63,484 nt of DNA, taken from positions 1 through 63,484 of the forward strand of contig JAHDSB010000022.1 in the NCBI GenBank assembly GCA_018433015.1, read 5' to 3'. Both the position numbers and the translations under genes were made by a program. Positions within the stretch are counted from its first letter, which is position 1. Each line of letters opens with the position of its first letter. This document shows, one piece after another, positions 1 to 63,484 of the stretch. The DNA is from Clostridia bacterium (GTDB lineage: Bacteria > Bacillota > Peptococcia > DRI-13 > SV3-B141). The notes under the pieces were generated by a model. The model saw only the letters and a program-made list of their open reading frames with translations, was not told the DNA's origin and did no database searches.

Positions 1-156
1 CTATTCTCTGATTGGAAAAGAGCATTTATAACTTAACCAAATGTCGAAATATGGAGACATAATCTAGTTAAAAATTAAGCATAATCTTTTAGAAAATATA
101 AGATGAGAAAACCATTTACACAAAATTATCTATACTCCCAATTAAAATGAAATAAA

Positions 157-192
157 AAAACCTGCGAAAGTATTTAGCTTTCTGCAGGTTTT
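157..192. terminator. Intrinsic terminator after the coiled-coil gene
   Basis: The inverted repeat AAACCTGCgAAAG / CTTTCtGCAGGTTT has a 7-nt loop and lies just past the stop of the coiled-coil gene. On the minus strand it is followed by a T-rich run. Nothing else is recognisable in bases 1-156. Confidence 0.7.
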
Positions 193-197
193 GCCTA

Positions 198-647
198 TTA
201 TAGATTAGAAACTGTTATCTCTTCATCAATCACTTTAGCTATTTTTTTAAAAGTCCCCTCGTGTTTCGATACCTTATACCTTTGTTCATCAATTTCTGAT
301 TTTCCAATTTCATTAGAATGTTCGATAGCCCTTACAACTTGATATATCTCATTCTGACGTTTCTCCATAACTATTTGTCGTTCTTCAAGCCTGTCCACTC
401 TTATTTCCAATCTATCTACTCTTCCATCTAGTTTATCTACTTTTCCATCTAGTTTGACTATTTTTCCGTCTAATTCATCTATTCTTCCATCTAGTTTGAC
501 TATTTTTCCGTCTAATTCATCTATTCTTCCATCTAGTTTGACTATTTTTCCATCTAATTCATCTATTCTTCCATTTACTTCTTCAAACTTAGTATTAAGC
601 ATCTTTAATTCTTTTAATATTAAGCTTTGAAAATCTTCACTATTCAT
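198..647 (-). CDS. Coiled-coil protein with 14-residue repeats
   Basis: The protein has 149 residues. From about residue 25 to 75 it is built of near-identical 14-residue units (GRIDELDGKIVKLD, three clear copies and then diverging ones), each two heptads long, so it should form a long parallel coiled coil. At DNA level this is a 42-bp tandem repeat at about 470-600. It has no signal peptide, membrane segment or catalytic motif. The C-terminal part (about 110-149) is charged and non-repetitive. It is preceded by a purine-rich ribosome-binding site and stands alone between two terminators. I do not recognise a family. Similar short repeat coiled-coil proteins occur in clostridia and some phages, but the function cannot be read from the sequence. 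Confidence 0.75.
   Translation of the reverse strand: MNSEDFQSLILKELKMLNTKFEEVNGRIDELDGKIVKLDGRIDELDGKIVKLDGRIDELDGKIVKLDGKVDKLDGRVDRLEIRVDRLEERQIVMEKRQNEIYQVVRAIEHSNEIGKSEIDEQRYKVSKHEGTFKKIAKVIDEEITVSNL
470..606. repeat. 42-bp in-frame tandem repeat
   Basis: About three copies of a 42-bp unit lie inside the coiled-coil gene, recognisable by recurring attcttccatctagtttgac. The unit is a multiple of three, so copy-number change would lengthen or shorten the coil without a frameshift. Confidence 0.8.
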
Positions 648-728
648 AATTTTAACTTCCTTATTTTCAGCATTTTTTATAATTATAGCACAGATATACT
701 AAATAAAAAGTGAAAAAAATATAAAGAA

Positions 729-749
729 AAAGACCCTGGCAGGGTCTTT
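729..749 (-). terminator. Intrinsic terminator of the YbjQ-family gene
   Basis: AAAGACCCT / AGGGTCTTT form a perfect 9-bp stem with a 3-nt loop just after the YbjQ-family stop codon at 758. Confidence 0.7.
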
Positions 750-757
750 GAATCTTA

Positions 758-1069
758 CTATTTATATTTTACTGCTGTACCGTATACTAAAATTTCAGCG
801 GCTCCCTGTACTATTGCACTTGTAGAAAAGCGGACATTAACGACAGCATCTGCCCCAAGATTTTGAGCTTGTTCTATCATGCGTTTCATAGCTACTTCTC
901 TAGCTTCTTCTAACATTTGAGTATAACCTTTTAGCTCTCCTCCAACGATGGTCTTTAAACCGCTCATAATGTCTTTCCCCACATGTTTTGATTGTATCAT
1001 GGATCCCTGCACAATACCTAATACTTCGAACTCCTTATCCGGTATTGTATTTGTGTTTACAATAAGCAT
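758..1069 (-). CDS. YbjQ / UPF0145 family protein
   Basis: This is a 103-residue protein of the YbjQ (UPF0145) family, a small soluble pentamer-forming fold of unknown biochemical role. Family hallmarks are the start 'MLIVNTNTIPDKE', the central segment of small residues around 'GLKTIVGGELKGY', a helical stretch ending 'EQAQNLGADAVVNVRF', and the final beta strand. I place the start at the second ATG (MLIV) because GGGGGA lies 8 bases upstream; the first in-frame ATG overlaps that Shine-Dalgarno sequence. It is a single gene with its own terminator. The family assignment is firm; the function is not known. Confidence 0.88.
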   Translation of the reverse strand: MLIVNTNTIPDKEFEVLGIVQGSMIQSKHVGKDIMSGLKTIVGGELKGYTQMLEEAREVAMKRMIEQAQNLGADAVVNVRFSTSAIVQGAAEILVYGTAVKYK

Positions 1070-1161
1070 AATTAATTCCCCCAATTAATATTAATCAACT
1101 TTTTCATATTATACTCTTCATTATGTTTCCCTGCAAACTTCTCCTGTAAACTCTTAATATA

Positions 1162-1860
1162 TTACAGGGTTTCTTTCATCCAATCAACTAAACTCTTATT
1201 ACATTCACTACGAATATCTTCTACTTCAGCAACTCCCCGAATTTCACCACCCTTAACTCCAATAACAGAATCTAGCAGAGGTTCTATTTCAGATACTTCA
1301 TGGGTTGTCATTATCAAGGTCTGCTTACCAATATCAACATAAGATAAAAGACCTTTAATAATAGATTCTCTAACTATAGGGTCTAAACCTGATAGAGGTT
1401 CATCCATGAGAAGCAGAGGAACATTTCTAGCTAAAGTAAGTACAATTTTAAGTCTACCTCTATTCCCTTTTGATAATTCCTTAACACGTTTTTGGGATTC
1501 TAATTCCATAAAAGCAAGAATTTCCCTACTCTTTTCCAGATCAAAATCTTGATACATAGCGTGATAATACTTAATCATATCTTCAACTGTAAAGAAGGAA
1601 TAAAATATATCCATTTCTGATAAGTATGCCACCTCACTACTTATCCGTCTATCGACAGCCCTATTATTAACAGAAACTTTTCCTGATGTAGGCAAAATTA
1701 AACCAGACATCAGTTTAAGCATCGTTGTTTTTCCGCTACCGTTAGGACCAATTAGGCCTACAATCTTTCCCCGGGAAATTTGTATCGATACATTTTTGAG
1801 AGCAGGTGTTCTATAATATTTTTTTGTAACCTTATCAAACGTTACTATCGTTTCTGTCAT
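1162..1860 (-). CDS. ABC transporter ATP-binding protein (YtrB-like)
   Basis: A 232-residue ATPase of an ABC-2 exporter. Walker A is GPNGSGKT (about 38-45), Walker B is LLLMDEPLSGLD, and the H-loop is TTHE. The signature motif is atypical, LSKGN in place of LSGGQ, as in several YtrB/BcrA-like ATPases. It is the last gene of a three-gene operon (permease, GntR regulator, ATPase); the GntR stop lies two bases before this start. The arrangement matches YtrA-type operons, which respond to cell-wall-active antibiotics or osmolytes. The substrate here cannot be inferred. Confidence 0.9.
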   Translation of the reverse strand: MTETIVTFDKVTKKYYRTPALKNVSIQISRGKIVGLIGPNGSGKTTMLKLMSGLILPTSGKVSVNNRAVDRRISSEVAYLSEMDIFYSFFTVEDMIKYYHAMYQDFDLEKSREILAFMELESQKRVKELSKGNRGRLKIVLTLARNVPLLLMDEPLSGLDPIVRESIIKGLLSYVDIGKQTLIMTTHEVSEIEPLLDSVIGVKGGEIRGVAEVEDIRSECNKSLVDWMKETL

Positions 1861-1861
1861 T

Positions 1862-2248
1862 TTATTTTCCTCCTTTTGTAACTACACTTGGCTCTAAATA
1901 CTCTTTTACACCCCGTACTATTTCCTCAGGAGTAAAACCCATTTCTTGCATATCTTTAATAAACAGAGAAACATATTGGGTTTTTAGCTCATTTCTAAGT
2001 GTCTCTTTCTTAGTGTCATCATCTATAACAAAGGAACCCTGGCCTCTTCTGGTTTCTATTACAAACTGTCGCTCCAGTTCCTGGTAGGCTCTCTGCACAG
2101 TATTAGGATTAACTCCTAGCTTAATAGCCATATCACGTACAGAAGGAAGCTTTTCTCCTCCTTGAATATCATTTCTTACTATCATCCTACATACTTTCTC
2201 TACTATCTGCTGGTAGATAGGCTGTGAAGAATTAAATTTTTCCATCAT
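1862..2248 (-). CDS. GntR-family regulator, YtrA subfamily
   Basis: A 128-residue repressor with the N-terminal GntR winged helix (about residues 8-75, including 'GEKLPSVRDMAIKLGVNPNTVQRAYQELE' in segments) and only a short C-terminal dimerisation helix pair, as in the YtrA subfamily; there is no large effector domain. The start is placed at ATG 2248, 6 bases after GAGGTG, rather than at the overlapping GTG at 2251. The upstream permease stop lies within the same GAGGTGTGA, so the two genes are translationally coupled. It probably autoregulates the operon through the perfect palindrome at 3096-3141. Confidence 0.9.
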   Translation of the reverse strand: MMEKFNSSQPIYQQIVEKVCRMIVRNDIQGGEKLPSVRDMAIKLGVNPNTVQRAYQELERQFVIETRRGQGSFVIDDDTKKETLRNELKTQYVSLFIKDMQEMGFTPEEIVRGVKEYLEPSVVTKGGK

Positions 2249-2251
2249 CAC

Positions 2252-3073
2252 TCACACCTCAATTCTATGATCCAATAACCAGCTGGAGATAAAGAATAAT
2301 ATAGCTATAATAAAGGCCAGCAATAACACTTTCCCTGTTTGAAAGGAACACGATAAGTCCATCATTTTGGAAGTCATCTCGGAACTCATAGAAAATAAAG
2401 GAATATTAAAACTTCCCCACTGTGTTAATGTTTCATACCAAGATGAAAATTTGATAAATGCTGCAGCTTTGGAGATAACTACCAAGAATATAACTCCTAA
2501 TAACCACAGACCTTTTTTAATGTAACGCTTTAGTGCAATAAGCATTATAAAAATAAACATTAACCAAACAGTCCAATAAATACTTATTGCTACTATTGCA
2601 ATTCCCAGTAAAATCCAATTACCATAAATTCCACCCCAGTACAGTGTTCCTATGCTATCTAATAATAATTTTCCATTAAATGTTATACCATCAATTGTCA
2701 AACTTTGAGCATTACTAATATCTAACCCTGCCCCTAAAACAAATAAAGAGGTAAAACAGTACGAAAAAATAACTGCTATTATGGCTGCTACTAATTTAGC
2801 AGATAAAAGCTGCCATCCCGGTTGAGGTAAATGCAGCCAAATTTGGGCTGTATGCTTCCATTCTTTATTAATACTATTAAGAAATATTAAAGGAAGATAA
2901 AACACATGAATAAAAGTTACAAGTACAGCAATTACTATACTAATAGGTTCTGTAGATTGATACGACATATAAATGTTCAATAACCCTGCCCCTAAGAGCA
3001 AAACTAACCCCCAAAATATGAAATTTTTGTTCATACGCACTTCTTTATTAAGCAACATTAACCATGCTTTCAT
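2252..3073 (-). CDS. ABC-2 type permease of the GntR/ABC operon
   Basis: A 273-residue membrane protein with about six or seven hydrophobic segments (near 15-33, 42-66, 88-112, 145-178, 187-205 and 247-266), no signal peptide and no catalytic motif. It fits the membrane subunit of an ABC-2 exporter. It opens the operon, behind GAGGAGG and directly downstream of the 46-bp palindrome. The substrate is unknown. Confidence 0.8.
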   Translation of the reverse strand: MKAWLMLLNKEVRMNKNFIFWGLVLLLGAGLLNIYMSYQSTEPISIVIAVLVTFIHVFYLPLIFLNSINKEWKHTAQIWLHLPQPGWQLLSAKLVAAIIAVIFSYCFTSLFVLGAGLDISNAQSLTIDGITFNGKLLLDSIGTLYWGGIYGNWILLGIAIVAISIYWTVWLMFIFIMLIALKRYIKKGLWLLGVIFLVVISKAAAFIKFSSWYETLTQWGSFNIPLFSMSSEMTSKMMDLSCSFQTGKVLLLAFIIAILFFISSWLLDHRIEV

Positions 3074-3095
3074 TAAACATCCTCCTCATAAATGT

Positions 3096-3141
3096 CCCCT
3101 TGTATTAGTGTACTATCTACATAGTACACTAATACAAGGGG
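3096..3141. promoter_or_regulatory. Perfect palindrome, likely GntR/YtrA operator
   Basis: Two 21-base arms (beginning CCCCTTGTATTAGTGTACTA) are perfectly complementary around the 4-base centre CTAC. It sits 23 bp upstream of the permease start. The inner TAGTGTACTA and TAGTACACTA resemble the GT..AC half-sites of YtrA-type GntR proteins. It could also form a strong mRNA hairpin. Confidence 0.75.
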
Positions 3142-3187
3142 ACTGTCAAGTTCTTTTCCCATAAAGCAAAGCTTCGTAAGATAAAAA

Positions 3188-3225
3188 TAAAGAGTTAGAA
3201 TTTCTGTGGATTTCCTAACTCTTTA
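3188..3225 (-). terminator. Terminator downstream of the ATPase 3' fragment
   Basis: On the minus strand AAAGAGTTAG pairs with CTAACTCTTT and a TTATTTTTAT tail follows. It would terminate the ATPase gene when that gene is intact. Confidence 0.7.
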
Positions 3226-3271
3226 CATAACTTACAGGTTTCTAAGATTTATTCATAATCTTAAGCTATTC

Positions 3272-4108
3272 TTAAATATTCTCTCCATAGCTTAGAATTC
3301 TCTTATAAAGCTCATCTCGCTTATCATTAATAGTATTAAAATCCATAGCTTTCACATAACATTTCTCTAATTCCGTACGTGTGGCTTTAACTTGTGCTAA
3401 TTTTTGCAAAGCACGCTTGTGATTTTCTGCAAAACGCTCTTTAGCATTAGCAATTTCATCTTTATATAGATCTATTTTATCTGCATTAACAAACTTGTTA
3501 AAATTTATTTCTTCAAATACTTTTATGTTTGGTAAATATCCAGGACTATATTTTAAATATTCATTGATCCTTAGCACAGCTGTACTAAGGGCAGGCCAAT
3601 AGATAAGTTCTAGCTTATCATGATTTAAAGGACAATAATATCCTTCTCCATCAAGGCCTAAAGATATTCCCCCATTCAATAGAGCTTCCATAACCTTACC
3701 TTTACCAGTACCCGGATCACCTTTAATAGCTATTACTTTGTGGACATCTTGCAAAATAGAATCAAAAAAGTGCACAAGACCCTCAGGTGTATTAGCACTA
3801 GCAAAACCTTGACGTAAAGTAGGATACTTAATAAATTGAGGTACTACATCTTTGAAAATTTTATTTTTTAGTTTATAGGTAATCTCGTTAATTTTAGCTA
3901 AATCTATACTGTTTGAATAGTAACTAGCCCACTCATCACGAGCAACTTTAGCTTCTTTGAGATTACTATACGCTATTTTGTATAGCCTTGAAGCACGGTT
4001 ACTTAACAAGATTATTCTTTCTTTACTTTCCAATAATTTTGTTTGATTCCAATAATTTCCAAGATTTATTATCTCATCAATTATTCCCGGGTTCTTAGGA
4101 TCGACCAT
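3272..4108 (-). pseudogene. 3' fragment of island-interrupted two-P-loop ATPase
   Basis: This frame encodes the C-terminal 278 residues of a duplicated P-loop ATPase. The second Walker A is GDPGTGKGK (about residue 132). The frame opens with MVDPKNPG, which in full-length members of the family follows directly after 'DGTAPH'. That missing N-terminal half lies 33.6 kb away at 37735-38031. No Shine-Dalgarno sequence precedes the ATG at 4108, so the fragment is probably not translated well on its own. The reading frame has no internal damage, so excision of the island would give an intact gene of about 370 codons. The biological function of the family is not known to me. Confidence 0.85.
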
Positions 4109-4124
4109 ATGTAGTGTTGTAATA
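4100..4124. other. Left attachment junction of the island
   Basis: The crossover dinucleotide is TG at 4110-4111 (CA in the gene direction). Left of it is ATPase coding sequence; right of it begins the element arm TAGTGTTGTAA, one half of the reconstructed attP inverted repeat. It lies 28 bp beyond the recombinase stop codon. Confidence 0.8.
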
Positions 4125-4138
4125 AACTTCTAAAATTA

Positions 4139-5656
4139 TCAAATTATTGTTGAGGGGATTCTTGCCCTAATCTTCAATTCAGCGGGAAATACCTCAACTT
4201 CTTCTATTAAAGTGTTAATTATTATTTTTTTATTACTTATATCTAGATTTCTTAACTTATTCAAAATATTCTTAAGGACGTTATCTTGAAACCATGGCGT
4301 ATCGTTTATATACGTTTTATATCCAATATCCAGTACGACTTTCTTTGAATTTAATTCTTTTTCTCTCTTACTAATTACCTTCATCCTTTTTTCCAATTCT
4401 TCCTCAGTAATAAAATCTTTTAAATAAAGAGTTATAGCCTTGTCTTTTTCTATTTTTATTTTTTTCAATTCTTCTGTAATTTCCTGTAATCTTTCTGTCA
4501 ATTTATCTTGCATACCGACTTCGGGTCCCCACATTCTCTTAAATTCTGGGGGATTATTAAGCCATTTTACTACTTTATTCCAAACAGATTCCTCCAGATC
4601 ATCGGCTCTTATATATTTAAGACAGCATTTCTCCTTACCTAATAACCCTGGTGAACGTGCCGAGCACACATAGTAGCGATATTTTTTTCCCATATGATTT
4701 GTGGTGATATTTCCGTGTAGCGTGCTACCACACAACCCACATCGCAAAAGTCCACTAAGGAGATATTTATTGTTGCTATATTTTTTTGTATTCTTATTTT
4801 TGGCTAATATTTTTTGTGCTTTTTTCCAATAAATTTTATCTATCACATGAGGAACAGTAACAGGCATCCACTCAATTTTCGGTTTTTCCTTTCTTTTAAC
4901 TTTTTCCTCTTGTTTCTTATATTTATTAAATTTAGTTTCTTTTGTATCATACCTTCTAATATAGATAATTCCTTGATAGGCCGTATTGTTCAATATTCTT
5001 TTAACCGTTGTTTTATACCAAAGTTTACCCCGCGGACTGGGTATACCTCTTTCATTTAATCTATTAGCGATAGCATAGGGCCCTAACTCTTCCTCCACCA
5101 CCCATCTGTACATTCTCTTTATAACTTCTGCTTCTTTTTTATTAACAACTAATGTATCCGTTTCTTTGTCAAAGTCATAGCCATAAAGATTAGGACTGTG
5201 AGTAAGCTTCCCTTGAGCAGCTTTAGCTCTTTTTCCTAATTCACTTCTCAATTGAAACCGAGCTCTTTCATATTCATCTACAGCAGACATTATTGTTAAG
5301 TGAAATCTACCTTCAGGGCTATCTTCATATGTGTTTTTTACAAACACTAAAGAACATTTACACTTTTTTATCTGATCTGTAATGATAAGTTGATGAGATG
5401 TATTTCTTGATAATCTGCTAGAATCTAGACAGATAAAATAAGAAACATCTTCAGCACGTAATCGTGCAAAAGCATCCATTAAACCCGGTCTTTCTAAAAT
5501 AGAACCCGATATTCCTTCATCACTAAAAACTTCGATTTCTTCACACCCCAAGTCCCTAGCTTTATTAAAACATTCATCTTTCTGGGCTTGGATAGAAAAA
5601 CCTTTCTCCACCTGTTCGTCCGTTGACACCCTGATGTATATAATGGCTTTTTTCAT
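4139..5656 (-). CDS. Large serine recombinase (island integrase)
   Basis: A 505-residue large serine integrase. The resolvase domain (about 1-150) has the catalytic serine in YIRVSTDEQ (Ser11) and the conserved DSSRLSRNTS segment. A 'Recombinase' domain follows (about 165-260), then a zinc ribbon with paired cysteines in LLRCGLCGS and YYVCSARSPG plus a downstream CC, and a coiled coil at about 385-440. Such enzymes catalyse directional recombination between short unlike attB and attP sites. GGGGAG lies about 10 bases upstream of the ATG. The stop codon is 28 bp from the left att core, the usual place for an integrase. It should integrate the island into the ATPase gene and, with a directionality factor, excise it. 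Confidence 0.95.
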   Translation of the reverse strand: MKKAIIYIRVSTDEQVEKGFSIQAQKDECFNKARDLGCEEIEVFSDEGISGSILERPGLMDAFARLRAEDVSYFICLDSSRLSRNTSHQLIITDQIKKCKCSLVFVKNTYEDSPEGRFHLTIMSAVDEYERARFQLRSELGKRAKAAQGKLTHSPNLYGYDFDKETDTLVVNKKEAEVIKRMYRWVVEEELGPYAIANRLNERGIPSPRGKLWYKTTVKRILNNTAYQGIIYIRRYDTKETKFNKYKKQEEKVKRKEKPKIEWMPVTVPHVIDKIYWKKAQKILAKNKNTKKYSNNKYLLSGLLRCGLCGSTLHGNITTNHMGKKYRYYVCSARSPGLLGKEKCCLKYIRADDLEESVWNKVVKWLNNPPEFKRMWGPEVGMQDKLTERLQEITEELKKIKIEKDKAITLYLKDFITEEELEKRMKVISKREKELNSKKVVLDIGYKTYINDTPWFQDNVLKNILNKLRNLDISNKKIIINTLIEEVEVFPAELKIRARIPSTII

Positions 5657-5777
5657 TTCTCACGTCTCCCCTGTATTTAGCAATCACGTGCTGCAGTGCT
5701 TTAATATAAGATTCTCTCCTTTCATCTTCATTGCCAACCAAAATAACTGATACATGAAAAGGTGATTTATTGCTCAT
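5574..5777 (-). CDS. Small protein overlapping the recombinase start
   Basis: A 67-residue frame with a strong GGGGGG-containing ribosome-binding site, overlapping the first 83 bp of the recombinase gene in another frame. The N-terminal half (MSNKSPFHVSVILVGNEDER) looks protein-like; the C-terminal third, inside the overlap, is Arg/Gly-rich and may be a shadow. It could be a translational-coupling leader, a small recombination accessory protein or a remnant. I recognise no family. Confidence 0.45.
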   Translation of the reverse strand: MSNKSPFHVSVILVGNEDERRESYIKALQHVIAKYRGDVRNEKSHYIHQGVNGRTGGERFFYPSPER

Positions 5778-5927
5778 TTCTTTTCCCCCCGATAAAGCTG
5801 CCCTTCATAATACATATATATGAAAGAGCTTCCTGTACACTTTCCTTAGTATTTAATTTTTTCTTCATTAAACTGCCCCATTTATCATAAATATGAATAG
5901 CATACAATTAGCAAAGAGGGTTAAGTT

Positions 5928-6662
5928 ATGAAGAAAAAACGTAAATACATACTGTTAATGTTATTTATTTTGGCCTTTTCTATTATAAACATTAAATATT
6001 TTCAAGAATTAATCCCCACATATAAAGATCGGAACCGTTGGGAAAAAACAGGTAAAATTATTTGGGAAGTGCCAACTTCTCATAAATTAATAGCCCTTAC
6101 TTTCGATGATGGTCCTAGCCCCACTTTTACCCCACAAATTATAGATTTATTAAAAAGATATAAGGCCAAAGCTACGTTTTTTGTTACAGGAAAACAGGCG
6201 GAGAAATTTCCACATATAGTAAAAGCAACAGCAAGTCAAGGACATTCCATAGGAAACCATATGTATCAACACCAATTAATAAGTAAGCTTTCTCTGCAAG
6301 CACTAATTGATGATTTAAGCCATGCTCATAAAGTAATCATGGACACAACGGGTACTGAGCCTCATTTTTTCCGCCCTCCTGATGGATACTATGATGAAAC
6401 GATAGTAAAAGCTGCGGAAGCTTTAAAGTATCAGGTGGTTATCTGGACTTGGACCCAAGACACCAGGGACTGGTCCGGTATCTCCGGTGCTGAAATAGCC
6501 GATAAAGTCATCACTAATGCTAAACCCGGGGACATCATTCTCCTTCACGATCAGGGAGGAGATCGCAGCAATACTGTAGAAGCTTTAGAATTGCTCTTAC
6601 CTGCTCTTACAGAGGAGGGGTATAACTTCGTTACCTTAGATGAATTAGTTAAAGTAAAATAA
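5928..6662 (+). CDS. Polysaccharide deacetylase (CE4 family), membrane-anchored
   Basis: A 244-residue NodB-type deacetylase that removes N- or O-acetyl groups from cell-wall or exopolysaccharide. An N-terminal hydrophobic helix (about 6-25) acts as an uncleaved anchor or signal. The CE4 motifs appear in order: TFDDGPS (general base and metal Asp), the metal His pair in GNHMYQH, RPPDGYYD, DTRDWSG and ILLHD. Length and layout resemble the PdaA/PdaB group active on peptidoglycan in spore-formers. It is the only rightward gene at this end of the island and stands alone, sharing a bidirectional terminator with the convergent tpl gene. Confidence 0.92.
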   Translation: MKKKRKYILLMLFILAFSIINIKYFQELIPTYKDRNRWEKTGKIIWEVPTSHKLIALTFDDGPSPTFTPQIIDLLKRYKAKATFFVTGKQAEKFPHIVKATASQGHSIGNHMYQHQLISKLSLQALIDDLSHAHKVIMDTTGTEPHFFRPPDGYYDETIVKAAEALKYQVVIWTWTQDTRDWSGISGAEIADKVITNAKPGDIILLHDQGGDRSNTVEALELLLPALTEEGYNFVTLDELVKVK

Positions 6663-6746
6663 GAAAACTTAGAAAAACTGTATATTGAATTTATTGACTT
6701 CAAAAAAATATAAATGAATTAATTGAATAAATATGAACATATAAAT

Positions 6747-6780
6747 AAGTCCTGCGATGAGTAAATACATCGCAGGACTT
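6747..6780. terminator. Bidirectional terminator between deacetylase and tpl
   Basis: AAGTCCTGCGATG and CATCGCAGGACTT form a perfect 13-bp stem with an 8-nt loop between convergent genes. Confidence 0.8.
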
Positions 6781-6820
6781 TTCATAATATAGTAGCCCTT
6801 TATTTTTCGGGTAAAATCAC

Positions 6821-8227
<1,407 letters not shown>

Positions 8228-8262
8228 TTATTTTAAGGTACCTAAGGTACCCCATTAACGAA

Positions 8263-9609
8263 TTAGAAGCCTATATAAAAACCTGCTATTAAAATAACAA
8301 ATGAAACAGGAACAAATATATATTTCATTAGAGGTATAAACCATGTTCCTAACGGTTTTGCAGCGCCCTTATTGATTTCCTCCAGGGATTTGTCCGCTCC
8401 ATGAACCCAATAAAATAACACGGCTATCAAAACTGCTGATAAAGGCAGAAGCAGAATAGAAAATAAATCAGCAAAGGTACCGAAGCGTGCCATACTTGTA
8501 TCTAATGAAATTCCTACAACAAATGCTATTGAAGCTACTAAAAATGTGGCTTTACTTCTTTTAATATTTAATTTGTGAATCATACCTTCAACGGGACCTT
8601 CTATCATGTGAATAGCTGAGCTTAAAGCTGCGAAGAAAACAATTAAGAAAAATAGAATTGCAAAGATTCTACCACCTGGCATATTCAAGAATACTTGGGG
8701 TAGTGTAATAAAGAGTAGGGGTGCTCCTGCTCCGGGATCTAAGCCAAAAGCAAAAACAGCCGGAATGATTGCTAAAGCGGCCATCATAGAAGCCAAGATA
8801 TCAAATGTTGCCGTTTTCCTCGAAGCGTCAGGAATATCTTCATGGGGTTTTAAATAGCTGCCATAAGCAACGTTCCCCGAACCTAAAGATAATGTAAAAT
8901 AAGACATCCCTAGAGCTGTAATCCAAGTTACAGGGTCTAGTAAGTGTTCCCATTTAGGAATAAATAAGAATTTCACACCTTCAATAGCTCCTGGTAAGGT
9001 CAAAGAGCGAATTACTATAATAAACATGGTTACATAAAAAATCGGCATCATTATTTTGCAAAATCTTTCAATGCCTTTTTGTATTCCAAACATTACAACA
9101 ACTACAATAGTAATTATTGATAAAGCATGCCAGGGGATTGTTGCAGCAGTACCAGCATAAGAATCAAAATACTGGGTAATTTCAGGTGTAAACATTTTCC
9201 CTGATACTGCTAAATACAGATAATGAAGGAGCCAGCTCTGTACAATAGCGTAGAATGTCAGGACGCCTGTAACAGCAACAGCCGTATATATAGCTGCAAC
9301 CGTCCCTAACCTTTTTTTACCTTTAGCCTCTAAAAGACTTTCTAAAGCACCTACTGTACCATGCCTTGTAAGTCTGCCTAGAGAGTATTCCCCCATTAAG
9401 CCAAAAATTGAGAAACCAAATAAAAATAACAAGTAAGGTATTAAGAAAGCAGCTCCACCACAGGATCCTAACCGCCACGGAAACATCCAGATGTTAGCCA
9501 TGCCCATAGCGGCCCCCACAGAAGCCAAAATAAAGCCCCATTTAGAAAAGGTTTCCCTTGGTTCCAATTGTGGTGAGTTCTTATTAACGGCCAACTCTCG
9601 TTCTCCCAT
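8263..9609 (-). CDS. NSS (SNF) family sodium-dependent transporter, probably for tyrosine
   Basis: A 448-residue sodium:neurotransmitter-symporter family protein with 11-12 hydrophobic segments. The TM1 sodium-site region is SVGAAMGMANIWMFPW, with the family's unwound stretch. Bacterial short members such as Tyt1 take up tyrosine and LeuT takes up small amino acids. Its place directly before tpl indicates tyrosine (or another aromatic amino acid) uptake for the lyase. The start is set at ATG 9609, 6 bases after AGGAGG, rather than at the TTG two codons earlier. Confidence 0.9.
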   Translation of the reverse strand: MGERELAVNKNSPQLEPRETFSKWGFILASVGAAMGMANIWMFPWRLGSCGGAAFLIPYLLFLFGFSIFGLMGEYSLGRLTRHGTVGALESLLEAKGKKRLGTVAAIYTAVAVTGVLTFYAIVQSWLLHYLYLAVSGKMFTPEITQYFDSYAGTAATIPWHALSIITIVVVVMFGIQKGIERFCKIMMPIFYVTMFIIVIRSLTLPGAIEGVKFLFIPKWEHLLDPVTWITALGMSYFTLSLGSGNVAYGSYLKPHEDIPDASRKTATFDILASMMAALAIIPAVFAFGLDPGAGAPLLFITLPQVFLNMPGGRIFAILFFLIVFFAALSSAIHMIEGPVEGMIHKLNIKRSKATFLVASIAFVVGISLDTSMARFGTFADLFSILLLPLSAVLIAVLFYWVHGADKSLEEINKGAAKPLGTWFIPLMKYIFVPVSFVILIAGFYIGF

Positions 9610-9707
9610 ATGCAACCTCCTAATAAATAATCCCTACTAAAGAAACTAAAGAATTATCTACAGACCCTCCTTCCACTTATGCTTTTATGCTTCACTTATC
9701 TATACAA

Positions 9708-9722
9708 GCAAATTCCATGCCG
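9708..9722 (-). promoter_or_regulatory. Sigma-54 promoter of the transporter-tpl operon
   Basis: On the minus strand the sequence reads CGGCAT-GGAAT-TTGC: the -24 GG and -12 GC elements are exactly 10 bases apart, as sigma-54 promoters require. It lies about 100 bp upstream of the transporter start. The adjacent regulator carries the GAFTGA motif for sigma-54 contact. Confidence 0.8.
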
Positions 9723-9729
9723 GAAATTA

Positions 9730-9772
9730 AATAATGCCAAAAAACCTAGCAATACAGGCTTTTGGCATTATT
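9730..9772 (-). terminator. Terminator after the TyrR-like regulator
   Basis: AATAATGCCAAAA pairs with TTTTGGCATTATT, placed between the regulator stop and the sigma-54 promoter of the next operon. Confidence 0.65.
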
Positions 9773-9785
9773 CAAAATATTAGTT

Positions 9786-9832
9786 TGTAAATTTTATTTA
9801 CAATACTTGTATAATCTTTTTACAAATGTAAA
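9786..9832. promoter_or_regulatory. TyrR-box-like repeats upstream of the sigma-54 promoter
   Basis: TGTAAA-N5-TTTACA (9786-9802) and TTTACA-AA-TGTAAA (9819-9832) resemble the TyrR box TGTAAA-N6-TTTACA, though the first has 5 spacer bases. They lie 65-125 bp upstream of the sigma-54 promoter, where an activator would bind. A further perfect palindrome (9872-9895) overlaps the regulator's 3' end. Confidence 0.6.
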
Positions 9833-9877
9833 TGTTTTTAACATAAGCGTGATCTTTCTCTTCATATCATGAATAAT

Positions 9878-11485
9878 TCAATATATTGAATTATTATTAT
9901 TTGTATAATTTTCTGTAATTTTATATTTTCTGATCTTATTTATCACAGTTGTATGGGATATACCCAGGGCTTTGGCTATGTCTCTTGATGAGTTGCACTT
10001 TTTACATGCTTCTTTAAGATACTGTAGCTCTAATTCTTGCACTATCAAAGGCAAATCGATGGGTAATTCTTTATTTCCCAATAATAAAGGATTATTGGCC
10101 ACTCTTTCTTGGTTCTTGGAAGTATTTTTTTTATGAATCATTAAATGTTCTATATCGATTTTATCTTTTGCTAATATAACTGCCCTTTCTATAACATTTT
10201 GTAATTCTCGTACATTTCCGGGCCACTCATAGGATATAATTTCTTTTAAAGCTTCTTCCGTTAAATAAATATTATCCTTATTCATTTCTTTTGTTAATTT
10301 TTTCACAAAATAATTAATAAATATAGGTATATCCTCTTTTCGCTCCCGCAAGGGGGGTATAATAATGGGAATTACATTCAATCTATAATACAAATCATCG
10401 CGGAAAGTCCCTTCCTCAATCATATTCTCTAAATCTTTATTAGTTGCTGAAATTATCCGTACATCTATGGGTATTTCTCTTTTATCTCCTAGGCGCCTAA
10501 TTCTTTGATCTTGTATGGCACGTAATATCTTAGCTTGCAAATGAGTAGATAAATCACCAATTTCGTCCAGGAACAAAGTACCATGGGTGGCTAGTTCAAA
10601 TAGGCCTTGTTTACCCGAAGAATCTGCACCTGTAAAGGCTCCCTTCTCATAACCAAAAAACTCACTTTCTAATAAAGAATCCGGTACTGCTGCACAGTTT
10701 ATTGCTACAAAAGGATAATTTCTTCTAGTACTGCTCATATGAATAGCTCGTGCAAAAAGCTCTTTTCCCGTACCACTTTCACCCCGCAGCATTATGCTGG
10801 AGTTACTTTTTGCCACCGATTTAGCTAGAGAAACTGAATTCTTAAACATTTGGCTTTCCCCAATAATATCATCAAAAGTAACCATGGAAGGGCGGGAGAT
10901 GGACTGCAACAAGCGCCTTACTTCTTCTACTTCTTTAAAAATAATAATAGATCCTGTTTTAACGCCTAATTCATTTTTTATAACTCTAATATCTGTTAAA
11001 AGCAAGTTATTATTTTTATTTTCTGAATAAAATTCCAAATTATTTTTGTCCTGCTTATCTTTACGCGGGTTATAAATATTTCTAGGCAATATCTCATTTA
11101 TATGTAGAGAAATATCATGTTTTTTCAGCCCTAATAATTGTTTAGCTTTTTTGTTTAAATAAATAACGTAGCCTGTTTGATCAACTGCTATAATTCCTTC
11201 ATTAACATTATTGATTACTGTATTAAGAACCGCCTCCTTTTCTTCATAATTTAGCAGATCTACCTCCTTTACTTCTGTAACTTCTTTAAATTGTGTTTTA
11301 ATAAGTGTTCTAAACTCATCCCAAGAAAGATTTCCCCATTCTATTTTCAAAAAAATATCCGGGGGACTAACTTCCATACTTGTAATATTCATTCCACTTC
11401 TAGCTATCAAGGAAAGAATTTCATGCAACATACCTACCCGATCCGTAACCCCTATAAATCTAATCCGTTTAATATTTTTATTAAT
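9878..11485 (-). CDS. TyrR-like sigma-54-dependent activator (ACT-PAS-AAA+-HTH)
   Basis: Counted from the proposed start, 535 residues: an N-terminal ACT domain (about 5-80) for ligand binding, a PAS domain (about 85-190), a sigma-54 AAA+ domain (about 205-440; Walker [15 protein letters not shown] loop) and a TyrR-type HTH at the end ([16 protein letters not shown]). The first ATG (11431) would cut off the first ACT strand ([15 protein letters not shown]). Reading upstream, the only open codons before TAG are 18, beginning with ATT at 11485, 6 bases after GAGGTG; I therefore place the start at this AUU. It probably senses aromatic amino acids and activates the transporter-tpl operon downstream. 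Confidence 0.88.
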
Positions 11486-11638
11486 CTAAATCACCTCATT
11501 CATATAATCATTAAGTTAATTATAATTGAAAAATCTATTACGATTAACTTTTTGTCTCCTTTAAAATGAATATATTGGTAAAAAGAAGTACATACTAGCT
11601 TTGAATTATTTCATATTCTATTTTAAGGAGAGATAAAT

Positions 11639-11995
11639 ATGAATGGGTCAATTAAAAACGTTGATGTAATTGAAAAAAATCTTAATTATTTTACACAGAA
11701 TCACGGAAATATTTATAGTGCTTACGAAAATTACGGAAGGATGCTTCATGAGGAAGGTGGGCCGCTAGATGAAAAAACATGTTGGTTAATCAAAGTTGCT
11801 ATTTCTACCGACTGTCAATACGAATATGCGCTAAGAACCCATATTTTAAAAGCTTTAAGCAGTGGGTGTTCCAAAGAAGAAATAGAACATGCCATACTAT
11901 TAGTAGCACCTTCTGCCGGATTTCCTAGGACGATGAAAGGTATTTTAATTCTAAGAGAACTTTTGGAAGAGATGGACAACCTCACAGTACAGTAA
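11639..11995 (+). CDS. Carboxymuconolactone decarboxylase / AhpD-like protein
   Basis: A 118-residue all-helical protein of the CMD/AhpD family. The conserved core is 'STDCQYEYALRTHILKALSSGCS', with the Glu and His of the family, but without the CxxC pair of true AhpD peroxidase partners; only isolated cysteines are present. AAGGAG precedes the ATG. It is divergent from the TyrR-like regulator and convergent with the ModE-like gene, almost touching it (2 bp). The substrate is unknown. It could act on an aromatic or lactone intermediate of tyrosine or phenol metabolism, but that is guesswork from position. Confidence 0.8.
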   Translation: MNGSIKNVDVIEKNLNYFTQNHGNIYSAYENYGRMLHEEGGPLDEKTCWLIKVAISTDCQYEYALRTHILKALSSGCSKEEIEHAILLVAPSAGFPRTMKGILILRELLEEMDNLTVQ

Positions 11996-11996
11996 T

Positions 11997-12323
11997 TCAA
12001 CTAAAATATTTGTTAAAAACTTTATTTAAGGCTGTATCAGCTTCTTTGAGAAATTCTCTGTATTTTTTCAGAAACATTTTACCTTCCTTCGTCAATTTAG
12101 ATCCTCCCCCCATATTGCCCCCCGTCTCTCTCACCAAAAATCTGATGCCTAGTTTCTTTTCCGCCATATTTACAAGTTTCCATGCTTTGCTGTAGGACAT
12201 ATTCAAGGCACTGGCGGCCCTGTTTATGGACTCCAGTTCTTCTATTTTCAAAAGAAGATGGAAGGGGCCTATACCGAAAGCTTTCCCATTATCATCGAGC
12301 CAAATTTTGTACTTTAACTGCAC
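11997..12323 (-). CDS. ModE-like winged-helix regulator (no molybdate domain)
   Basis: A 108-residue stand-alone version of the ModE N-terminal winged helix: 'GPFHLLLKIEELESINRAA', the recognition helix around 'MSYSKAWKLVNMAEKKLG', and the typical 'TGGNMGGGSKLTKEG' wing. There is no C-terminal molbindin domain, so it probably does not bind molybdate itself. The start is GTG after GGAAGTGAG. It is the last gene of the molybdenum operon, five bases after the MocA-like gene. Confidence 0.87.
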   Translation of the reverse strand: MQLKYKIWLDDNGKAFGIGPFHLLLKIEELESINRAASALNMSYSKAWKLVNMAEKKLGIRFLVRETGGNMGGGSKLTKEGKMFLKKYREFLKEADTALNKVFNKYFS

Positions 12324-12327
12324 TTTC

Positions 12328-12936
12328 TCACTTCCTTAGATTTTCAATCATCTCCACAGCAAACTGATAATCTTTCATATCGTCTATATCCTTATTTATT
12401 CCCCAATCCTCAACTTCTACATATCTCAGCTCATTTTCATATTTTTTCAGAAGTGTTCTGGCCCCTTTATCTCCTTTTAACATCATCAATTCTGGGAAAC
12501 AACTCTTATGGAACAGTACCGGGTGGCCTCTTCTCTCGGAATAAATCGGTACTACTGCTAAGGCTTGTGTTTTTTTGTAAGCTCTGATGAGTTTATTTAT
12601 CGTTTCGGTCCGTATAAAAGGCATATCTCCGTTAAAAAGCAATACCCCATCACAACTCTTCTTGCCACAAAGAAATTCTACACCTGCAACTATGGAAGTA
12701 CTCATACCTTTTCTATAATTTTTATTCTCTACAATACAGAGATCATAACTTTGCAAGCGTTTTTTTATCTCCTCCTGCATATTGCCGGTAACAACATTTA
12801 TCCCAGTAACCTGGGATTTTTTTATATTTATCAATAAATGCTCGATAAGAGCCTTATTATCTAGGTTTAATAAAAGCTTATTTCTTCCCATTCTACTGGA
12901 TAATCCAGCAGCCAACACCACTGCTTCTATATCCAC
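12328..12936 (-). CDS. mocA: MocA-like molybdenum cofactor cytidylyltransferase
   Basis: A nucleotidyltransferase of about 202 residues with the signature LAAGLSSRMGRNKLLL and the metal Asp in LLFNGDMPF. MocA attaches CMP to molybdopterin, making the MCD cofactor used by xanthine-dehydrogenase-family enzymes such as the island's nicotinate dehydrogenase. I start it at GTG 12936, just after GGGGGAAGGA. The open frame extends to 12972 and overlaps yqeC, but those extra residues are not family-like. It sits directly after yqeC in the operon. Confidence 0.88.
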   Translation of the reverse strand: MDIEAVVLAAGLSSRMGRNKLLLNLDNKALIEHLLINIKKSQVTGINVVTGNMQEEIKKRLQSYDLCIVENKNYRKGMSTSIVAGVEFLCGKKSCDGVLLFNGDMPFIRTETINKLIRAYKKTQALAVVPIYSERRGHPVLFHKSCFPELMMLKGDKGARTLLKKYENELRYVEVEDWGINKDIDDMKDYQFAVEMIENLRK

Positions 12937-12949
12937 TGTTCCTTCCCCC

Positions 12950-13717
12950 TTACTCCCATCTGCCCTTAACATACCTTAGTAAAACCGGTTCTTTTTTGTA
13001 GGCTGCACCAATGATTATCTCCTCTGTACCTGCATTTATTAAGTACGCTGCTAACTCTCCCGCATCTTTTTTATTTTGTACAGTTTCTACCTTATTAATG
13101 AAGGGAATCCACCGCGCCTGGGGAGGGACATTTTTTTTGTATCCTGCCTGGGCCAGCAGTATTATAGCAAGGTCAGAGACGGTTAGTTTTTCTTCATTTT
13201 TTCTACCTGTCAACATTTTCATTTCTTCTATGCAATGAAAATATTCTTCCTTTAAAACCTGACCTACACTATCTATACCCACGACGGGTACAACCACCGT
13301 AGTCCCTTGAGGAATTACAGGCTCATAGCTACGGGGAGCTTTAAAGAGCTTGTTCTTAGCTCCATCTCCTTCTACCAAGATATAGTCAAAGATATTTAAT
13401 CCCTGGATTTTATTAACTTGTTTTTCTGCCAGACCGCTAATTTTCTGGTTATGCTCAAGGGTCTTTCCCAGTACAAATATTTTATTAACCCCAGCTACTT
13501 TAGCCTGTAACAAAGCTAAGTCCTGCCAATCCTTTTCTAAAAGGACCTCCTGTTGTTTAAAATTTGGCACATAAATTTTTGTGGTGGTAATAATCCCAAC
13601 CTTTTTTCCAGTTTGAAATAATTCTAAGGCTAACTTGTTGATAATTGTAGTTTTTCCACCTGCTCCCACCGTAACGACCATTTCCTTGCTCTGTAAATTT
13701 AAAGCTCTACTAATCAT
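12950..13717 (-). CDS. yqeC: YqeC-like selenium-dependent hydroxylase accessory protein
   Basis: A 255-residue P-loop protein with Walker A VTVGAGGKTT at the N-terminus and the family segments 'VGIITTTKIYVP', 'VEGDGAKNKLFKAP' and 'FINKVE'. YqeC is found with SelD and selenium-dependent molybdenum hydroxylases and is implicated in inserting the labile selenium. The E. barkeri nicotinate dehydrogenase carries such a labile selenium, so this gene links the operon functionally to ndhFSLM. It lies between the ABC ATPase and mocA. Confidence 0.9.
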   Translation of the reverse strand: MISRALNLQSKEMVVTVGAGGKTTIINKLALELFQTGKKVGIITTTKIYVPNFKQQEVLLEKDWQDLALLQAKVAGVNKIFVLGKTLEHNQKISGLAEKQVNKIQGLNIFDYILVEGDGAKNKLFKAPRSYEPVIPQGTTVVVPVVGIDSVGQVLKEEYFHCIEEMKMLTGRKNEEKLTVSDLAIILLAQAGYKKNVPPQARWIPFINKVETVQNKKDAGELAAYLINAGTEEIIIGAAYKKEPVLLRYVKGRWE

Positions 13718-13756
13718 CTTGTCTCTCCATTAATCTAGCTTTTCCTGTATTTTCCT

Positions 13757-14581
13757 TTAAACAACCCTACTCATTATATTTTCCTGTTCTCTTTCCCTTA
13801 AAACCAGTAATCTGTCATCATATTTTTTAATCCTAACCTCTGCTCCATAAAGTCTTTGCATTACTTCTTCTATTTTAATAATAAAGCTTTCCTCTTTTTT
13901 ATTTAAGTCTGCTAGTATTTGATTTTCTCCTATTACAATTATCTGGTCAGCGTATTCCAAAGCTAAGTTAGGATCATGCAAAGTAACTAATACCGTTATT
14001 TTTTTTCTTCTCAATAAAGTTTGTAATGTTTCCATTAATAAATGCTGATTGCTATAGTCTAAAAAAGTAGTGGGTTCATCTAATAACATTATCTTTGTTT
14101 CTTGGGTCAAACTTCTGGCTAATAGTACCATCTGTCGTTCTCCCCCACTTAGTTTAAGATAACTTCTTTCTGCCAGTTTCTCAATCCCTAAAATCTCCAA
14201 GGCTTGAAACGCCAAGATTTTATCTTGGCGTTTAGGTGTACTAAAAACTGACAAGTACGGGGTACGACCCGTTACAACAAAATCTAAAACAGAGCAGTCA
14301 TAAACAAGCTGATGATTTTGCGGAACATAGGAAACTATTTGCGCAAGATTTTTACGCGTCAAACTAGTAATATTCTTGCCCCATAACCTAATATCTCCCT
14401 TAGCAGGCTGCAAAAACCCGGCCAAAGCTTTTAAAAGGCTAGTTTTTCCGGCACCATTAGCTCCCAATAGAACACATAATCCTCCTGACTCTACTGCAAA
14501 ACTGGAGTTTTCTATAATAAGCTTGTTATTTAGCGCTAAACTTAAATTATTAACTTCTATTCCTTTGTACTTTTCCCTCAT
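13757..14581 (-). CDS. FecE-type ABC importer ATP-binding protein
   Basis: A 274-residue ATPase of the iron-siderophore/B12/molybdate importer class: Walker A GANGAGKT (about 38-45), signature LSGGERQ, Walker B IMLLDEPTTFLD and H-loop TLHDPN. It starts 5 bp after the permease stop and is followed by yqeC. The class includes FecE, BtuD and MolC. The neighbours argue for molybdate or tungstate; cobalamin for the mutase on the same island is an alternative. Confidence 0.92.
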   Translation of the reverse strand: MREKYKGIEVNNLSLALNNKLIIENSSFAVESGGLCVLLGANGAGKTSLLKALAGFLQPAKGDIRLWGKNITSLTRKNLAQIVSYVPQNHQLVYDCSVLDFVVTGRTPYLSVFSTPKRQDKILAFQALEILGIEKLAERSYLKLSGGERQMVLLARSLTQETKIMLLDEPTTFLDYSNQHLLMETLQTLLRRKKITVLVTLHDPNLALEYADQIIVIGENQILADLNKKEESFIIKIEEVMQRLYGAEVRIKKYDDRLLVLREREQENIMSRVV

Positions 14582-14585
14582 ATCC

Positions 14586-15626
14586 TCACCTCTTTTTTAG
14601 AGAGCTATTGCCTTTACCTACGTTCCATAATAGATAGGCCAGAAAAGGCGCTCCTACCATTGAAGTCAGTATGCTTATGGGCAGTTCTGAAGTAGTAATT
14701 GTCCGGGCCAGGGTATCAGCCGTTAATAAAACAATACCTCCTACAGAAATTGATAATGGTATGCTTTTCAAACAATCATTTCCTACCATAGTCCGTACAA
14801 TATGAGGTACTACTAAACCAATCCAACTAACAATACCTGCCACGGAAACTACGGAAGCCACCAAAATCGTGGCTGCCGTAACCAGAATACCACGTAATAA
14901 AGGAACCCTAACACCTAAAGCTAAAGCCTCTTCTTCTCCTAATGACAAGACATTAATCTGCCAACGTAAAGATAAAATTATACCTGTAGCTATAAACAAG
15001 GAGGGCAGAACACTGCGGACCAGCTCCCAATCTGCTGTATAAAAGCCTCCCATAATCCAGTATTCTATAGCTGGTAACTGCTGCAAAGGATCTGCTAAAT
15101 ACTTTAATAGAGTAACCCCTGAAGATGCTAGGGAACTAATTATAACTCCTGCTAAAATTAAACCAACGATCCTCTCACCGCGTGCTAACTTAGCTAGATT
15201 AAATGCTATAAAAACTGCCACAATACCGCCGCTAAAAGCAGCAAATTGCGTTCCCTGCGGGTTGCTGTTCCATACTACAATAGAAAAAGCCGCCCCCAAG
15301 GAAGCCCCCGCAGACACGCCCAAAATATCAGGAGATACCAGGGGGTTTCTCATAACATTTTGATACAATGTTCCTGCTAAAGCTAAGGCACCTCCCGCTA
15401 AAAGCACTAATACCGCTCGGGGAAAACGCACTAGCCAAAAGACTACATATGAGCTGGAAGCAGCCGTATCCTGCCCTGTCAAGGGGGAAATTAACAATTT
15501 CAACATCTCTCCCGGTGCCAAGGGATACCTGCCAATACAAAGGGAGATTAAGAATACAACCAGAGGAAGAATTATTCCCCCTGTTAATAGGATGATATTA
15601 GCCCTTTTAGAAGTACAGGTTTTCAT
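14586..15626 (-). CDS. FecCD-type ABC importer permease
   Basis: A 346-residue permease of the FecCD/BtuC/MolB family with about ten membrane segments. It has the family features 'VRFPRAVLVLLAGGALALAG', 'NPLVSPDILGVSAGASLGAA' and the late 'GIVSWIGLVVPHIVR' coupling region. It follows the binding-protein gene by 15 bp and precedes the ATPase by 4. The substrate is discussed with the binding protein. Confidence 0.93.
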   Translation of the reverse strand: MKTCTSKRANIILLTGGIILPLVVFLISLCIGRYPLAPGEMLKLLISPLTGQDTAASSSYVVFWLVRFPRAVLVLLAGGALALAGTLYQNVMRNPLVSPDILGVSAGASLGAAFSIVVWNSNPQGTQFAAFSGGIVAVFIAFNLAKLARGERIVGLILAGVIISSLASSGVTLLKYLADPLQQLPAIEYWIMGGFYTADWELVRSVLPSLFIATGIILSLRWQINVLSLGEEEALALGVRVPLLRGILVTAATILVASVVSVAGIVSWIGLVVPHIVRTMVGNDCLKSIPLSISVGGIVLLTADTLARTITTSELPISILTSMVGAPFLAYLLWNVGKGNSSLKKR

Positions 15627-15641
15627 TACTTATCCCTCTCA

Positions 15642-16673
15642 TCATATCTTGAGTTCTTCCAGGGAAATATCTACTCCATAAAACTCTTTATAGAAATATT
15701 TTATATCTTGAGCTAAAGTCTCCTCACCATAGACCTCAGGGTGAAGTTTATTTGTTAACCACAAAATCCCTAAAACAGCGGAAGGCATAGGATAATCCCA
15801 AGGTTCAATAGCTGAAGGGAAGGTATAAACCTGTTTATTTTTAATAGCTTTTACAGAATTCCATTTCTGATCATCCCATAATTCCTTTTGCTCATATGCA
15901 GCATACTGAACAACTAATAAGACTTCTGGGTTCCAGGTAATGATTTGCTCTTGGGATACATTGGCCCAATAACCCTTTTCAATTTCTTCCGACACATTAC
16001 GCCCACCGGCCAGATTTATTAAATAATGCTGGTACATTTCTTGCGTACACGTAGTTAAAGGGCTCTTTTTACCTGCTAAATAAACAGTAGGTTTCGCTTC
16101 AATATTTTCAGTTAGCTTTTCCACCATGGCTACCTTTTCTTGATAAAAACTAATTAATTTCTGTGCTCTTTCTTGGGCTCCTACTGCTTTTCCCACTAAA
16201 GAAATAGTATCTTCCAAGGAATTTAAGTCCTCTGGTGAAACTGCCAGAACAGGAATGTTTAATTTCTCCAACTTATCTATATATTCTTTCATCCTGACAG
16301 GCATAATAACTAAGTCCGGCTTTAATTTTATACACTCTTCTATATTAAAAGTCTTTCCATTACCCAAAGTAGGCAAGTCTATTAATTCCGGGGCTGCTTT
16401 TTTATATAGGGGTCTTTTGTCAGGTAGTATTTCTAAACCAACTACCCGATCCTCTACTCCTAAGGCAATAAGTAAGGAAGTTGATATATAATAAGCCGAA
16501 ACTATTCTTTTAACATCTTTAGGTACTAGCACTTTGCGGCCTAAATGATCCGTTATTTCTACAGTATCTTGGGCAGTAGAATTAGTGCTACAACCAACAA
16601 TATTAGTTAAGAGAATAGCTATTAATAAGAATATTATAACTTTTTTCCCTAATTTCTTTTTATTAATGAACAT
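15642..16673 (-). CDS. Periplasmic-binding-type lipoprotein of the FecCD importer
   Basis: A 343-residue class III solute-binding lipoprotein. The N-terminal signal ends in the lipobox IVGC (Cys about residue 28). Then come the 'ITDHLGRKVLVPKDVKRIV' opening and two lobes linked by a long helix. Members bind ferric chelates, cobalamin, haem, or oxyanions (MolA). No residue I can identify settles which. The operon partners (YqeC, MocA, ModE-like) favour molybdate or tungstate. It overlaps the 3' end of the NTPase gene by 25 bp. Confidence 0.9.
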   Translation of the reverse strand: MFINKKKLGKKVIIFLLIAILLTNIVGCSTNSTAQDTVEITDHLGRKVLVPKDVKRIVSAYYISTSLLIALGVEDRVVGLEILPDKRPLYKKAAPELIDLPTLGNGKTFNIEECIKLKPDLVIMPVRMKEYIDKLEKLNIPVLAVSPEDLNSLEDTISLVGKAVGAQERAQKLISFYQEKVAMVEKLTENIEAKPTVYLAGKKSPLTTCTQEMYQHYLINLAGGRNVSEEIEKGYWANVSQEQIITWNPEVLLVVQYAAYEQKELWDDQKWNSVKAIKNKQVYTFPSAIEPWDYPMPSAVLGILWLTNKLHPEVYGEETLAQDIKYFYKEFYGVDISLEELKI

Positions 16674-17233
16674 CCCAACAACTCCTTTGCTCTTTGCTTT
16701 TGTACTAAGATCTTCACTTCTTTTTCCAAGATATAATAATTATCATTTCTATTTTCCCCATTTATTTCTATAATTCTTACATCTTGTCTTTTTCTGATAC
16801 TAGCCAAAAAATCAATATCTCCTTGCTTTAATACTCCTAGGACAGGAATCGGTGAATCTAAACACATCTTAATGTATTTTTGGAATTTATAGGCCTTATT
16901 TTCTAAAAACCCTAACTCATCCATCAGGATTAAATCAGGCTGAAATATTAAACTTTTTTCTAAAATTTCTACTCCTCTAATTTCAAAGGTTTCGAGAAAA
17001 GCTACACTTTCCATATCTGATATTTTCCTGGAAATAACGGCTCTGTTTTCCTTAATGTTTTCCATTAAACCGCTAATATAATAACCTCTTATCTTATCTT
17101 TTTCGTAATAGGGTAAAGTTTTAAATCCTCCTATACTATAGGAATTACTCTGTAATATCTTATTAATCAGGGTTGATTTACCTGCATTTTTACACCCTGT
17201 TAGAAATAAATTTTTCTTTGCTATAAGTCTCAC
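16649..17233 (-). CDS. THEP1-like nucleoside-triphosphatase
   Basis: A 194-residue P-loop NTPase with Walker A LTGCKNAGKSTL and Walker B LILMDELGFLE, in the arrangement of the THEP1 (NTPase_1) family. It opens the molybdenum/selenium operon with a GTG start behind GGGGAGCAGG. THEP1-like genes sit beside molybdenum-hydroxylase maturation genes in some anaerobes, but their role is not established. It may load or proofread a cofactor or metal; that is inference from position. Confidence 0.8.
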   Translation of the reverse strand: MRLIAKKNLFLTGCKNAGKSTLINKILQSNSYSIGGFKTLPYYEKDKIRGYYISGLMENIKENRAVISRKISDMESVAFLETFEIRGVEILEKSLIFQPDLILMDELGFLENKAYKFQKYIKMCLDSPIPVLGVLKQGDIDFLASIRKRQDVRIIEINGENRNDNYYILEKEVKILVQKQRAKELLGCSLIKRN

Positions 17234-17294
17234 CTGCTCCCCGTTATCTTTTGTCGAACATAACGAAGTGTAAAAAAAAGTTTTTTGATAATCC

Positions 17295-17323
17295 TAACCC
17301 TGGAAGATATATATCCAGGGTTA
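17295..17323. terminator. Hairpin between dml and the molybdenum operon
   Basis: TAACCCTGGA and TCCAGGGTTA form a perfect 10-bp stem with a 9-nt loop, 27 bp past the dml 3' end. No T-run follows directly on the minus strand, so it may stop only part of the transcripts and let the nicotinate operon read into the molybdenum operon. Confidence 0.6.
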
Positions 17324-17349
17324 AAATCATCAACTACAAATTAAATATC

Positions 17350-18207
17350 TTATTTTACATATTTTGCTTCTAATTCTCTAATAACATTTAGACCAATCAG
17401 ATCGTTAAATTCGGAGAAAGTAACCATTTCCTTCATCAGGCTTGCTGTAGTACCTTCTTTCATTAAAGTTTCCATCAATTGTTTGATAACTTTAGCTGTA
17501 ATGTAGGTTGAAGCCGTAGGATAAATAACCAGGTCATAGCCTAAGTCTTCTAATTCTGAGTTATTTAAAAGAGGTGTTCTTCCTCCTTCAACCATATTAG
17601 CTAATACCGGTACTTCAATAGTAGCGTTAATCTGTTTCATCTCCTCCACACTTTCCGGAGATTCGATAAAGATAATATCTGCACCGGCTTCTTCATAAGC
17701 TTTTCCTCTTTCTAACGCTTCTTCTAAGCCATGAACAGTTCTAGCATCAGTACGTGCAATAATCATTAAATCTTGATCTTGACGAGCATCAACAGCAGCT
17801 TTAATTTTCCACACCATTTCATCTTTGGCAACAACTTGTCTACCAGTCATGTGACCGCATTTCTTAGGAGCAACCTGATCCTCCAATTGAATAGCAGCAA
17901 CACCTGCTTTTTCATAGGCACGCATTGTTCTCATAACATTTATGGCATTGCCAAAACCCGTGTCAGCATCGGCTATAACAGGAATTTGCACTGCTTCTGC
18001 AATATTTCTGGCCCTGTCTGCCATTTCACTCATTGTCAGAAGTCCTACATCAGGTTGCCCCAAATGACTGGCAGCCTGTCCATATCCCGTCATATATACT
18101 GCTTGGAAACCAACTTTTTCAATTATCTTAGCTGTTAGGGCATCATGAGCTCCAGGTGCTACAAGAATGTGATCGTTTTCTATCAATTGTCTCAATTTTT
18201 TCCTCAT
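17350..18207 (-). CDS. dml: 2,3-dimethylmalate lyase
   Basis: A 285-residue member of the isocitrate lyase/PEP mutase superfamily. It would split (2R,3S)-2,3-dimethylmalate into propionate and pyruvate, the last step of nicotinate fermentation. Visible motifs are the metal-binding DADTGFGNA, the ED pair in AIQLEDQ, and the catalytic loop KKCGH. By sequence alone it could pass for 2-methylisocitrate lyase (PrpB). The complete upstream pathway and the absence of methylcitrate genes decide for dimethylmalate lyase. It is the last gene of the operon, eight bases after the MutL-like gene. Confidence 0.9.
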   Translation of the reverse strand: MRKKLRQLIENDHILVAPGAHDALTAKIIEKVGFQAVYMTGYGQAASHLGQPDVGLLTMSEMADRARNIAEAVQIPVIADADTGFGNAINVMRTMRAYEKAGVAAIQLEDQVAPKKCGHMTGRQVVAKDEMVWKIKAAVDARQDQDLMIIARTDARTVHGLEEALERGKAYEEAGADIIFIESPESVEEMKQINATIEVPVLANMVEGGRTPLLNNSELEDLGYDLVIYPTASTYITAKVIKQLMETLMKEGTTASLMKEMVTFSEFNDLIGLNVIRELEAKYVK

Positions 18208-18215
18208 TTTTATAT

Positions 18216-19646
18216 TCAGTCCTCCATTTTAAAATACTGCTTCGCAAAAGCAAAAGTTATTTCCGGGTATTCCTGACTCAAGGTTCCAAGGGCATACATA
18301 ATATATTTTTCATCACAAATAAATTGTGGGTTTAAAGGTAAGAGAGAAGGTCCAGGATTTTTGAAAGCTTTTTGTAAAATAAATTTCCTAGTTTCTTCAC
18401 TGGAATGGGTGAAGATACCTCCTACGGCAATAACATATTTAATTTTCCGCAAATCTCGACCGATGGGCGTGCCGGGTATTATCCCCATCAGGGGATCGAA
18501 ATCCTTGGCAATAAAACCGGCATGTCTTTTTAATGCTACTTCTATAGCGGAAATGGCCAGGGCAATATCAAATTCTCTTTCTAAATCTGAACTACTAATA
18601 TATTCGGGATTCTTTTCCAAGAAATTTGTATACTCTACTAATTTGTTGGCATATTCTTCTCCGTTTTTATCAATTTTTGCTAAAACACCCAAAGGTCCAA
18701 CGGCTTCCACTATTCCTGTGGCACTAACTCTTAGGCCTAGATTTCCTTCTACAGTCCGATAAGATGTTTGTTTTTCATTGTTTACTACTAGACCCTTTTC
18801 CTCAATACTAAGCTTTTCTAATCCCGGTAACACAGAATGAATATCTGTAGTAGCTCCACCCACATCTATTATCAGTACATCGCCTACTCCTTCTTGCTGG
18901 TAAGTGCCTTTAGCCAAAAGCTCTGCCCCCAGTAATATAGCACCGGGAGTAGGAACTACTTTTTTATTGGATACCTGCTCCAATAGTTTATTTAAACCTT
19001 TAGCATGTACAATCTGTTTAATAAATTGTTTATGAATGGCTTCTCGAGCAGGTTTTACATTTAATTCATGGATGGTAGGCATTAAATTAGGTACTCTAAC
19101 TGAAGCGATGTTATTTTTTGTTAATATATCTTCAACTTTAGCTTGAGCTTCTTTATTTCCTGCTATAATTACAACCGCTTTTACTGCCGCTTTAACTATT
19201 ATTTCAGCATTTTCTACTACTGATTCCTGGTCTCCACCATCGGTACCACCTGCCAGTAAGATAATATCAGGCTTTATTTCTCTTAAGACCTGAACTCTAT
19301 ATTCCGGTTGATCTTCATGAGAAATAATCTCTAGTACTCTGGCACCTGCGCTCATAGCCACCTCTTTGGCGGCTTTGGCAGTAACCCTAGGCATATACCC
19401 TAGGGCTACCATCCTTAAACCTCCAGCCGCACTGCTGGTAGAAAAAATTTGGTGTTCGCTAGCTATGCGGCAGCCCTGTTCTGTCAACTTTTGTTTAGCA
19501 TTATGAAAACCTAATTCAATATTATCTACCGTAGTGGGACCCTGGGTACGATCCTTATATTTTAAGACTCTATCAGCCAGTTCAAAGCCTGATAGTTTTG
19601 TATAGGTGCTGCCCACATCGAATACAAGCAAATTTACGTTACTCAT
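18216..19646 (-). CDS. MutL/GlmL-family protein, probable 2-methyleneglutarate mutase reactivase
   Basis: A 476-residue ASKHA-fold protein with phosphate-1 motif VFDVGSTYTKL at the N-terminus and a second nucleotide motif LIIDVGGATTD (about 263). GlmL/MutL proteins accompany B12-dependent glutamate mutase and related enzymes and are thought to act as ATP-dependent reactivating chaperones that exchange damaged cobalamin. Here it sits two genes downstream of the mutase gene, so I infer it serves 2-methyleneglutarate mutase. It must not be confused with the DNA-repair MutL. Confidence 0.88.
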   Translation of the reverse strand: MSNVNLLVFDVGSTYTKLSGFELADRVLKYKDRTQGPTTVDNIELGFHNAKQKLTEQGCRIASEHQIFSTSSAAGGLRMVALGYMPRVTAKAAKEVAMSAGARVLEIISHEDQPEYRVQVLREIKPDIILLAGGTDGGDQESVVENAEIIVKAAVKAVVIIAGNKEAQAKVEDILTKNNIASVRVPNLMPTIHELNVKPAREAIHKQFIKQIVHAKGLNKLLEQVSNKKVVPTPGAILLGAELLAKGTYQQEGVGDVLIIDVGGATTDIHSVLPGLEKLSIEEKGLVVNNEKQTSYRTVEGNLGLRVSATGIVEAVGPLGVLAKIDKNGEEYANKLVEYTNFLEKNPEYISSSDLEREFDIALAISAIEVALKRHAGFIAKDFDPLMGIIPGTPIGRDLRKIKYVIAVGGIFTHSSEETRKFILQKAFKNPGPSLLPLNPQFICDEKYIMYALGTLSQEYPEITFAFAKQYFKMED

Positions 19647-19669
19647 AGTAAAGGACTCCTTAATATTAA

Positions 19670-20803
19670 TTAGTCATTTACAATCCAAACATAGCCTTCC
19701 ATGATCCTACGTGCCGTCCGAGCAAAAGCGGCTCGAGCAACTTTGCCATCTTCTACAATAGACTCAACTCCAATAATTCCTGCGGGATGGCCGATACGAA
19801 TCTCATTATCCTCTTTATCCTGAGACATAACTTGATTAACAATAGTCCCTGGAATTCTAGCAGCTACACCTGTACATACAGTACCTGTACCGGGATAAGT
19901 TTTGTGCAGTACTTGCATGAACATTAAGCGGGAAACAAAATCTACCTGCTCTTTATTAATAGCATTACCTGTAGTAAAGTCTTCATAATCTTGGGCCGGA
20001 GAAACAAATGCAATCATAGGGAAAGCCGGGCTTTTGCTCGTTGCCGTTTCTACATCTGGAGCCATACCAATCATTACCGCAACTTTAGCGCGAATTTCTT
20101 CCAAATAATTTAATAAATCCTTGTTACCATTGATTTGTTGTGGGTTTTCTGTACCTTTCATTTCCACATCCTTAGCTCTTACGAAAACACAAGGATTAGC
20201 GCAATCTACGATAGAAGCTTCAATGGTACCTCTACTTGTTTCGATGGAATCAACAACTTTACCCGTTGGTAACAGTTTATTTGTTACTGAACCTGCTGTA
20301 TCAGCAAAATCCATCATTATCTTGGCTCCAGTGCCCGGCACTCCTGCAATCTTACAAGTTCCTGTTACTTTAGCTCTTCCATCTTTCACAGGTACTTCTG
20401 CTATCAGAATTTTTCCTGTATTAGTATTGTGTATTCTAACTGTAGTAACAGGTTCAACTGCTTTCACTAATCCTTCATCAATAGCAAAGGGGCCCACTCC
20501 AGAAGAAATATTTCCACAGTTACCGGAATAATCTACATAAGCAGTATTTATGCTAACTTGTCCAAATGTGTAATCCACATCAGCCTCAGGATGGGAAGAA
20601 GGTCCAATGATTGCTAGTTTACTAGTCAGAGGATCTGCTCCACCTAAACCATCTATTTGTCTTACATCGGGGCTACCAAAAATAGCTAAGATGGTTTTAT
20701 CCCGTAAAGCAGGCTCTTGAGGTATATGATTAGCTTTCAAAAAAATTCCTTTACTAGTGCCTGCTCGCATAATCACACAGGGTATTCTTTTTGTATCTTC
20801 CAT
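19670..20803 (-). CDS. mii: 3-methylitaconate isomerase (PrpF family)
   Basis: A PrpF-family isomerase of about 377 residues that moves the double bond of (R)-3-methylitaconate to give 2,3-dimethylmaleate. Family signatures are 'IPCVIMRAGTSKGIF' at the start, 'DGLGGADPLTSK' and 'GNCGNISSGVGPFAI'. Its start is ATG 20803, whose A is shared with the mutase stop (TAATG), giving tight translational coupling; the open frame upstream runs into the mutase. Other PrpF members act on aconitate or oxalomesaconate; the pathway context selects Mii. Confidence 0.93.
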   Translation of the reverse strand: MEDTKRIPCVIMRAGTSKGIFLKANHIPQEPALRDKTILAIFGSPDVRQIDGLGGADPLTSKLAIIGPSSHPEADVDYTFGQVSINTAYVDYSGNCGNISSGVGPFAIDEGLVKAVEPVTTVRIHNTNTGKILIAEVPVKDGRAKVTGTCKIAGVPGTGAKIMMDFADTAGSVTNKLLPTGKVVDSIETSRGTIEASIVDCANPCVFVRAKDVEMKGTENPQQINGNKDLLNYLEEIRAKVAVMIGMAPDVETATSKSPAFPMIAFVSPAQDYEDFTTGNAINKEQVDFVSRLMFMQVLHKTYPGTGTVCTGVAARIPGTIVNQVMSQDKEDNEIRIGHPAGIIGVESIVEDGKVARAAFARTARRIMEGYVWIVND

Positions 20804-22659
20804 TAACTCAGCTCCCCTCTTTTTCCTTCCAGAGCTTTGTCTAGCCACTCAATAAAATCAAGGGGCTCACTGCCTGGTCCGAAGAATCCATCCACACCCA
20901 TAAATCCTGTTCCTTCTGTAGCTATTTTTTCCTCAAAATAGGAATGTTCTTCTTCTTTTTCAGCCATTCTTCCCCCGGCTACTAACACTACTTTATCTCG
21001 TAGTCCTAATTCCTGTAAGCGCTTACCTACTCGGGGGAACAAATCTATACCTAAGCCCAACAAATTACTGATCCCTACTACGTCGGCATTTACTTCTGCC
21101 GCAACTTCTGCCACGGTTTCAGGTAGATTCATACCCCTCAGATAGACTACTTCAAAGCCGGCATTTTCTAGAGTATCTTTAATTAAATTAACGCCATTAA
21201 CATGGGCATCGGCTCCTACTGTAGCTAAAACAACTTTTTCCTTTCTAGTTGGTTTGGCCACTTGAGGAACTTCCACATTTTCTGAAGAAAAAGCAAATTT
21301 TGCTGGATCTATATTTAAGGGTGAAAACCCTGGTACATAGCGCTTAATCCCATCTTTATCACGGTGGGTTTTAACATGACGTTTTAAGTCCCAACCTCCG
21401 GCACGAGGAGCATCCAAAACACCAGACTTACCTGCTTCCACAATTTTATCTACCAATTCATCTGAACCATATTTTTTCCAGAAGTTCTCGTTTACTTCTT
21501 TGGGGTCTAAGGAACGATTGATACCCAAAGTCTTTTCTAAAACTGCCATGGCTTCTGTAAGGATTTCTTCCTTACGCTTATCAATCTGAGGATCTTTTAT
21601 TTCAATTTTATAAGTGTTTTCAAAGACATTCTGGGTGGCCCACATGGATTTAGCCATAGAGGCCCCTGTAGGAATTCCTACAGATTCTGCCGCCTTAGGT
21701 CTATAGAAATTTGCTCCTCCCAGCTTAGCGCTGATAGCCATTCTAGCAAAATGGGCACTCTCGGCAATTAAATCTCCCGGGGGATTCTGGAAGGTTTCCG
21801 GAACTACAATTAAAGAGCTGCTCCAGATTGTTTCCTTGAAGGCCTGCATTACTGCCAAATCAGCAAATAGGTTGATCCCGCCTACGTTCATCTGTACAGC
21901 ACTTAATTCCTTAGGTAAACCGGCAGCCACACCTAAACCTTCCGCCAGCATGCACATAGCCAAAGCCATGCCATCTGTGCCACCAATATTATTTAAGTGC
22001 TTATGGGAATCTATTTGTACAAAAACTTTATTCTCAGCACATACTTCCAAAGCTTTAAAGCCATTAATAACTTTAGTTTTATAATCATGAATTCCTCGTC
22101 CACCAAAGTGAACGTGAATTACGGGTCCAATATCAGTTCCATCAAAACCAGCAATAAAAGCATTTATAATGGAGAGATGAGGAGTATCTCCCGTAGCATT
22201 AATCCGCATGGGATGGACTGCTCCCCCGCCTAACTCCACTAACTTTCTTTCTCCCAGCGGAGTAATACCACCTTTTCCCCGGGACTGTTCAATCAATTCT
22301 CTCCCATCCAAGGGATCGATATGTCTGGTGGCTTCCGCATGAACAAAGTGAAAGATGTTAATACCCAGTTTTTCGGCCATGTTATACATTTCTAAAGACT
22401 CTTTGTAGGTTTCCTCAGCGGTATTACGTCCTAAAATGGGATTCAATACAGGTATACCTGTTTCTTCCGCCTTTTTCCCCAGTTCATAAATTCTGTAACC
22501 GCTTCTTTCTACACCACAAACCTTTCTGGGATAAGGTGCGGGGAGCCCAGAAATAGAGCCATCTTTGCCTACTTTAGGCATAGCTACACCAAATGTATCT
22601 TCGTATGCTTTTACTCTATCTTCTTCTTCTAGAATAATCTGCATCGTTCTCTCTTGCAT
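20803..22659 (-). CDS. mgm: 2-methyleneglutarate mutase (adenosylcobalamin-dependent)
   Basis: A 618-residue B12 enzyme rearranging 2-methyleneglutarate to (R)-3-methylitaconate. The N-terminal two-thirds is a TIM-barrel catalytic region. The C-terminal domain (about 480-600) is a B12-binding Rossmann domain with the base-off DxHxxG motif in GADAHVNG, followed by GISNLLGLG and VAGGRM. The start is ATG 22659, 9 bases after AAGGAGG; the open frame extends nine codons further into dmdB. No cobalamin riboswitch is visible nearby. The MutL-like gene two positions downstream is the likely reactivating partner. Confidence 0.94.
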
Positions 22660-22672
22660 ATAATAACCTCCT

Positions 22673-23164
22673 TTACACCACGCCAAGTTCTTGTCTAACC
22701 CGATTTATAAGGCCACCAGCATTCAAGGTTAATAATACATTTTCTGAAAGTGGGTTAAACTCAAAACTATTATTCCCCAAAACAGCTAGTCCTTTCTCTA
22801 AATCAACAGAAATTACATCACCTGTTTTTACTTTATCTTTTAAATCTGCGTTTAAGACAGGTAACCCAATATTAATAGCATTTCTGCGAAAAATCCTGGC
22901 AAAAGATTCGGCAATCACCAGACTTATGCCCGCTTGAGCCAAGGCTACAGGTGCTTGTTCCCTACTGGACCCACAACCAAAATTTTTCCCCGCTACAATA
23001 ATGTCACCTTTTTTTATTCTCTTGGGAAAATCCGGGATATTACTACCAGCCATGGCAAAATTTCCTAAAGTTTCAAAAGATTCCGCCATTGCGTATCCAG
23101 GAAGAATTTGATCTGTATCTACATTATCATCAAATACCCAAACTTGCCCTTTGATAACTTCCAT
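22673..23164 (-). CDS. dmdB: 2,3-dimethylmalate dehydratase small subunit
   Basis: A 163-residue swivel domain of the aconitase superfamily: '[12 protein letters not shown]', '[14 protein letters not shown]', and '[15 protein letters not shown]' with the substrate-binding Arg. It pairs with DmdA to hydrate dimethylmaleate to (2R,3S)-2,3-dimethylmalate. By sequence it resembles the isopropylmalate isomerase small subunit (LeuD); the nicotinate cluster order identifies it as DmdB. It starts on the base next to the DmdA stop. Confidence 0.92.
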
Positions 23165-24370
23165 TTATTTCACCTCCCAAGACTGAATCCCTTGGGGATC
23201 AACTAACCTGCCGTGTACTGCTGCTAAAGCAGCTGTAAGAGGGGAAGCTAAATATACTTGGGCTTGTCGGCTCCCCATACGACCGGGAAAGTTTCTATTC
23301 GTTGTAGAAACAACTACGTCATCCTCCGCCGCCAGACCAAGATGAGCACCAAAACAAGGTCCGCACCCCGGGCTTATTAAAGCAGCCCCGGCATTTCTGA
23401 TAATCTTACAGTATCCCCGCTCTTCCATGGCATCATATACGTTTTGAGATGCTGGAACAACAAGCATATTTACATCAGCATGAACATTATGATTCTTTAA
23501 TATACTAACTACTTGTTCCATATCGCTTAATCTTCCGTTTGTACAGCTACCTACAACTACCTGGGTAACAGCTATACCTTCTATTTCTTTAACAGGCTTC
23601 ACATTCCCAGGAGAAAAAGGACATGCTGCGGAAGGTACTATATTTGCCAGCTCAACAGTTAATGTTTCTGAAACATTAACTGCTTTCTCTTCCGTAGCAA
23701 AACAACTGATGGTAGCTCCCATTTCGATACCCATATTGCAAATTGTCATCCGTTCATCTTTACTTAAATCTGCGATACCTGGTCCACTAAAAATTACGGC
23801 TTTATCTGTAAGACCATCTGTTCCAAAATGTCTGATGAGCGTTAATATCAGATCTTTCGCTGTAACAAAAGCAGCTAAAGAACCTGTTAAATATACTTCC
23901 ACAACCTCCGGGACCTCTAAATCTATAGTACCCGTGGCCATAGCTGCTGCAAGTTCTGTTGACCCAACGCCAATCCCAAGAGCTCCATATCCTCCCGCTG
24001 TACAAGTATGGGAATCTGCCCCAATAATAAGAGTCCCCGGTTTTTGACCATGATTTTCTGATATTACCTGGTGGATAACACCCTGGCCTTTATCATAAAG
24101 AGTAACCCCATACTTTTTCGCAAAATCCTTAACAATTAACTGCATCTTTCTTGCTTGTACAGTAGCTGCCGGGTAAATGTGATCAACAACTATTACAACT
24201 TTGTTAGGATCAAATACTTTATCTATGCCAATCTTTTCAAATTGTTGAGCAGCCATAGGTCCTGTAACATCATGGGCAATTACTAGATCTACTTTACAAC
24301 GTATATCCTGTCCAGGAGAAACTTGTGCGAGACCGGCAGCCCTTGCAAGATATTTTTCTACAATATTCAA
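23165..24370 (-). CDS. dmdA: 2,3-dimethylmalate dehydratase large subunit
   Basis: A 401-residue catalytic subunit with the [4Fe-4S] ligands of aconitases: Cys in VVGSCTNG and the pair in GCGPCFG. It also has GADSHTCTAGGYGALGIGVG and NRNFPGRMG. Together with DmdB it converts dimethylmaleate to dimethylmalate. The start is TTG behind TAGGAGTGG. LeuC and homoaconitase are close relatives, and a homology-only annotation would probably call this 3-isopropylmalate dehydratase. Confidence 0.93.
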   Translation of the reverse strand: MNIVEKYLARAAGLAQVSPGQDIRCKVDLVIAHDVTGPMAAQQFEKIGIDKVFDPNKVVIVVDHIYPAATVQARKMQLIVKDFAKKYGVTLYDKGQGVIHQVISENHGQKPGTLIIGADSHTCTAGGYGALGIGVGSTELAAAMATGTIDLEVPEVVEVYLTGSLAAFVTAKDLILTLIRHFGTDGLTDKAVIFSGPGIADLSKDERMTICNMGIEMGATISCFATEEKAVNVSETLTVELANIVPSAACPFSPGNVKPVKEIEGIAVTQVVVGSCTNGRLSDMEQVVSILKNHNVHADVNMLVVPASQNVYDAMEERGYCKIIRNAGAALISPGCGPCFGAHLGLAAEDDVVVSTTNRNFPGRMGSRQAQVYLASPLTAALAAVHGRLVDPQGIQSWEVK

Positions 24371-24382
24371 AAGTATCCACTC

Positions 24383-25807
24383 CTATTCAACAAGCTCTAT
24401 CTTTAGTTTGTCAGCAATCTCTCTTGCATCTTCAGTGCTTGGAACAGCACGGGTTAGTACTAACCTTCCTCCCCCGCGGTTTAAAGCCTCTACTAAATAT
24501 TTTCCCTCTGTAGTTTCTATAGTAACTCGTTGGATTTGGGATTCCTCTACCTGGATAATATCAACCTCAATGCCCTTTTCTTTAACTTTATCCATTACTT
24601 CCCGATATGCTTTTCCATCATCGGTAGCAGCTCCGAAAACCGCTGCCATTAACATGCCCGGTACATTTATACCTCTTCTGGCAAACAACTCTGGATATAG
24701 TTCAATAATTACCTTCTTAATCTCACCCTTACTCAAAAAGTGAGCTATCCGTGCAGTATTGGTGGGGGAGCCAACTGCCTGACTGCTACCTCCTACTACT
24801 GCCATACCAAAAGGTTTAATTATACTGTTAGCATTTTTAGCTAAATATCTAGCTTGTTCTAAAGCTTTTTCGATAATTTCTTCTTTTCGTTCCTCTTCCA
24901 CTTCTTTAACTGCAGAACATACATAATCTTCTACAGCACCATTAGTCTTAAAGAAGGGTTCCATATATTGTATTACCGTTGGTACTATAGCTTTAGCAGA
25001 AATAGGATGAACTGCTGCTGCCATAGAAATCATTACATCAACAGGCACAGTTACCGGTATTGTGGTTTGAAGAGCCAGTTGACTGGCTAACTTCCCAATC
25101 ATTACTGCTCCGCCGATGTGGGTTGCACAAAGTCCCGCCACCATTACCCGTGGTGTACAAGGATTAGCTATGGTAGGAGAAATGGCCAAAACTATGGCCT
25201 TACCCAATTGTTCAGGAGTTCCATTAGAAAGCTCAGTAAAACCGGCTGCTAAGGACGCAGAACCTGCTCCAAATCCCTCCATATTACAACCTGTTGATGT
25301 TTTTCCTACACGAAACATAGTACCAACCTTAAGCACCACGGCTGCAACACGAGCTATAGTATCCTGATCCTTAATATCTTCTATCATGGCCCTCACAAAT
25401 CCCGTATAGGGACAAGAATCGCCCGTGCCCGCACAAGGTTGTAAACCTACAGAATGATTGCCCACCTGGGTACCTAGTGTATATACTAAAGTTTTATTTA
25501 AAAAGTCATCATCGACTATTTTAGGAGCACCTTTACCTGATAGTTCTTTTCCTATGGTACCAAAAAGGAAACTGGAACCCGATGTGGTTCCCAATTCAGA
25601 GGCATATAAGTTATGGGAGAAGCTAGCAATTACTGCGGAATTAACCTCCGCTTTCGACATTTGATTTACTTCCATGGCTTCTGCAATAATAACATCACTA
25701 ACACGTGTTTTAGTTGCTTGTGCTACTTTGATGCAATCGCCAATAGTCAATTCTCCTAACTTTAAACCTTTTTCTTTTATGACATCATAGATGTTATTCA
25801 ATAACAT
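24383..25807 (-). CDS. hmd: 2-(hydroxymethyl)glutarate dehydratase, serine-dehydratase-like
   Basis: About 474 residues, related to the alpha domain of iron-sulfur L-serine dehydratases, with conserved cysteines in QPCAGTGDSCPYTG and TGCNMEGFGAGSA that suit an oxygen-sensitive [4Fe-4S] cluster. It would remove water from 2-(hydroxymethyl)glutarate to form 2-methyleneglutarate, the role proposed for the matching gene in the E. barkeri cluster. It overlaps the hgd 3' end by 14 bp. Start choice is uncertain: GTG 25810, ATG 25807 or TTG 25801 (6 bases after GAGGTG) are all possible. An annotation as serine dehydratase would be misleading. Confidence 0.88.
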   Translation of the reverse strand: MLLNNIYDVIKEKGLKLGELTIGDCIKVAQATKTRVSDVIIAEAMEVNQMSKAEVNSAVIASFSHNLYASELGTTSGSSFLFGTIGKELSGKGAPKIVDDDFLNKTLVYTLGTQVGNHSVGLQPCAGTGDSCPYTGFVRAMIEDIKDQDTIARVAAVVLKVGTMFRVGKTSTGCNMEGFGAGSASLAAGFTELSNGTPEQLGKAIVLAISPTIANPCTPRVMVAGLCATHIGGAVMIGKLASQLALQTTIPVTVPVDVMISMAAAVHPISAKAIVPTVIQYMEPFFKTNGAVEDYVCSAVKEVEEERKEEIIEKALEQARYLAKNANSIIKPFGMAVVGGSSQAVGSPTNTARIAHFLSKGEIKKVIIELYPELFARRGINVPGMLMAAVFGAATDDGKAYREVMDKVKEKGIEVDIIQVEESQIQRVTIETTEGKYLVEALNRGGGRLVLTRAVPSTEDAREIADKLKIELVE

Positions 25808-26690
25808 CACCTCTGACTTGTACGTTTAATAGGTCTTCCCATACCTTGATAATTGCTGAAATATCTTCTCTACCTAAACCTTTAGCGCGGGCCATTTCGT
25901 ATACCTGTTGTGCACTATTTGTTACAGGCATGGGAACACCCAAATTCTTTCCTGTTTCCACTGCCAATTCTAAATCTTTATATTGTAAATCCACTGCAAA
26001 ACCAGGAGCAAACTCACCTTTTAAAATAAAGTTAGGCATCTTTGCTTCTAGAGCGTAACTCCTGCCAGAACTGGATTTAATAATGTTGTACATGGTCTCA
26101 GGTTTTAATCCGGCTTTTACACCTAATACTAAAGCTTCCGCCACGGCAGCCATATTAGCTCCCAAGAGAAGATTGTTAACGATTTTTACTGCATCTCCAG
26201 CTCCTACTTCACCAATATGCTGGATACGACCTAATTTATCTAAAACAGGGCGGGCCTTTGCTACAGTCTCCTGATGGCCACCCACCATAATAGTTAAGGT
26301 ACCGGCTGTTGCCCCGCTAACACCACCACTAACAGGGGCATCTATATATTTTGCTCCTTTTTTCTCAACAAACTGAGCCATTTTTTTTGTGGTATGGGGA
26401 GCAACACTACTCATGTCAACAATAATTTGTCCTGCCTTTATTCCGGCCAGCATTCCCCCGTCACCTAACATAACGCTTTCCACAATTTTTGCATTAGGAA
26501 GCATAGTAATAACTAGCTCACATTTTTTTGCAATTTCTTGTGGTGATGAACATTTTTCAGCTCCTAATAAAACTAATTCTTCTACTGCTTTTTCATTTAC
26601 ATCAAATACATTGAGCTGAAAATTCGCTTTAATTAGATTGTGGGCCATAGGTTTCCCCATGGCGCCCAATCCGATAAAGCCAATGATCAT
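25794..26690 (-). CDS. hgd: 2-(hydroxymethyl)glutarate dehydrogenase
   Basis: A 298-residue member of the beta-hydroxyacid dehydrogenase family. The Rossmann motif GFIGLGAMGKPMA is at the start, the substrate segment DAPVSGGVSGATAGTL is near 120, and the catalytic lysine lies in VKIVNNLLLG. It reduces 2-formylglutarate to 2-(hydroxymethyl)glutarate with NADH. The start is ATG 26690, after GGGAG. 3-Hydroxyisobutyrate dehydrogenase and tartronate semialdehyde reductase are near homologues; the neighbours (enamidase upstream, dehydratase downstream) fix the assignment. Confidence 0.92.
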   Translation of the reverse strand: MIIGFIGLGAMGKPMAHNLIKANFQLNVFDVNEKAVEELVLLGAEKCSSPQEIAKKCELVITMLPNAKIVESVMLGDGGMLAGIKAGQIIVDMSSVAPHTTKKMAQFVEKKGAKYIDAPVSGGVSGATAGTLTIMVGGHQETVAKARPVLDKLGRIQHIGEVGAGDAVKIVNNLLLGANMAAVAEALVLGVKAGLKPETMYNIIKSSSGRSYALEAKMPNFILKGEFAPGFAVDLQYKDLELAVETGKNLGVPMPVTNSAQQVYEMARAKGLGREDISAIIKVWEDLLNVQVRGDVIE

Positions 26691-26733
26691 ATTAATCACT
26701 CCCATCGACTTATAGTTCTTCTAAATTTTAGGC

Positions 26734-27318
26734 TTAGCGTAATCCGTCTTCACCTTTTATTTCTTCTTTTTGTAACCCACCGATTCTAGGATGAGGTCTT
26801 CCTCCTGTGGTAACTACTAGAGCAACTACAATTTCATCGGCTTTAGGTGCATCGTGTAATCTTACTTCCATAGCATCATAATGAGTCCTTACGAATGCTG
26901 CATCTTTAAAATGTAAGGGTACATCTAAGGGAGTTCCTGCCGGACCCATTTTCTTAGCAGAAGGGATTATAGCTTTTCCTCCGCCAATAGCTGCACGCAT
27001 GGGTTTACCTAATTTAGGATGAAGTATGGCAGCGCCATGCTCCAGTTCTCCATCTAAACCAATGATTGTACCTTTACCATAACTTTCAACTTCTTCTTTA
27101 GCTACTCCTAAAGCTTCTACTGCTCTTTCTGTGAGGAACTTACCGAAGTATTCTCCGATTTCTGTCAGCTCGCTTAAATCTTCCACATATTTTCCGGCAA
27201 AAGGATTTTTAATAACAGCAATAGATGCGCATTTTTTGATAGGTTTTTCTAAAGCTTTTGCTCCATCAGTGTGTATTTCATCAACAACAGTCACAAGTTT
27301 TCTAATCTGTAAATTCAT
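26734..27318 (-). CDS. Amino-acid-synthesis (DUF1185) family protein of unknown role
   Basis: A 194-residue protein of the AA_synth/DUF1185 family. Visible features are 'NPFAGKYVEDLSEL', 'GKGTIIGLDGELEHGAAILHP', 'MRAAIGGGKAIIPS' and 'VVTTGGRPHPRIGGL'. The family fold is known but no reaction is established to my knowledge. Relatives often sit in catabolic gene clusters for cyclic amides and pyrimidine-like compounds. Here it lies between UPF0280 and hgd, around the ring-opening steps. Helping with 2-formylglutarate or the lactam intermediate is possible but unproven. Confidence 0.82.
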   Translation of the reverse strand: MNLQIRKLVTVVDEIHTDGAKALEKPIKKCASIAVIKNPFAGKYVEDLSELTEIGEYFGKFLTERAVEALGVAKEEVESYGKGTIIGLDGELEHGAAILHPKLGKPMRAAIGGGKAIIPSAKKMGPAGTPLDVPLHFKDAAFVRTHYDAMEVRLHDAPKADEIVVALVVTTGGRPHPRIGGLQKEEIKGEDGLR

Positions 27319-27364
27319 TATAAAGTCCCCTTTCTATACACCTTTACTTTTAAATAAATGATCT

Positions 27365-28177
27365 TTAAGGAATAATAAGTCTTTTGCCCTGCAAATGAAC
27401 AAATACAGCATTTATCATGTTATGCAAACTGTTATTTTCTACAAAATCTCTTACTTGCTTAAAGCTCTGTTCAATTTCTGCGTCTTCTAGTTTTTCTACT
27501 GCTACAGTCACCATTTCGCCAGGAATATCGGTGTTGGGATCTATTGTTTTTGCTAGCATCTGCTTAACTCGGGGCGAAGGGATAAAACTTTCATTAGCTA
27601 AAGTAGTAGCAAATACATCGGCAATAATACATCTTTCTGCAAACACCGTAACTGAGTCAGCTATTCCTTTAGTAAAACTTCTTCCCCCTAATCCACTGGT
27701 AGCGATTCCCCCCATGTTATCAGTACCTTTTATTTTCACAGTTTGATCATAGTGTTTAGCCCCTAGAAACGGAACTATTCCTACACAAGTTTCTTCATCT
27801 TCTGCTAATCTTAAGGCCACATCTCCACCATTATTTACAATAACTTTGGTTGCCCCTTCTTTAAAAAGCCAGTCTGCCACATGATCAGATACTGCTCCCG
27901 CTACAGCAGCCATAGGAGTCAAATCTTTTGCCCCTGTAGCCTTAGCCGCTGTCCACATGCCTTTAGCCAAACCTCTGAGCTTTTCTTCCCGGCATAATGG
28001 CCAGGGTTCTTTTAATCTTTCTAAACAACTGCTTATTTCTGTTAAACATTTCAGGGCTATTTCCGTACTATCTTTACATTTTTGCGTTAAGGGTATTCCA
28101 TTTCGCCAAGCTGATATCACCATGGAAATAGGTCCATAATCATAATAGATTTTACCTGGTCCTAATTCTCTAATCAT
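27365..28177 (-). CDS. UPF0280 (ApbE-like) family protein
   Basis: A 270-residue protein of UPF0280, a family structurally related to the ApbE FMN transferases. Visible family features are 'GPISMVISAWRNG', 'MAAVAGAVSDHVAD', 'VNNGGDVALRL' and 'GIATSGLGGRSFTKG'. It is immediately downstream of hnr (6 bp), which suggests coupled expression. A role in modifying the reductase, for example covalent flavin attachment, is conceivable given the fold but is my inference only. Confidence 0.83.
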   Translation of the reverse strand: MIRELGPGKIYYDYGPISMVISAWRNGIPLTQKCKDSTEIALKCLTEISSCLERLKEPWPLCREEKLRGLAKGMWTAAKATGAKDLTPMAAVAGAVSDHVADWLFKEGATKVIVNNGGDVALRLAEDEETCVGIVPFLGAKHYDQTVKIKGTDNMGGIATSGLGGRSFTKGIADSVTVFAERCIIADVFATTLANESFIPSPRVKQMLAKTIDPNTDIPGEMVTVAVEKLEDAEIEQSFKQVRDFVENNSLHNMINAVFVHLQGKRLIIP

Positions 28178-28183
28178 TTTATT

Positions 28184-29689
28184 TTAGTCCCTTTTCTGTT
28201 CCTTTTTTAAATCCTGCAGATCTTTTATCTTGTCCATATGTCCCCCGATAGCCTCATAATCCTTTAGCTTCATGGTGTACTCTGCCGGAGCAACAGTGGC
28301 TGGAGTAGGTACCCAGGTAAAAGCCTTAGGTACAACCTTATCTACATCCACTAAAAAGTTTATCCCACCACCGGGTAAAATATAGGTCGGTGCTCCTCCT
28401 ACAGTAAGTTTTACTTTTTCTTCATGAACTGCTTTTGTTAAGGCTAAGGGTTGGCTAGTGGCACCTGCTCGGGCACTTCCCCCTACACCACCAAAGTACA
28501 TAATGGAAACACTGGATTCTTCACAATTATTTTTGATGTGATTTACTAGTTCTTCTACTTCCGGTGTCAAGCTGATTTCTTGTACTTCACCATTTTCTTG
28601 AACTTCAAATAAAGCAAATTTTTGTCCTGTTGTTTCTGTTACTAGTATTTTCATTCCCGGGGTTGCCTTACTCATATCTACTTCTTTAATGGCATCCCGT
28701 GGATTTTCTATATCAGTTCCACCCCAACCGTGTCCATGCTCTCCAAAATATCTTCCCCTCGTACTTTTTCTAGCATTGGGTACTACTCCACTCCAAGTCA
28801 TGCCTACTTCAGCGCCGGCTAAATGCTCAGAGAAAAGTCCTACAACATGATGATCCAGGATAATAGCTTCATCAACTATCCCCTTCATTTTTCTGGCAAA
28901 AAGGCCAATAGTTGCACTGCCACAGCCCACACGCATTTTAGTATCTTCCACACCATTGATAACGGGACGCATACCTTGTTGAACTTCTATTTTAGCTCCG
29001 TTTTCAATAGCTAATGTAACCCTTTCACCATTAGCTAATTCCACTATTGTACGAGCCACAATAAAGCCATCTTTTCCTGTCAAAAGATTTGCTCCACCAA
29101 TGGAGAGCATTTTAGAACCGTATTGTTCAGTCTCCACAATTCCTACCAATTTACCATTGCGCTTAACCTTAGCTCCTTCTTCTCCAACATAGAAGTTTGT
29201 ATCAATTTTTACTTTAACTCCGCTGTAACTTAAAGGAACTTCTGTTACAACAGTTACTACTTCTACTTCATCAATGCAATCTTTTACGATATGAGGAGCC
29301 GGTTTAACGCAGGGATAAGATGTTCCTGCACCAACAGCTGTTATTAAAGGTTTTGCTGTAGCTTTTTCTACATTAGGTTCATATACCGTATCAATTTCTA
29401 ATTGTCTATTTCGTACTAATTCACCATCAATATTTGTATATCTCTTACAAGCTCCTGTATAGCCCGGACGTATTTCACATTGTACAGGACAGGAGGTGCA
29501 TTTTGCTATTTCTGCTGCACTTTCTGAGCGTGTAATAGCTGCGAATTTACAAACACGGATGCACACGCCACACTGTACACATTTTTCATTCACTACTGCT
29601 TTCTTATCAATAACTTCTAATGCTCCAGCCGGGCACTCTCTCACACAAAGTCCGCAACCTTTACATTTCTCTATGTCAATTAGAACCAA
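28184..29689 (-). CDS. hnr: 6-hydroxynicotinate reductase
   Basis: About 501 residues. An N-terminal two-[4Fe-4S] ferredoxin domain (CKGCGLCVRECP and CVQCGVCIRVCK) is followed by further cysteines (CTSCPVQCEIRPG) and a large catalytic region. The enzyme reduces 6-hydroxynicotinate to 1,4,5,6-tetrahydro-6-oxonicotinate using reduced ferredoxin. GGGGAG lies 8 bases before TTG 29689, which I take as the start; GTG 29698 overlaps that site. It is four genes downstream of ndhL and follows enamidase by 13 bp, as expected for consecutive pathway steps. Confidence 0.92.
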   Translation of the reverse strand: MVLIDIEKCKGCGLCVRECPAGALEVIDKKAVVNEKCVQCGVCIRVCKFAAITRSESAAEIAKCTSCPVQCEIRPGYTGACKRYTNIDGELVRNRQLEIDTVYEPNVEKATAKPLITAVGAGTSYPCVKPAPHIVKDCIDEVEVVTVVTEVPLSYSGVKVKIDTNFYVGEEGAKVKRNGKLVGIVETEQYGSKMLSIGGANLLTGKDGFIVARTIVELANGERVTLAIENGAKIEVQQGMRPVINGVEDTKMRVGCGSATIGLFARKMKGIVDEAIILDHHVVGLFSEHLAGAEVGMTWSGVVPNARKSTRGRYFGEHGHGWGGTDIENPRDAIKEVDMSKATPGMKILVTETTGQKFALFEVQENGEVQEISLTPEVEELVNHIKNNCEESSVSIMYFGGVGGSARAGATSQPLALTKAVHEEKVKLTVGGAPTYILPGGGINFLVDVDKVVPKAFTWVPTPATVAPAEYTMKLKDYEAIGGHMDKIKDLQDLKKEQKRD

Positions 29690-29702
29690 AGTTGTCACTC
29701 CC

Positions 29703-30863
29703 CTATTTTGTCATTGGTTTTTTGTTGGCAGGAGGTGTGTTTCTACTTTTGCTTACTAAGATTTCCCCATCAACGATAACCATGGCAACACCGGGAATAT
29801 CTCCTTCTTCTATAGCCCTTACAGCATTTTCTCCCACGGATCCCATAGGAGTATCCATAATCAAGAGATCTGCTTCTTTGCCAACTTCAATCTGACCAAC
29901 ATTTAATCCAAATACTTCAGCTGTATTTCCAGTTGCACAAGCTATAGCTTCTGCACCACTTATGCCAGACATACTAGCAATCTGACAGATGGAACGTAAA
30001 ATTCCTAAAGGAATAATCCCTGTACCGGAAGGTGAATCATTACCTATAATCAAGCGGTTTAATTGTCCTTTTTCTTTTAAAGTGCTAGCAACTTGGTGAG
30101 CTGCTTTAGGATTACCGCATTGTACAATTTCTAAAGTAAGGTTTGTTTCATCAATAAGTCTATCTATCTCTTCTGGTTTAATAGCTGTAGGTCCACCATT
30201 GATATGGTTAACTACGGTAGGATCAGTCTTTATAACATCATCAGCAGTTACTGTGGAACTGCCAGGAATGGAAGTACCGCCACAATGCATCATAACTCTA
30301 AAACCATGTTTTTTGGCCCATTTTACCATAGGTGCGGCATCTTCAGGCTTTTTAACTCCGCCTAATCCTATTTCACCTACCAGCCATACGCCTTGTTCAG
30401 CTAATTCAGCAAAATCTTCTTCTTTTAAACCGTGTTCTAAAATGAGAGCCCCTGCATGAAGCTTCACTCCACCTGGTCTACTGTTATAAGCACTTTTACT
30501 TGCTAATACTGCTAAGGCCTTTACACCTGCAGGATCTTTAGGACGTCCAGGAGTGTGAGGTTCACCAGCGGATATCATAGTAGTAACTCCGCCATGTAAA
30601 GAACTACTAATAAAATCTACAGTTTTTTGTCTAGGGGTGTAATCACCAATAACAGGATGCACATGGGAATCAATTAATCCTGGTGTAACAGTAGTACCAT
30701 TTGCATCAATAACTTTTAGGCCTTTGTATTTTTCTAGAAGCTCTTCTCCACCAATAGCTGCTATCTTTTTATCCTGCACAACTATAGTGTTGCCTTCCCT
30801 AATGGGGTTTTTAATGTTACCGCTGACAATAGTACCAATGTTTGTGATGATTAATGAACTCAT
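29703..30863 (-). CDS. ena: Enamidase (tetrahydro-6-oxonicotinate hydrolase)
   Basis: A 386-residue amidohydrolase, the same length as the E. barkeri enzyme. It opens the 1,4,5,6-tetrahydro-6-oxonicotinate ring to 2-formylglutarate and ammonia. Metal ligands of the amidohydrolase barrel are visible: HVH in IDSHVHP, His in MMHCGGTS, His in VNHINGG and the Asp in GNDSPSGTG. A C-terminal beta-sandwich segment ('KEADLLIMDTPMG') completes the fold. It is preceded by a transporter and a strong intergenic hairpin and followed by hnr. Confidence 0.93.
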   Translation of the reverse strand: MSSLIITNIGTIVSGNIKNPIREGNTIVVQDKKIAAIGGEELLEKYKGLKVIDANGTTVTPGLIDSHVHPVIGDYTPRQKTVDFISSSLHGGVTTMISAGEPHTPGRPKDPAGVKALAVLASKSAYNSRPGGVKLHAGALILEHGLKEEDFAELAEQGVWLVGEIGLGGVKKPEDAAPMVKWAKKHGFRVMMHCGGTSIPGSSTVTADDVIKTDPTVVNHINGGPTAIKPEEIDRLIDETNLTLEIVQCGNPKAAHQVASTLKEKGQLNRLIIGNDSPSGTGIIPLGILRSICQIASMSGISGAEAIACATGNTAEVFGLNVGQIEVGKEADLLIMDTPMGSVGENAVRAIEEGDIPGVAMVIVDGEILVSKSRNTPPANKKPMTK

Positions 30864-30897
30864 AGAAACATTACCTCTTTTCCCAAAGTAATCTATT

Positions 30898-30928
30898 TTA
30901 TCTGCGGGCTTTTTTAGCCCGCAGATAA
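30898..30928. other. Strong intercistronic hairpin between transporter and ena
   Basis: TTATCTGCGGGCT and AGCCCGCAGATAA form a perfect 13-bp stem with a 5-nt loop. On the coding strand no T-run follows, so it is more likely an mRNA-stability or processing element within the operon than a full terminator. Confidence 0.6.
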
Positions 30929-30945
30929 TTGCTATTATTATTTAC

Positions 30946-31977
30946 TTAAATATCTAGTTTCATATCTCCAGGTTTGATCCAACCTTTTTTCCTCATAATT
31001 TCAGAAATGACGAGAGTAAGAATTATAGGAAGTACGAAATGTAATATAGCGATTTTAAATAGCACTGCAGAACTTAAGCCCATAGCATCAATAGTTCCAA
31101 ACTGACCTACTAAACCACTTGTTCCCATTCCTGCACCGATGGGTATGTTTTCCATGCGCATTATAGTTGTAGATAAAGGTCCTGTAATGGCTCCTGCCAA
31201 AGTAGGTGGAATCCAAATGCGTGGATTTTTTACGATATTAGGAACCTGAAGCATAGATGTACCTAAACCTTGAGACACCAGACCACCCCAACCGTTTTCT
31301 CTGTAACTTGCTACGGCAAAACCTATCATCTGTGCACTACAACCTACAGTTGCGGCGCCTGCTGCTAAACCACCCAGCTTTAACATTAATGCTACTGCCG
31401 CACTGGAAACAGGCAGTGTTAAGATCATTCCCATTAATACGGATACTAAGATACCCATAGGAATAGGTTGAAGTTCTGTAGCTTTCATAATCAAGATACC
31501 TAACCAAGTCATCGCTTTATCTATTCCAGGTCCTACAAACATACCCGTTGCCACACCAGTAATAATCGTTACAACAGGAGTCACAATAATGTCTACTTTC
31601 GTTTCTTTGGAGACGACTTTACCAAACTCAGCACCAACTACTGCTGCCACAAAACACCCAGCCGGGCCTCCTAGCTTATATCCAGCCATACCTGTTATGG
31701 TAGAAGCGAACATTACCAAAGGAGGAGCCTTTAAGCCAAATGCTACAGCTACACCGATAGCCGGGCCAGACATGGCCATAGCTTGTAAACCATAATCTAC
31801 TAAGAAGGGAATACCAATTTTTTCTCCCAATACTTTTAAAATAAGTCCTACAATTAATGATGCAAATAATCCTAAAGCCATGGCACCTAAAGCTTCAATA
31901 CCATATCTTTTAATAGAAAACTCAATATTCTTTCTCTTCAAGAAACTAACTTTTTCAGCTTGAACTTGATTTGTCAT
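30946..31977 (-). CDS. PTS EIIC-like (EIIC_2) membrane transporter, candidate nicotinate permease
   Basis: A 343-residue polytopic membrane protein of the PTS_EIIC_2 family with about nine or ten hydrophobic segments and the conserved 'GPAIGVAVAFGLKAPPLV' and 'IGAGMGTSGLVGQFG' regions. There are no EIIA or EIIB domains or genes in the window, so sugar phosphotransfer is unlikely. It lies inside the nicotinate operon between ndhM and ena, and no other transporter is in that operon. I infer that it imports nicotinate or exports a product. Confidence 0.82.
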   Translation of the reverse strand: MTNQVQAEKVSFLKRKNIEFSIKRYGIEALGAMALGLFASLIVGLILKVLGEKIGIPFLVDYGLQAMAMSGPAIGVAVAFGLKAPPLVMFASTITGMAGYKLGGPAGCFVAAVVGAEFGKVVSKETKVDIIVTPVVTIITGVATGMFVGPGIDKAMTWLGILIMKATELQPIPMGILVSVLMGMILTLPVSSAAVALMLKLGGLAAGAATVGCSAQMIGFAVASYRENGWGGLVSQGLGTSMLQVPNIVKNPRIWIPPTLAGAITGPLSTTIMRMENIPIGAGMGTSGLVGQFGTIDAMGLSSAVLFKIAILHFVLPIILTLVISEIMRKKGWIKPGDMKLDI

Positions 31978-31988
31978 AAAGAACCTCC

Positions 31989-32975
31989 TTAATTACGTTC
32001 TTTTTTAATTTCTTTTAATAATTTTTCTGGAGTCACTGGCAAATCAGTAATTCTTACCCCTACTGCATCATATATGGCATTAACAATAGCAGCGGCAGTA
32101 GGTATTAGTGCAGGTTCTCCCACTCCCTTGGCACCAAATGGGCCTGTAACCTCTGGATCTTCAACTATGATGGGATATATTTCCGGAGTATCCATAGCGG
32201 TAGGAATTAAATACGTTGCAAGGTTGGGAGTTTTTATATTTCCTTTATCTACTTTCACTTGCTCCATAAGAGCGAACCCTACTCCTATCATGCACCCCCC
32301 CTCTATCTGACCTTCTACATTTATGGGGTTTATCGCTTTTCCCACATCATGGGCAGCGAAAATCTTTAAAACCTTTACTTCTCCTGTTTCTGTATTAACT
32401 TCTACCTCTGCAACTTGTGTTGCAAAAGCATAAGTAGCATATGGTTTGCCTTGTCCATCTTCCGGATTTAGAGCAGTAACATCCGGGTTAAACCAACCAT
32501 GACCCAGGGTAAGTTTCCCTTCAGCACGACATTTACCTAAACATTCTTTTATTTTTACAAACTTATCCTTGTCGTTTTTTACAACTATCTTTCTATCTTC
32601 AAGAATTAAACTATCTTCATCTACCTCTAACATCCTAGCTGCCGTTTCTACTAATATTGTTTTAGCTTCTTTAGCTGCCATTTTTACTGCATTCCCGGAT
32701 ATATATGTTTGCCTACTGGCCGATGTGGCTCCTGCATCAGGAGTTATTCCCGTATCAGCAGATACAACCCTTACATCTTCTATGTCAACGCCCATTTCTT
32801 CGGCAGCAATTTGCGCTAAAGTTGTTGTTGAACCTTGCCCTATATCAGCACAGCCTGTTAAAACAATAACTGTACCATCATCAAGTAATTCTATATAAGC
32901 ACTGGCCGGATTAGGTAACCCTGTATTTCCTATGCCGTACCACATGTTTGCCAAACCAACACCACGTTTTTTCAC
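31989..32975 (-). CDS. ndhM: Nicotinate dehydrogenase medium molybdopterin subunit
   Basis: A 328-residue C-terminal half of a xanthine-dehydrogenase-type molybdopterin subunit. It contains 'GCADIGQGSTTTLAQIAAEE', 'GATSASRQTYISGNA' and the catalytic Glu in GPFGAKGVGEPALIP. In most relatives this half is fused to NdhL; the split L/M arrangement is characteristic of the E. barkeri nicotinate dehydrogenase. The start is GTG after GGGGGG. It follows ndhL by 13 bp. Confidence 0.94.
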   Translation of the reverse strand: MKKRGVGLANMWYGIGNTGLPNPASAYIELLDDGTVIVLTGCADIGQGSTTTLAQIAAEEMGVDIEDVRVVSADTGITPDAGATSASRQTYISGNAVKMAAKEAKTILVETAARMLEVDEDSLILEDRKIVVKNDKDKFVKIKECLGKCRAEGKLTLGHGWFNPDVTALNPEDGQGKPYATYAFATQVAEVEVNTETGEVKVLKIFAAHDVGKAINPINVEGQIEGGCMIGVGFALMEQVKVDKGNIKTPNLATYLIPTAMDTPEIYPIIVEDPEVTGPFGAKGVGEPALIPTAAAIVNAIYDAVGVRITDLPVTPEKLLKEIKKERN

Positions 32976-32988
32976 TATTTATCCCCCC

Positions 32989-34260
32989 TTAAAATTTGTC
33001 CCCTAGCACCTTTTCTGCTGCTTGTTTTGCACTTTCCATGGTAGATTTTAAACCTACACTGTGTTCCAATTTTGAACCTGTAGCTGTGATAGAGCCGGGA
33101 ATAAACGCATTCTTCATACGAATTTCCAGAGGAGATATACCAAGTTTTTCAGCTAGTAAATTCATTTGTGACTCATGGGCAAATGCTACCTGAGGAACTC
33201 CAAAACCTCTCATAGCTCCCGCTTGCGGATTATTAGTATATACTGTATACGCTTCTACCTTGACATTAGGAATCTCATAAGGACCTGTAGCATGTACTGC
33301 TGCTCTGGTAAGCGTTCCAGGACCGTATGAAGCATAAGCACCTGTATCTCCAATTATTTCAGTTTGCCAAGCAATCAATTTTCCATCTTTATCGCATCCA
33401 GTTTTATACTTCATAATAAAAGGATGTCGCTTAACTGTATTACTAATGGATTCTCTTCTAGAATAAACCATCTTAACTGGACGTTTAGTAGCTTTGGCCA
33501 GGAGGGCAACATGTACGTGCACTGTAACATCTAGTTTTCCTCCAAATCCTCCCCCTGTGGTGGTCTGGATTATCCTGGCTTGATTCAAACCAATATTTAA
33601 ATTGTAAGCAACATCTTTGCGGTCATAATGGGGATTCTGGGTACATACCCAAACGTTAACTACATCCCCTTCCATTTTTGCTACTCCCGCTTCCGTCTCT
33701 ATATAAGCATGTTCTACCATGGAAGTTGTGTAATCTTGTTCTACAATCACATCACAATTTTTAAATGCTTCTGCTACATCGCCCTTCACTATTCTTCTGA
33801 CTGCCATAATGTTTCCCTTTTCATAGAGCTTAGGTGCATCATCCTTCATAGCATCTAGGGGAGAAAAAACTGCTGGTAATTCTTCAACTTCAACTTCTAT
33901 CAAATCTAAAGCTGCCTCTGCTATTTCTTCAGTTTCTGCTGCAACAATCGCTAGAGGATCTCCAATTTTTCTAATCCTTTGACCAATACCTACTAATACC
34001 GGTTCATCTTTTACTATAATCCCTGCTTTATTCACACCTGGTATATCTTGTTCCGTTAATACAGCATGTACACCGGGTAATTCTAGAGCTTGGGAAACAT
34101 TTATTTTCTTAACAATTCCATGGGGGACTTTGCTACGTAAGGTTTTTCCATAGAGCATACCATCCATTTTAATATCAGCAGCAAAAATAGCAGTGCCAAG
34201 CACCTTTTCTTTAACATCTTTTTTCTTTACATTTTGACCTACAACTTTAAGTTGGCTCAT
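32989..34260 (-). CDS. ndhL: Nicotinate dehydrogenase large molybdopterin subunit
   Basis: A 423-residue N-terminal half of the molybdenum subunit, with 'VLGTAIFAADI' near the start, the molybdopterin-contact motif TTGGGFGGK and AMRGFGVPQ. With NdhM it binds the Mo-MCD cofactor and, in E. barkeri, a labile selenium, and hydroxylates nicotinate at C6. GGAGGGG precedes the ATG. A selenium ligand cannot be read from sequence because that selenium is not selenocysteine; no in-frame UGA is present. Confidence 0.94.
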   Translation of the reverse strand: MSQLKVVGQNVKKKDVKEKVLGTAIFAADIKMDGMLYGKTLRSKVPHGIVKKINVSQALELPGVHAVLTEQDIPGVNKAGIIVKDEPVLVGIGQRIRKIGDPLAIVAAETEEIAEAALDLIEVEVEELPAVFSPLDAMKDDAPKLYEKGNIMAVRRIVKGDVAEAFKNCDVIVEQDYTTSMVEHAYIETEAGVAKMEGDVVNVWVCTQNPHYDRKDVAYNLNIGLNQARIIQTTTGGGFGGKLDVTVHVHVALLAKATKRPVKMVYSRRESISNTVKRHPFIMKYKTGCDKDGKLIAWQTEIIGDTGAYASYGPGTLTRAAVHATGPYEIPNVKVEAYTVYTNNPQAGAMRGFGVPQVAFAHESQMNLLAEKLGISPLEIRMKNAFIPGSITATGSKLEHSVGLKSTMESAKQAAEKVLGDKF

Positions 34261-34279
34261 ATCTGCCCCTCCTTTCTTA

Positions 34280-34753
34280 CTACTTATTCAGCTCTTTGCT
34301 GGCTTTTTCTACAGCTTTAACAATTTTTGCATATCCTGTACATCTACATAAATTACCGGAAAGACCTTTTTTAATCTCTTCAGGAGTTGGGTTGGGGTTT
34401 TCATCTAGCAAGGCTTTAGAACTCAGGATCATACCCGGAGTACAAAAGCCACATTGTACAGCACCCTCTTCAACAAAAGATTTTTGTAAAGGATGTAATT
34501 CCTCTCCCTTAGCTAATCCTTCGATGGTAGTGATCTTTTTTCCGTCTACAGTAACTGCCAGTACCATGCAAGAATTAACTGTTTTTCCATCCATAATTAC
34601 AGTACAAGCTCCACATTCACCTTCACCGCAACCCACCTTGGTTCCCGTTAAACCTAATTCTTCTCTTATCAAATCCACTAGCAATACTTGTGGTTCTACT
34701 TCAACTTTATATTCCTTATCATTAAGGGTAAATTTAATTAGCTTTTTATTCAT
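34280..34753 (-). CDS. ndhS: Nicotinate dehydrogenase small iron-sulfur subunit
   Basis: A 157-residue subunit with two [2Fe-2S] clusters: the plant-ferredoxin type (CGEGECGACTVIMDGK then SC) and the alpha-helical type (CGFCTPGM and CRCTGY). It passes electrons from molybdenum to the FAD subunit. Its start overlaps the ndhF 3' end by 8 bp, and GAGGAAG lies upstream. Confidence 0.95.
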   Translation of the reverse strand: MNKKLIKFTLNDKEYKVEVEPQVLLVDLIREELGLTGTKVGCGEGECGACTVIMDGKTVNSCMVLAVTVDGKKITTIEGLAKGEELHPLQKSFVEEGAVQCGFCTPGMILSSKALLDENPNPTPEEIKKGLSGNLCRCTGYAKIVKAVEKASKELNK

Positions 34754-35618
34754 TGCCCACTTCCTCCCTTGCTCTTTGCAATGCTGTTTTCAATCCCTGA
34801 TATACTAAGGAAGCCGCCGTAGTACTGCGATACTCTGCAGTGGAACGTATATCATCAATAGGTTTTATTGCATCCTGAGCCATTTGGGCTGCTTGCTTGA
34901 ATACGTCATCTTCTGCTTTTTGACCCTTTAACCATTTTTCAACTTCAAGCAACCTAATAGGCGTTGGAGCAACGGAACCAAAAGCAATTCTAACCTCAAC
35001 TATTTCATCTTTATCAACTCTCAGCCAAACCGCACAATTTATTACCGATATGGCTAAAGCCTTTCTTTTACCCATTTTTACAAAAGCTGCGCCTTCGCCT
35101 TCTTTGATTGATCTTACTTTTAATTTTGTGATAACTTGTCCCTCAGTTAAAAAGGTTTTTCCTGGTCCTTTAAAAATATCCAGGAGATTTTTTTCCTCTT
35201 TATGATTTTTACTCTCTATCTGAACTGTGGTATCAAGGACTAAAAGAGCCGGCACTGTATCGGCAGCTGGCGAAGCATTTCCAATATTACCACCTACAGT
35301 CCCTATATTTCTAATCTGGGGCGAACCTACTTGAGCAGCAGCTTCTGCTAAAACATAAGCATACTTCTTCACCAGATCAGATTCTTCTATTTCAGTGTGG
35401 GTAGCTAAAGGCCCTATATTTAAATGATCCTCCTCGCTACTTATACCTTTTAATTCCTGCACATCATTTAAATCTACAATGTTTTGTGGAGAAACAATTT
35501 TATCTTTCATTTTTACTACGATATCTGTCCCACCAGCTAAAAAATAATAATTCCTTAAATTATCTAGTACGTTTAATAGTTCTTCCATGCTTTTGGGATT
35601 ATAATATTCAAAGTTCAA
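34746..35618 (-). CDS. ndhF: Nicotinate dehydrogenase FAD subunit
   Basis: A 290-residue FAD-binding subunit of the CO-dehydrogenase/xanthine-dehydrogenase medium type, with YYFLAGGTDIVVKM, 'RNIGTVGGNIGNASPAAD' and the C-terminal 'IRSTAEYR' stretch. It transfers electrons to NADP in E. barkeri. I place the start at TTG 35618, 8 bases after GGAGG. An in-frame ATG at 35660 would put the start on the predicted transcription start of the sigma-54 promoter. It is the first gene of the 17-gene nicotinate operon. Confidence 0.93.
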   Translation of the reverse strand: MNFEYYNPKSMEELLNVLDNLRNYYFLAGGTDIVVKMKDKIVSPQNIVDLNDVQELKGISSEEDHLNIGPLATHTEIEESDLVKKYAYVLAEAAAQVGSPQIRNIGTVGGNIGNASPAADTVPALLVLDTTVQIESKNHKEEKNLLDIFKGPGKTFLTEGQVITKLKVRSIKEGEGAAFVKMGKRKALAISVINCAVWLRVDKDEIVEVRIAFGSVAPTPIRLLEVEKWLKGQKAEDDVFKQAAQMAQDAIKPIDDIRSTAEYRSTTAASLVYQGLKTALQRAREEVGNE

Positions 35619-35672
35619 ACTGCTCACCTCCTGAAAAATTGGGTTAATAATTATTTTCACATAATTATAGTT

Positions 35673-35687
35673 GCAAGATGCATGCCA
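35673..35687 (-). promoter_or_regulatory. Sigma-54 promoter of the nicotinate operon
   Basis: The minus strand reads TGGCAT-GCATC-TTGC, matching the -24/-12 consensus TGGCAC-N5-TTGC with GG and GC exactly 10 bases apart. Predicted transcription would start near 35661, leaving a leader of about 43 nt before the TTG start of ndhF. Confidence 0.87.
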
Positions 35688-35761
35688 AAAAAATGTTTTA
35701 TCCTTTTTTTTTATATATTTTTTGTTTTTTTAACTATTCTTTTGTTAGAAAAAAAGAAAAA

Positions 35762-35794
35762 GGCAAAGATATCAAGGGTTCCCCTGTCTTTGCC
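35762..35794 (-). terminator. Terminator after the sigma-54 activator
   Basis: GGCAAAGA pairs with TCTTTGCC, with inner GGGG/CCCC pairing. On the minus strand TTTTTCTTTTTTTC follows. It isolates the regulator transcript from the nicotinate operon. Confidence 0.8.
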
Positions 35795-35934
35795 AAAGTT
35801 ATATATTTTTTTAACATGTTTTATTTGTTTTATCAGTTCTAGTTTATGGTTACTCTTAAATCTTCATGACATTTCAAGGTTGAAATAGTTAATACGGGAT
35901 TTTTATCTACCCTTATGAGTACTGCATTTAAATA

Positions 35935-35974
35935 GCATTGCAAATTTGAAACGTATATTTCAGAATTGCAATGC
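35935..35974. promoter_or_regulatory. 40-bp inverted repeat, candidate enhancer for the nicotinate activator
   Basis: The outer arms GCATTGCAA and TTGCAATGC are perfect; inner TGAAA and TTTCA continue the symmetry with few mismatches. It lies about 250 bp upstream of the sigma-54 promoter and starts 9 bp past the activator stop. No T-run follows, so it looks like an activator-binding site rather than a terminator. Confidence 0.7.
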
Positions 35975-35982
35975 CCCTGAGA

Positions 35983-37563
35983 TTAGTCCAACCGGATTCC
36001 GTATTCTGTCATTTTTCTCCATAGTGTGGTAGTACTTATTCCTAATGAATGGGCGGCATCTTTTTTAGATCCTCCCTTAATTTTTAAGGCTTTTTCTATA
36101 GCTTCTTTCTCCGCCTCTGCTACAACTTCTGTTAAAGATAGCATTTTGGGCTGCTGTCGAATATTTTTATTTTCAAAAATATATGAGGGTAAGTGTCCTA
36201 CATTTATAGTATTTTCATTAAGTTTAACCATATTCATGGCATGTTCAATGCAGTTTTGTAGCTGTCTAACATTACCAGGCCATTCATATGCTAAAAGATA
36301 ATTCCTGGCTCCCTCACTTATCCCCACAACATATTTTCCCAGTAGTTTGTTATAGCTATTAATGAAATGTTTCACTAGCAGAGGAATGTCTTCTATACGT
36401 TCCTTTAAAGAAGGTACCTTTATTTGAACCACATTCAAACGATAGAAAAGATCTTCCCTAAAATTGCCTGATCTTATTTGCTCTGTTAAATCTTTATTTG
36501 TTGCGGATATAACTCTTACATCTATTTTTATGGACTGAGAACTACCGATTCTAGTAACTTCACGTTCCTGCAAAACTCTTAACAACTTACTTTGCAAATT
36601 ATAATCCATTTCACTTATTTCATCTAAAAATATAGTTCCTCCATTGGCCTGCTCAAAAGAACCTGGATTACCACTTTTCTTAGCTCCCGTAAAAGCTCCA
36701 CCTTCATAACCAAACAAATAACTTTCAATCAGAGATGATGGTAAAGCTCCACAGTTTATAGCTACAAAGGGTTCGGCACGCCTTTCGCTACTATTGTGTA
36801 TAGCCTGAGCAAAAAGCTCTTTACCTGTTCCGGTTTCTCCAAGAATCAATACAGAAGAAATCCCTTGAGAAATAAACGAGGCTATACTTTTTACCTTTTT
36901 TATAGCGTCACTCTCTCCTATGATATCACTAAAATTATATTTAGCGTATTGGAACTTTTTAACTTCTTCCAACAACTTGTGTTCCCGTTGTGTACCTTCT
37001 TCATTATTAAAACCGAAGCCATATTCTTTAGTAATAGGAATTCTAACTCCAACTGCCCCAGTAACAGACATGGATTCTCCAATAACCGGTTTTTGCTTTT
37101 CCATAGCTTCCTGAGCTGCTTTACTAACACTGCCAATAAAACGCTTACTAATATTTCCTTGGTAATCATAACTTAATAATCTTGTTCCCTTATTGTCGAA
37201 CAAAACGGCTTCCCCTCCAGCCACCCTTGCAATAAGAGGTAAAGCTTCTTGTAGTGCTTCTTTCAACTTTTGCTCCCGCAAAACAAGTTCGATATTACTT
37301 GCTGCTAACACATATTCCCCTATAGGAAAAGCCCAAGCTTCTGCATTCTCAACGATTACCGATTTTCCTGTTTGAATACTTCCTGTTTCTCCTGCTTTTT
37401 GGGCCAGCTTGTACACTTTTCCAATAAGTTCTTCTACTTCTTCACCTTCTGAATCAAAGGTTTTTATCCTCGCTCCATCTCTAGCTGTTACAGTGGCATA
37501 TCCTCCTGATATTCTCGATATTACAGGTAATACATCGAGCAATGTTTTTAAAATTTCTGACAT
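35983..37563 (-). CDS. Sigma-54-dependent activator with duplicated N-terminal sensor
   Basis: A 526-residue enhancer-binding protein. The N-terminal 200 residues hold two copies of one domain: 'VLPVISRISGGYATV' (about 10) and 'ALPLIARVAGGEAVL' (about 110), each followed by a similar G..K/KRFIG..K helical segment. The AAA+ domain (about 215-450) has Walker A GETGTGKE and the GAFTGA loop, and a Fis-type HTH ends the protein (GISTTTLWRKMTEYG). I recognise no standard sensor name for the repeats. The sigma-54 promoter and inverted repeat directly downstream make it the likely nicotinate- or intermediate-responsive activator. Confidence 0.92.
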   Translation of the reverse strand: MSEILKTLLDVLPVISRISGGYATVTARDGARIKTFDSEGEEVEELIGKVYKLAQKAGETGSIQTGKSVIVENAEAWAFPIGEYVLAASNIELVLREQKLKEALQEALPLIARVAGGEAVLFDNKGTRLLSYDYQGNISKRFIGSVSKAAQEAMEKQKPVIGESMSVTGAVGVRIPITKEYGFGFNNEEGTQREHKLLEEVKKFQYAKYNFSDIIGESDAIKKVKSIASFISQGISSVLILGETGTGKELFAQAIHNSSERRAEPFVAINCGALPSSLIESYLFGYEGGAFTGAKKSGNPGSFEQANGGTIFLDEISEMDYNLQSKLLRVLQEREVTRIGSSQSIKIDVRVISATNKDLTEQIRSGNFREDLFYRLNVVQIKVPSLKERIEDIPLLVKHFINSYNKLLGKYVVGISEGARNYLLAYEWPGNVRQLQNCIEHAMNMVKLNENTINVGHLPSYIFENKNIRQQPKMLSLTEVVAEAEKEAIEKALKIKGGSKKDAAHSLGISTTTLWRKMTEYGIRLD

Positions 37564-37734
37564 TTTTACACCTCTGAATCAAGTTTTCATATTTATGATT
37601 ACCTTTATTTTAAAATTATATATAATAATATCGTGTTAGCAAGTATATAAATGAAACAATCTCTTTGTATATATTGGATATATGTATTATCACCCCTTAT
37701 TTGGTAAATGTTTTCTCTTTATTTTTTAATTTTG

Positions 37735-38031
37735 TTAGAGTACAGTTACGACACTGTGCGGTGCAGTACCGTCGATCACAGCAACTCCTAAATCTGGAAT
37801 TACCACCCCATCTAGCGAATTACTATCAGACGAACAATAATAGTATTCAATGTCATAACCTTTTTCATTGAAACGTGTTCCAATGTTTTTCATTAATGTA
37901 GATTTGCCGACACCAGGGCCTCCTTTAATGATAAAAATACGTCTAGGATTAACGATATAGTCATAAAATGAAAAGAACCCATCAGCTGTATTGCTTCCCG
38001 GAAATACCTTTTTTATTCTACCTTTGGACAT
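37735..38031 (-). pseudogene. 5' fragment of island-interrupted two-P-loop ATPase
   Basis: The first 92 codons of the ATPase whose remainder lies at 3272-4108, followed by six codons (SVVTVL) and a stop from the island arm. It has the opening 'KVFPGSNTADGFFSFYDYIV', Walker A IKGGPGVGKST (about 35-44) and 'LDGVVIPDLGVAVIDGTAPH'. AGGAGG precedes the ATG, so the truncated 98-residue product is probably made. It keeps one complete P-loop but lacks the rest of its domain. Confidence 0.87.
37746..37771. other. Right attachment junction of the island
   Basis: The core dinucleotide is TG at 37757-37758. The element arm TTACGACACTG lies to its left and ATPase codons CGGTGCAGTACC to its right. With the left arm it forms the symmetric attP. 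Confidence 0.8.
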
Positions 38032-38235
38032 AAATCCTCCTCCTCTGTAGAGTGGTTAATTTCACAATTAGGCTATGTATAACAACCTCATATGGTTACT
38101 AGAAACCGTATTGTATACCATATATTTAACCTAAAAGTTTTTCACTACTAAGACTCCTGCTGCTTTCAAGAGATAAGTAGTGCCAAGCCAGCTTGCATAT
38201 AGTAATAGCTCGTAAGTATTACCAGCATGGATAAC

Positions 38236-38285
38236 GAGTTCTAACCTTCAGGAGGAATTTAAATTCCTCCTGAAGGTTAGAACTC
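38236..38285. repeat. 50-bp perfect palindrome
   Basis: Two 25-base arms, each beginning GAGTTCTAACCTTCAGGAGG on its own strand, meet without a loop. It occupies the gene-free stretch between the betaine-type binding protein and the ATPase fragment. Apart from this palindrome and the adjacent terminator I see nothing in 38032-38338. Confidence 0.85.
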
Positions 38286-38292
38286 TGTTTAT

Positions 38293-38339
38293 AAGAAGAA
38301 AGAACTGGTCGCAATTTTCACGACCAGTTCTTTCTTCTT
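38293..38339 (-). terminator. Terminator of the betaine-type ABC operon
   Basis: Perfect 19-bp stem (AAGAAGAAAGAACTGGTCG and its complement) with a 9-nt loop, directly after the stop of the binding-protein gene. Confidence 0.85.
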
Positions 38340-39241
38340 TAAATTAAACCTTTCGATTTTAGAAAATCACGAGCAACATCTTTGCTCTCTTTTCTCTCAA
38401 CCTCTACCTGATAATTCATATTTCGCATTTCTTTTGTACTTATTTGACCTGCCAAGGAATTAATAGCCTCCTCAAGTTCAGGATACTTTTCCCCAATCTC
38501 TCCCCGTAATAAAACTAATCCTTCACTAGGTATCATGGCATTTTGATCGTCTTCCAAAAGTACTAGCCCTAATTCGTCTATTTTAGCATCTGTGATATAG
38601 CAGGCAACAATATCAGCTTCACCTGCTTTTAAGGCTTGATACTTTACATTAATACCTATATTTTTAACTTCCTTAAAATCCATTTCATATTTTTCTTTGA
38701 TTAAAGGAAAACCATCGGGCCTATCCATAAAGTTAATATCTGAAACTAATACTAGCTCTCCGGCAACTTTAGCTAAATCAGAGAAAGTATGCAAATCATA
38801 TTTTTCTGCTACCTGAGAAGTTGCTGCTAATCCATATTCATCAGAAAATCCGAAACATTTAGAGCAAATCATATCATACTTTGCGGGAAGTTCTTTATTT
38901 ACATACTCATATACTTTATCCGGTTCCCGTAAACCTGTATCTTTTAATACTGATGTATAAAGGGTTGATATATATGTAGGCCAGATATCAACTTCTTTTT
39001 GCTGCATAGCTTGCCATTGAATTATTTCGCTCTCCAAATCCACTGATTTCAAAGGTATATCAGTTTTTTCCTGTATGATTATTTTTAATAAATCTGCCAT
39101 AACGCTAGCTTCTGTCCAAGTTTGTTGGGCAAGAATCACTGATTTATCAGCCTGTTCAGATTCCTTGTCACAACCGCAAATAGCCAGCATTGTAACAAAC
39201 AAACATAATATAAGTGTAAATACCGTTAATTTTTTCAACAA
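38339..39241 (-). CDS. Glycine betaine/choline-type ABC substrate-binding lipoprotein
   Basis: A lipoprotein of about 300 residues of the OpuAC/OpuCC/OsmF type. The hydrophobic signal (LTVFTLILCLFVTMLAICGC) ends in a cysteine for lipid attachment; the mature part begins 'QTWTEASVMADLLKIIIQE' and has 'DIWPTYISTLYTS'. I start it at TTG 39241 (or 39238) because upstream codons are not signal-like; the open frame reaches 39286. It is the last gene of the three-gene importer operon. Compatible-solute uptake is likely; the exact ligand is not determined. Confidence 0.88.
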   Translation of the reverse strand: MLKKLTVFTLILCLFVTMLAICGCDKESEQADKSVILAQQTWTEASVMADLLKIIIQEKTDIPLKSVDLESEIIQWQAMQQKEVDIWPTYISTLYTSVLKDTGLREPDKVYEYVNKELPAKYDMICSKCFGFSDEYGLAATSQVAEKYDLHTFSDLAKVAGELVLVSDINFMDRPDGFPLIKEKYEMDFKEVKNIGINVKYQALKAGEADIVACYITDAKIDELGLVLLEDDQNAMIPSEGLVLLRGEIGEKYPELEEAINSLAGQISTKEMRNMNYQVEVERKESKDVARDFLKSKGLI

Positions 39242-39292
39242 AATTGTCCATCCCTTTCTTTGTCCCAAACATTTGAAAACAAGCAAGTATCA

Positions 39293-39937
39293 TTATCTAA
39301 GTCTTAAACCTTTAGGCGTTAATACTATTTCTATCACTCCCAATATAAAATCAAAAATTAAAGCTAATAATGCAGAAAGTACTGCACCCACAACTATGTA
39401 TTCCGTAACTAATTGTTGTAATCCTCGATAAATTAAAGATCCCAATCCACCTGCTCCAATAAGGGCCGCTAAAGCAGCAGTACCAACACAAATAACTGTT
39501 GCAGTCCTAATACCAGCAATGATTACCGGTAAAGCAATAGGTATTTGTACTTTTACTAAAACTTGTAAGCGATTCATACCCATAGCTTTCGCTGCTTCAA
39601 GCAATTCAGGAGTTACTTCTTTTACTCCTGTATAAGTGTTTCTTACTATGGGTAATAAAGCATAAAGAAATAGCGCAATTACTGTAGGTTTAAAACCAAT
39701 GCCAAATAGCGGTATCATCATCGCTAATAAAGCCATGCTAGGTATTGTCTGTAATATTCCTACTAACCCCATGATTAGGGTAGCAACTTTTTTCAAGTTA
39801 GTTAATACTATGCCTAGAGGAACAGCAACAATTATAGCTAGCAAAACAGAAGTTCCTGTTATTATTACATGTTCTAAGGTTAAGTCAACTAGTTGCTCCC
39901 AGTTACTTGTACAATATTCAACAATGAGCTGATACAT
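39293..39937 (-). CDS. OpuC-type ABC permease
   Basis: A 214-residue inner-membrane subunit with five or six hydrophobic segments and the coupling-helix motif EAAKAMGMNRLQVLVKVQIP. It belongs to the glycine betaine/carnitine/choline OpuCB/OpuCD class. Only one permease gene is present, whereas Bacillus OpuC has two, so it probably acts as a homodimer. It overlaps the ATPase 3' end by 20 bp. Confidence 0.9.
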   Translation of the reverse strand: MYQLIVEYCTSNWEQLVDLTLEHVIITGTSVLLAIIVAVPLGIVLTNLKKVATLIMGLVGILQTIPSMALLAMMIPLFGIGFKPTVIALFLYALLPIVRNTYTGVKEVTPELLEAAKAMGMNRLQVLVKVQIPIALPVIIAGIRTATVICVGTAALAALIGAGGLGSLIYRGLQQLVTEYIVVGAVLSALLALIFDFILGVIEIVLTPKGLRLR

Positions 39938-41072
39938 TGATGCTCTGTTCCTCCTTTATACCGGGATTATTATTGAGATTATTAACGCAGCTGCTTAATA
40001 TTTCCGTGGTTACTAAACCCTTGATTTTATCATGTTCATCAACAACAGGGAAAATATTAGTATTATTACTAAACATACGGAATATCGCCTCCGCTACCGG
40101 TGTTGTTTTTTTCAATTTTTCTTTAACCGGACATATATAATTTTGAATATTGGTCTGTTTCGCCTTAATAATATTTTTTTGAGATATAAAACCTTTTAAA
40201 TTTTCACTATTATCAACAACTACGCAATATGGTATACCACTATTATACATTTTTGCTAAAACTGAATTTACTTTTTCATTAATAGAAACTTTAGGCGGAT
40301 TACTTATCATTATTTTTTCAACGCTTAGCAAATTTAACCATTTTATAGTCCTGTTTTCTCCAATAAAATTCTCTACAAAACTATTACGTGGGTTACTTAA
40401 AATAACTTTGGGAGTATCATATTGGATCAATTTCCCCTCACACATTATTGCTATCTTGTCTCCCATTTTTATAGCCTCATCAATATCATGGGTTACAAAA
40501 ATAATAGTCTTCTTAATTTTTTCTTGAATAACCAAAAATTCATCTTGTAAACGAGCCCTAGTAATAGGATCAATAGCTCCAAAAGGCTCGTCCATGAGCA
40601 TTATGGGAGGATCTGCACTAAGGGCTCTCGCTACCCCAACACGCTGTTTTTCTCCACCACTCAACTCACAAGGATACTTATTAATGTACTCATGAGGTTG
40701 CAGGCCAATTAAGTCAAGTAGCTCCATTACTCGCTTTTTTTGTCTTTTCTTAGGCCATCGCTTTAGCTCAGGTACTAAAGCAATGTTCTGTCCTACCGTC
40801 ATATTGGGAAAAAGGGCTATCTCTTGTATAACATAACCTATGTTTCGTCTTAAGTCTGTGTTTGTAATATCGTGCGCATTTTTTCCATTTATGTATATAT
40901 CCCCTGAAGTAGGTTCAATCAAACGGTTAACCATTCGCAGAGTTGTAGATTTGCCGCAGCCGGAAGGCCCAATAAGTACACATGTTTCTCCTTCTTTCAC
41001 TTGTATATTGAGGTTTTTTACTGCCACTTTGCTATTCGAGTAAGTTTTACTAACATTATTAAACTTTATCAT
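39918..41072 (-). CDS. Glycine betaine/choline-type ABC ATPase with CBS domains
   Basis: A 384-residue OpuCA/ProV-like ATPase: Walker A GPSGCGKST (about 37-45), LSGGEKQR, Walker B IMLMDEPFGAIDP, H-loop FVTHD. A C-terminal CBS pair (about 250-370) is the ionic-strength sensor region in OpuA-type importers. GGGGG lies 7 bases before the ATG. It heads the operon and is preceded by a structured leader. Confidence 0.92.
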   Translation of the reverse strand: MIKFNNVSKTYSNSKVAVKNLNIQVKEGETCVLIGPSGCGKSTTLRMVNRLIEPTSGDIYINGKNAHDITNTDLRRNIGYVIQEIALFPNMTVGQNIALVPELKRWPKKRQKKRVMELLDLIGLQPHEYINKYPCELSGGEKQRVGVARALSADPPIMLMDEPFGAIDPITRARLQDEFLVIQEKIKKTIIFVTHDIDEAIKMGDKIAIMCEGKLIQYDTPKVILSNPRNSFVENFIGENRTIKWLNLLSVEKIMISNPPKVSINEKVNSVLAKMYNSGIPYCVVVDNSENLKGFISQKNIIKAKQTNIQNYICPVKEKLKKTTPVAEAIFRMFSNNTNIFPVVDEHDKIKGLVTTEILSSCVNNLNNNPGIKEEQSINVSAHC

Positions 41073-41093
41073 GCATTATCCCCCTCATGCCAA

Positions 41094-41160
41094 AAAGGTA
41101 CTTATCTTAACAAGCAATGTTTTTTCCTCAAACATTACCGTTATATAGTACCTTTTTCTT
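41094..41160 (-). promoter_or_regulatory. Structured leader with terminator-like hairpin upstream of the importer operon
   Basis: On the minus strand AAGGTACT pairs with AGTACCTT around an inner AATGTTT/AAACATT stem, and T residues follow just before the importer ATG. It resembles an attenuator. I recognise no riboswitch class. Confidence 0.55.
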
Positions 41161-41232
41161 CATATATATTAACTAATATTTATATGCAATTAATTCTTTT
41201 CATAATATTAATAACCTTACAAGTCACACTTT

Positions 41233-41246
41233 TAGCGTCGACGCTA
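41233..41246. promoter_or_regulatory. 14-bp perfect palindrome upstream of the importer operon
   Basis: TAGCGTCGACGCTA, unusually GC-rich for its surroundings, lies about 160 bp upstream of the ATPase start. It could be an operator. Nothing else is recognisable between the leader and the tRNA gene. Confidence 0.5.
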
Positions 41247-41502
41247 CATATTACGACCCGGTGATTATTATAGTTCATATACTTTCCTTTGTCTAGTTTA
41301 AATTTATAGTTTATCAAAAATTTTTATAGTTGTAAATTGTTTTTTTATAAATTATATTAAGTATTTTTTTACCATGATATTATACTCTAAAGCACCCTAC
41401 ATGAACTTTATTTTTAATCTCCCAGATTACTACTATAACAATATTTCCCTTGACATAATAATAGATAAATGATAGTATATTTCTTGCTTGAGTTTATCAT
41501 CT

Positions 41503-41587
41503 GCGGAAGTGCTGGAATTGGCAGACAGGCACGTTTGAGGGGCGTGTGGGGTAACTCGTGCGGGTTCAAGTCCCGCCTTCCGCACCA
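41503..41587 (+). tRNA. tRNA-Leu (GAG)
   Basis: The acceptor stem GCGGAAG pairs with CTTCCGC, followed by A and an encoded CCA. The anticodon loop is TTGAGGG with anticodon GAG. The long variable arm (TGTGGGGTAACTCGTG) and the T loop GGTTCAAGTCC are typical of leucine tRNAs. Length is 85 with CCA. Confidence 0.95.
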
Positions 41588-41679
41588 AAATAAGTAAACT
41601 AAAACCACTGAGAAATCAGTGGTTTTTTTGTTGATAATTTGAATTTCTATAAAATTGAAATCAGATCAACCGTGGTAGC

Positions 41680-42555
41680 TCATGGATGCTCCACAAAGCC
41701 AATACCTATTGCCCCCGGTCCAGAATGTGCCCCTACTACAATCCCTAGATTGCTTTTAAGTATTTGACCACAATAATTTGTTTTTTCTCTTAAATAATCA
41801 CACATATAATCCGCATCTTCCTGGCATTCTGCATTTTGGATAATAATTATCTTTCTATTAATATCAATAATTCTTGAAGCTGCAAGATCTATCATATTTT
41901 TAAGTGATTTTTTTCTTCCTCGCACAGTTTGGATAGGATGAACTACGCCATCAATAAACTCACATACGGGCTTAATGTTGATTAGTTTGCCCAGAAAAGC
42001 AGTGGCTCCTCCAATTCTGCCTCCAGCCTTCATATATTTCAAGCTGTCAACCACAAAAAGTGAACTTATATTCCCAACCATTTTATGTATCGATTCAACT
42101 ATATCCTCAAAATCCCTACCAATGTCAATCATTTTAGCGATTCCAATTTCCAAGGCCGCCTGCCCACAAGCGCAAGTGTTCGAATCAATTACTTCAATTT
42201 TGACATTCTTATTTCTCTCTTTAAAAATCTCTTTTGCAGAAATAGCATTTTGAAAGCTAGCCGATAATTTAGAAGAAATTATCGTTACAATAAAGTTTTT
42301 AATACCCTTGCTATACTGATCCTCAAACGCACTCAACCAATCATGAATATTAGGAGCAGAAGTCTTGGGAATGTCATCAGGGTATTCTTCCATATGTTTA
42401 TAAAACTCACTTGCTTTATACTCCACATTCTCCCGGTAGTAATTTGTGTTCTCAAATTTGAAGTAAAATGGAACTTCTCTGATGTTGTAGTGTTTGATAA
42501 ATTCTCGCGGTAAACTCCCTGAAGAATCAACTATTTGACATATTTTTTCATTCAT
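41680..42555 (-). CDS. DegV family fatty-acid-binding protein
   Basis: A 291-residue DegV protein, which binds a long-chain fatty acid; FakB members of this family present it to the kinase FakA. Visible are 'QIVDSSGSLP', 'TSAPNIHDWLSAFE', 'VTIISSKLSASFQNA', 'GGRIGGATAFLG' and the end 'VVGAHSGPGAIGIGFV', whose His-Ser is typical of the family's lipid head-group site. It stands alone between the tRNA-Leu and its decayed copy. A FakA partner is not in the window. Confidence 0.92.
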   Translation of the reverse strand: MNEKICQIVDSSGSLPREFIKHYNIREVPFYFKFENTNYYRENVEYKASEFYKHMEEYPDDIPKTSAPNIHDWLSAFEDQYSKGIKNFIVTIISSKLSASFQNAISAKEIFKERNKNVKIEVIDSNTCACGQAALEIGIAKMIDIGRDFEDIVESIHKMVGNISSLFVVDSLKYMKAGGRIGGATAFLGKLINIKPVCEFIDGVVHPIQTVRGRKKSLKNMIDLAASRIIDINRKIIIIQNAECQEDADYMCDYLREKTNYCGQILKSNLGIVVGAHSGPGAIGIGFVEHP

Positions 42556-42676
42556 CTACTCACCCTCATATTCCCATATTCTCTAGCCAACTGTTAATAT
42601 GCAACCAACATTTGGTTAATTTATATTATATTACATATTTATAATTCAATAAACCTGCATAAAGTAATTTCGCCAA

Positions 42677-42729
42677 TGAGGAGCGTACGGGATAACTCGT
42701 AGGGGGTTCATATCTCTCCTTCCTCACCA
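42677..42729 (+). pseudogene. Decayed 3' half of tRNA-Leu
   Basis: From GAGG through the variable arm (GGGATAACTCGT), a degenerate T loop (GGGGTTCATATC) and CTTCCTCACCA, this matches the 3' half of the tRNA-Leu(GAG) at 41503-41587 with scattered changes. No 5' half is present, so it is not functional. Confidence 0.75.
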
Positions 42730-42734
42730 TGCCG

Positions 42735-42789
42735 AGTGATCTTACAGCATTTGAGAAGTTCGCTGTTTCTCAAATGCTGTAAGATCACT
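42735..42789. repeat. Perfect 23-bp inverted repeat after the tRNA remnant
   Basis: AGTGATCTTACAGCATTTGA... and its complement form a 23-bp stem with a 9-nt loop, starting five bases after the remnant's CCA. It may be a transposon-like end pair, a MITE-like remnant or a terminator without a clear T-run. Confidence 0.7.
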
Positions 42790-42814
42790 TAAAAAGAACT
42801 AACCTTTTGCGAAA

Positions 42815-42841
42815 GGAGTAGCCGTAAGCTACTCCTTTTCT
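42815..42841 (-). terminator. Terminator of the PNPOx-like gene
   Basis: AAAGGAGTAGC and GCTACTCCTTT form a perfect stem about 50 bp past the 3' end of the pyridoxamine-oxidase-like gene. Confidence 0.65.
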
Positions 42842-42893
42842 CATTTATATCAACACTTCCGATTATGGAATTGTTGATATGTGGGTAATCTCA

Positions 42894-43367
42894 CTATAAA
42901 TAGTATTTTCCAGTCATTTTCGTCACAGCTATTCGTATCACCGCTGTACCTTTAACCATATTGTTGGGAATTTCATGGTTTACTAAATGAGGTGTATATT
43001 TTTCCACGATTTTTTTCAGAACATTTCTTTTATCCTCGACATCATCTACAAGTTTGGCAGTACCGGAAATAATTACACTTTCGTATTTTGTATTTGTATC
43101 GCATGGGTTTCCATTCGGGTCCAACAGCAATTTATCCATTTCATAAACAGAAAATCCAACTCTGGAATCGTGGGCAATATTGTCGAGCTTTTTACCCTTT
43201 GGCAACCCATGAAAAAAGATTGAATCATCGCAATAGACAAAATGGACGGGGGTACTGTACGGTGTGCCATCAGGATTCAATGTTGCCAAGCTGCCGGTTT
43301 GTACTCGCTGAAGCAACAGGTTTATCTGTTGTTCATTCAAAGGGTGTGTTTTCATGCGGTGTTGCAT
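42894..43367 (-). CDS. Pyridoxamine 5'-phosphate oxidase-like flavin-binding protein
   Basis: A split-barrel protein of about 157 residues, PNPOx-like (NimA-type), with 'GSLATLNPDGTPYSTPVHFVY', 'LDNIAHDSRVGFSVYE' and 'ESVIISGTAKLVDD'. Such proteins bind FMN or F420 and reduce diverse substrates. The start is ATG 43367, 9 bases after AGGAGG. It lies directly downstream of a MocR-type regulator transcribed in the same direction, a pairing often seen for genes controlled by PLP status. Confidence 0.87.
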   Translation of the reverse strand: MQHRMKTHPLNEQQINLLLQRVQTGSLATLNPDGTPYSTPVHFVYCDDSIFFHGLPKGKKLDNIAHDSRVGFSVYEMDKLLLDPNGNPCDTNTKYESVIISGTAKLVDDVEDKRNVLKKIVEKYTPHLVNHEIPNNMVKGTAVIRIAVTKMTGKYYL

Positions 43368-43471
43368 ATAACATAGCCTCCTTATCAAACTGTCACTTTT
43401 TCCTTTACTATACTACAAAACCGGTACCCTCATAAGGGCCAGTTTTGACAAATTCATGGGATACAGTTGGA

Positions 43472-44881
43472 TTAAGTGAACCAAGCTTGAGATAAAAGCT
43501 CTACAGCCCTCGGGATGTCCTTCTCTGTCATCATGCCATATCCCAAAACAAGGGCATTATTCCTATAGTTCTGTTTGTTTAGCCAGAAAGGGGATACAGG
43601 ACATACCTTGATTTTGTATTCAGTTGCTTTTCGGACCAGCTCATCTTCCTGCTGTCCCTCCAAAAACTCCAGAATAATATGCAATCCAGCTTGGTGACCA
43701 TAGATTCGCACCTTATTGCCCATCTTTTGTTCAATTGAATCAAGCAAAATATCGTGCTTCTTTTTTTGAGATAGACAAATCTTCCGTACATGCTTTTCCC
43801 AATGTCCATCCGCCATAAACCGGGCCAGAATTTTCTGTTCTATCACTGGTACAGTACATTGATATCCAGTAAATCTCTCTTGATATATCGGTAAAAACCA
43901 TGTTGGCAATATCATATATGCCATCCGAAGGCCAGGAGAAAGTGCTTTGGAAAATGTACCAATATAGATTACGCGCTCATATTGATCAATGGATTGGAGA
44001 GATGGAATAGGCCGCCCGTTATAGCGAAATTCGCTATCATAGTCATCCTCGATAATGATATTGTCATATTCTCGCGCCCAGTTTAAAATTTCGATTCGCT
44101 TCTGAATTGGCATAACGGCACCCATTGGAAATTGGTGGGATGGCGTAATGTAAACCATTCTTGCAGGTGATGCGGCAAGTTCATTTAATCCAATTCCATC
44201 TTCACAAATTGGTATCGGCGAAATATTGAATCCATTACTTCGGAAGATAATGCTGGCACCATTATAGCAGGGCTCCTCCATGGCTACTTTTTTTTCCACG
44301 TAGGGGAATATTTTTATCATAATTTCAAGAGCAGATTGTGTACCACTACAAATTACAATCTGTTCCGGTTTGCAGTTGACTCCCCGGCTGTGATACAAAT
44401 ATTCCATGAGTTGGATTCGCAAATCTATGTCTCCTTTTATATCGCAGTCGCCGTGGACTTCTTGGGCCTTCGGTCCATTCAATACATCAGTCATATACTT
44501 TCTCCAGAGCTTATACGGAAAACTCTCAGCAGCAAGATTTCCATATTGAAAATTATACAGAATATTTTCACTTTCACTATTGGAAGCAACATTCACCGCT
44601 TCCCTCGTTGTTAATCTCTCTATTGTCTTCTGATTAAGATCAAATTGCAAATTGTTGACCACATAGCCAGAGCCAGCCACGCTTGTAATGTATCCCTCCA
44701 GTACTAGTTGCGCGTAAGCATTTTCGACAGTATTCCGTCCAATTTGTAATTCTCTTGCCAAGGCCCTAGTGGAGGTTATCCGTGTGCCAATAGATAAATT
44801 TCCCATAATAATATCATGTTTTATTTGTTCATATAACTGCTGATAGATTGGTTTTGGGCTTTCAGGCTCAATGTGCAGCAT
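43472..44881 (-). CDS. MocR/PdxR-type GntR regulator with aminotransferase domain
   Basis: A 469-residue fusion. The N-terminal GntR winged helix (about 8-75, 'ITSTRALARELQIGRNTVENAY') is joined to a class I aminotransferase-like domain (about 110-469) with the PLP motif 'YIGTFSKALSPGLRMAYM', where Lys is the cofactor lysine. MocR regulators sense PLP and control vitamin B6 or amino-acid genes. No pdxST genes are near; the neighbouring PNPOx-like gene is the most likely target. Confidence 0.92.
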   Translation of the reverse strand: MLHIEPESPKPIYQQLYEQIKHDIIMGNLSIGTRITSTRALARELQIGRNTVENAYAQLVLEGYITSVAGSGYVVNNLQFDLNQKTIERLTTREAVNVASNSESENILYNFQYGNLAAESFPYKLWRKYMTDVLNGPKAQEVHGDCDIKGDIDLRIQLMEYLYHSRGVNCKPEQIVICSGTQSALEIMIKIFPYVEKKVAMEEPCYNGASIIFRSNGFNISPIPICEDGIGLNELAASPARMVYITPSHQFPMGAVMPIQKRIEILNWAREYDNIIIEDDYDSEFRYNGRPIPSLQSIDQYERVIYIGTFSKALSPGLRMAYMILPTWFLPIYQERFTGYQCTVPVIEQKILARFMADGHWEKHVRKICLSQKKKHDILLDSIEQKMGNKVRIYGHQAGLHIILEFLEGQQEDELVRKATEYKIKVCPVSPFWLNKQNYRNNALVLGYGMMTEKDIPRAVELLSQAWFT

Positions 44882-45061
44882 TCACGTTTCCCCCATTCAC
44901 TGATATCTTCCAGAATTATATCATAAAAATATATCATAAAAAGATTAACTGTATCCTATAAAAATTAGAAAACCGCCCCTATGCAACACGACACTTTATG
45001 CGTATACTATCTTATAGTTAAAAATACATTAACAAAACTGTCTCTGGAAAGGTAGTGTGCT

Positions 45062-45421
45062 GTGAAAATACTGTTTTCTATAATAGGTTTCCTCTTGCTT
45101 GGTTTAGGCATTGTTGGCGTGATATTGCCTGGTTTACCAGCAACTCCATTTTTACTTATAGCATCATACTGTTTTGCCCGTAGCTCTCGAAAATTGTACA
45201 CTTGGATTGTCGGAACATCATTGTATCAAAAGCATCTTGCCACCTATGTCAAAACCAAAGCTATGACAAAACAAACAAAAACGTACATTTTGATATTTGC
45301 CACAGTATTATTATCAATTGCTTTCTTTACAACTGCAAATATATTTGTTAGAACAGTGCTAATTGCAGTATTATGTATAAAATACTATATCTTTATTTTT
45401 CGCATCAAAACACGAACATAA
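45062..45421 (+). CDS. DUF454 (YbaN) family membrane protein
   Basis: A 119-residue small membrane protein with two N-terminal hydrophobic helices and two near the end. The family signature 'GLGIVGVILPGLPATPFLLIASYCFARSS' lies at about 13-42. The start is GTG 45062. It is a single rightward gene, divergent from the MocR-type regulator. Its function is unknown. Confidence 0.9.
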   Translation: MKILFSIIGFLLLGLGIVGVILPGLPATPFLLIASYCFARSSRKLYTWIVGTSLYQKHLATYVKTKAMTKQTKTYILIFATVLLSIAFFTTANIFVRTVLIAVLCIKYYIFIFRIKTRT

Positions 45422-45475
45422 TTAATCACTAATTATTACCATAGCTTAATAGCCTTTCATTTTAAAATGGTATAA

Positions 45476-45522
45476 AAAACACCGTAGATTTTCATAAATC
45501 TACGGCGTATATGGTGTTTTTC
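45476..45522. terminator. Bidirectional terminator between the DUF454 gene and metA
   Basis: Nested repeats (AAAAACACC/GGTGTTTTT outside, CCGTAGATTT/AAATCTACGG inside) lie between convergent genes. Confidence 0.7.
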
Positions 45523-45551
45523 TCCTAAATTACTTTCATTAGATATAATTC

Positions 45552-46469
45552 TTATTCAATAGAGTTGACATCATACGGTGTTTCTTGATATACATAATAA
45601 TTCAACCAATTAGAAAACAATAGATTTGCATGTCCCCTCCATCTTACAATGGGAGTCTTTGTGGGATCATCATTGGGATAATAGTTCCGAGGTACTTCTA
45701 TGGGCAGCTTCTTGGCTACATCCCGCTCATATTCACTTTTCAAAGTCAGAGGATCATATTCTGAATGGCCTGTTACAAAGATCTGACGGCCATTTTGCGA
45801 ACTCACTAAGTATATTCCCGACTCTTCAGATTCAGACAGGATCTTTAATTCTTTATGCTTTACAATATCCTCTCTTTTTACTTCTGTATGCCTGGATTGA
45901 GGCACAAAAAATTCATCATCGAAACCTCTTAGTAGTTTTATATTCTTTTTAAGTACCTGGTGCTTAAATACACCAAATATTTTACTATCCAAGGGATACT
46001 TAGGCACTCCATAGTGATAATATAATCCTGCTTGTGCCCCCCAACAAATGTGCAATGTGGAATATACATGATTCTTGCTCCACTCCATGATTTCCTTCAG
46101 TTCTTCCCAATAATCTACTTCTTCATATTCCATTTGTTCCACAGGAGCACCCGTTATAATCAACCCATCAAACTTTTCATGCTTTATATCTTGAAAAGTA
46201 GTATAAAATTTGACTAGATGTTCTTCTGAAGTATTCTTTGATATATGTGACTGCGGATGAAACAATACAATATCAACCTGCAAGGGTGAATTGCCCAGTA
46301 ATCTCAATAATTGTGTTTCTGTTATTATTTTTGTAGGCATTAAGTTTAAAATGGCAATTTTAAGAGGTCGAATATCTTGATGAAATGCCTGGCTTTCATC
46401 CATCACAAATATATTCTCATTATTTAGCTGCTCTTTTGCTGGTAATTGATCATGTATTTTAATGGGCAT
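45552..46469 (-). CDS. metA: Homoserine O-acetyltransferase (MetA family)
   Basis: A 305-residue MetA-family enzyme with the nucleophile Cys in HICWGAQAG (about 142) and the later His-Glu pair (TGHSEYD, about 235). The position that decides the acyl donor reads GAPVEQ: Glu here, as in the Bacillus-type acetyltransferase, while succinyl-using enzymes have Gly. So it probably makes O-acetylhomoserine, the substrate of the MetY encoded 14 bp upstream in the same operon. Confidence 0.92.
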
Positions 46470-46483
46470 ATCTGGTCCTCCGT

Positions 46484-47776
46484 CTATTCTGCTGCTTTTT
46501 CCAAGGCCGCTTTTAAATCTTGAATCAAATCATCCACATCTTCCAATCCAATAGAAACCCTAATCATATCTGGTGTCACTCCGGCCAACAATTGTGCATC
46601 CTCCGTCAACTGAGAATGGGTGGTACTAGCAGGATGTATAACTAGTGATTTTGCATCAGCTACATTGGCGAGTAATGAGAATATCTCCAGATTCTCAATA
46701 AACTTCTTACCAGCCTCAATGCCGCCTTTAATACCAAAAGTAAAGATAGATCCTGCCCCTTTAGGCAGATATTTTTTCGCCAAATCATAATATTTGTTAC
46801 CTTCTAAGCTAGGATAATTAATCCAAGAAACCCCAGGATATGATTGAAGAAATTCTATTATTTTTTTTGTATTTGCTACGTGTTTTTCCACTCTAACGGA
46901 TAAGGTCTCCAAGCCTTGAAGCAGTTGAAAGGAATTAAAAGGACTTAAACATGCACCTGTATCTCGTAAAAGCTGTACTCTTGCTTTAGTAATATATGCT
47001 GCTGGTCCACAAGCTTCCGTGTATTTAATTCCATGATAACTGGGGTCTGGCTCAGTCAGCCAGGGAAATCTCTTGCTTTTTTCCCAATCAAATTTTCCCG
47101 AATCAACCAAAATACCTCCGATGGTTGTACCATGTCCACCTAGAAATTTGGTTGCAGAATGAACAATAATATCTGCTCCAAAGTCGATGGGTTTAATTAG
47201 ATAAGGGGTCCCAAAGGTATTGTCTACAATGAGGGGCACCCCTTGGGAATGAGCAATCTCTGCAACTGCCTCAATGTCTATTAAATTAATCCCAGGATTT
47301 CCTATGGTTTCAATAAACACGGCCTTTGTCTTTTCATTGATAGCTTCTCTAAAGTTTTTAGGATCATCGGGATTCACAAAGTTCGTCTTTATTCCCAATC
47401 TAGGTAATGTTGTTGAAAATAGATTATAAGTTCCTCCATATAACGTACTGGCTGAAACAATTTCATCTCCGGCACCTGCAATATTAAGTATTGCATAGGT
47501 AACCGCAGCAGCCCCCGAGGCCGTTGCTAGTGCTCCCACACCCCCTTCAAGAGCTGCTACTCTTTGCTCAAATACATCTGTTGTAGGATTCATAATTCTC
47601 GTATAGATATTCCCAGACTCCTTTAACGCAAAGAGATTCGCAGCATGGTCTGTATCTTTAAATACATAAGAAGTGGTCTGATAAATAGGAACTGCTCTAG
47701 AACCTGTTGTCGGATCAGGTTTCTGACCACCATGTAATTGCACTGTATCAAAGTTGTGTTGTCTTGTACTCATCAT
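46484..47776 (-). CDS. metY: O-acetylhomoserine sulfhydrylase
   Basis: A 430-residue PLP enzyme of the Cys/Met metabolism family that turns O-acetylhomoserine and sulfide into homocysteine. Visible are '[29 protein letters not shown]', the PLP lysine in [11 protein letters not shown], and '[14 protein letters not shown]'. ATG 47776 follows AAGGAGAG. It is controlled by two tandem SAM-I riboswitches upstream. Confidence 0.95.
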
Positions 47777-47849
47777 CAATCTCTCCTTTTAAGTATTAAC
47801 TTTTCATTATTTAATTCATATATGTCCATAGTATTTGGTAATTTATATT

Positions 47850-48006
47850 CTAAAAAACGAACCCCCTTTCGAAATGAAAGAGGGTCAATATCATTGTTCC
47901 TCTCACATCTCCCAGTATTTAAAACTGTCGGAGTTAGCACCATTGCTTTTTCAAGCCGGTTGCCGGGTTTCATAGGGCCGATCCCTCCACCTCTCTGGAT
48001 ATGAGC
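47850..48006 (-). promoter_or_regulatory. SAM-I riboswitch (metY-proximal copy)
   Basis: The minus strand carries the S-box core: CCAGAGAGGTGGAGGGA, GGCCCTATGAAACCCGGCAA and GCAATGGTGCTAA, ending in the terminator stem CCCTCTTTC/GAAAGGGGG and a T-run before metY. Confidence 0.93.
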
Positions 48007-48039
48007 TTTTATTTAATTTTTAAAACCTTCATCAGCTAA

Positions 48040-48192
48040 ATCAAAAACCTCTTTCCTTAAGAAAGAGGCAACTATACATATCCCCTCTCTCATCTGCCGA
48101 TCCATGTACGTCGCAGGAATTGGCACCGCTACTTTATCAAGCCGGTTGCCGGGTTTCATAGGGCCAGACCCTCCACCTCTCTGGATAAGAGA
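48040..48192 (-). promoter_or_regulatory. SAM-I riboswitch (promoter-proximal copy)
   Basis: A second complete S-box on the minus strand: CCAGAGAGGTGGAGGGT, GGCCCTATGAAACCCGGCAA and GTAGCGGTGCCAATTCC, with its own terminator stem CCTCTTTC/GAAAGAGG and TTTTTG tail. Confidence 0.93.
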
Positions 48193-48219
48193 TCACTTTG
48201 TATTCAACTGTTAATGGAT

Positions 48220-48248
48220 AATATAACAGGTTATACCTGTCCTGTCAA
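48220..48248 (-). promoter_or_regulatory. Sigma-A promoter of metY-metA
   Basis: TTGACA and TATATT are separated by 17 bases on the minus strand, upstream of the first riboswitch. The spacer contains the small palindrome ACAGGT-ATA-ACCTGT. Confidence 0.8.
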
Positions 48249-48481
48249 TGTATTTTTCGAGGAGAGAACTTCCCATGCTTCTCCCTATTACACCTTTTTC
48301 CCAGAATAAAACAACCTTTTGTTAAATAATTTAATTGTGTATAATAGAATAAAGTTAGAGGAATATTTTTTCATACTATATTTCAACCACCGGAGCAAAG
48401 AATATAATTTACGAGCTATAATTCAATTAAATACTTTTATAAAAGAATACTACATAAATAAAAAAAAGGATGTGAAAAGTC

Positions 48482-48796
48482 ATGGGTAAAAAAGGTAAAC
48501 TATTTAGAATTGTCGGTGGAGTCGCAGCAATAGGTGCAGCAACTGCGACAGCTTTATATTTCAGAAAAAAGAATAAAGAAAAACAACAAGAAGTGATTAA
48601 ACCTGAGGATAATTCGGCAATTTTAACAGATAAAGGTACTTGCAATGAGCAAGAAGTAGCTGACAATACTTCCATTAAGATGAAAGACGAGCTCTCAAAC
48701 CCTGAGGTTCTTTGCAGTAGTGAAAGTGCATCAATTGAAGAGGCGGTTCCCCTTTTACAAACTGAAGATACAGCAGATCCAAAAGAAATAAAGTAA
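48482..48796 (+). CDS. Small membrane-anchored acidic protein
   Basis: A 104-residue protein with a basic N-terminus, one glycine/alanine-rich hydrophobic helix (about 9-27, 'RIVGGVAAIGAATATALYF'), a KK-rich segment, and an acidic, low-complexity tail. The pattern resembles YtxH-type envelope proteins but I cannot confirm a family. It is a single gene with a terminator-like hairpin after it. Confidence 0.75.
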   Translation: MGKKGKLFRIVGGVAAIGAATATALYFRKKNKEKQQEVIKPEDNSAILTDKGTCNEQEVADNTSIKMKDELSNPEVLCSSESASIEEAVPLLQTEDTADPKEIK

Positions 48797-48873
48797 CTGT
48801 TTTTTATATCAAAAGCATACTACACCACTGACACTTTTACGCAAAATAAGTAATTTAATAACAACCCGGTATT

Positions 48874-48930
48874 AACAGTTGTAACGGGGAAACATTATTT
48901 ATGTTTTTCCTGTTTGCAACTGTTTATTTT
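48874..48930 (+). terminator. Hairpin with T-rich tail
   Basis: AACAGTTG/CAACTGTT outside and GGAAACAT/ATGTTTTTCC inside, followed by TTATTTTATT. It probably ends the small membrane-protein transcript. The rest of 48797-49047 shows nothing else. Confidence 0.55.
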
Positions 48931-49047
48931 ATTCAATCTAAACCAAGTGCTCAAAACACATCATCCCCTTTTTTTACCATTCACGAAGGAAATTTCCAAT
49001 TTCTGTGGAATTTAATAAATACTATCCTTTTTTGAGGAGAGAAACAA

Positions 49048-49836
49048 ATGAATAATAAAATACTGATTATTATCTTCAAAGTATTCTTCTTTACTTTAAT
49101 ACCAGCAGTATTTTTTTATTTATCCCAATCTAACAGTTATTTAGATACATTGCAAAAAGCTGGTTATATAGGACCTACTGTTGATATAATTAACTTGAAA
49201 GATACTTTTTTAATTTTAGGTATATTTCTCTCGACTATATTACTTAGCTTTAATTATGCCGTTTCAGAGATAAGTTGGAAAAAAGCAACCCATCAGCGCG
49301 ACTCTCTTCTGAAATATAATAAAGATATCTTTATTTCTTATCTGGAAAACAAACTTGATATTAAAAACATTAACTTAAATATCAGGATATACGTGCCTAA
49401 TAAAAGCATTATACTTAAGATTAAGAATATAATTAACTATATGTTAAACAGACCCATTATTAGGGAATTTTCCGTTAAAAATATTGGCAGTCTAGCAGAT
49501 ATTGGTAATATGTATAAATTAAGCTTTCAAGTAGAACCCCAAGCCCAAGGAATAGTGGGACAATGTTATCAGTTAAAAAAAATCATTTGCGATGATAATT
49601 TACAGCTTATCAATAAATCACAATACAACCTTACGGAATATCATATTAATAAGCTATGTGATCTAAAACTTATAATATGTGCCCCTATTTTTGATGAAAA
49701 AAACAATGTAATTGCTGTAATCTCTTTTGACAGTAAAGAAAGTATAAATATGTCGGGCAATGAACATATTTGGAAACATCTTGTAATTAACTATTGCGAA
49801 TTCCTTCATGAATATCTCTCTGAACTGTTTAAATAA
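49048..49836 (+). CDS. Membrane protein with GAF-like domain
   Basis: A 262-residue protein. Two hydrophobic helices (about 5-26 and 50-68) flank a short loop, followed by a charged linker and a C-terminal GAF-like domain (about 130-262) recognisable from 'GIVGQCYQLKKIICDD', 'LKLIICAPIFDEKNNVIAVISFDS' and the final helix. No kinase, cyclase or phosphodiesterase domain follows, so it would sense a ligand near the membrane and signal through a partner. AGGAG precedes the ATG. It is followed at 14 bp by a small basic protein that may be that partner. Confidence 0.75.
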   Translation: MNNKILIIIFKVFFFTLIPAVFFYLSQSNSYLDTLQKAGYIGPTVDIINLKDTFLILGIFLSTILLSFNYAVSEISWKKATHQRDSLLKYNKDIFISYLENKLDIKNINLNIRIYVPNKSIILKIKNIINYMLNRPIIREFSVKNIGSLADIGNMYKLSFQVEPQAQGIVGQCYQLKKIICDDNLQLINKSQYNLTEYHINKLCDLKLIICAPIFDEKNNVIAVISFDSKESINMSGNEHIWKHLVINYCEFLHEYLSELFK

Positions 49837-49850
49837 AAGGAGGATCTACC

Positions 49851-50078
49851 TTGAAGATATTAACTAATGAAATTCCGTATATTCTGAATACCTATGAAAA
49901 AGAAAAGTATATGGTGGAGCTTGGGAATATTGCTTTTGCCAGTAAAAAAAATAGTAAGTCAAAATCTTTTAAAAAAATACGACTCGCTCAAAAAAAATTT
50001 ACAATAGCCAGAAACCACTCTAAGGATTACTACCGTATAGCAAATAAACGAGATACTTTATTAGATCAGACTAAATAA
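49851..50078 (+). CDS. Small basic protein downstream of the GAF membrane protein
   Basis: A 75-residue, lysine-rich protein with no membrane segment or recognisable domain. The start is TTG, 7 bases after AAGGAGG. Its tight spacing to the GAF protein indicates an operon, and a terminator follows. The function is unknown; the charge would suit nucleic-acid or membrane-surface binding. Confidence 0.65.
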   Translation: MKILTNEIPYILNTYEKEKYMVELGNIAFASKKNSKSKSFKKIRLAQKKFTIARNHSKDYYRIANKRDTLLDQTK

Positions 50079-50107
50079 ACACCTAAAGTTAATAGCATTT
50101 TCTCTCT

Positions 50108-50137
50108 CCCTTAGCCTTTAACAGCTAAGGGTTTTTT
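50108..50137 (+). terminator. Terminator of the GAF-protein operon
   Basis: CCCTTAGC/GCTAAGGG stem followed by TTTTTT. Confidence 0.85.
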
Positions 50138-50183
50138 ATTAAAATCCACCAAATCATGTATACAATATTTTTTTCTAAATTGT

Positions 50184-50212
50184 TTGAAATTTCGTTTTTT
50201 ACAGCATATAAT
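50184..50212 (+). promoter_or_regulatory. Promoter of small peptide gene, copy 1
   Basis: TTGAAA and TATAAT are 17 bases apart. Both hexamers, the spacing and the flanking sequence recur upstream of copy 2. Confidence 0.8.
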
Positions 50213-50256
50213 ATACCTAAATTATTGAATCCTTGTATGATTGGAGGAATGTATAC

Positions 50257-50352
50257 ATGGATGCCTTATTAACTTACAATACTCTCGCTGACCAAGATGA
50301 TTTAGCCGAAATCCTTAGTGAATTTGAAGGCTGTTTAATGGCAGAACATTAA
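50257..50352 (+). CDS. 31-residue peptide, twin copy 1
   Basis: The frame reads MDALLTYNTLADQDDLAEIL then SEFEGCLMAEH. It has GGAGG 9 bases before the ATG, a sigma-A promoter 45 bp upstream of the ATG and an intrinsic terminator after it, so it is a complete transcription unit. The peptide is acidic, has one cysteine, no signal peptide and no hydrophobic helix. A paralogue with the same layout is at 54511. Differences between the two fall largely in variable positions while DQDDLAEIL, EFEGCLMAEH and the control region are kept, which indicates selection for a translated product. I recognise no family. Confidence 0.75.
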   Translation: MDALLTYNTLADQDDLAEILSEFEGCLMAEH

Positions 50353-50364
50353 AATAACAGATCT

Positions 50365-50417
50365 AAAAAAGGGCTGCTACACATTGAATTAAATTCCATG
50401 TGTAATAGCCCTTTTTT
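50365..50417 (+). terminator. Terminator after small peptide copy 1
   Basis: AAAGGGCTG and TACACAT arms pair with ATGTGTA and TAGCCCTTT, followed by TTTTTG. It also lies close to the 3' end of the leftward DUF1667 gene. Confidence 0.75.
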
Positions 50418-50455
50418 GTTAGCAGACCAGCCCCTTTGTAGATAAAACCATGGGA

Positions 50456-50809
50456 TTAGACACTTCTTGAGGCAATAAGGTCTACATGGGTTCCTGCTAT
50501 ATTTTGCACCAAGACATCTCCTACAGAAATAGGTGGTTTTACTTCTATCTTATCAACTGCTCTCATACATGCGGAAATTTTATTTTTTGGAATAGGGTCT
50601 CTTGTTTTTACAGGAAGCATTTTTAGCTTTCCATCTTTTATTTTTACAGTAGTTGTTACAACTCTTGTTGGATTAGTTAACTCTTTTACGCCATATATTT
50701 TTCCTCTAGGACATTTATTACCTCTTACAACATATTCATCGCCCTTTTTTTCTATTTCTAAGTAGCAGCCATTAGGACACACAATACAGATTATTTCTTT
50801 GCTTTTCAT
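50456..50809 (-). CDS. DUF1667 protein, partner of glycerol-3-phosphate oxidoreductases
   Basis: A 117-residue cysteine-containing protein with ICIVCPNGCYLEIE and GNKCPRGKIYGVKE, a probable metal or iron-sulfur site at the N-terminus. DUF1667 genes regularly follow the two FAD oxidoreductase genes found here, forming a three-subunit complex resembling GlpABC, and this is probably the small electron-transfer subunit. It begins on the base next to the preceding stop codon. Confidence 0.88.
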   Translation of the reverse strand: MKSKEIICIVCPNGCYLEIEKKGDEYVVRGNKCPRGKIYGVKELTNPTRVVTTTVKIKDGKLKMLPVKTRDPIPKNKISACMRAVDKIEVKPPISVGDVLVQNIAGTHVDLIASRSV

Positions 50810-52075
50810 TTAGGCACCCTCTTTCTCTAATAAAATACTTATCATTGAACCCTCTTCACAAACTAGATCATCTTTTTGTATTTCTAGTGACTCCATTTCT
50901 CCCGGCGCTAAATGTTTCTTTTTTATTCTTTTAATCTCTTTATCATTAATTTTTACAACCATATATACATCCTGATATACATTATCTACTCTCATAAAAA
51001 GATCCAGTTTCTGACCTACATTTGCTATTCTTACCCGTTGGGGAACAATATAGCGAATTCCCTTTTCGGGATGTGTGTGCACTGTTTGACTTTCTTTTTT
51101 TATTTCTTTCTTAATGTACCCAGCAGCATTTTTTCCTGCTCTTCTACTTTCTTGGGTAACAAAGTCTACCAAATCATGGACATGAACAACATTTCCACAG
51201 GCAAAGATCCCCTCCACACTGGTTTCCATTGCTTCATTTACAGTAGGCCCATAAGTTATTGGATCCAATTCGATGCCGGCATTATATGATAATTCATTTT
51301 CAGGAATCAATCCTACAGATAATAATAATGTATCGCAGTCAAATTCTTGTTCTGTTCCCGGAATTATCTTTTTATTTTCATCTACCTTGGCAATAACGAT
51401 TCCTTCTACCCTGTCTTTCCCTCTGATCTCAGTTAAGGTATGGCTCAGCAATAAGGGAATGTTATAGTCTTCCAAACACTGTACAATATTACGGGTTAAA
51501 CCTCCTGAAAAAGGCATTAATTCCACTACTGCTAATACTTTTGCTCCTTCCAAGGTCATTCTTCTAGCCATAATAAGTCCAATATCTCCAGATCCTAAGA
51601 TCACTACCCTTTTTCCCACCTTATGTCCTTCCATATTTACAAACCTTTGAGCCGTACCTGCAGTATATATACCAGCCGGTCTAGTGCCTGGAATGTTAAT
51701 AGCCCCTCTTGTTCTTTCTCTACATCCCATAGCAAGAATAACTGCCCCTGCTTTTATGGTCATAAATCCGTCTATAGTATTGATTGCATGAATTTCTTTA
51801 TCTTTATTAATGTCAAGAACCATTGTATCCAACTTATATGCAATACCCATTTGCTTCAATTCGTGAATAAATTTTTCCGCATATTCAGGTCCCGTTAGCT
51901 CTTCTTTAAAAACATGTAAACCAAAACCATTATGAATACATTGCTGTAATATTCCTCCTAATTCTCCATCTCTTTCGATAATTAAAATACTTTCTATTCC
52001 GTTTTTCTTGGCTTCTATAGCCGCAGCCAATCCTGCCGGGCCTCCTCCAATGACAACAATCTCATAAGTTAACAT
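50810..52075 (-). CDS. NAD(P)/FAD-dependent oxidoreductase (GlpB-like position)
   Basis: A 421-residue flavoprotein of the two-dinucleotide-fold type: FAD motif VVIGGGPAGLAAAIEA at the start, a second Rossmann motif VVILGSGDIGLIMARR (about 155) and the closing 'GIFACGNVVHVHDLVDFVT'. A short beta-rich C-terminal domain (about 345-421) is additional. It lies between the GlpA-like and DUF1667 genes and probably transfers electrons from glycerol-3-phosphate oxidation to a nicotinamide or other carrier. Confidence 0.9.
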   Translation of the reverse strand: MLTYEIVVIGGGPAGLAAAIEAKKNGIESILIIERDGELGGILQQCIHNGFGLHVFKEELTGPEYAEKFIHELKQMGIAYKLDTMVLDINKDKEIHAINTIDGFMTIKAGAVILAMGCRERTRGAINIPGTRPAGIYTAGTAQRFVNMEGHKVGKRVVILGSGDIGLIMARRMTLEGAKVLAVVELMPFSGGLTRNIVQCLEDYNIPLLLSHTLTEIRGKDRVEGIVIAKVDENKKIIPGTEQEFDCDTLLLSVGLIPENELSYNAGIELDPITYGPTVNEAMETSVEGIFACGNVVHVHDLVDFVTQESRRAGKNAAGYIKKEIKKESQTVHTHPEKGIRYIVPQRVRIANVGQKLDLFMRVDNVYQDVYMVVKINDKEIKRIKKKHLAPGEMESLEIQKDDLVCEEGSMISILLEKEGA

Positions 52076-52104
52076 GTATTTACCTCCTGCTCAGTTTTCT
52101 ATAG

Positions 52105-53526
52105 CTAATTTATTAAGATATACGATTTTGGGCCATCCTTTACAATTTCTGTGATATCTTTGCCCAATTCCCGTGCCAAGATTTCCATTACCCGCGGTCC
52201 ACAAAACCCTCCCTGACATCTCCCCATTCCTGGTCTTACTCTTCTTTTAATAGCATCAACAGTCCTAGCTCCTGCCGATCTATGAATGGCATCAACAATC
52301 TCACCTTCCGTAATACTTTCACATCTACAGATAATTCTGCCATAGCGAGGATCTTTCTTGATTACTGCTGCTTTTTCTTCAGCATTTAGCTCCATAAAAC
52401 GAAGCACCGGCCTTCTCTCCGGTTTGAAATCCGTCTTTTCTTTTAAGCTACCTACTAAGTTTTTTAAAAGATCTACTGTATATTCTGCAATGGCTGGTGC
52501 TGCAGATAATCCAGGAGATTCAATTCCAGCAACATTAATAAATCCTTTCGCCTCTTCTGCTTCTTGAATAATAAAATCCCCCGTATCAGGTGTTGCTCGC
52601 AACCCTGCAAAACTTGTAATGGTTTTATGAAAGGGGATTTTATCTATTGTTTTTCTAGCCGTCTTTCTTATCAAAGCAATGCGTTCACTGCTTGTTGCCG
52701 TATTCTCTTTATCTATAATATCTTCAGTATCTGGCCCCACTAATAAATTGCCATGGACAGTAGGTGCCACAAGCACACCTTTTCCTAAGTCAGTTGGAGC
52801 TTGAAAAATAACATGGTTTACAAGATTCCCTACACTTTTATCTAGAATATTGTATTGTCCCCTTCGGGGATGTATTGTAAAAGTTTTTGAGGTTACCATT
52901 TCATTGATTTTGTCAGCATATACGCCTGCACAATTTATCACATATCTTGCTGAGATGTTTTCTGCTTTCGTGTAAATACAATATCCCTCCTCAATTTTCT
53001 TGATATCTATTACTTCCCGCTCAAGTTTAAGTTCTACTCCATTATCTACTGCATTTTCTGCCAGGGCTTCTGCTAATTCCCATGGACTCACAATTCCAGC
53101 AGTAGGTGCATACAGGCCCCCTATAACATTTTCATTTAAATTAGGTTCCATTTTTATTATTTCTTGCTTGGTTAATATTTTCATAGCGGGTATACAGTTC
53201 TTAAGACCTCTTCGATGCAAAACTTTAATAGTATCCATTTCTTCTTTATTTGTAGCAATAACAAGAGACCCTATTCTTTTAAAGGGTACGTCTAATTGTT
53301 TACAAACCTGATCATATAGGGTATTTCCCCTAGCATTTAATCTTGCCTTTAAAGTACCTGGCAGTGCATCATAACCAGCATGTACAATTGCACTATTTGC
53401 CTTAGTGGTACCGTTGGCTACATCTGCCTCTTTATCTATTAATACGATTTTCAAATCATACTTGGATAACTCTCTTGCAACGAAAGTCCCTATTATACCC
53501 GCACCAATTACCGCTACATCGTACAT
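52105..53526 (-). CDS. glpA: GlpA-like FAD-dependent glycerol-3-phosphate dehydrogenase
   Basis: A 473-residue protein. A DAO-type FAD domain (VAVIGAGIIGTFVARELSKY at the start) is followed by a C-terminal BFD-type [2Fe-2S] domain with cysteines in IICRCESI and CQGGFCGPR. This domain pair is typical of anaerobic glycerol-3-phosphate dehydrogenases, producing dihydroxyacetone phosphate. A transcription terminator precedes it, and the upstream gene encodes the antiterminator GlpP, which supports glycerol-3-phosphate as the inducer. Related 2-hydroxyacid oxidoreductases are a less likely alternative. Confidence 0.88.
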   Translation of the reverse strand: MYDVAVIGAGIIGTFVARELSKYDLKIVLIDKEADVANGTTKANSAIVHAGYDALPGTLKARLNARGNTLYDQVCKQLDVPFKRIGSLVIATNKEEMDTIKVLHRRGLKNCIPAMKILTKQEIIKMEPNLNENVIGGLYAPTAGIVSPWELAEALAENAVDNGVELKLEREVIDIKKIEEGYCIYTKAENISARYVINCAGVYADKINEMVTSKTFTIHPRRGQYNILDKSVGNLVNHVIFQAPTDLGKGVLVAPTVHGNLLVGPDTEDIIDKENTATSSERIALIRKTARKTIDKIPFHKTITSFAGLRATPDTGDFIIQEAEEAKGFINVAGIESPGLSAAPAIAEYTVDLLKNLVGSLKEKTDFKPERRPVLRFMELNAEEKAAVIKKDPRYGRIICRCESITEGEIVDAIHRSAGARTVDAIKRRVRPGMGRCQGGFCGPRVMEILARELGKDITEIVKDGPKSYILIN

Positions 53527-53560
53527 ATTAATGCCTCCCTTTAGTCTAAAAATAAAAAAA

Positions 53561-53605
53561 GCCGTACAAAGTTAAACTTATGTGTATAAGCTAACTTCAT
53601 ACGGC
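53561..53605 (-). promoter_or_regulatory. GlpP-controlled terminator in the glp leader
   Basis: On the minus strand GCCGTATGAAGTTAGC pairs with the opposite arm (AACTTTGTACGGC), followed by a T-run, 34 bp before the GlpA-like start. GlpP bound to glycerol-3-phosphate would be expected to allow read-through. Confidence 0.75.
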
Positions 53606-53749
53606 TCTCTCATCTCAAGCCTTAACTATATTAAATTTATAACTATAAATTCATTATATCATATTAAGTCCTCTGTGAATATTACCCCTGAGTCTTTCTT
53701 TTATTATCCACCAATTAGTATCGCTGGATAATTTAGATTACAATTAATT

Positions 53750-54319
53750 CTATATATACCAGAGCTCTTCCTTACTAGTTGATATACCTATCACTCCAGC
53801 TTTGAGACATTCGATTACATCTTCCTTATCAATAATTAGTCCACCTGCTATGAGGGGAAGATTTGTTGTTTGAGGTTTTATATTTTTAATAACTTTGGGC
53901 ATGTTCCCCGGCATAATCTCTATTGCATCTGGTCTTGTAGTCCGCACTGAATTTATCCCTGACTCCACGGAAAGAGAATCTAAGAGAAAAAGTCTTTGTA
54001 TAGTACTTATATTCATGGTCTTTGCTTTTTTTACAAGATTAACTCTTGTAGTAATAATTCCATCCGGCCTCATATTTTCCTGAATATACTTTAGTGCCAT
54101 CACATCTTTTGAAAAGCCTTCCATTAAATCAACATGTATATATATATCCATATCTGCATCTTTGACTTTATCAATGCTATCTTTTAAATTGAAAATATTT
54201 CCAGTAAGTAAAAATACTATTTCGCAAGGGGACTGAATGGCTTGTTCAAGTTTTTCCACACAGTTTACTGCTGCAATGATGGGATTTTTTTCTACTTTCT
54301 GGTAAAATCGGCTGTTCAC
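53750..54319 (-). CDS. glpP: Glycerol-3-phosphate-responsive antiterminator
   Basis: A 189-residue GlpP protein, a TIM-barrel RNA-binding antiterminator. Signature stretches are 'IIAAVNCVEKLEQAI', 'VHVDLMEGFSKD', 'DGIITTRVNLVKKAK' and 'DAIEIMPGNMPKVI' followed by 'LIAGGLI'. The start is GTG after AAGGAGG. It is transcribed towards the glp genes and should act on the hairpin at 53561-53605. Confidence 0.94.
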   Translation of the reverse strand: MNSRFYQKVEKNPIIAAVNCVEKLEQAIQSPCEIVFLLTGNIFNLKDSIDKVKDADMDIYIHVDLMEGFSKDVMALKYIQENMRPDGIITTRVNLVKKAKTMNISTIQRLFLLDSLSVESGINSVRTTRPDAIEIMPGNMPKVIKNIKPQTTNLPLIAGGLIIDKEDVIECLKAGVIGISTSKEELWYI

Positions 54320-54437
54320 AGTATTTCCTCCTTCTTAATTTTATTATATCACTCTATGGCTCCTAAATTAAATAAATATAACTTGTATTTTATAGCGATG
54401 CACAAATACATGTATACAATATTTTTTTGTAAATTGT

Positions 54438-54466
54438 TTGAAATTTTATTTTTCAAGGCATATAAT
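54438..54466 (+). promoter_or_regulatory. Promoter of small peptide gene, copy 2
   Basis: TTGAAA-N17-TATAAT, with the same flanks as the copy 1 promoter at 50184-50212. Confidence 0.8.
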
Positions 54467-54510
54467 ATACTTAAATTATTGAATCCTTGTATGAATGGAG
54501 GAATGTATAC

Positions 54511-54609
54511 ATGGATACCTTATTAAGTTATATTGCTTCCACTGACCAAGATGATTTAGCCGAAATCCTTTTATGTGAGTTTGAAGGCTGTTTGATGGCA
54601 GAACATTAA
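54511..54609 (+). CDS. 32-residue peptide, twin copy 2
   Basis: The frame reads MDTLLSYIASTDQDDLAEIL then LCEFEGCLMAEH. GGAGG lies 9 bases before the ATG and a conserved promoter lies upstream. Relative to copy 1 it has one extra codon (a net in-frame 3-base change around ILL/ILS) and a second cysteine. The frame being kept through an indel argues that both are translated. It is transcribed towards the secreted HAD phosphatase gene, which runs the opposite way, and ends in its own terminator. Confidence 0.75.
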   Translation: MDTLLSYIASTDQDDLAEILLCEFEGCLMAEH

Positions 54610-54629
54610 AATCAAATGTAGAAAATTTC

Positions 54630-54661
54630 GCTCCAGACCAAGCAGCCTGGAGCTTTTTTTT
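54630..54661. terminator. Terminator after small peptide copy 2
   Basis: GCTCCAG/CTGGAGC stem followed by TTTTTTT on the plus strand. Confidence 0.85.
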
Positions 54662-54668
54662 GTTTACT

Positions 54669-56003
54669 CTAGAAGTTTCTCATCAATTCGGGTTCGGTTT
54701 TACCATATCTTATAGTTGCTTCTTGAGGAAGGAAAAGACCTGTATTCTCATCCCTTCCTTGCAGAATATATCTAGCATGGGTCAACCCTATGGTTTCACT
54801 GGCTCTTTTAGCTAGGCTAGTGATTTTGTCACTTTCACTTTTTACTCTATTAATAATAAGGGTTAACTGAGTATCTGGAAAATCAGTTGCCATATAAAAA
54901 TCTCCTTGACTATCGCCGGCAACAAGTATGGGTCCATACCCATACTTGGATACTAACTTCATTCTAATGGCTTCCGTCTTCCCTTTTTGTTGGGTTTGAG
55001 GATATCCTTCTTTATATGCTGTTTGATAAATTCCCGCTGCATCATTTTCTAATCTCATTCCGATCACATTATCCATAGGTACATTATATCCATATTTTAG
55101 ATAATTAGAAAATACCCTAACTACATCATCCATAGAAGCGGAACAAATATAAACATCTATACCATTATCTCTTAGAACATTCATTAAATTTGACATTTCC
55201 GGAACTATCCGAAGACCTCTCTTGTATTTACCAGTAACAACACCTGCTCTACCAGGAAGCTTTTCAGAACTAGTCAGAGTATACAGTTCCAATTTTTCTC
55301 CTAAATTATAATCATTAGATTTTTCCGTAATATCCATAACTTCTGCAGATGTCATTCCGGTAAACAAATATAGTACCCAAGGATAGCTTATATCAGAACT
55401 GAATGTTCCTCCTATGGCTTCATAAAGATAAGCTAATTTTCCTCTAAAGTCTAGAAATTCTTCCGTCTTTCTAATCTCTGCAAGAGTCATTTTTCCTGCT
55501 AAGCCCTCGTAATTTTCATAGAGAAATTTATACCTTTTGTCAAGATCATAGGCTATTTTTTTGATATTTACCGGTTTCCCTTGTAAATTATTGTACTCTT
55601 CAGAAAAATCGTCCTCGGGGATGTTCATTCTTATAGCTTTAGCAAACTCTTCAGGAGACATTTTGAATAATAGGTTTTCTATTTGATAGCGAAATAGTGC
55701 TTCCTGAGTATCATTAAAAATGCAAGTTTGGTCCCAATCAAAGATAGCATAAGGTTTATTATATATGTCATAACTAGAACTTTTAATACCATTCTCATCG
55801 ATTAAAGTCTGGAGTCTTTTTAAATTGGCGGGAGACCATTTGCCTCTGTCTAAAATAGGAATATCTTCATAACTATTTACACTAGCTTCTTCCGCTAATG
55901 CTGGCACCGGCTGAAGAATACTAAATTTAAAACAAAAACTGCTTCCTAAAAGCAACGCCATAATCATTAAGCCCGTAATAAATTTCCCCACTCTTTTCTT
56001 CAT
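54669..56003 (-). CDS. Secreted HAD-superfamily phosphatase-like protein
   Basis: A 444-residue protein with a cleavable signal peptide (hydrophobic segment about 9-30, likely cleavage near VPALAEE). HAD motif I is DWDQT (about 89-93), with motif II in the 'YICSASMDDVVRVF' region and the late acidic motif VAGDSQGDF. The first nucleophile/acid pair is D.D, consistent with phosphatase chemistry. A large helical insertion after motif I forms the cap. It is a stand-alone gene behind AAAGGAGG. The substrate is unknown; extracellular phosphate esters are plausible. Confidence 0.85.
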   Translation of the reverse strand: MKKRVGKFITGLMIMALLLGSSFCFKFSILQPVPALAEEASVNSYEDIPILDRGKWSPANLKRLQTLIDENGIKSSSYDIYNKPYAIFDWDQTCIFNDTQEALFRYQIENLLFKMSPEEFAKAIRMNIPEDDFSEEYNNLQGKPVNIKKIAYDLDKRYKFLYENYEGLAGKMTLAEIRKTEEFLDFRGKLAYLYEAIGGTFSSDISYPWVLYLFTGMTSAEVMDITEKSNDYNLGEKLELYTLTSSEKLPGRAGVVTGKYKRGLRIVPEMSNLMNVLRDNGIDVYICSASMDDVVRVFSNYLKYGYNVPMDNVIGMRLENDAAGIYQTAYKEGYPQTQQKGKTEAIRMKLVSKYGYGPILVAGDSQGDFYMATDFPDTQLTLIINRVKSESDKITSLAKRASETIGLTHARYILQGRDENTGLFLPQEATIRYGKTEPELMRNF

Positions 56004-56080
56004 ATTTATCCTCCTTTTTAATATTAATGATGCATTTTTTTAATGAGTTATGCCCCTCCTTTCTAATAGCTTAAAACACA

Positions 56081-56119
56081 AAAGAAGCCCCCGGAAATAA
56101 TTATTCCTTGGGCTTCTTT
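56081..56119 (-). terminator. Terminator of the YedE-YedF operon
   Basis: AAAGAAGCCC and GGGCTTCTTT form a stem with GGAA/TTCC inside. A second small hairpin (GTCAC/GTGAC, 56131-56146) lies just upstream on the minus strand. Confidence 0.7.
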
Positions 56120-56214
56120 GCCAAAAGAGAGTCACCACTGCGTGACCAACATTTTGTACTATTAAGAATATTCTAGCATAGCTTTGGTTTTCCTGCAATT
56201 ACCAATTAAATATT

Positions 56215-56460
56215 TTACTCTTCTTGTTGCCGGTACTTTACTGTATATTGTCCCCCTTTTATCTCATATATAGTGCTAATCCCTGGGGATAGCACTTCTG
56301 CAAGCTTTTTATTTGTGAAAAATTTTACTGCTATTCCACAACTGGTACTCAATTTTCTAGGTACAGGCATAGTTTCATTTTTGATGCCCATTTTGTTCAA
56401 TTCGCGCGCAAATCTAATGGCAGCAGACTGGGTATGGAATAAAGCAAGATACTCTTTCAT
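56215..56460 (-). CDS. DUF3343 protein (putative selenium/sulfur carrier)
   Basis: An 81-residue DUF3343 protein with the conserved cysteine in 'LSTSCGIAVKF' and an N-terminal 'ALFHTQSAAIRFARELNKMGI' helix. The family appears in selenium gene clusters beside YedE, YedF and SelD, and is thought to carry or sense Se/S. It is the last gene of the leftward selenium operon, three bases after the YedF-like gene. Confidence 0.88.
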   Translation of the reverse strand: MKEYLALFHTQSAAIRFARELNKMGIKNETMPVPRKLSTSCGIAVKFFTNKKLAEVLSPGISTIYEIKGGQYTVKYRQQEE

Positions 56461-56463
56461 AAA

Positions 56464-56682
56464 TTATCTCCTCAAAAACAAACGGAATGTTTCATCATCT
56501 TCTCTAACTTCCACCTTATACCCGCTGTTCTTGGCAAACCTTTCTATATTTCCTTTAGCGATGTTGCTGTCTACTAATATTTCTACACCTTCCGGAAAAA
56601 GCTGCAACGCTTTTTTAGTTAATAAAATGGGCTGTGGACATGATAGTCCTCTGGCATCAACTAGTTTCTTTTCATCATTCAT
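56464..56682 (-). CDS. YedF/TusA-family sulfur/selenium carrier
   Basis: About 72 residues of the SirA/TusA fold, with the persulfide/perselenide cysteine in DARGLSCPQPILLTKKAL. The start is ATG 56682 after GGAGC; the open frame upstream overlaps the transporter gene. It lies directly after the YedE-like transporter and before DUF3343, the usual selenium-module order. It probably accepts selenium from the cysteine desulfurase and hands it towards SelD. Confidence 0.9.
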   Translation of the reverse strand: MNDEKKLVDARGLSCPQPILLTKKALQLFPEGVEILVDSNIAKGNIERFAKNSGYKVEVREDDETFRLFLRR

Positions 56683-57757
56683 AACGAACAGCTCCTTCCC
56701 TTTTATCCCAAGTAAACTTTTCACTAAAAACATACGATACCAGTACTACAAAAAGCAGACTTAAAATTACCGCCACCTTTCCATTAAAAGTAGGACCAGC
56801 AGGGCTGGAAGCCAAGGAGAAATTATGAGCAAAAGCAGCACCTGCTGTCATTCCTAAAACGGCCACTGCTGAGTCTATATTTCCTTGACCAGCTAAAATT
56901 AGCTGACGCAAAGGACATCCTCCCAGCAACACAGAACCCCACCCGGTAAGCACCATGCCTAAAAAATTCCATAAGACATCAACGTGGGCTACTGGCTGCT
57001 CTGCAAAGCCATATTTAGCAAAACCTAGTACATAATTGCCCCCAGCTGAAAATAATAAAATAGCCAAGAATCCGGAAAGCAAATAGCTATCCTTAAATAA
57101 AATAAGGTCCCTAATGCCTCCTACCATACATAATCTAGTTCTCTGAGCAACGGCCCCTACAACCAAGCCAACTATAAGGGCTAACCAAAGAGGCGCATGT
57201 TGTGAGCCAGGCCCTTTTGTACTAAAAAATAAGATTCCTGGAACTAAACATAATACTAGTAGTAAGCTTACGTTTATTACAGGAAAAATAAAACCTTCTT
57301 GGGGAATAAGCCGATAATTTCTCTGTAAACTAAAACCTCTATGTAAAAATACTATACCTATGCCAATACCTACAATAAAGCCTGCCAAACCAAAAATAGC
57401 ATTGAAATCTCCCCCGCCTAACCTTAATACCATTCGCAAGGGACAACCTAAAAACATTAAGGCACCAATCATTACGGTAAAACCTAACACAAAACGCAAT
57501 AGGGGGGCTGACCCACCCCTTGCTTCAAATTCCCTGTTTTTTTGAGCCATCAAATAAGCACCTGACACTATTCCAATTATTTCTGGCCTCATAAATTGGA
57601 CTGCTTCTGCCCGATGCAAACCTAAGGCCCCTGCAATGTCACGTATAAAACAAGCAATACACAACCCCATATTAAGGGGATTCCCGTATTGTACCAGTAA
57701 TACAGCTAACAAACCAATTAGTGCCCCTCCAAAAATAATCCCTTTCTTACTCTCCAT
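56675..57757 (-). CDS. YedE-family selenium/sulfur transporter
   Basis: About 360 residues with some ten hydrophobic segments, containing the YeeE/YedE family repeats 'FLGCPLRMVLRLGGGDFNA' and 'LLGGCPLRQLILAGQGNID' with their conserved cysteines. Members near selD are proposed to import a selenium compound. The start is placed at ATG 57757, 6 bases after GGAGG. It is divergent from the cysteine desulfurase-selD operon. Confidence 0.92.
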   Translation of the reverse strand: MESKKGIIFGGALIGLLAVLLVQYGNPLNMGLCIACFIRDIAGALGLHRAEAVQFMRPEIIGIVSGAYLMAQKNREFEARGGSAPLLRFVLGFTVMIGALMFLGCPLRMVLRLGGGDFNAIFGLAGFIVGIGIGIVFLHRGFSLQRNYRLIPQEGFIFPVINVSLLLVLCLVPGILFFSTKGPGSQHAPLWLALIVGLVVGAVAQRTRLCMVGGIRDLILFKDSYLLSGFLAILLFSAGGNYVLGFAKYGFAEQPVAHVDVLWNFLGMVLTGWGSVLLGGCPLRQLILAGQGNIDSAVAVLGMTAGAAFAHNFSLASSPAGPTFNGKVAVILSLLFVVLVSYVFSEKFTWDKREGAVRYE

Positions 57758-57909
57758 ACTCATCCTCCTTTACCTTTGATTCCCATTTTAATTGTCCATT
57801 TTAGAAATGTTAAATGAATATTATTTATTAAAACCAAGCTGTAATTAATATTTTTCATCATTAGCCTTTAATCTCATAGCTAAAATATACTGATTATGGG
57901 TGATAAACG

Positions 57910-59067
57910 ATGAAAGGTATTTATTTGGATCAAGCAGCCACATCTTTCCCTAAAGCTCCGGGAGTAGGGGAGATAATATGCTCTTTCTTAAGGAATATTG
58001 GGTCAAATATTAACAGAGGCTCTTATACCAATTCCCTTGAAGCCGGCAGAATAGTCTATGAAACCAGAGAACTCCTGTGTGAAACTTTTAATTTTACTAA
58101 ACCTGAAAACGTCATCTTTACAAAAAATATTACCGAAAGCCTTAATTATCTTATCAAAGGACTTTTGGGCCCAGAGGATCATGTAATAGTCTCTTCTATG
58201 GAACATAATGCCGTGATGAGGCCTCTGCATTCCCAGGCAAAAAAAGGTATGAAATTTACCAGGATAAACTGCAACAATAAAGGAGACTTCGATCTGGGAC
58301 ATCTTAAAAAATCTCTCCGCTCCAATACCAAAGCTGTAATAATGACTCATGCTTCCAATGTCTGTGGTACCATTCTTCCTTTAGCTTTAGTAGGAGATTT
58401 CTGCCAAGCAAATAATCTTTTTTTCATCATTGATGCGGCACAAAGCGCCGGCTCCATAAAAGTAGATTTTCAAGCATTAAATTGTGATGCATTAGCCTTC
58501 ACTGGTCATAAAGGTCTTTTAGGTCCCCAAGGTATAGGTGGCTTTTTAATCACTGATAAGCTGGCTTCTCATCTAGAGTCCTTGATTGAAGGAGGCACAG
58601 GAAGCAGCTCCGAATCTGAAGAACAGCCTCCCTATTTACCGGACAAATTCGAAGCAGGCACTCCCAATATTCCCGGTATCTTTGGTCTTCATAAAGCATT
58701 AAAGTTTATTTTGGAAACAGATCTAAAGACTATTCAAACACAAGAATTATCCCTGACACAACACTTTATCCAGGGAGTAAAAAATATTAAAAATATTACT
58801 TTAATTGGACATGAAGATGTTCATAACCGAACAGCCGCTGTTTCTCTAGATTTTCCTTTATTAGATAATGGCGAAGTAGCTAATATTTTAGCTAAAGAGT
58901 ACACTATCATGACAAGAAGCGGATTGCACTGCGCTCCTTCCGCCCATAAAACTTTGGGAACTTTTCCCCAAGGTACCGTTCGTTTTAGCTTCGGCTTCTT
59001 TAATACCCTAGAGGAAGTAGATTCTACCCTAAATGCTCTTAACACTATCGTAAAGGAAAAGAGGTGA
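57910..59067 (+). CDS. Cysteine desulfurase / selenocysteine lyase-like
   Basis: A 385-residue class V aminotransferase-fold enzyme. The PLP lysine is in FTGHKGLLGPQG, the catalytic cysteine in SGLHCAPSAHKTLG, and the opening is 'YLDQAATSFPKAP'. It would release S or Se from cysteine or selenocysteine as a bound persulfide or perselenide. It is directly followed by selD (6 bp), which points to selenium delivery for selenophosphate synthesis rather than iron-sulfur assembly. Confidence 0.92.
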   Translation: MKGIYLDQAATSFPKAPGVGEIICSFLRNIGSNINRGSYTNSLEAGRIVYETRELLCETFNFTKPENVIFTKNITESLNYLIKGLLGPEDHVIVSSMEHNAVMRPLHSQAKKGMKFTRINCNNKGDFDLGHLKKSLRSNTKAVIMTHASNVCGTILPLALVGDFCQANNLFFIIDAAQSAGSIKVDFQALNCDALAFTGHKGLLGPQGIGGFLITDKLASHLESLIEGGTGSSSESEEQPPYLPDKFEAGTPNIPGIFGLHKALKFILETDLKTIQTQELSLTQHFIQGVKNIKNITLIGHEDVHNRTAAVSLDFPLLDNGEVANILAKEYTIMTRSGLHCAPSAHKTLGTFPQGTVRFSFGFFNTLEEVDSTLNALNTIVKEKR

Positions 59068-59073
59068 TAGGAA

Positions 59074-60099
59074 TTGATTAGGCTTACTGCTCTGTCAAGA
59101 ACCTCTGGTTGAGCTGCAAAAATAGGGCCGGGTGCCCTGCAAGAAATTCTCAGTTTATTACCGTGGAAGGAAGATAAAAGACTCCTGGTAGGTCCTCAAA
59201 CTTCTGATGATGCAGCGGTTTATCAACTATCAGATGATACGGCCCTCATTCAAACGCTGGACTTTTTCACGCCCATAGTAGATGATCCTTATACCTTTGG
59301 ACAAATAGCAGCTGCCAATGCCTTAAGCGATATATATGCTATGGGAGGATCGCCACTTATTGCCCTGAATATTGTTTGTTTTCCTGTTACTTTATCTTTA
59401 GATATTTTAGAAAAAATTTTACAAGGCGGTTCCCAAAAAGTCTTAGAAGCTAAGGCACTAGTAGCAGGTGGCCATTCAGTTGATGATAAAGAACCAAAGT
59501 ATGGGCTTTCTGTAGCTGGTATAGTACACCCTGATAAGCTCTGGAAGAATCATGGCTGTGAAGTTGGTGATGTTTTAATCCTTACTAAACCTCTGGGTAC
59601 AGGAATTATTAATACTGCCATTAAAGGTGAATTAGCATCAGACTCGGCTTATTCAGATGCCATAAAAGTAATGAAAACTTTAAATAAATATGCGGTAGAA
59701 ATAATGAGCGATTTCCAAATAACAGCATGCACAGATGTCACAGGCTTTGGATTAATGGGTCATGCTTATGAAATGGCTACAGCTTCACATGTGACTTTAC
59801 AAATTGAGGCTGAACGAATTCCCCTCTTAAAAGCTGCCAAAGAGTATGCGGAAATGGGACTGATACCAGCAGGGACATATCGAAATAAAAGCTATCTGCA
59901 AGATAAATACATACTCAATAATATTCCTATCTGGCTAGAAGATATCATCTTCGACCCTCAAACTTCAGGAGGCTTGCTATTTAGCTGTAATAAAAGCCAT
60001 GCAAAAAGATTATTGGAAAAGTTAAATACCCTTGATCTTCCTTCTGCCATAATCGGTGAAGTAGTACCTTTAGAGAAAACACATCTATTAGTAAAATAG
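59074..60099 (+). CDS. selD: Selenophosphate synthetase, selenocysteine-containing
   Basis: A 341-residue SelD. Simple ORF calling misses the N-terminus because codon 13 is TGA (59110-59112): the frame runs from TTG 59074 as LIRLTALSRTSG-Sec-AAKIGPGALQEIL, exactly where other SelD proteins have Cys or Sec, just before the conserved Lys (AAKIGPG). GAGGTG precedes the TTG by 7 bases. Directly after the UGA a GGG..CCC hairpin inside a TGCA/TGCA stem has the position and shape of a bacterial SECIS. Further on are 'AAANALSDIYAMGG', 'AGGHSVDDKEPKYGL' and 'FDPQTSGGLLFS'. The organism must therefore insert selenocysteine. It makes selenophosphate for selenoproteins and, probably, for the labile selenium of nicotinate dehydrogenase. 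Confidence 0.95.
59110..59152 (+). promoter_or_regulatory. UGA selenocysteine codon and SECIS hairpin in selD
   Basis: The UGA is followed by a TGCA arm, a GGG/CCC stem with a G-containing apical loop and the second TGCA arm, within 30 bases, as bacterial SECIS elements require. Confidence 0.75.
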
Positions 60100-60242
60100 A
60101 GCAGGCTATTCTTCTCTATTTTTAAATTTTTCCAAATTAATTTTACTAATAAAAAGCCACACTACTATTAAACAAACTCTATATAAGCCCAAGTAATTCT
60201 TAAGCAAACAAATAATTATAAACAAAGGAGGTAGTAGGTGGC

Positions 60243-60401
60243 ATGATGATGAATTGGAGAAATCACGAACCTATGGGAGGCATGTGGATTATGGTCTCCA
60301 GTCTTATAGCTATTTATATAGCTTTTCTTGTTTTCTTTGGTAAACTCGTTATGGCTCATGAGAACCTGGCAGAAGGAGTAAAAAGATTAGGCAGATCTTA
60401 A
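60243..60401 (+). CDS. Small membrane protein, 52 residues
   Basis: The frame begins MMMNWRNHEPMGGMWIMVSS, continues through a single hydrophobic helix (about 14-35), and ends in a basic, charged tail. AGGAGG lies 11 bases upstream of the first of three successive ATG codons. A strong bidirectional terminator follows. It resembles SHOCT-lacking short membrane proteins in envelope or electron-transfer settings, but I recognise no family. It lies 143 bp after selD and may have its own promoter. Confidence 0.65.
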   Translation: MMMNWRNHEPMGGMWIMVSSLIAIYIAFLVFFGKLVMAHENLAEGVKRLGRS

Positions 60402-60429
60402 ATTAATAATTTATCTTAGTTGCATTAGA

Positions 60430-60465
60430 AAAGTCCTTGCTTGCTTTTAGCAAACAAGGACTTTT
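60430..60465. terminator. Bidirectional terminator
   Basis: AAAGTCCTTG/CAAGGACTTT stem with inner TTG/CAA pairing between convergent genes, followed by TTTTTAA on the plus strand. Confidence 0.85.
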
Positions 60466-60505
60466 TAACATTTTAATTCTCCTCCAAACTTAAAGTTTAC
60501 ATTTA

Positions 60506-61402
60506 CTATTCATTAGGTTGAATCCATATTTCTATTTCACTTTTAAATTCTTCACTATCTTCAATAGGATCAATATATATCTCCACATAATTATCCTCTA
60601 AATTTCCTTTTATACTATATGAAGAAGCTGATTGTGCTTGTTCAACGTCCTGGGCATTTGAAAAAGCGTTTTGGTAAAATTTATTAATATCCTTAGTTTC
60701 TTTTTCTGATTCTACAATAATATGGAAACTAGCTCTATCATTACTAACATTCTTCTGACCTACAGTAACTTTACCTTCCATCAGCGGAATAACGTCCTCC
60801 GGGTAACCTTCAGGTACTTCTACTGCTTTTTCCTTATCACCAATAGCTGCTGAGGCAGAATCTCCCTCTATTTGTACAAGATGAATATTAACTATGCTGG
60901 ATATTTTTCCTTCCTCTTGACTTAATAAGCTAACAGATATTGATATTTCCATATCTTCTTTTTCACATGTAATAGTATATAACTCGCTTGTTTCCATTTT
61001 TTCGATGTTTTGCGCATCTTCAAGAATTTCTTTATAAAACTTAAATACTGGGCCCGGTTCTTCCATAATCTCATATGCCGTCCAAAATTGAGCTTTGCCT
61101 GCTTTTTCTGATTTAGAAGCTAAAGTTATATTAGCTCCTTCATACACGGGAACTAAGTCTCCAGGATAATTTTCAGATAAAGACATCCCTTCTCCCAGGG
61201 AAAAGGTTCCATCCTCACTTGATATTTCTACATTATCCCCTTCAGTTGAAATGATTGAAGTATTTCCCTCTTTATCTTGCACTTCAATTTCGCCATCTTT
61301 TAAACTTATTGTTCCCGATTCTGTCTCTATTTTAGGACTAAAACATCCCCCCATAAGATTAACCATAGTAAATATCAGCAATAAAATAAGAACTTTTCGC
61401 AT
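60506..61402 (-). CDS. Lipoprotein with two repeated domains
   Basis: A 298-residue lipoprotein: signal peptide ending in the lipobox MGGC (Cys about 20), a short beta-rich stretch (30-75), then two related domains. The first begins 'YPGDLVPVYEGANIT' (about 80) and the second 'YPEDVIPLMEGKVTV' (about 200); each continues with 'F.K(F)Y...(L/F)..AQ' and a beta strand pair. It has no catalytic motif. It probably sits on the outer face of the membrane. The function is unknown. Confidence 0.78.
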   Translation of the reverse strand: MRKVLILLLIFTMVNLMGGCFSPKIETESGTISLKDGEIEVQDKEGNTSIISTEGDNVEISSEDGTFSLGEGMSLSENYPGDLVPVYEGANITLASKSEKAGKAQFWTAYEIMEEPGPVFKFYKEILEDAQNIEKMETSELYTITCEKEDMEISISVSLLSQEEGKISSIVNIHLVQIEGDSASAAIGDKEKAVEVPEGYPEDVIPLMEGKVTVGQKNVSNDRASFHIIVESEKETKDINKFYQNAFSNAQDVEQAQSASSYSIKGNLEDNYVEIYIDPIEDSEEFKSEIEIWIQPNE

Positions 61403-61443
61403 ATTTACCCCTCTTTCATAGTACTACAATACATATACAAAAA

Positions 61444-61776
61444 TTATTTTATAATCTTAAATTTACCTATGATAGGTAATGGTTTGGTTTGGCCTTGAGC
61501 TGCATTGATTATACCCATTACGGCTAAAACGAATATCGCCAGGTTACCCAGAGTTAGAATAAAAAACCAACCAATAATTGGAATAATAGCCCCCAAGATA
61601 TTTATAGCCACCGCTGCTAAGAAAAGAATTAAACCCTGATTGACATGGTACATAGCAAACTTTGACTCTTTTGCCGCTAACAGGGGAATGAGAAAAATAA
61701 TATAGGCTAGTATTGCCATTGTTTTATTCTTCTCAATATCAGTCGGATCTGACTGTTGATTAACCTCCATTTCCAT
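61444..61776 (-). CDS. DUF4870 / Tic20-like membrane protein
   Basis: A 110-residue protein with three hydrophobic segments and the DUF4870 pattern 'AILAYIIFLIPLLAAKESKFAMYHVNQGLILF' followed by 'GNLAIFVLAVMGIINAAQG'. The family is widespread and of unknown function. It is upstream of the lipoprotein by 41 bp in the same direction, possibly one transcript. Confidence 0.88.
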   Translation of the reverse strand: MEMEVNQQSDPTDIEKNKTMAILAYIIFLIPLLAAKESKFAMYHVNQGLILFLAAVAINILGAIIPIIGWFFILTLGNLAIFVLAVMGIINAAQGQTKPLPIIGKFKIIK

Positions 61777-61913
61777 ACTGTACCCTCCTTTAACTTCTTA
61801 AATTAAGCTCTTACAAAAACCTAACTTAAATTTACCATTGTAAATTACAGAAAACTTTTGTTTTTTTGTTATGTTCTTTGTTGTTATTGCTCTGATTCTT
61901 AAATATAAAAAAA

Positions 61914-61935
61914 GACTTCGGTTCACACCGAAGTC
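61914..61935 (-). terminator. Terminator of the thiolase-reductase operon
   Basis: GACTTCGG/CCGAAGTC stem; on the minus strand TTTTTTTATATTT follows. Confidence 0.9.
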
Positions 61936-61967
61936 ACATTTTGAATTTCTGGCGTTTTAATTATTTT

Positions 61968-62714
61968 TTATAGAACTACTGCACCATCGACACTAATGAC
62001 TGTGCCTGTAATAAAACTAGCTTCATCAGATGCTAAGAAGGCATATAAATTAGCAACATCTTCAGGAGTACCTAATCTCTTTAATGGCGACTTATCTTTC
62101 ATCATCTCTAACACCTTTTCCGGCATTTTCTTAGTCATGGGTGTAAGAATAAAGCCAGGGGCTACTGCATTAACACGAATCTTCTTTTTACCAAGCTCTT
62201 TGGCCCAAGTTTTAGCCATTCCCACCGCAGCAAACTTTGTTGCAGCATAATTAGTCTGGCCAAAATTACCATATATCCCCACTAGAGAGCTGGCGTTTAG
62301 AATAACTCCACCATTTTCTTGAGTAGCCATGACTTTTGCTGCTGCCTGACCACAAATATATACTCCCTTTAGATTAACAGCAATTACTTTATCAAACTGC
62401 TCTTCTGTCATCTTTAATAGCTGTGCATCTGCAGTTATACCGGCATTATTAATAAGACAATCTAGTTTACCAAAATGATCAATTATCTTATCCATCATTT
62501 TATTTACACTCTCTGTTTTTGTTACATCTGCCGTTAAAGCTAACGCCTCTTGACCCAATTCCCTTACCTGTTCTGCTACTTTTTCCGCTGATTCTATGTC
62601 TATATCTGCAACTACTACCCTGGCCCCCTCGCGAGCGAATTTATAAGCAGTAACTTCACCTATTCCCCTACCAGCACCTGTTATTAGCGCTACTTTATCT
62701 TTTAATCTCATTAT
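61968..62714 (-). CDS. Short-chain dehydrogenase, FabG/PhaB-like 3-oxoacyl reductase
   Basis: About 248 residues: cofactor motif TGAGRGIG, NNAGIT, catalytic Ser in NASSLVGIYG and the YAATK Tyr-Lys pair, with the ending 'FITGTVISVDGAVVL'. FabG, acetoacetyl-CoA reductase and 3-hydroxybutyrate-type enzymes share this pattern. Following a thiolase by 11 bp, it most likely reduces acetoacetyl-CoA to 3-hydroxybutyryl-CoA. AGGAGG precedes the start, which may be either of two adjacent codons. Confidence 0.88.
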   Translation of the reverse strand: MMRLKDKVALITGAGRGIGEVTAYKFAREGARVVVADIDIESAEKVAEQVRELGQEALALTADVTKTESVNKMMDKIIDHFGKLDCLINNAGITADAQLLKMTEEQFDKVIAVNLKGVYICGQAAAKVMATQENGGVILNASSLVGIYGNFGQTNYAATKFAAVGMAKTWAKELGKKKIRVNAVAPGFILTPMTKKMPEKVLEMMKDKSPLKRLGTPEDVANLYAFLASDEASFITGTVISVDGAVVL

Positions 62715-62728
62715 CAAATCCTCCTCTC

Positions 62729-63484
62729 TTATCTTTCAACTAAGACGGCACAGCCTTGCCCTCCCCCGATACAGAGGGTAGCTAAGCCCTTTTTAGCCTC
62801 CCTTTTCTTCATCTCGTGTAACAAAGTGACTAAAATCCGGGCTCCACTAGCTCCAATGGGATGACCTAAAGCAATAGCACCACCATTCACATTGACTTTT
62901 TCCATGTTGAACTGCAGGGCTTTAGCCACTGCTACCGACTGGGCCGCAAAAGCTTCGTTAGCTTCGATTAGGTCCAAATCTTCCATAGCCCATCCTCCTT
63001 TAGCCAGGGCCTTTTTCGTAGCATCCACAGGTCCCATACCCATAATAGCGGGATCTACAGCTGCCGAAGCTCCCGCCACATAGCGGGCCAGAGGTTTCAC
63101 CCATAATTTCTCTGCCCGTTCCCGTGTCGTTAATACTAAGGCTGCAGCACCATCATTTATACCTGAGGCATTTCCTGCCGTTACTGTGCCATTCTTTTTA
63201 AAGGCAGGTTTTAATTTAGCTAAACCTTCTACTGTAGCACCCTTGCGGGGGAATTCATCTACTGTAAATTCTTTTATTTCTTTTTTTACCCGCACTTGTA
63301 CGGGTACAATTTCCTCGGCAAAACGCTCTGTATTCAAAGCTTTTTCTGCCTTATTCTGACTGGCTGTGGCAAAAGCATCTTGCTCTTCTCTGGTTATACC
63401 CCATTTCTCCGCAATGTTTTCTGCCGTAATTCCCATATGATAATCATTCATAGCACACCATAAACCATCTTTAATCATTTCATC
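62729..63484 (-). CDS. Acetyl-CoA acetyltransferase (thiolase), C-terminal part
   Basis: The last 251 or so codons of a thiolase; the frame is open through the end of the window ('[18 protein letters not shown]'), so the N-terminal half with the acylated cysteine lies outside. Present are '[14 protein letters not shown]', the catalytic His in [16 protein letters not shown] and the second catalytic Cys in [10 protein letters not shown]. It would condense two acetyl-CoA to acetoacetyl-CoA (or the reverse), and is coupled to the reductase gene. Confidence 0.93.

Follow-up and report, generated by a model that had tools for sequence, protein, structure and literature searches.

A 33.6-kb metabolic island at codon 92 of a clostridial PRK06851 NTPase gene is a probable sporulation gene-intervening element

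In the window, by which we mean the whole 63,484-nucleotide stretch of clostridial DNA analysed, a PRK06851 NTPase gene is divided at codon 92 by an island of 33,647 bp, counted between two crossover CA dinucleotides (4110-4111 and 37757-37758). We consider it probable, at roughly 0.7, that this island is a sporulation gene-intervening element comparable to skin and gin, which would be excised in the mother cell by a large serine recombinase (LSR) acting with a directionality factor, the gene being thereby rebuilt. That the island can leave precisely is strongly supported by the sequence itself; that it would do so in the mother cell we infer from the nature of the interrupted gene and from the precedent of skin, gin, vfbin and yin. 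The main features of the locus are as follows.

3272-4109, minus strand: 3' half of the split PRK06851 NTPase gene (from the last base of codon 92 through codon 370 and the stop; NF005320 positions 95-362, E 1.1e-51)
4110-4111, minus strand: crossover dinucleotide CA at the 3'-half junction, attL-type, arms roughly 4080-4135 (attB/attP reconstruction, 14 elements)
4139-5656, minus strand: LSR of 505 aa, 27 bp from the 3' junction (Pfam Resolvase, Recombinase and Zn_ribbon_recom)
5625-5777, minus strand: ORF of 50 aa that overlaps the beginning of the recombinase gene (small ORFs hold the corresponding position in other elements)
5928-6662, plus strand: PdaB-like polysaccharide deacetylase, divergent from the recombinase (Pfam PF01522; NCBIfam TIGR02764 spore_ybaN_pdaB, 193 bits, below the cut-off of 237)
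6821-35660, minus strand: metabolic cargo, plus transport and regulatory genes (Pfam)
35983-37563, minus strand: sigma-54-dependent regulator, final gene before the 5'-half junction (Pfam PF00158)
37757-37758, minus strand: crossover dinucleotide CA at the 5'-half junction, attR-type, arms roughly 37733-37790 (attB/attP reconstruction, 14 elements)
37757-38031, minus strand: 5' half of the split PRK06851 NTPase gene (codons 1-91 with the CA of codon 92; NF005320 positions 4-95, E 4.5e-35)
38070-38096, minus strand: sporulation-type promoter motif of the NTPase gene, AC-N17-CATAGCCTA, with the -10 box ending 38 nt before the ATG (CATANNNT test)

The open reading frame at 37735-38031 on the minus strand encodes 98 aa, the first 92 belonging to the NTPase and the remainder being read-through into the element. 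Both halves fit one model, NF005320 (NCBIfam PRK06851.1-6, 363 positions), and meet at its position 95, so that the split falls at one residue; the match covers nearly the full model across both halves, at scores lower than the NCBIfam cut-off of 556 bits, a value reached by none of the 398 genomes. Joining CA to CA yields GCA CCG CAT ATG GTC GAT and a frame of 370 aa with zero stops (...IDGTAPHMVDPKNPG... across the junction), and since intact orthologs read DGTAPH-[I/V]VDP across the split point the frame is fixed, a CA two bases further on being expected to shift it. In fact, the original prediction that excision restores the ATPase in frame is confirmed from the sequence, its proposal that His-92 is split and rebuilt as CAT agrees with the ortholog reading, and the two halves are, as it held, undamaged, with a single model covered at 4-95 and 95-362. 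The presence of both P-loops, also claimed, holds for the first, a canonical GGPGVGKST, but not for the second, GDPGTGKGK, which is degenerate in having no Ser/Thr after the Lys of the Walker A motif. Such degeneracy of the second P-loop is frequent across PRK06851, many intact members being equally or more eroded there, and the joined window protein falls outside the class with two intact P-loops, the most abundant among dual-wield NTPases (PMC10949312). The 5' half is 57-68% identical to the 5' halves of other split genes, and no second copy of the NTPase gene was found elsewhere in the window's genome. Two perfect inverted repeats lie closely upstream of the gene, at 38236-38285 (25 bp, no loop) and 38293-38339 (19 bp, 9-nt loop), and a seven-copy repeat with 21-nt spacing occupies 357-584 of the window, within the ORF 198-647.

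The attP reconstructed for the window, ttattacaacacta-CA-cagtgtcgtaactg, forms an inverted repeat at 15 of 24 positions (p 0.0005, none of 2000 shuffles being as good), and an inverted repeat around the CA is found in all 14 elements (p 0.0005 to 0.0445 for the 13 others), with GTTTCTACGGTAGACACGACACTG-CA-CAGGGTCGTGTCTACCCAAGAAAC as the common form. Both the short shared core and the exact restoration of the frame by which a sporulation gene-intervening element is recognised are present here. All three usual LSR domains are found in the recombinase (Pfam), and relatives at 48-56% identity adjoin the same NTPase 3' half elsewhere. Twelve LSR matches exceed 400 bits in the 398 genomes, 11 beside a split gene and one on a contig ending before the site; those below ~390 bits sit elsewhere, except for a distant one in G114 that lies inside the split gene, as does that of G243 (398 bits). 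The 3' half directly follows the recombinase in all of L091, L093, L095, L096, L097 and L098 (Moorella stamsii); relatives in named genomes were found with an alignment query, a single-sequence scan of contigs giving none.

Interruption of the gene at codon 92 recurs in no fewer than 14 genomes under 11 family labels, the window's included (G000, G003, G046, G047, G070, G076, G091, G109, G114, G197, G210, G243, G401 and G413), out of 292 sampled family carriers, and the carriers with names include Moorella stamsii and a Symbiobacterium MAG. The elements at codon 92 span 5.1 to 33.6 kb and differ in cargo, that of G003 being a type I restriction system (by inspection). This recurrence suggests a reusable, sporulation-compatible landing site, and we lean slightly towards the broader idea that codon 92 is a general clostridial landing pad, used independently by multiple serine-recombinase lineages with varied cargo, which would survive there either by mother-cell excision or by bringing their own promoter and codons 1-92. 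In G025, G136 and G264 an intact gene lies behind a duplicated upstream region with codons 1-92 that ends at the crossover (380 bp at 95.5%, 455 bp at 99.6% and 419 bp at 88.8%, respectively), the copy in G264 comprising the full promoter and codons 1-92. We read the elements of these three genomes as bringing their own 5' part, so that the gene and the attachment site would both be restored; in G025 older copies would be decaying further upstream. There (L036; 2847-3225, 6432-6806, 8339-8685 and 12392-12685) three such copies stand before the intact gene; two of the copies are partial, each ends at the crossover and the farther ones are more decayed, which looks like successive insertions by elements carrying a replacement 5' part. 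Copies with attR-like arms upstream of the intact gene were seen in L088 (G136; 333-787 and 15918-16372) and L089 (G264; 391-806 and 4532-4946), and one of the same kind, in part, in L037 (G012; 5081-5155); the stretches read of L088, L089 and L037 hold no recombinase of the window's clade.

PRK06851 is the dual-wield NTPase family of which C. difficile CD3298 is a member (PMC10949312). CD3298 appears in the sigma-E list (PMC3789822), depends on sigma-E for its mother-cell expression, and is needed for loading calcium-dipicolinate into spores, the mutant holding less than 1% of the normal dipicolinate (DPA) (PMC5509370, confirmed in PMC10449524). The window gene is presumably orthologous to CD3298, on the basis of family membership; the existence of several PRK06851 subfamilies weighs against the favoured reading. 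Among 398 genomes of the phylum with completeness of at least 90%, spoIVA is present in 287 of the 292 family carriers and in 53 of the 106 non-carriers (Fisher p 3e-30, genomes counted regardless of phylogeny), and it is kept in all 14 split genomes, the window's included. In 27 of 66 orthologs the motif CATANNNT, the -10 box common to sigma-E and sigma-K, ends at a distance of 25-60 nt from the start codon, where shuffles give 3.3 +/- 1.8 (maximum 11), and both results agree with a sporulation role of the family. In the window, AC-N17-CATAGCCTA corresponds to a sigma-K-type arrangement; a strict sigma-E matrix did not pick out the window promoter (p 0.49). The splitting of a PRK06851 gene, the co-occurrence with spoIVA, the promoter motif and the role of CD3298 together place the element in a sporulation gene. 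Regular excision, which the original prediction had likened to that of elements interrupting sporulation genes, stands in part: precise excision would restore the frame, but no excised form was seen in the data analysed. The likeness to such elements is stronger than was claimed, since in C. difficile the family that the island interrupts is a sporulation gene of the mother cell, and the window copy has a sporulation-type promoter motif. No report of an interrupted PRK06851/CD3298 gene was found in the open-access literature.

The chief rival reading, which we regard as unlikely, is that the island is simply a recent insertion, that is, a null allele of a gene dispensable in this lineage, with rare excision and halves yet to decay. 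Low decay is explicable by recent arrival, and LSRs 89-96% identical occur in host NTPase targets that are only 40-68% identical, which indicates that the elements moved between distant hosts, that this subgroup spread recently and that several insertions are recent. Nevertheless, decayed ATPase halves, named beforehand as the observation that would speak against restoration, were sought in other species, and all 13 split genes that could be joined by script (out of 14) rejoin with the frame kept and without internal stops or frameshifts. These joined genes retain 92-100% of 66 conserved columns, the 53 intact genes averaging 97% and the window's gene, with 92%, standing at the bottom of the range for split genes. 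Within genera, dN/dS ranges overall from 0.05 to 0.2, with 0.05 for split G046 against intact G310 (dS 0.55; same genus) and 0.11 for G197 against G243, both split (dS 1.08; same genus); together with the open frames these low values fit continued use of the split genes, which they do not prove, since part of each comparison predates the insertion. Recent insertion is further opposed by elements with unrelated or deep-branching recombinases (23-56% identical to the window's) that lead to the same result, by the retention of spoIVA in every split genome, and by the extra 5' segments beside an intact gene in G025, G136, G264 and partly G012, as if an unrepaired insertion were selected against.

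Split alleles can nonetheless be fixed, as the loss of the recombinase in L100 and G091 indicates. In L100 (3001-3901) the recombinase is reduced to its N-terminus and is directly followed by the 3' half minus its first ~35 codons, and the split allele is no longer rebuildable. G091 keeps a recombinase remnant of 72 aa only (L072 6588-6806), and the one notable change in its joined gene replaces an invariant glycine of the P-loop by Asp, the gene being otherwise 99.5% identical to the intact gene of G049 from the same genus; this is possibly decay beginning after the loss of excision, although one substitution is an anecdote. Recent insertion with rare excision would also fit the finding of the integrated form only, with no joined attB sequence, in the assembly of the window's genome, and of no attP of sister elements in viral contigs. 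G359 had appeared to be an assembly with both joined and split forms, on two contigs with exactly 127 nt in common, and was rejected: the common piece reaches from about codon 30 to codon 92 and no further, and what lies upstream of it differs between the contigs, which fits an intact gene and a partial 5' copy. Contig ends near attL (L094, G270) were too weak for use as signs of excision.

The partner of the recombinase in the favoured reading, excision in the mother cell, is proposed to be the 50-aa ORF, a candidate recombination directionality factor. It is 47% identical to its counterpart in L091 (E 4e-12) and 36% to that in L092 (E 3e-8), and similar small ORFs precede related recombinases despite divergence at the DNA level; neither Pfam nor PHROG gave a family for this ORF and its relatives. 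Upstream of the small ORF, a ~60-bp block (aatggtaattatttctccccgggtcgtcc...cataaactgaattaatga) is almost the same in nine elements (L032, L033, L073, L076, L077, L079, L081, L094 and L098), which differ in the DNA further upstream. A search of the recombinase operon for a sigma-E/sigma-K promoter gave no convincing match, only the conserved leader block, and this result, like the failure to see an excised form, counts against developmental excision. Both the promoter result and the clear horizontal spread would suit an element that leaves and re-enters at low frequency for cell-to-cell transfer, restoration of the gene being a by-product, and the excised circles of yin in C. botulinum were present at all times tested (PMC10747680). 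We hold such non-developmental excision to be rather doubtful: the target gene carries a sporulation-type promoter motif and occurs almost only in spore formers, and if it acts as in C. difficile rare excision would result in DPA-poor spores (PMC5509370).

Within the cargo, Pfam identifies the following genes, all on the minus strand.

17350-18207, minus strand: PEP-mutase/ICL-type lyase
18216-19646, minus strand: MutL
19670-20848, minus strand: PrpF-type isomerase
20803-22686, minus strand: B12-binding mutase
22673-24370, minus strand: aconitase-type hydratase subunits
25794-26705, minus strand: 3-hydroxyisobutyrate-type dehydrogenase
28184-29698, minus strand: reductase with 4Fe-4S
29703-30863, minus strand: amidohydrolase
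31989-35660, minus strand: molybdenum dehydrogenase subunits

This enzyme set, which we take to be that expected of anaerobic nicotinate fermentation by the Eubacterium barkeri pathway, gives the cargo the appearance of a pathway resembling nicotinate degradation, and the element holds two sigma-54 regulators (Pfam). The PdaB-like deacetylase may be a sporulation gene that travels with the island; CATACAAT at 5901-5908, 19 nt before its start, could be a sporulation -10 box. Large serine recombinases are typical of phages, and distant relatives of the window's LSR occur there, the nearest being that of Alicyclobacillus phage MMB025 (35.5% identity over 71% of the query), with the SPbeta recombinase at 30%. 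However, the Pfam searches of element genes turned up no phage structural, packaging or replication gene and no conjugation gene, which argues against a prophage, and no close recombinase was found in viral contigs (best 33%), so that a prophage or integrative conjugative element seems highly improbable.

Among the known systems gin, a ~29-kb non-prophage island in gerE of Bacillus cereus ATCC10987, comes close to the window island, as both reside in a mother-cell sporulation gene, possess a serine recombinase and allow precise in-frame reconstitution. Excision of gin during sporulation has been demonstrated, with the serine recombinase GirC and the small directionality factor GirX (42 aa), three recombinase genes and a 9-bp repeat core (PMC5595907). 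The window island, for which excision is deduced from sequence, probably also has a small factor (the candidate 50-aa ORF), but it occupies PRK06851 and not gerE, has CA instead of a 9-bp repeat and one recombinase gene near the junction instead of three, and carries a catabolic pathway, which gin does not. Likewise, skin in sigK of B. subtilis and C. difficile is a serine-recombinase element splitting a mother-cell gene, and its excision restores that gene in a cell whose DNA is not inherited, although skin is prophage-like, has a different target and is under proven developmental control (PMC5025042, PMC4191935). In C. botulinum V73, yin interrupts yabG, also a clostridial sporulation gene, and has a serine recombinase, both circle and rebuilt gene having been observed; it differs in being prophage-like, in its target gene and in its occurrence in one strain only (PMC10747680). 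As cited in PMC4191935 and PMC10747680, vfbin in spoVFB of B. weihenstephanensis is described as interrupting a mother-cell gene of dipicolinate metabolism as well, but one for a synthase subunit rather than for an NTPase linked to DPA loading, and as prophage-like. Alicyclobacillus phage MMB025, whose integrase is the phage relative mentioned above, is a prophage in sigK and differs in being a 105-kb infectious phage with another target gene (PMC13141910).

We hypothesize that codon 92 of the PRK06851 (dual-wield NTPase, CD3298-like) sporulation gene serves as the attachment site, where the LSR would integrate an attP circle at attB (DGTAP-CA-Y-VVDP) by exchange of the CA dinucleotide. In the mother cell, the recombinase and a directionality factor, for which the 50-aa ORF is the candidate, would excise the element and rebuild the 370-codon gene, whose product would be needed only there, for loading calcium-dipicolinate into the forespore. 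The forespore chromosome would retain the island, and the arrangement would thus be inherited.

Each of the sporulation-gene elements known so far is a single case, and most of them derive from prophages (sigK, spoVFB, spoVR, spsM, gerE, yabG). Here the target gene appears to be new, the window's element is not a prophage and has metabolic cargo, and a single site in one gene is occupied in no fewer than 14 of the 292 sampled carriers; the elements there lack phage genes and can hold a whole catabolic pathway. The codon-92 elements also offer recombinases with a defined, conserved target, and they serve as a warning for annotation, as split NTPase genes look broken in assemblies yet are probably functional. 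If the proposed mechanism is true, it would account for large metabolic islands inside a gene needed for good spores, and it predicts that the rebuilt NTPase gene would be found only in sporulating cells.
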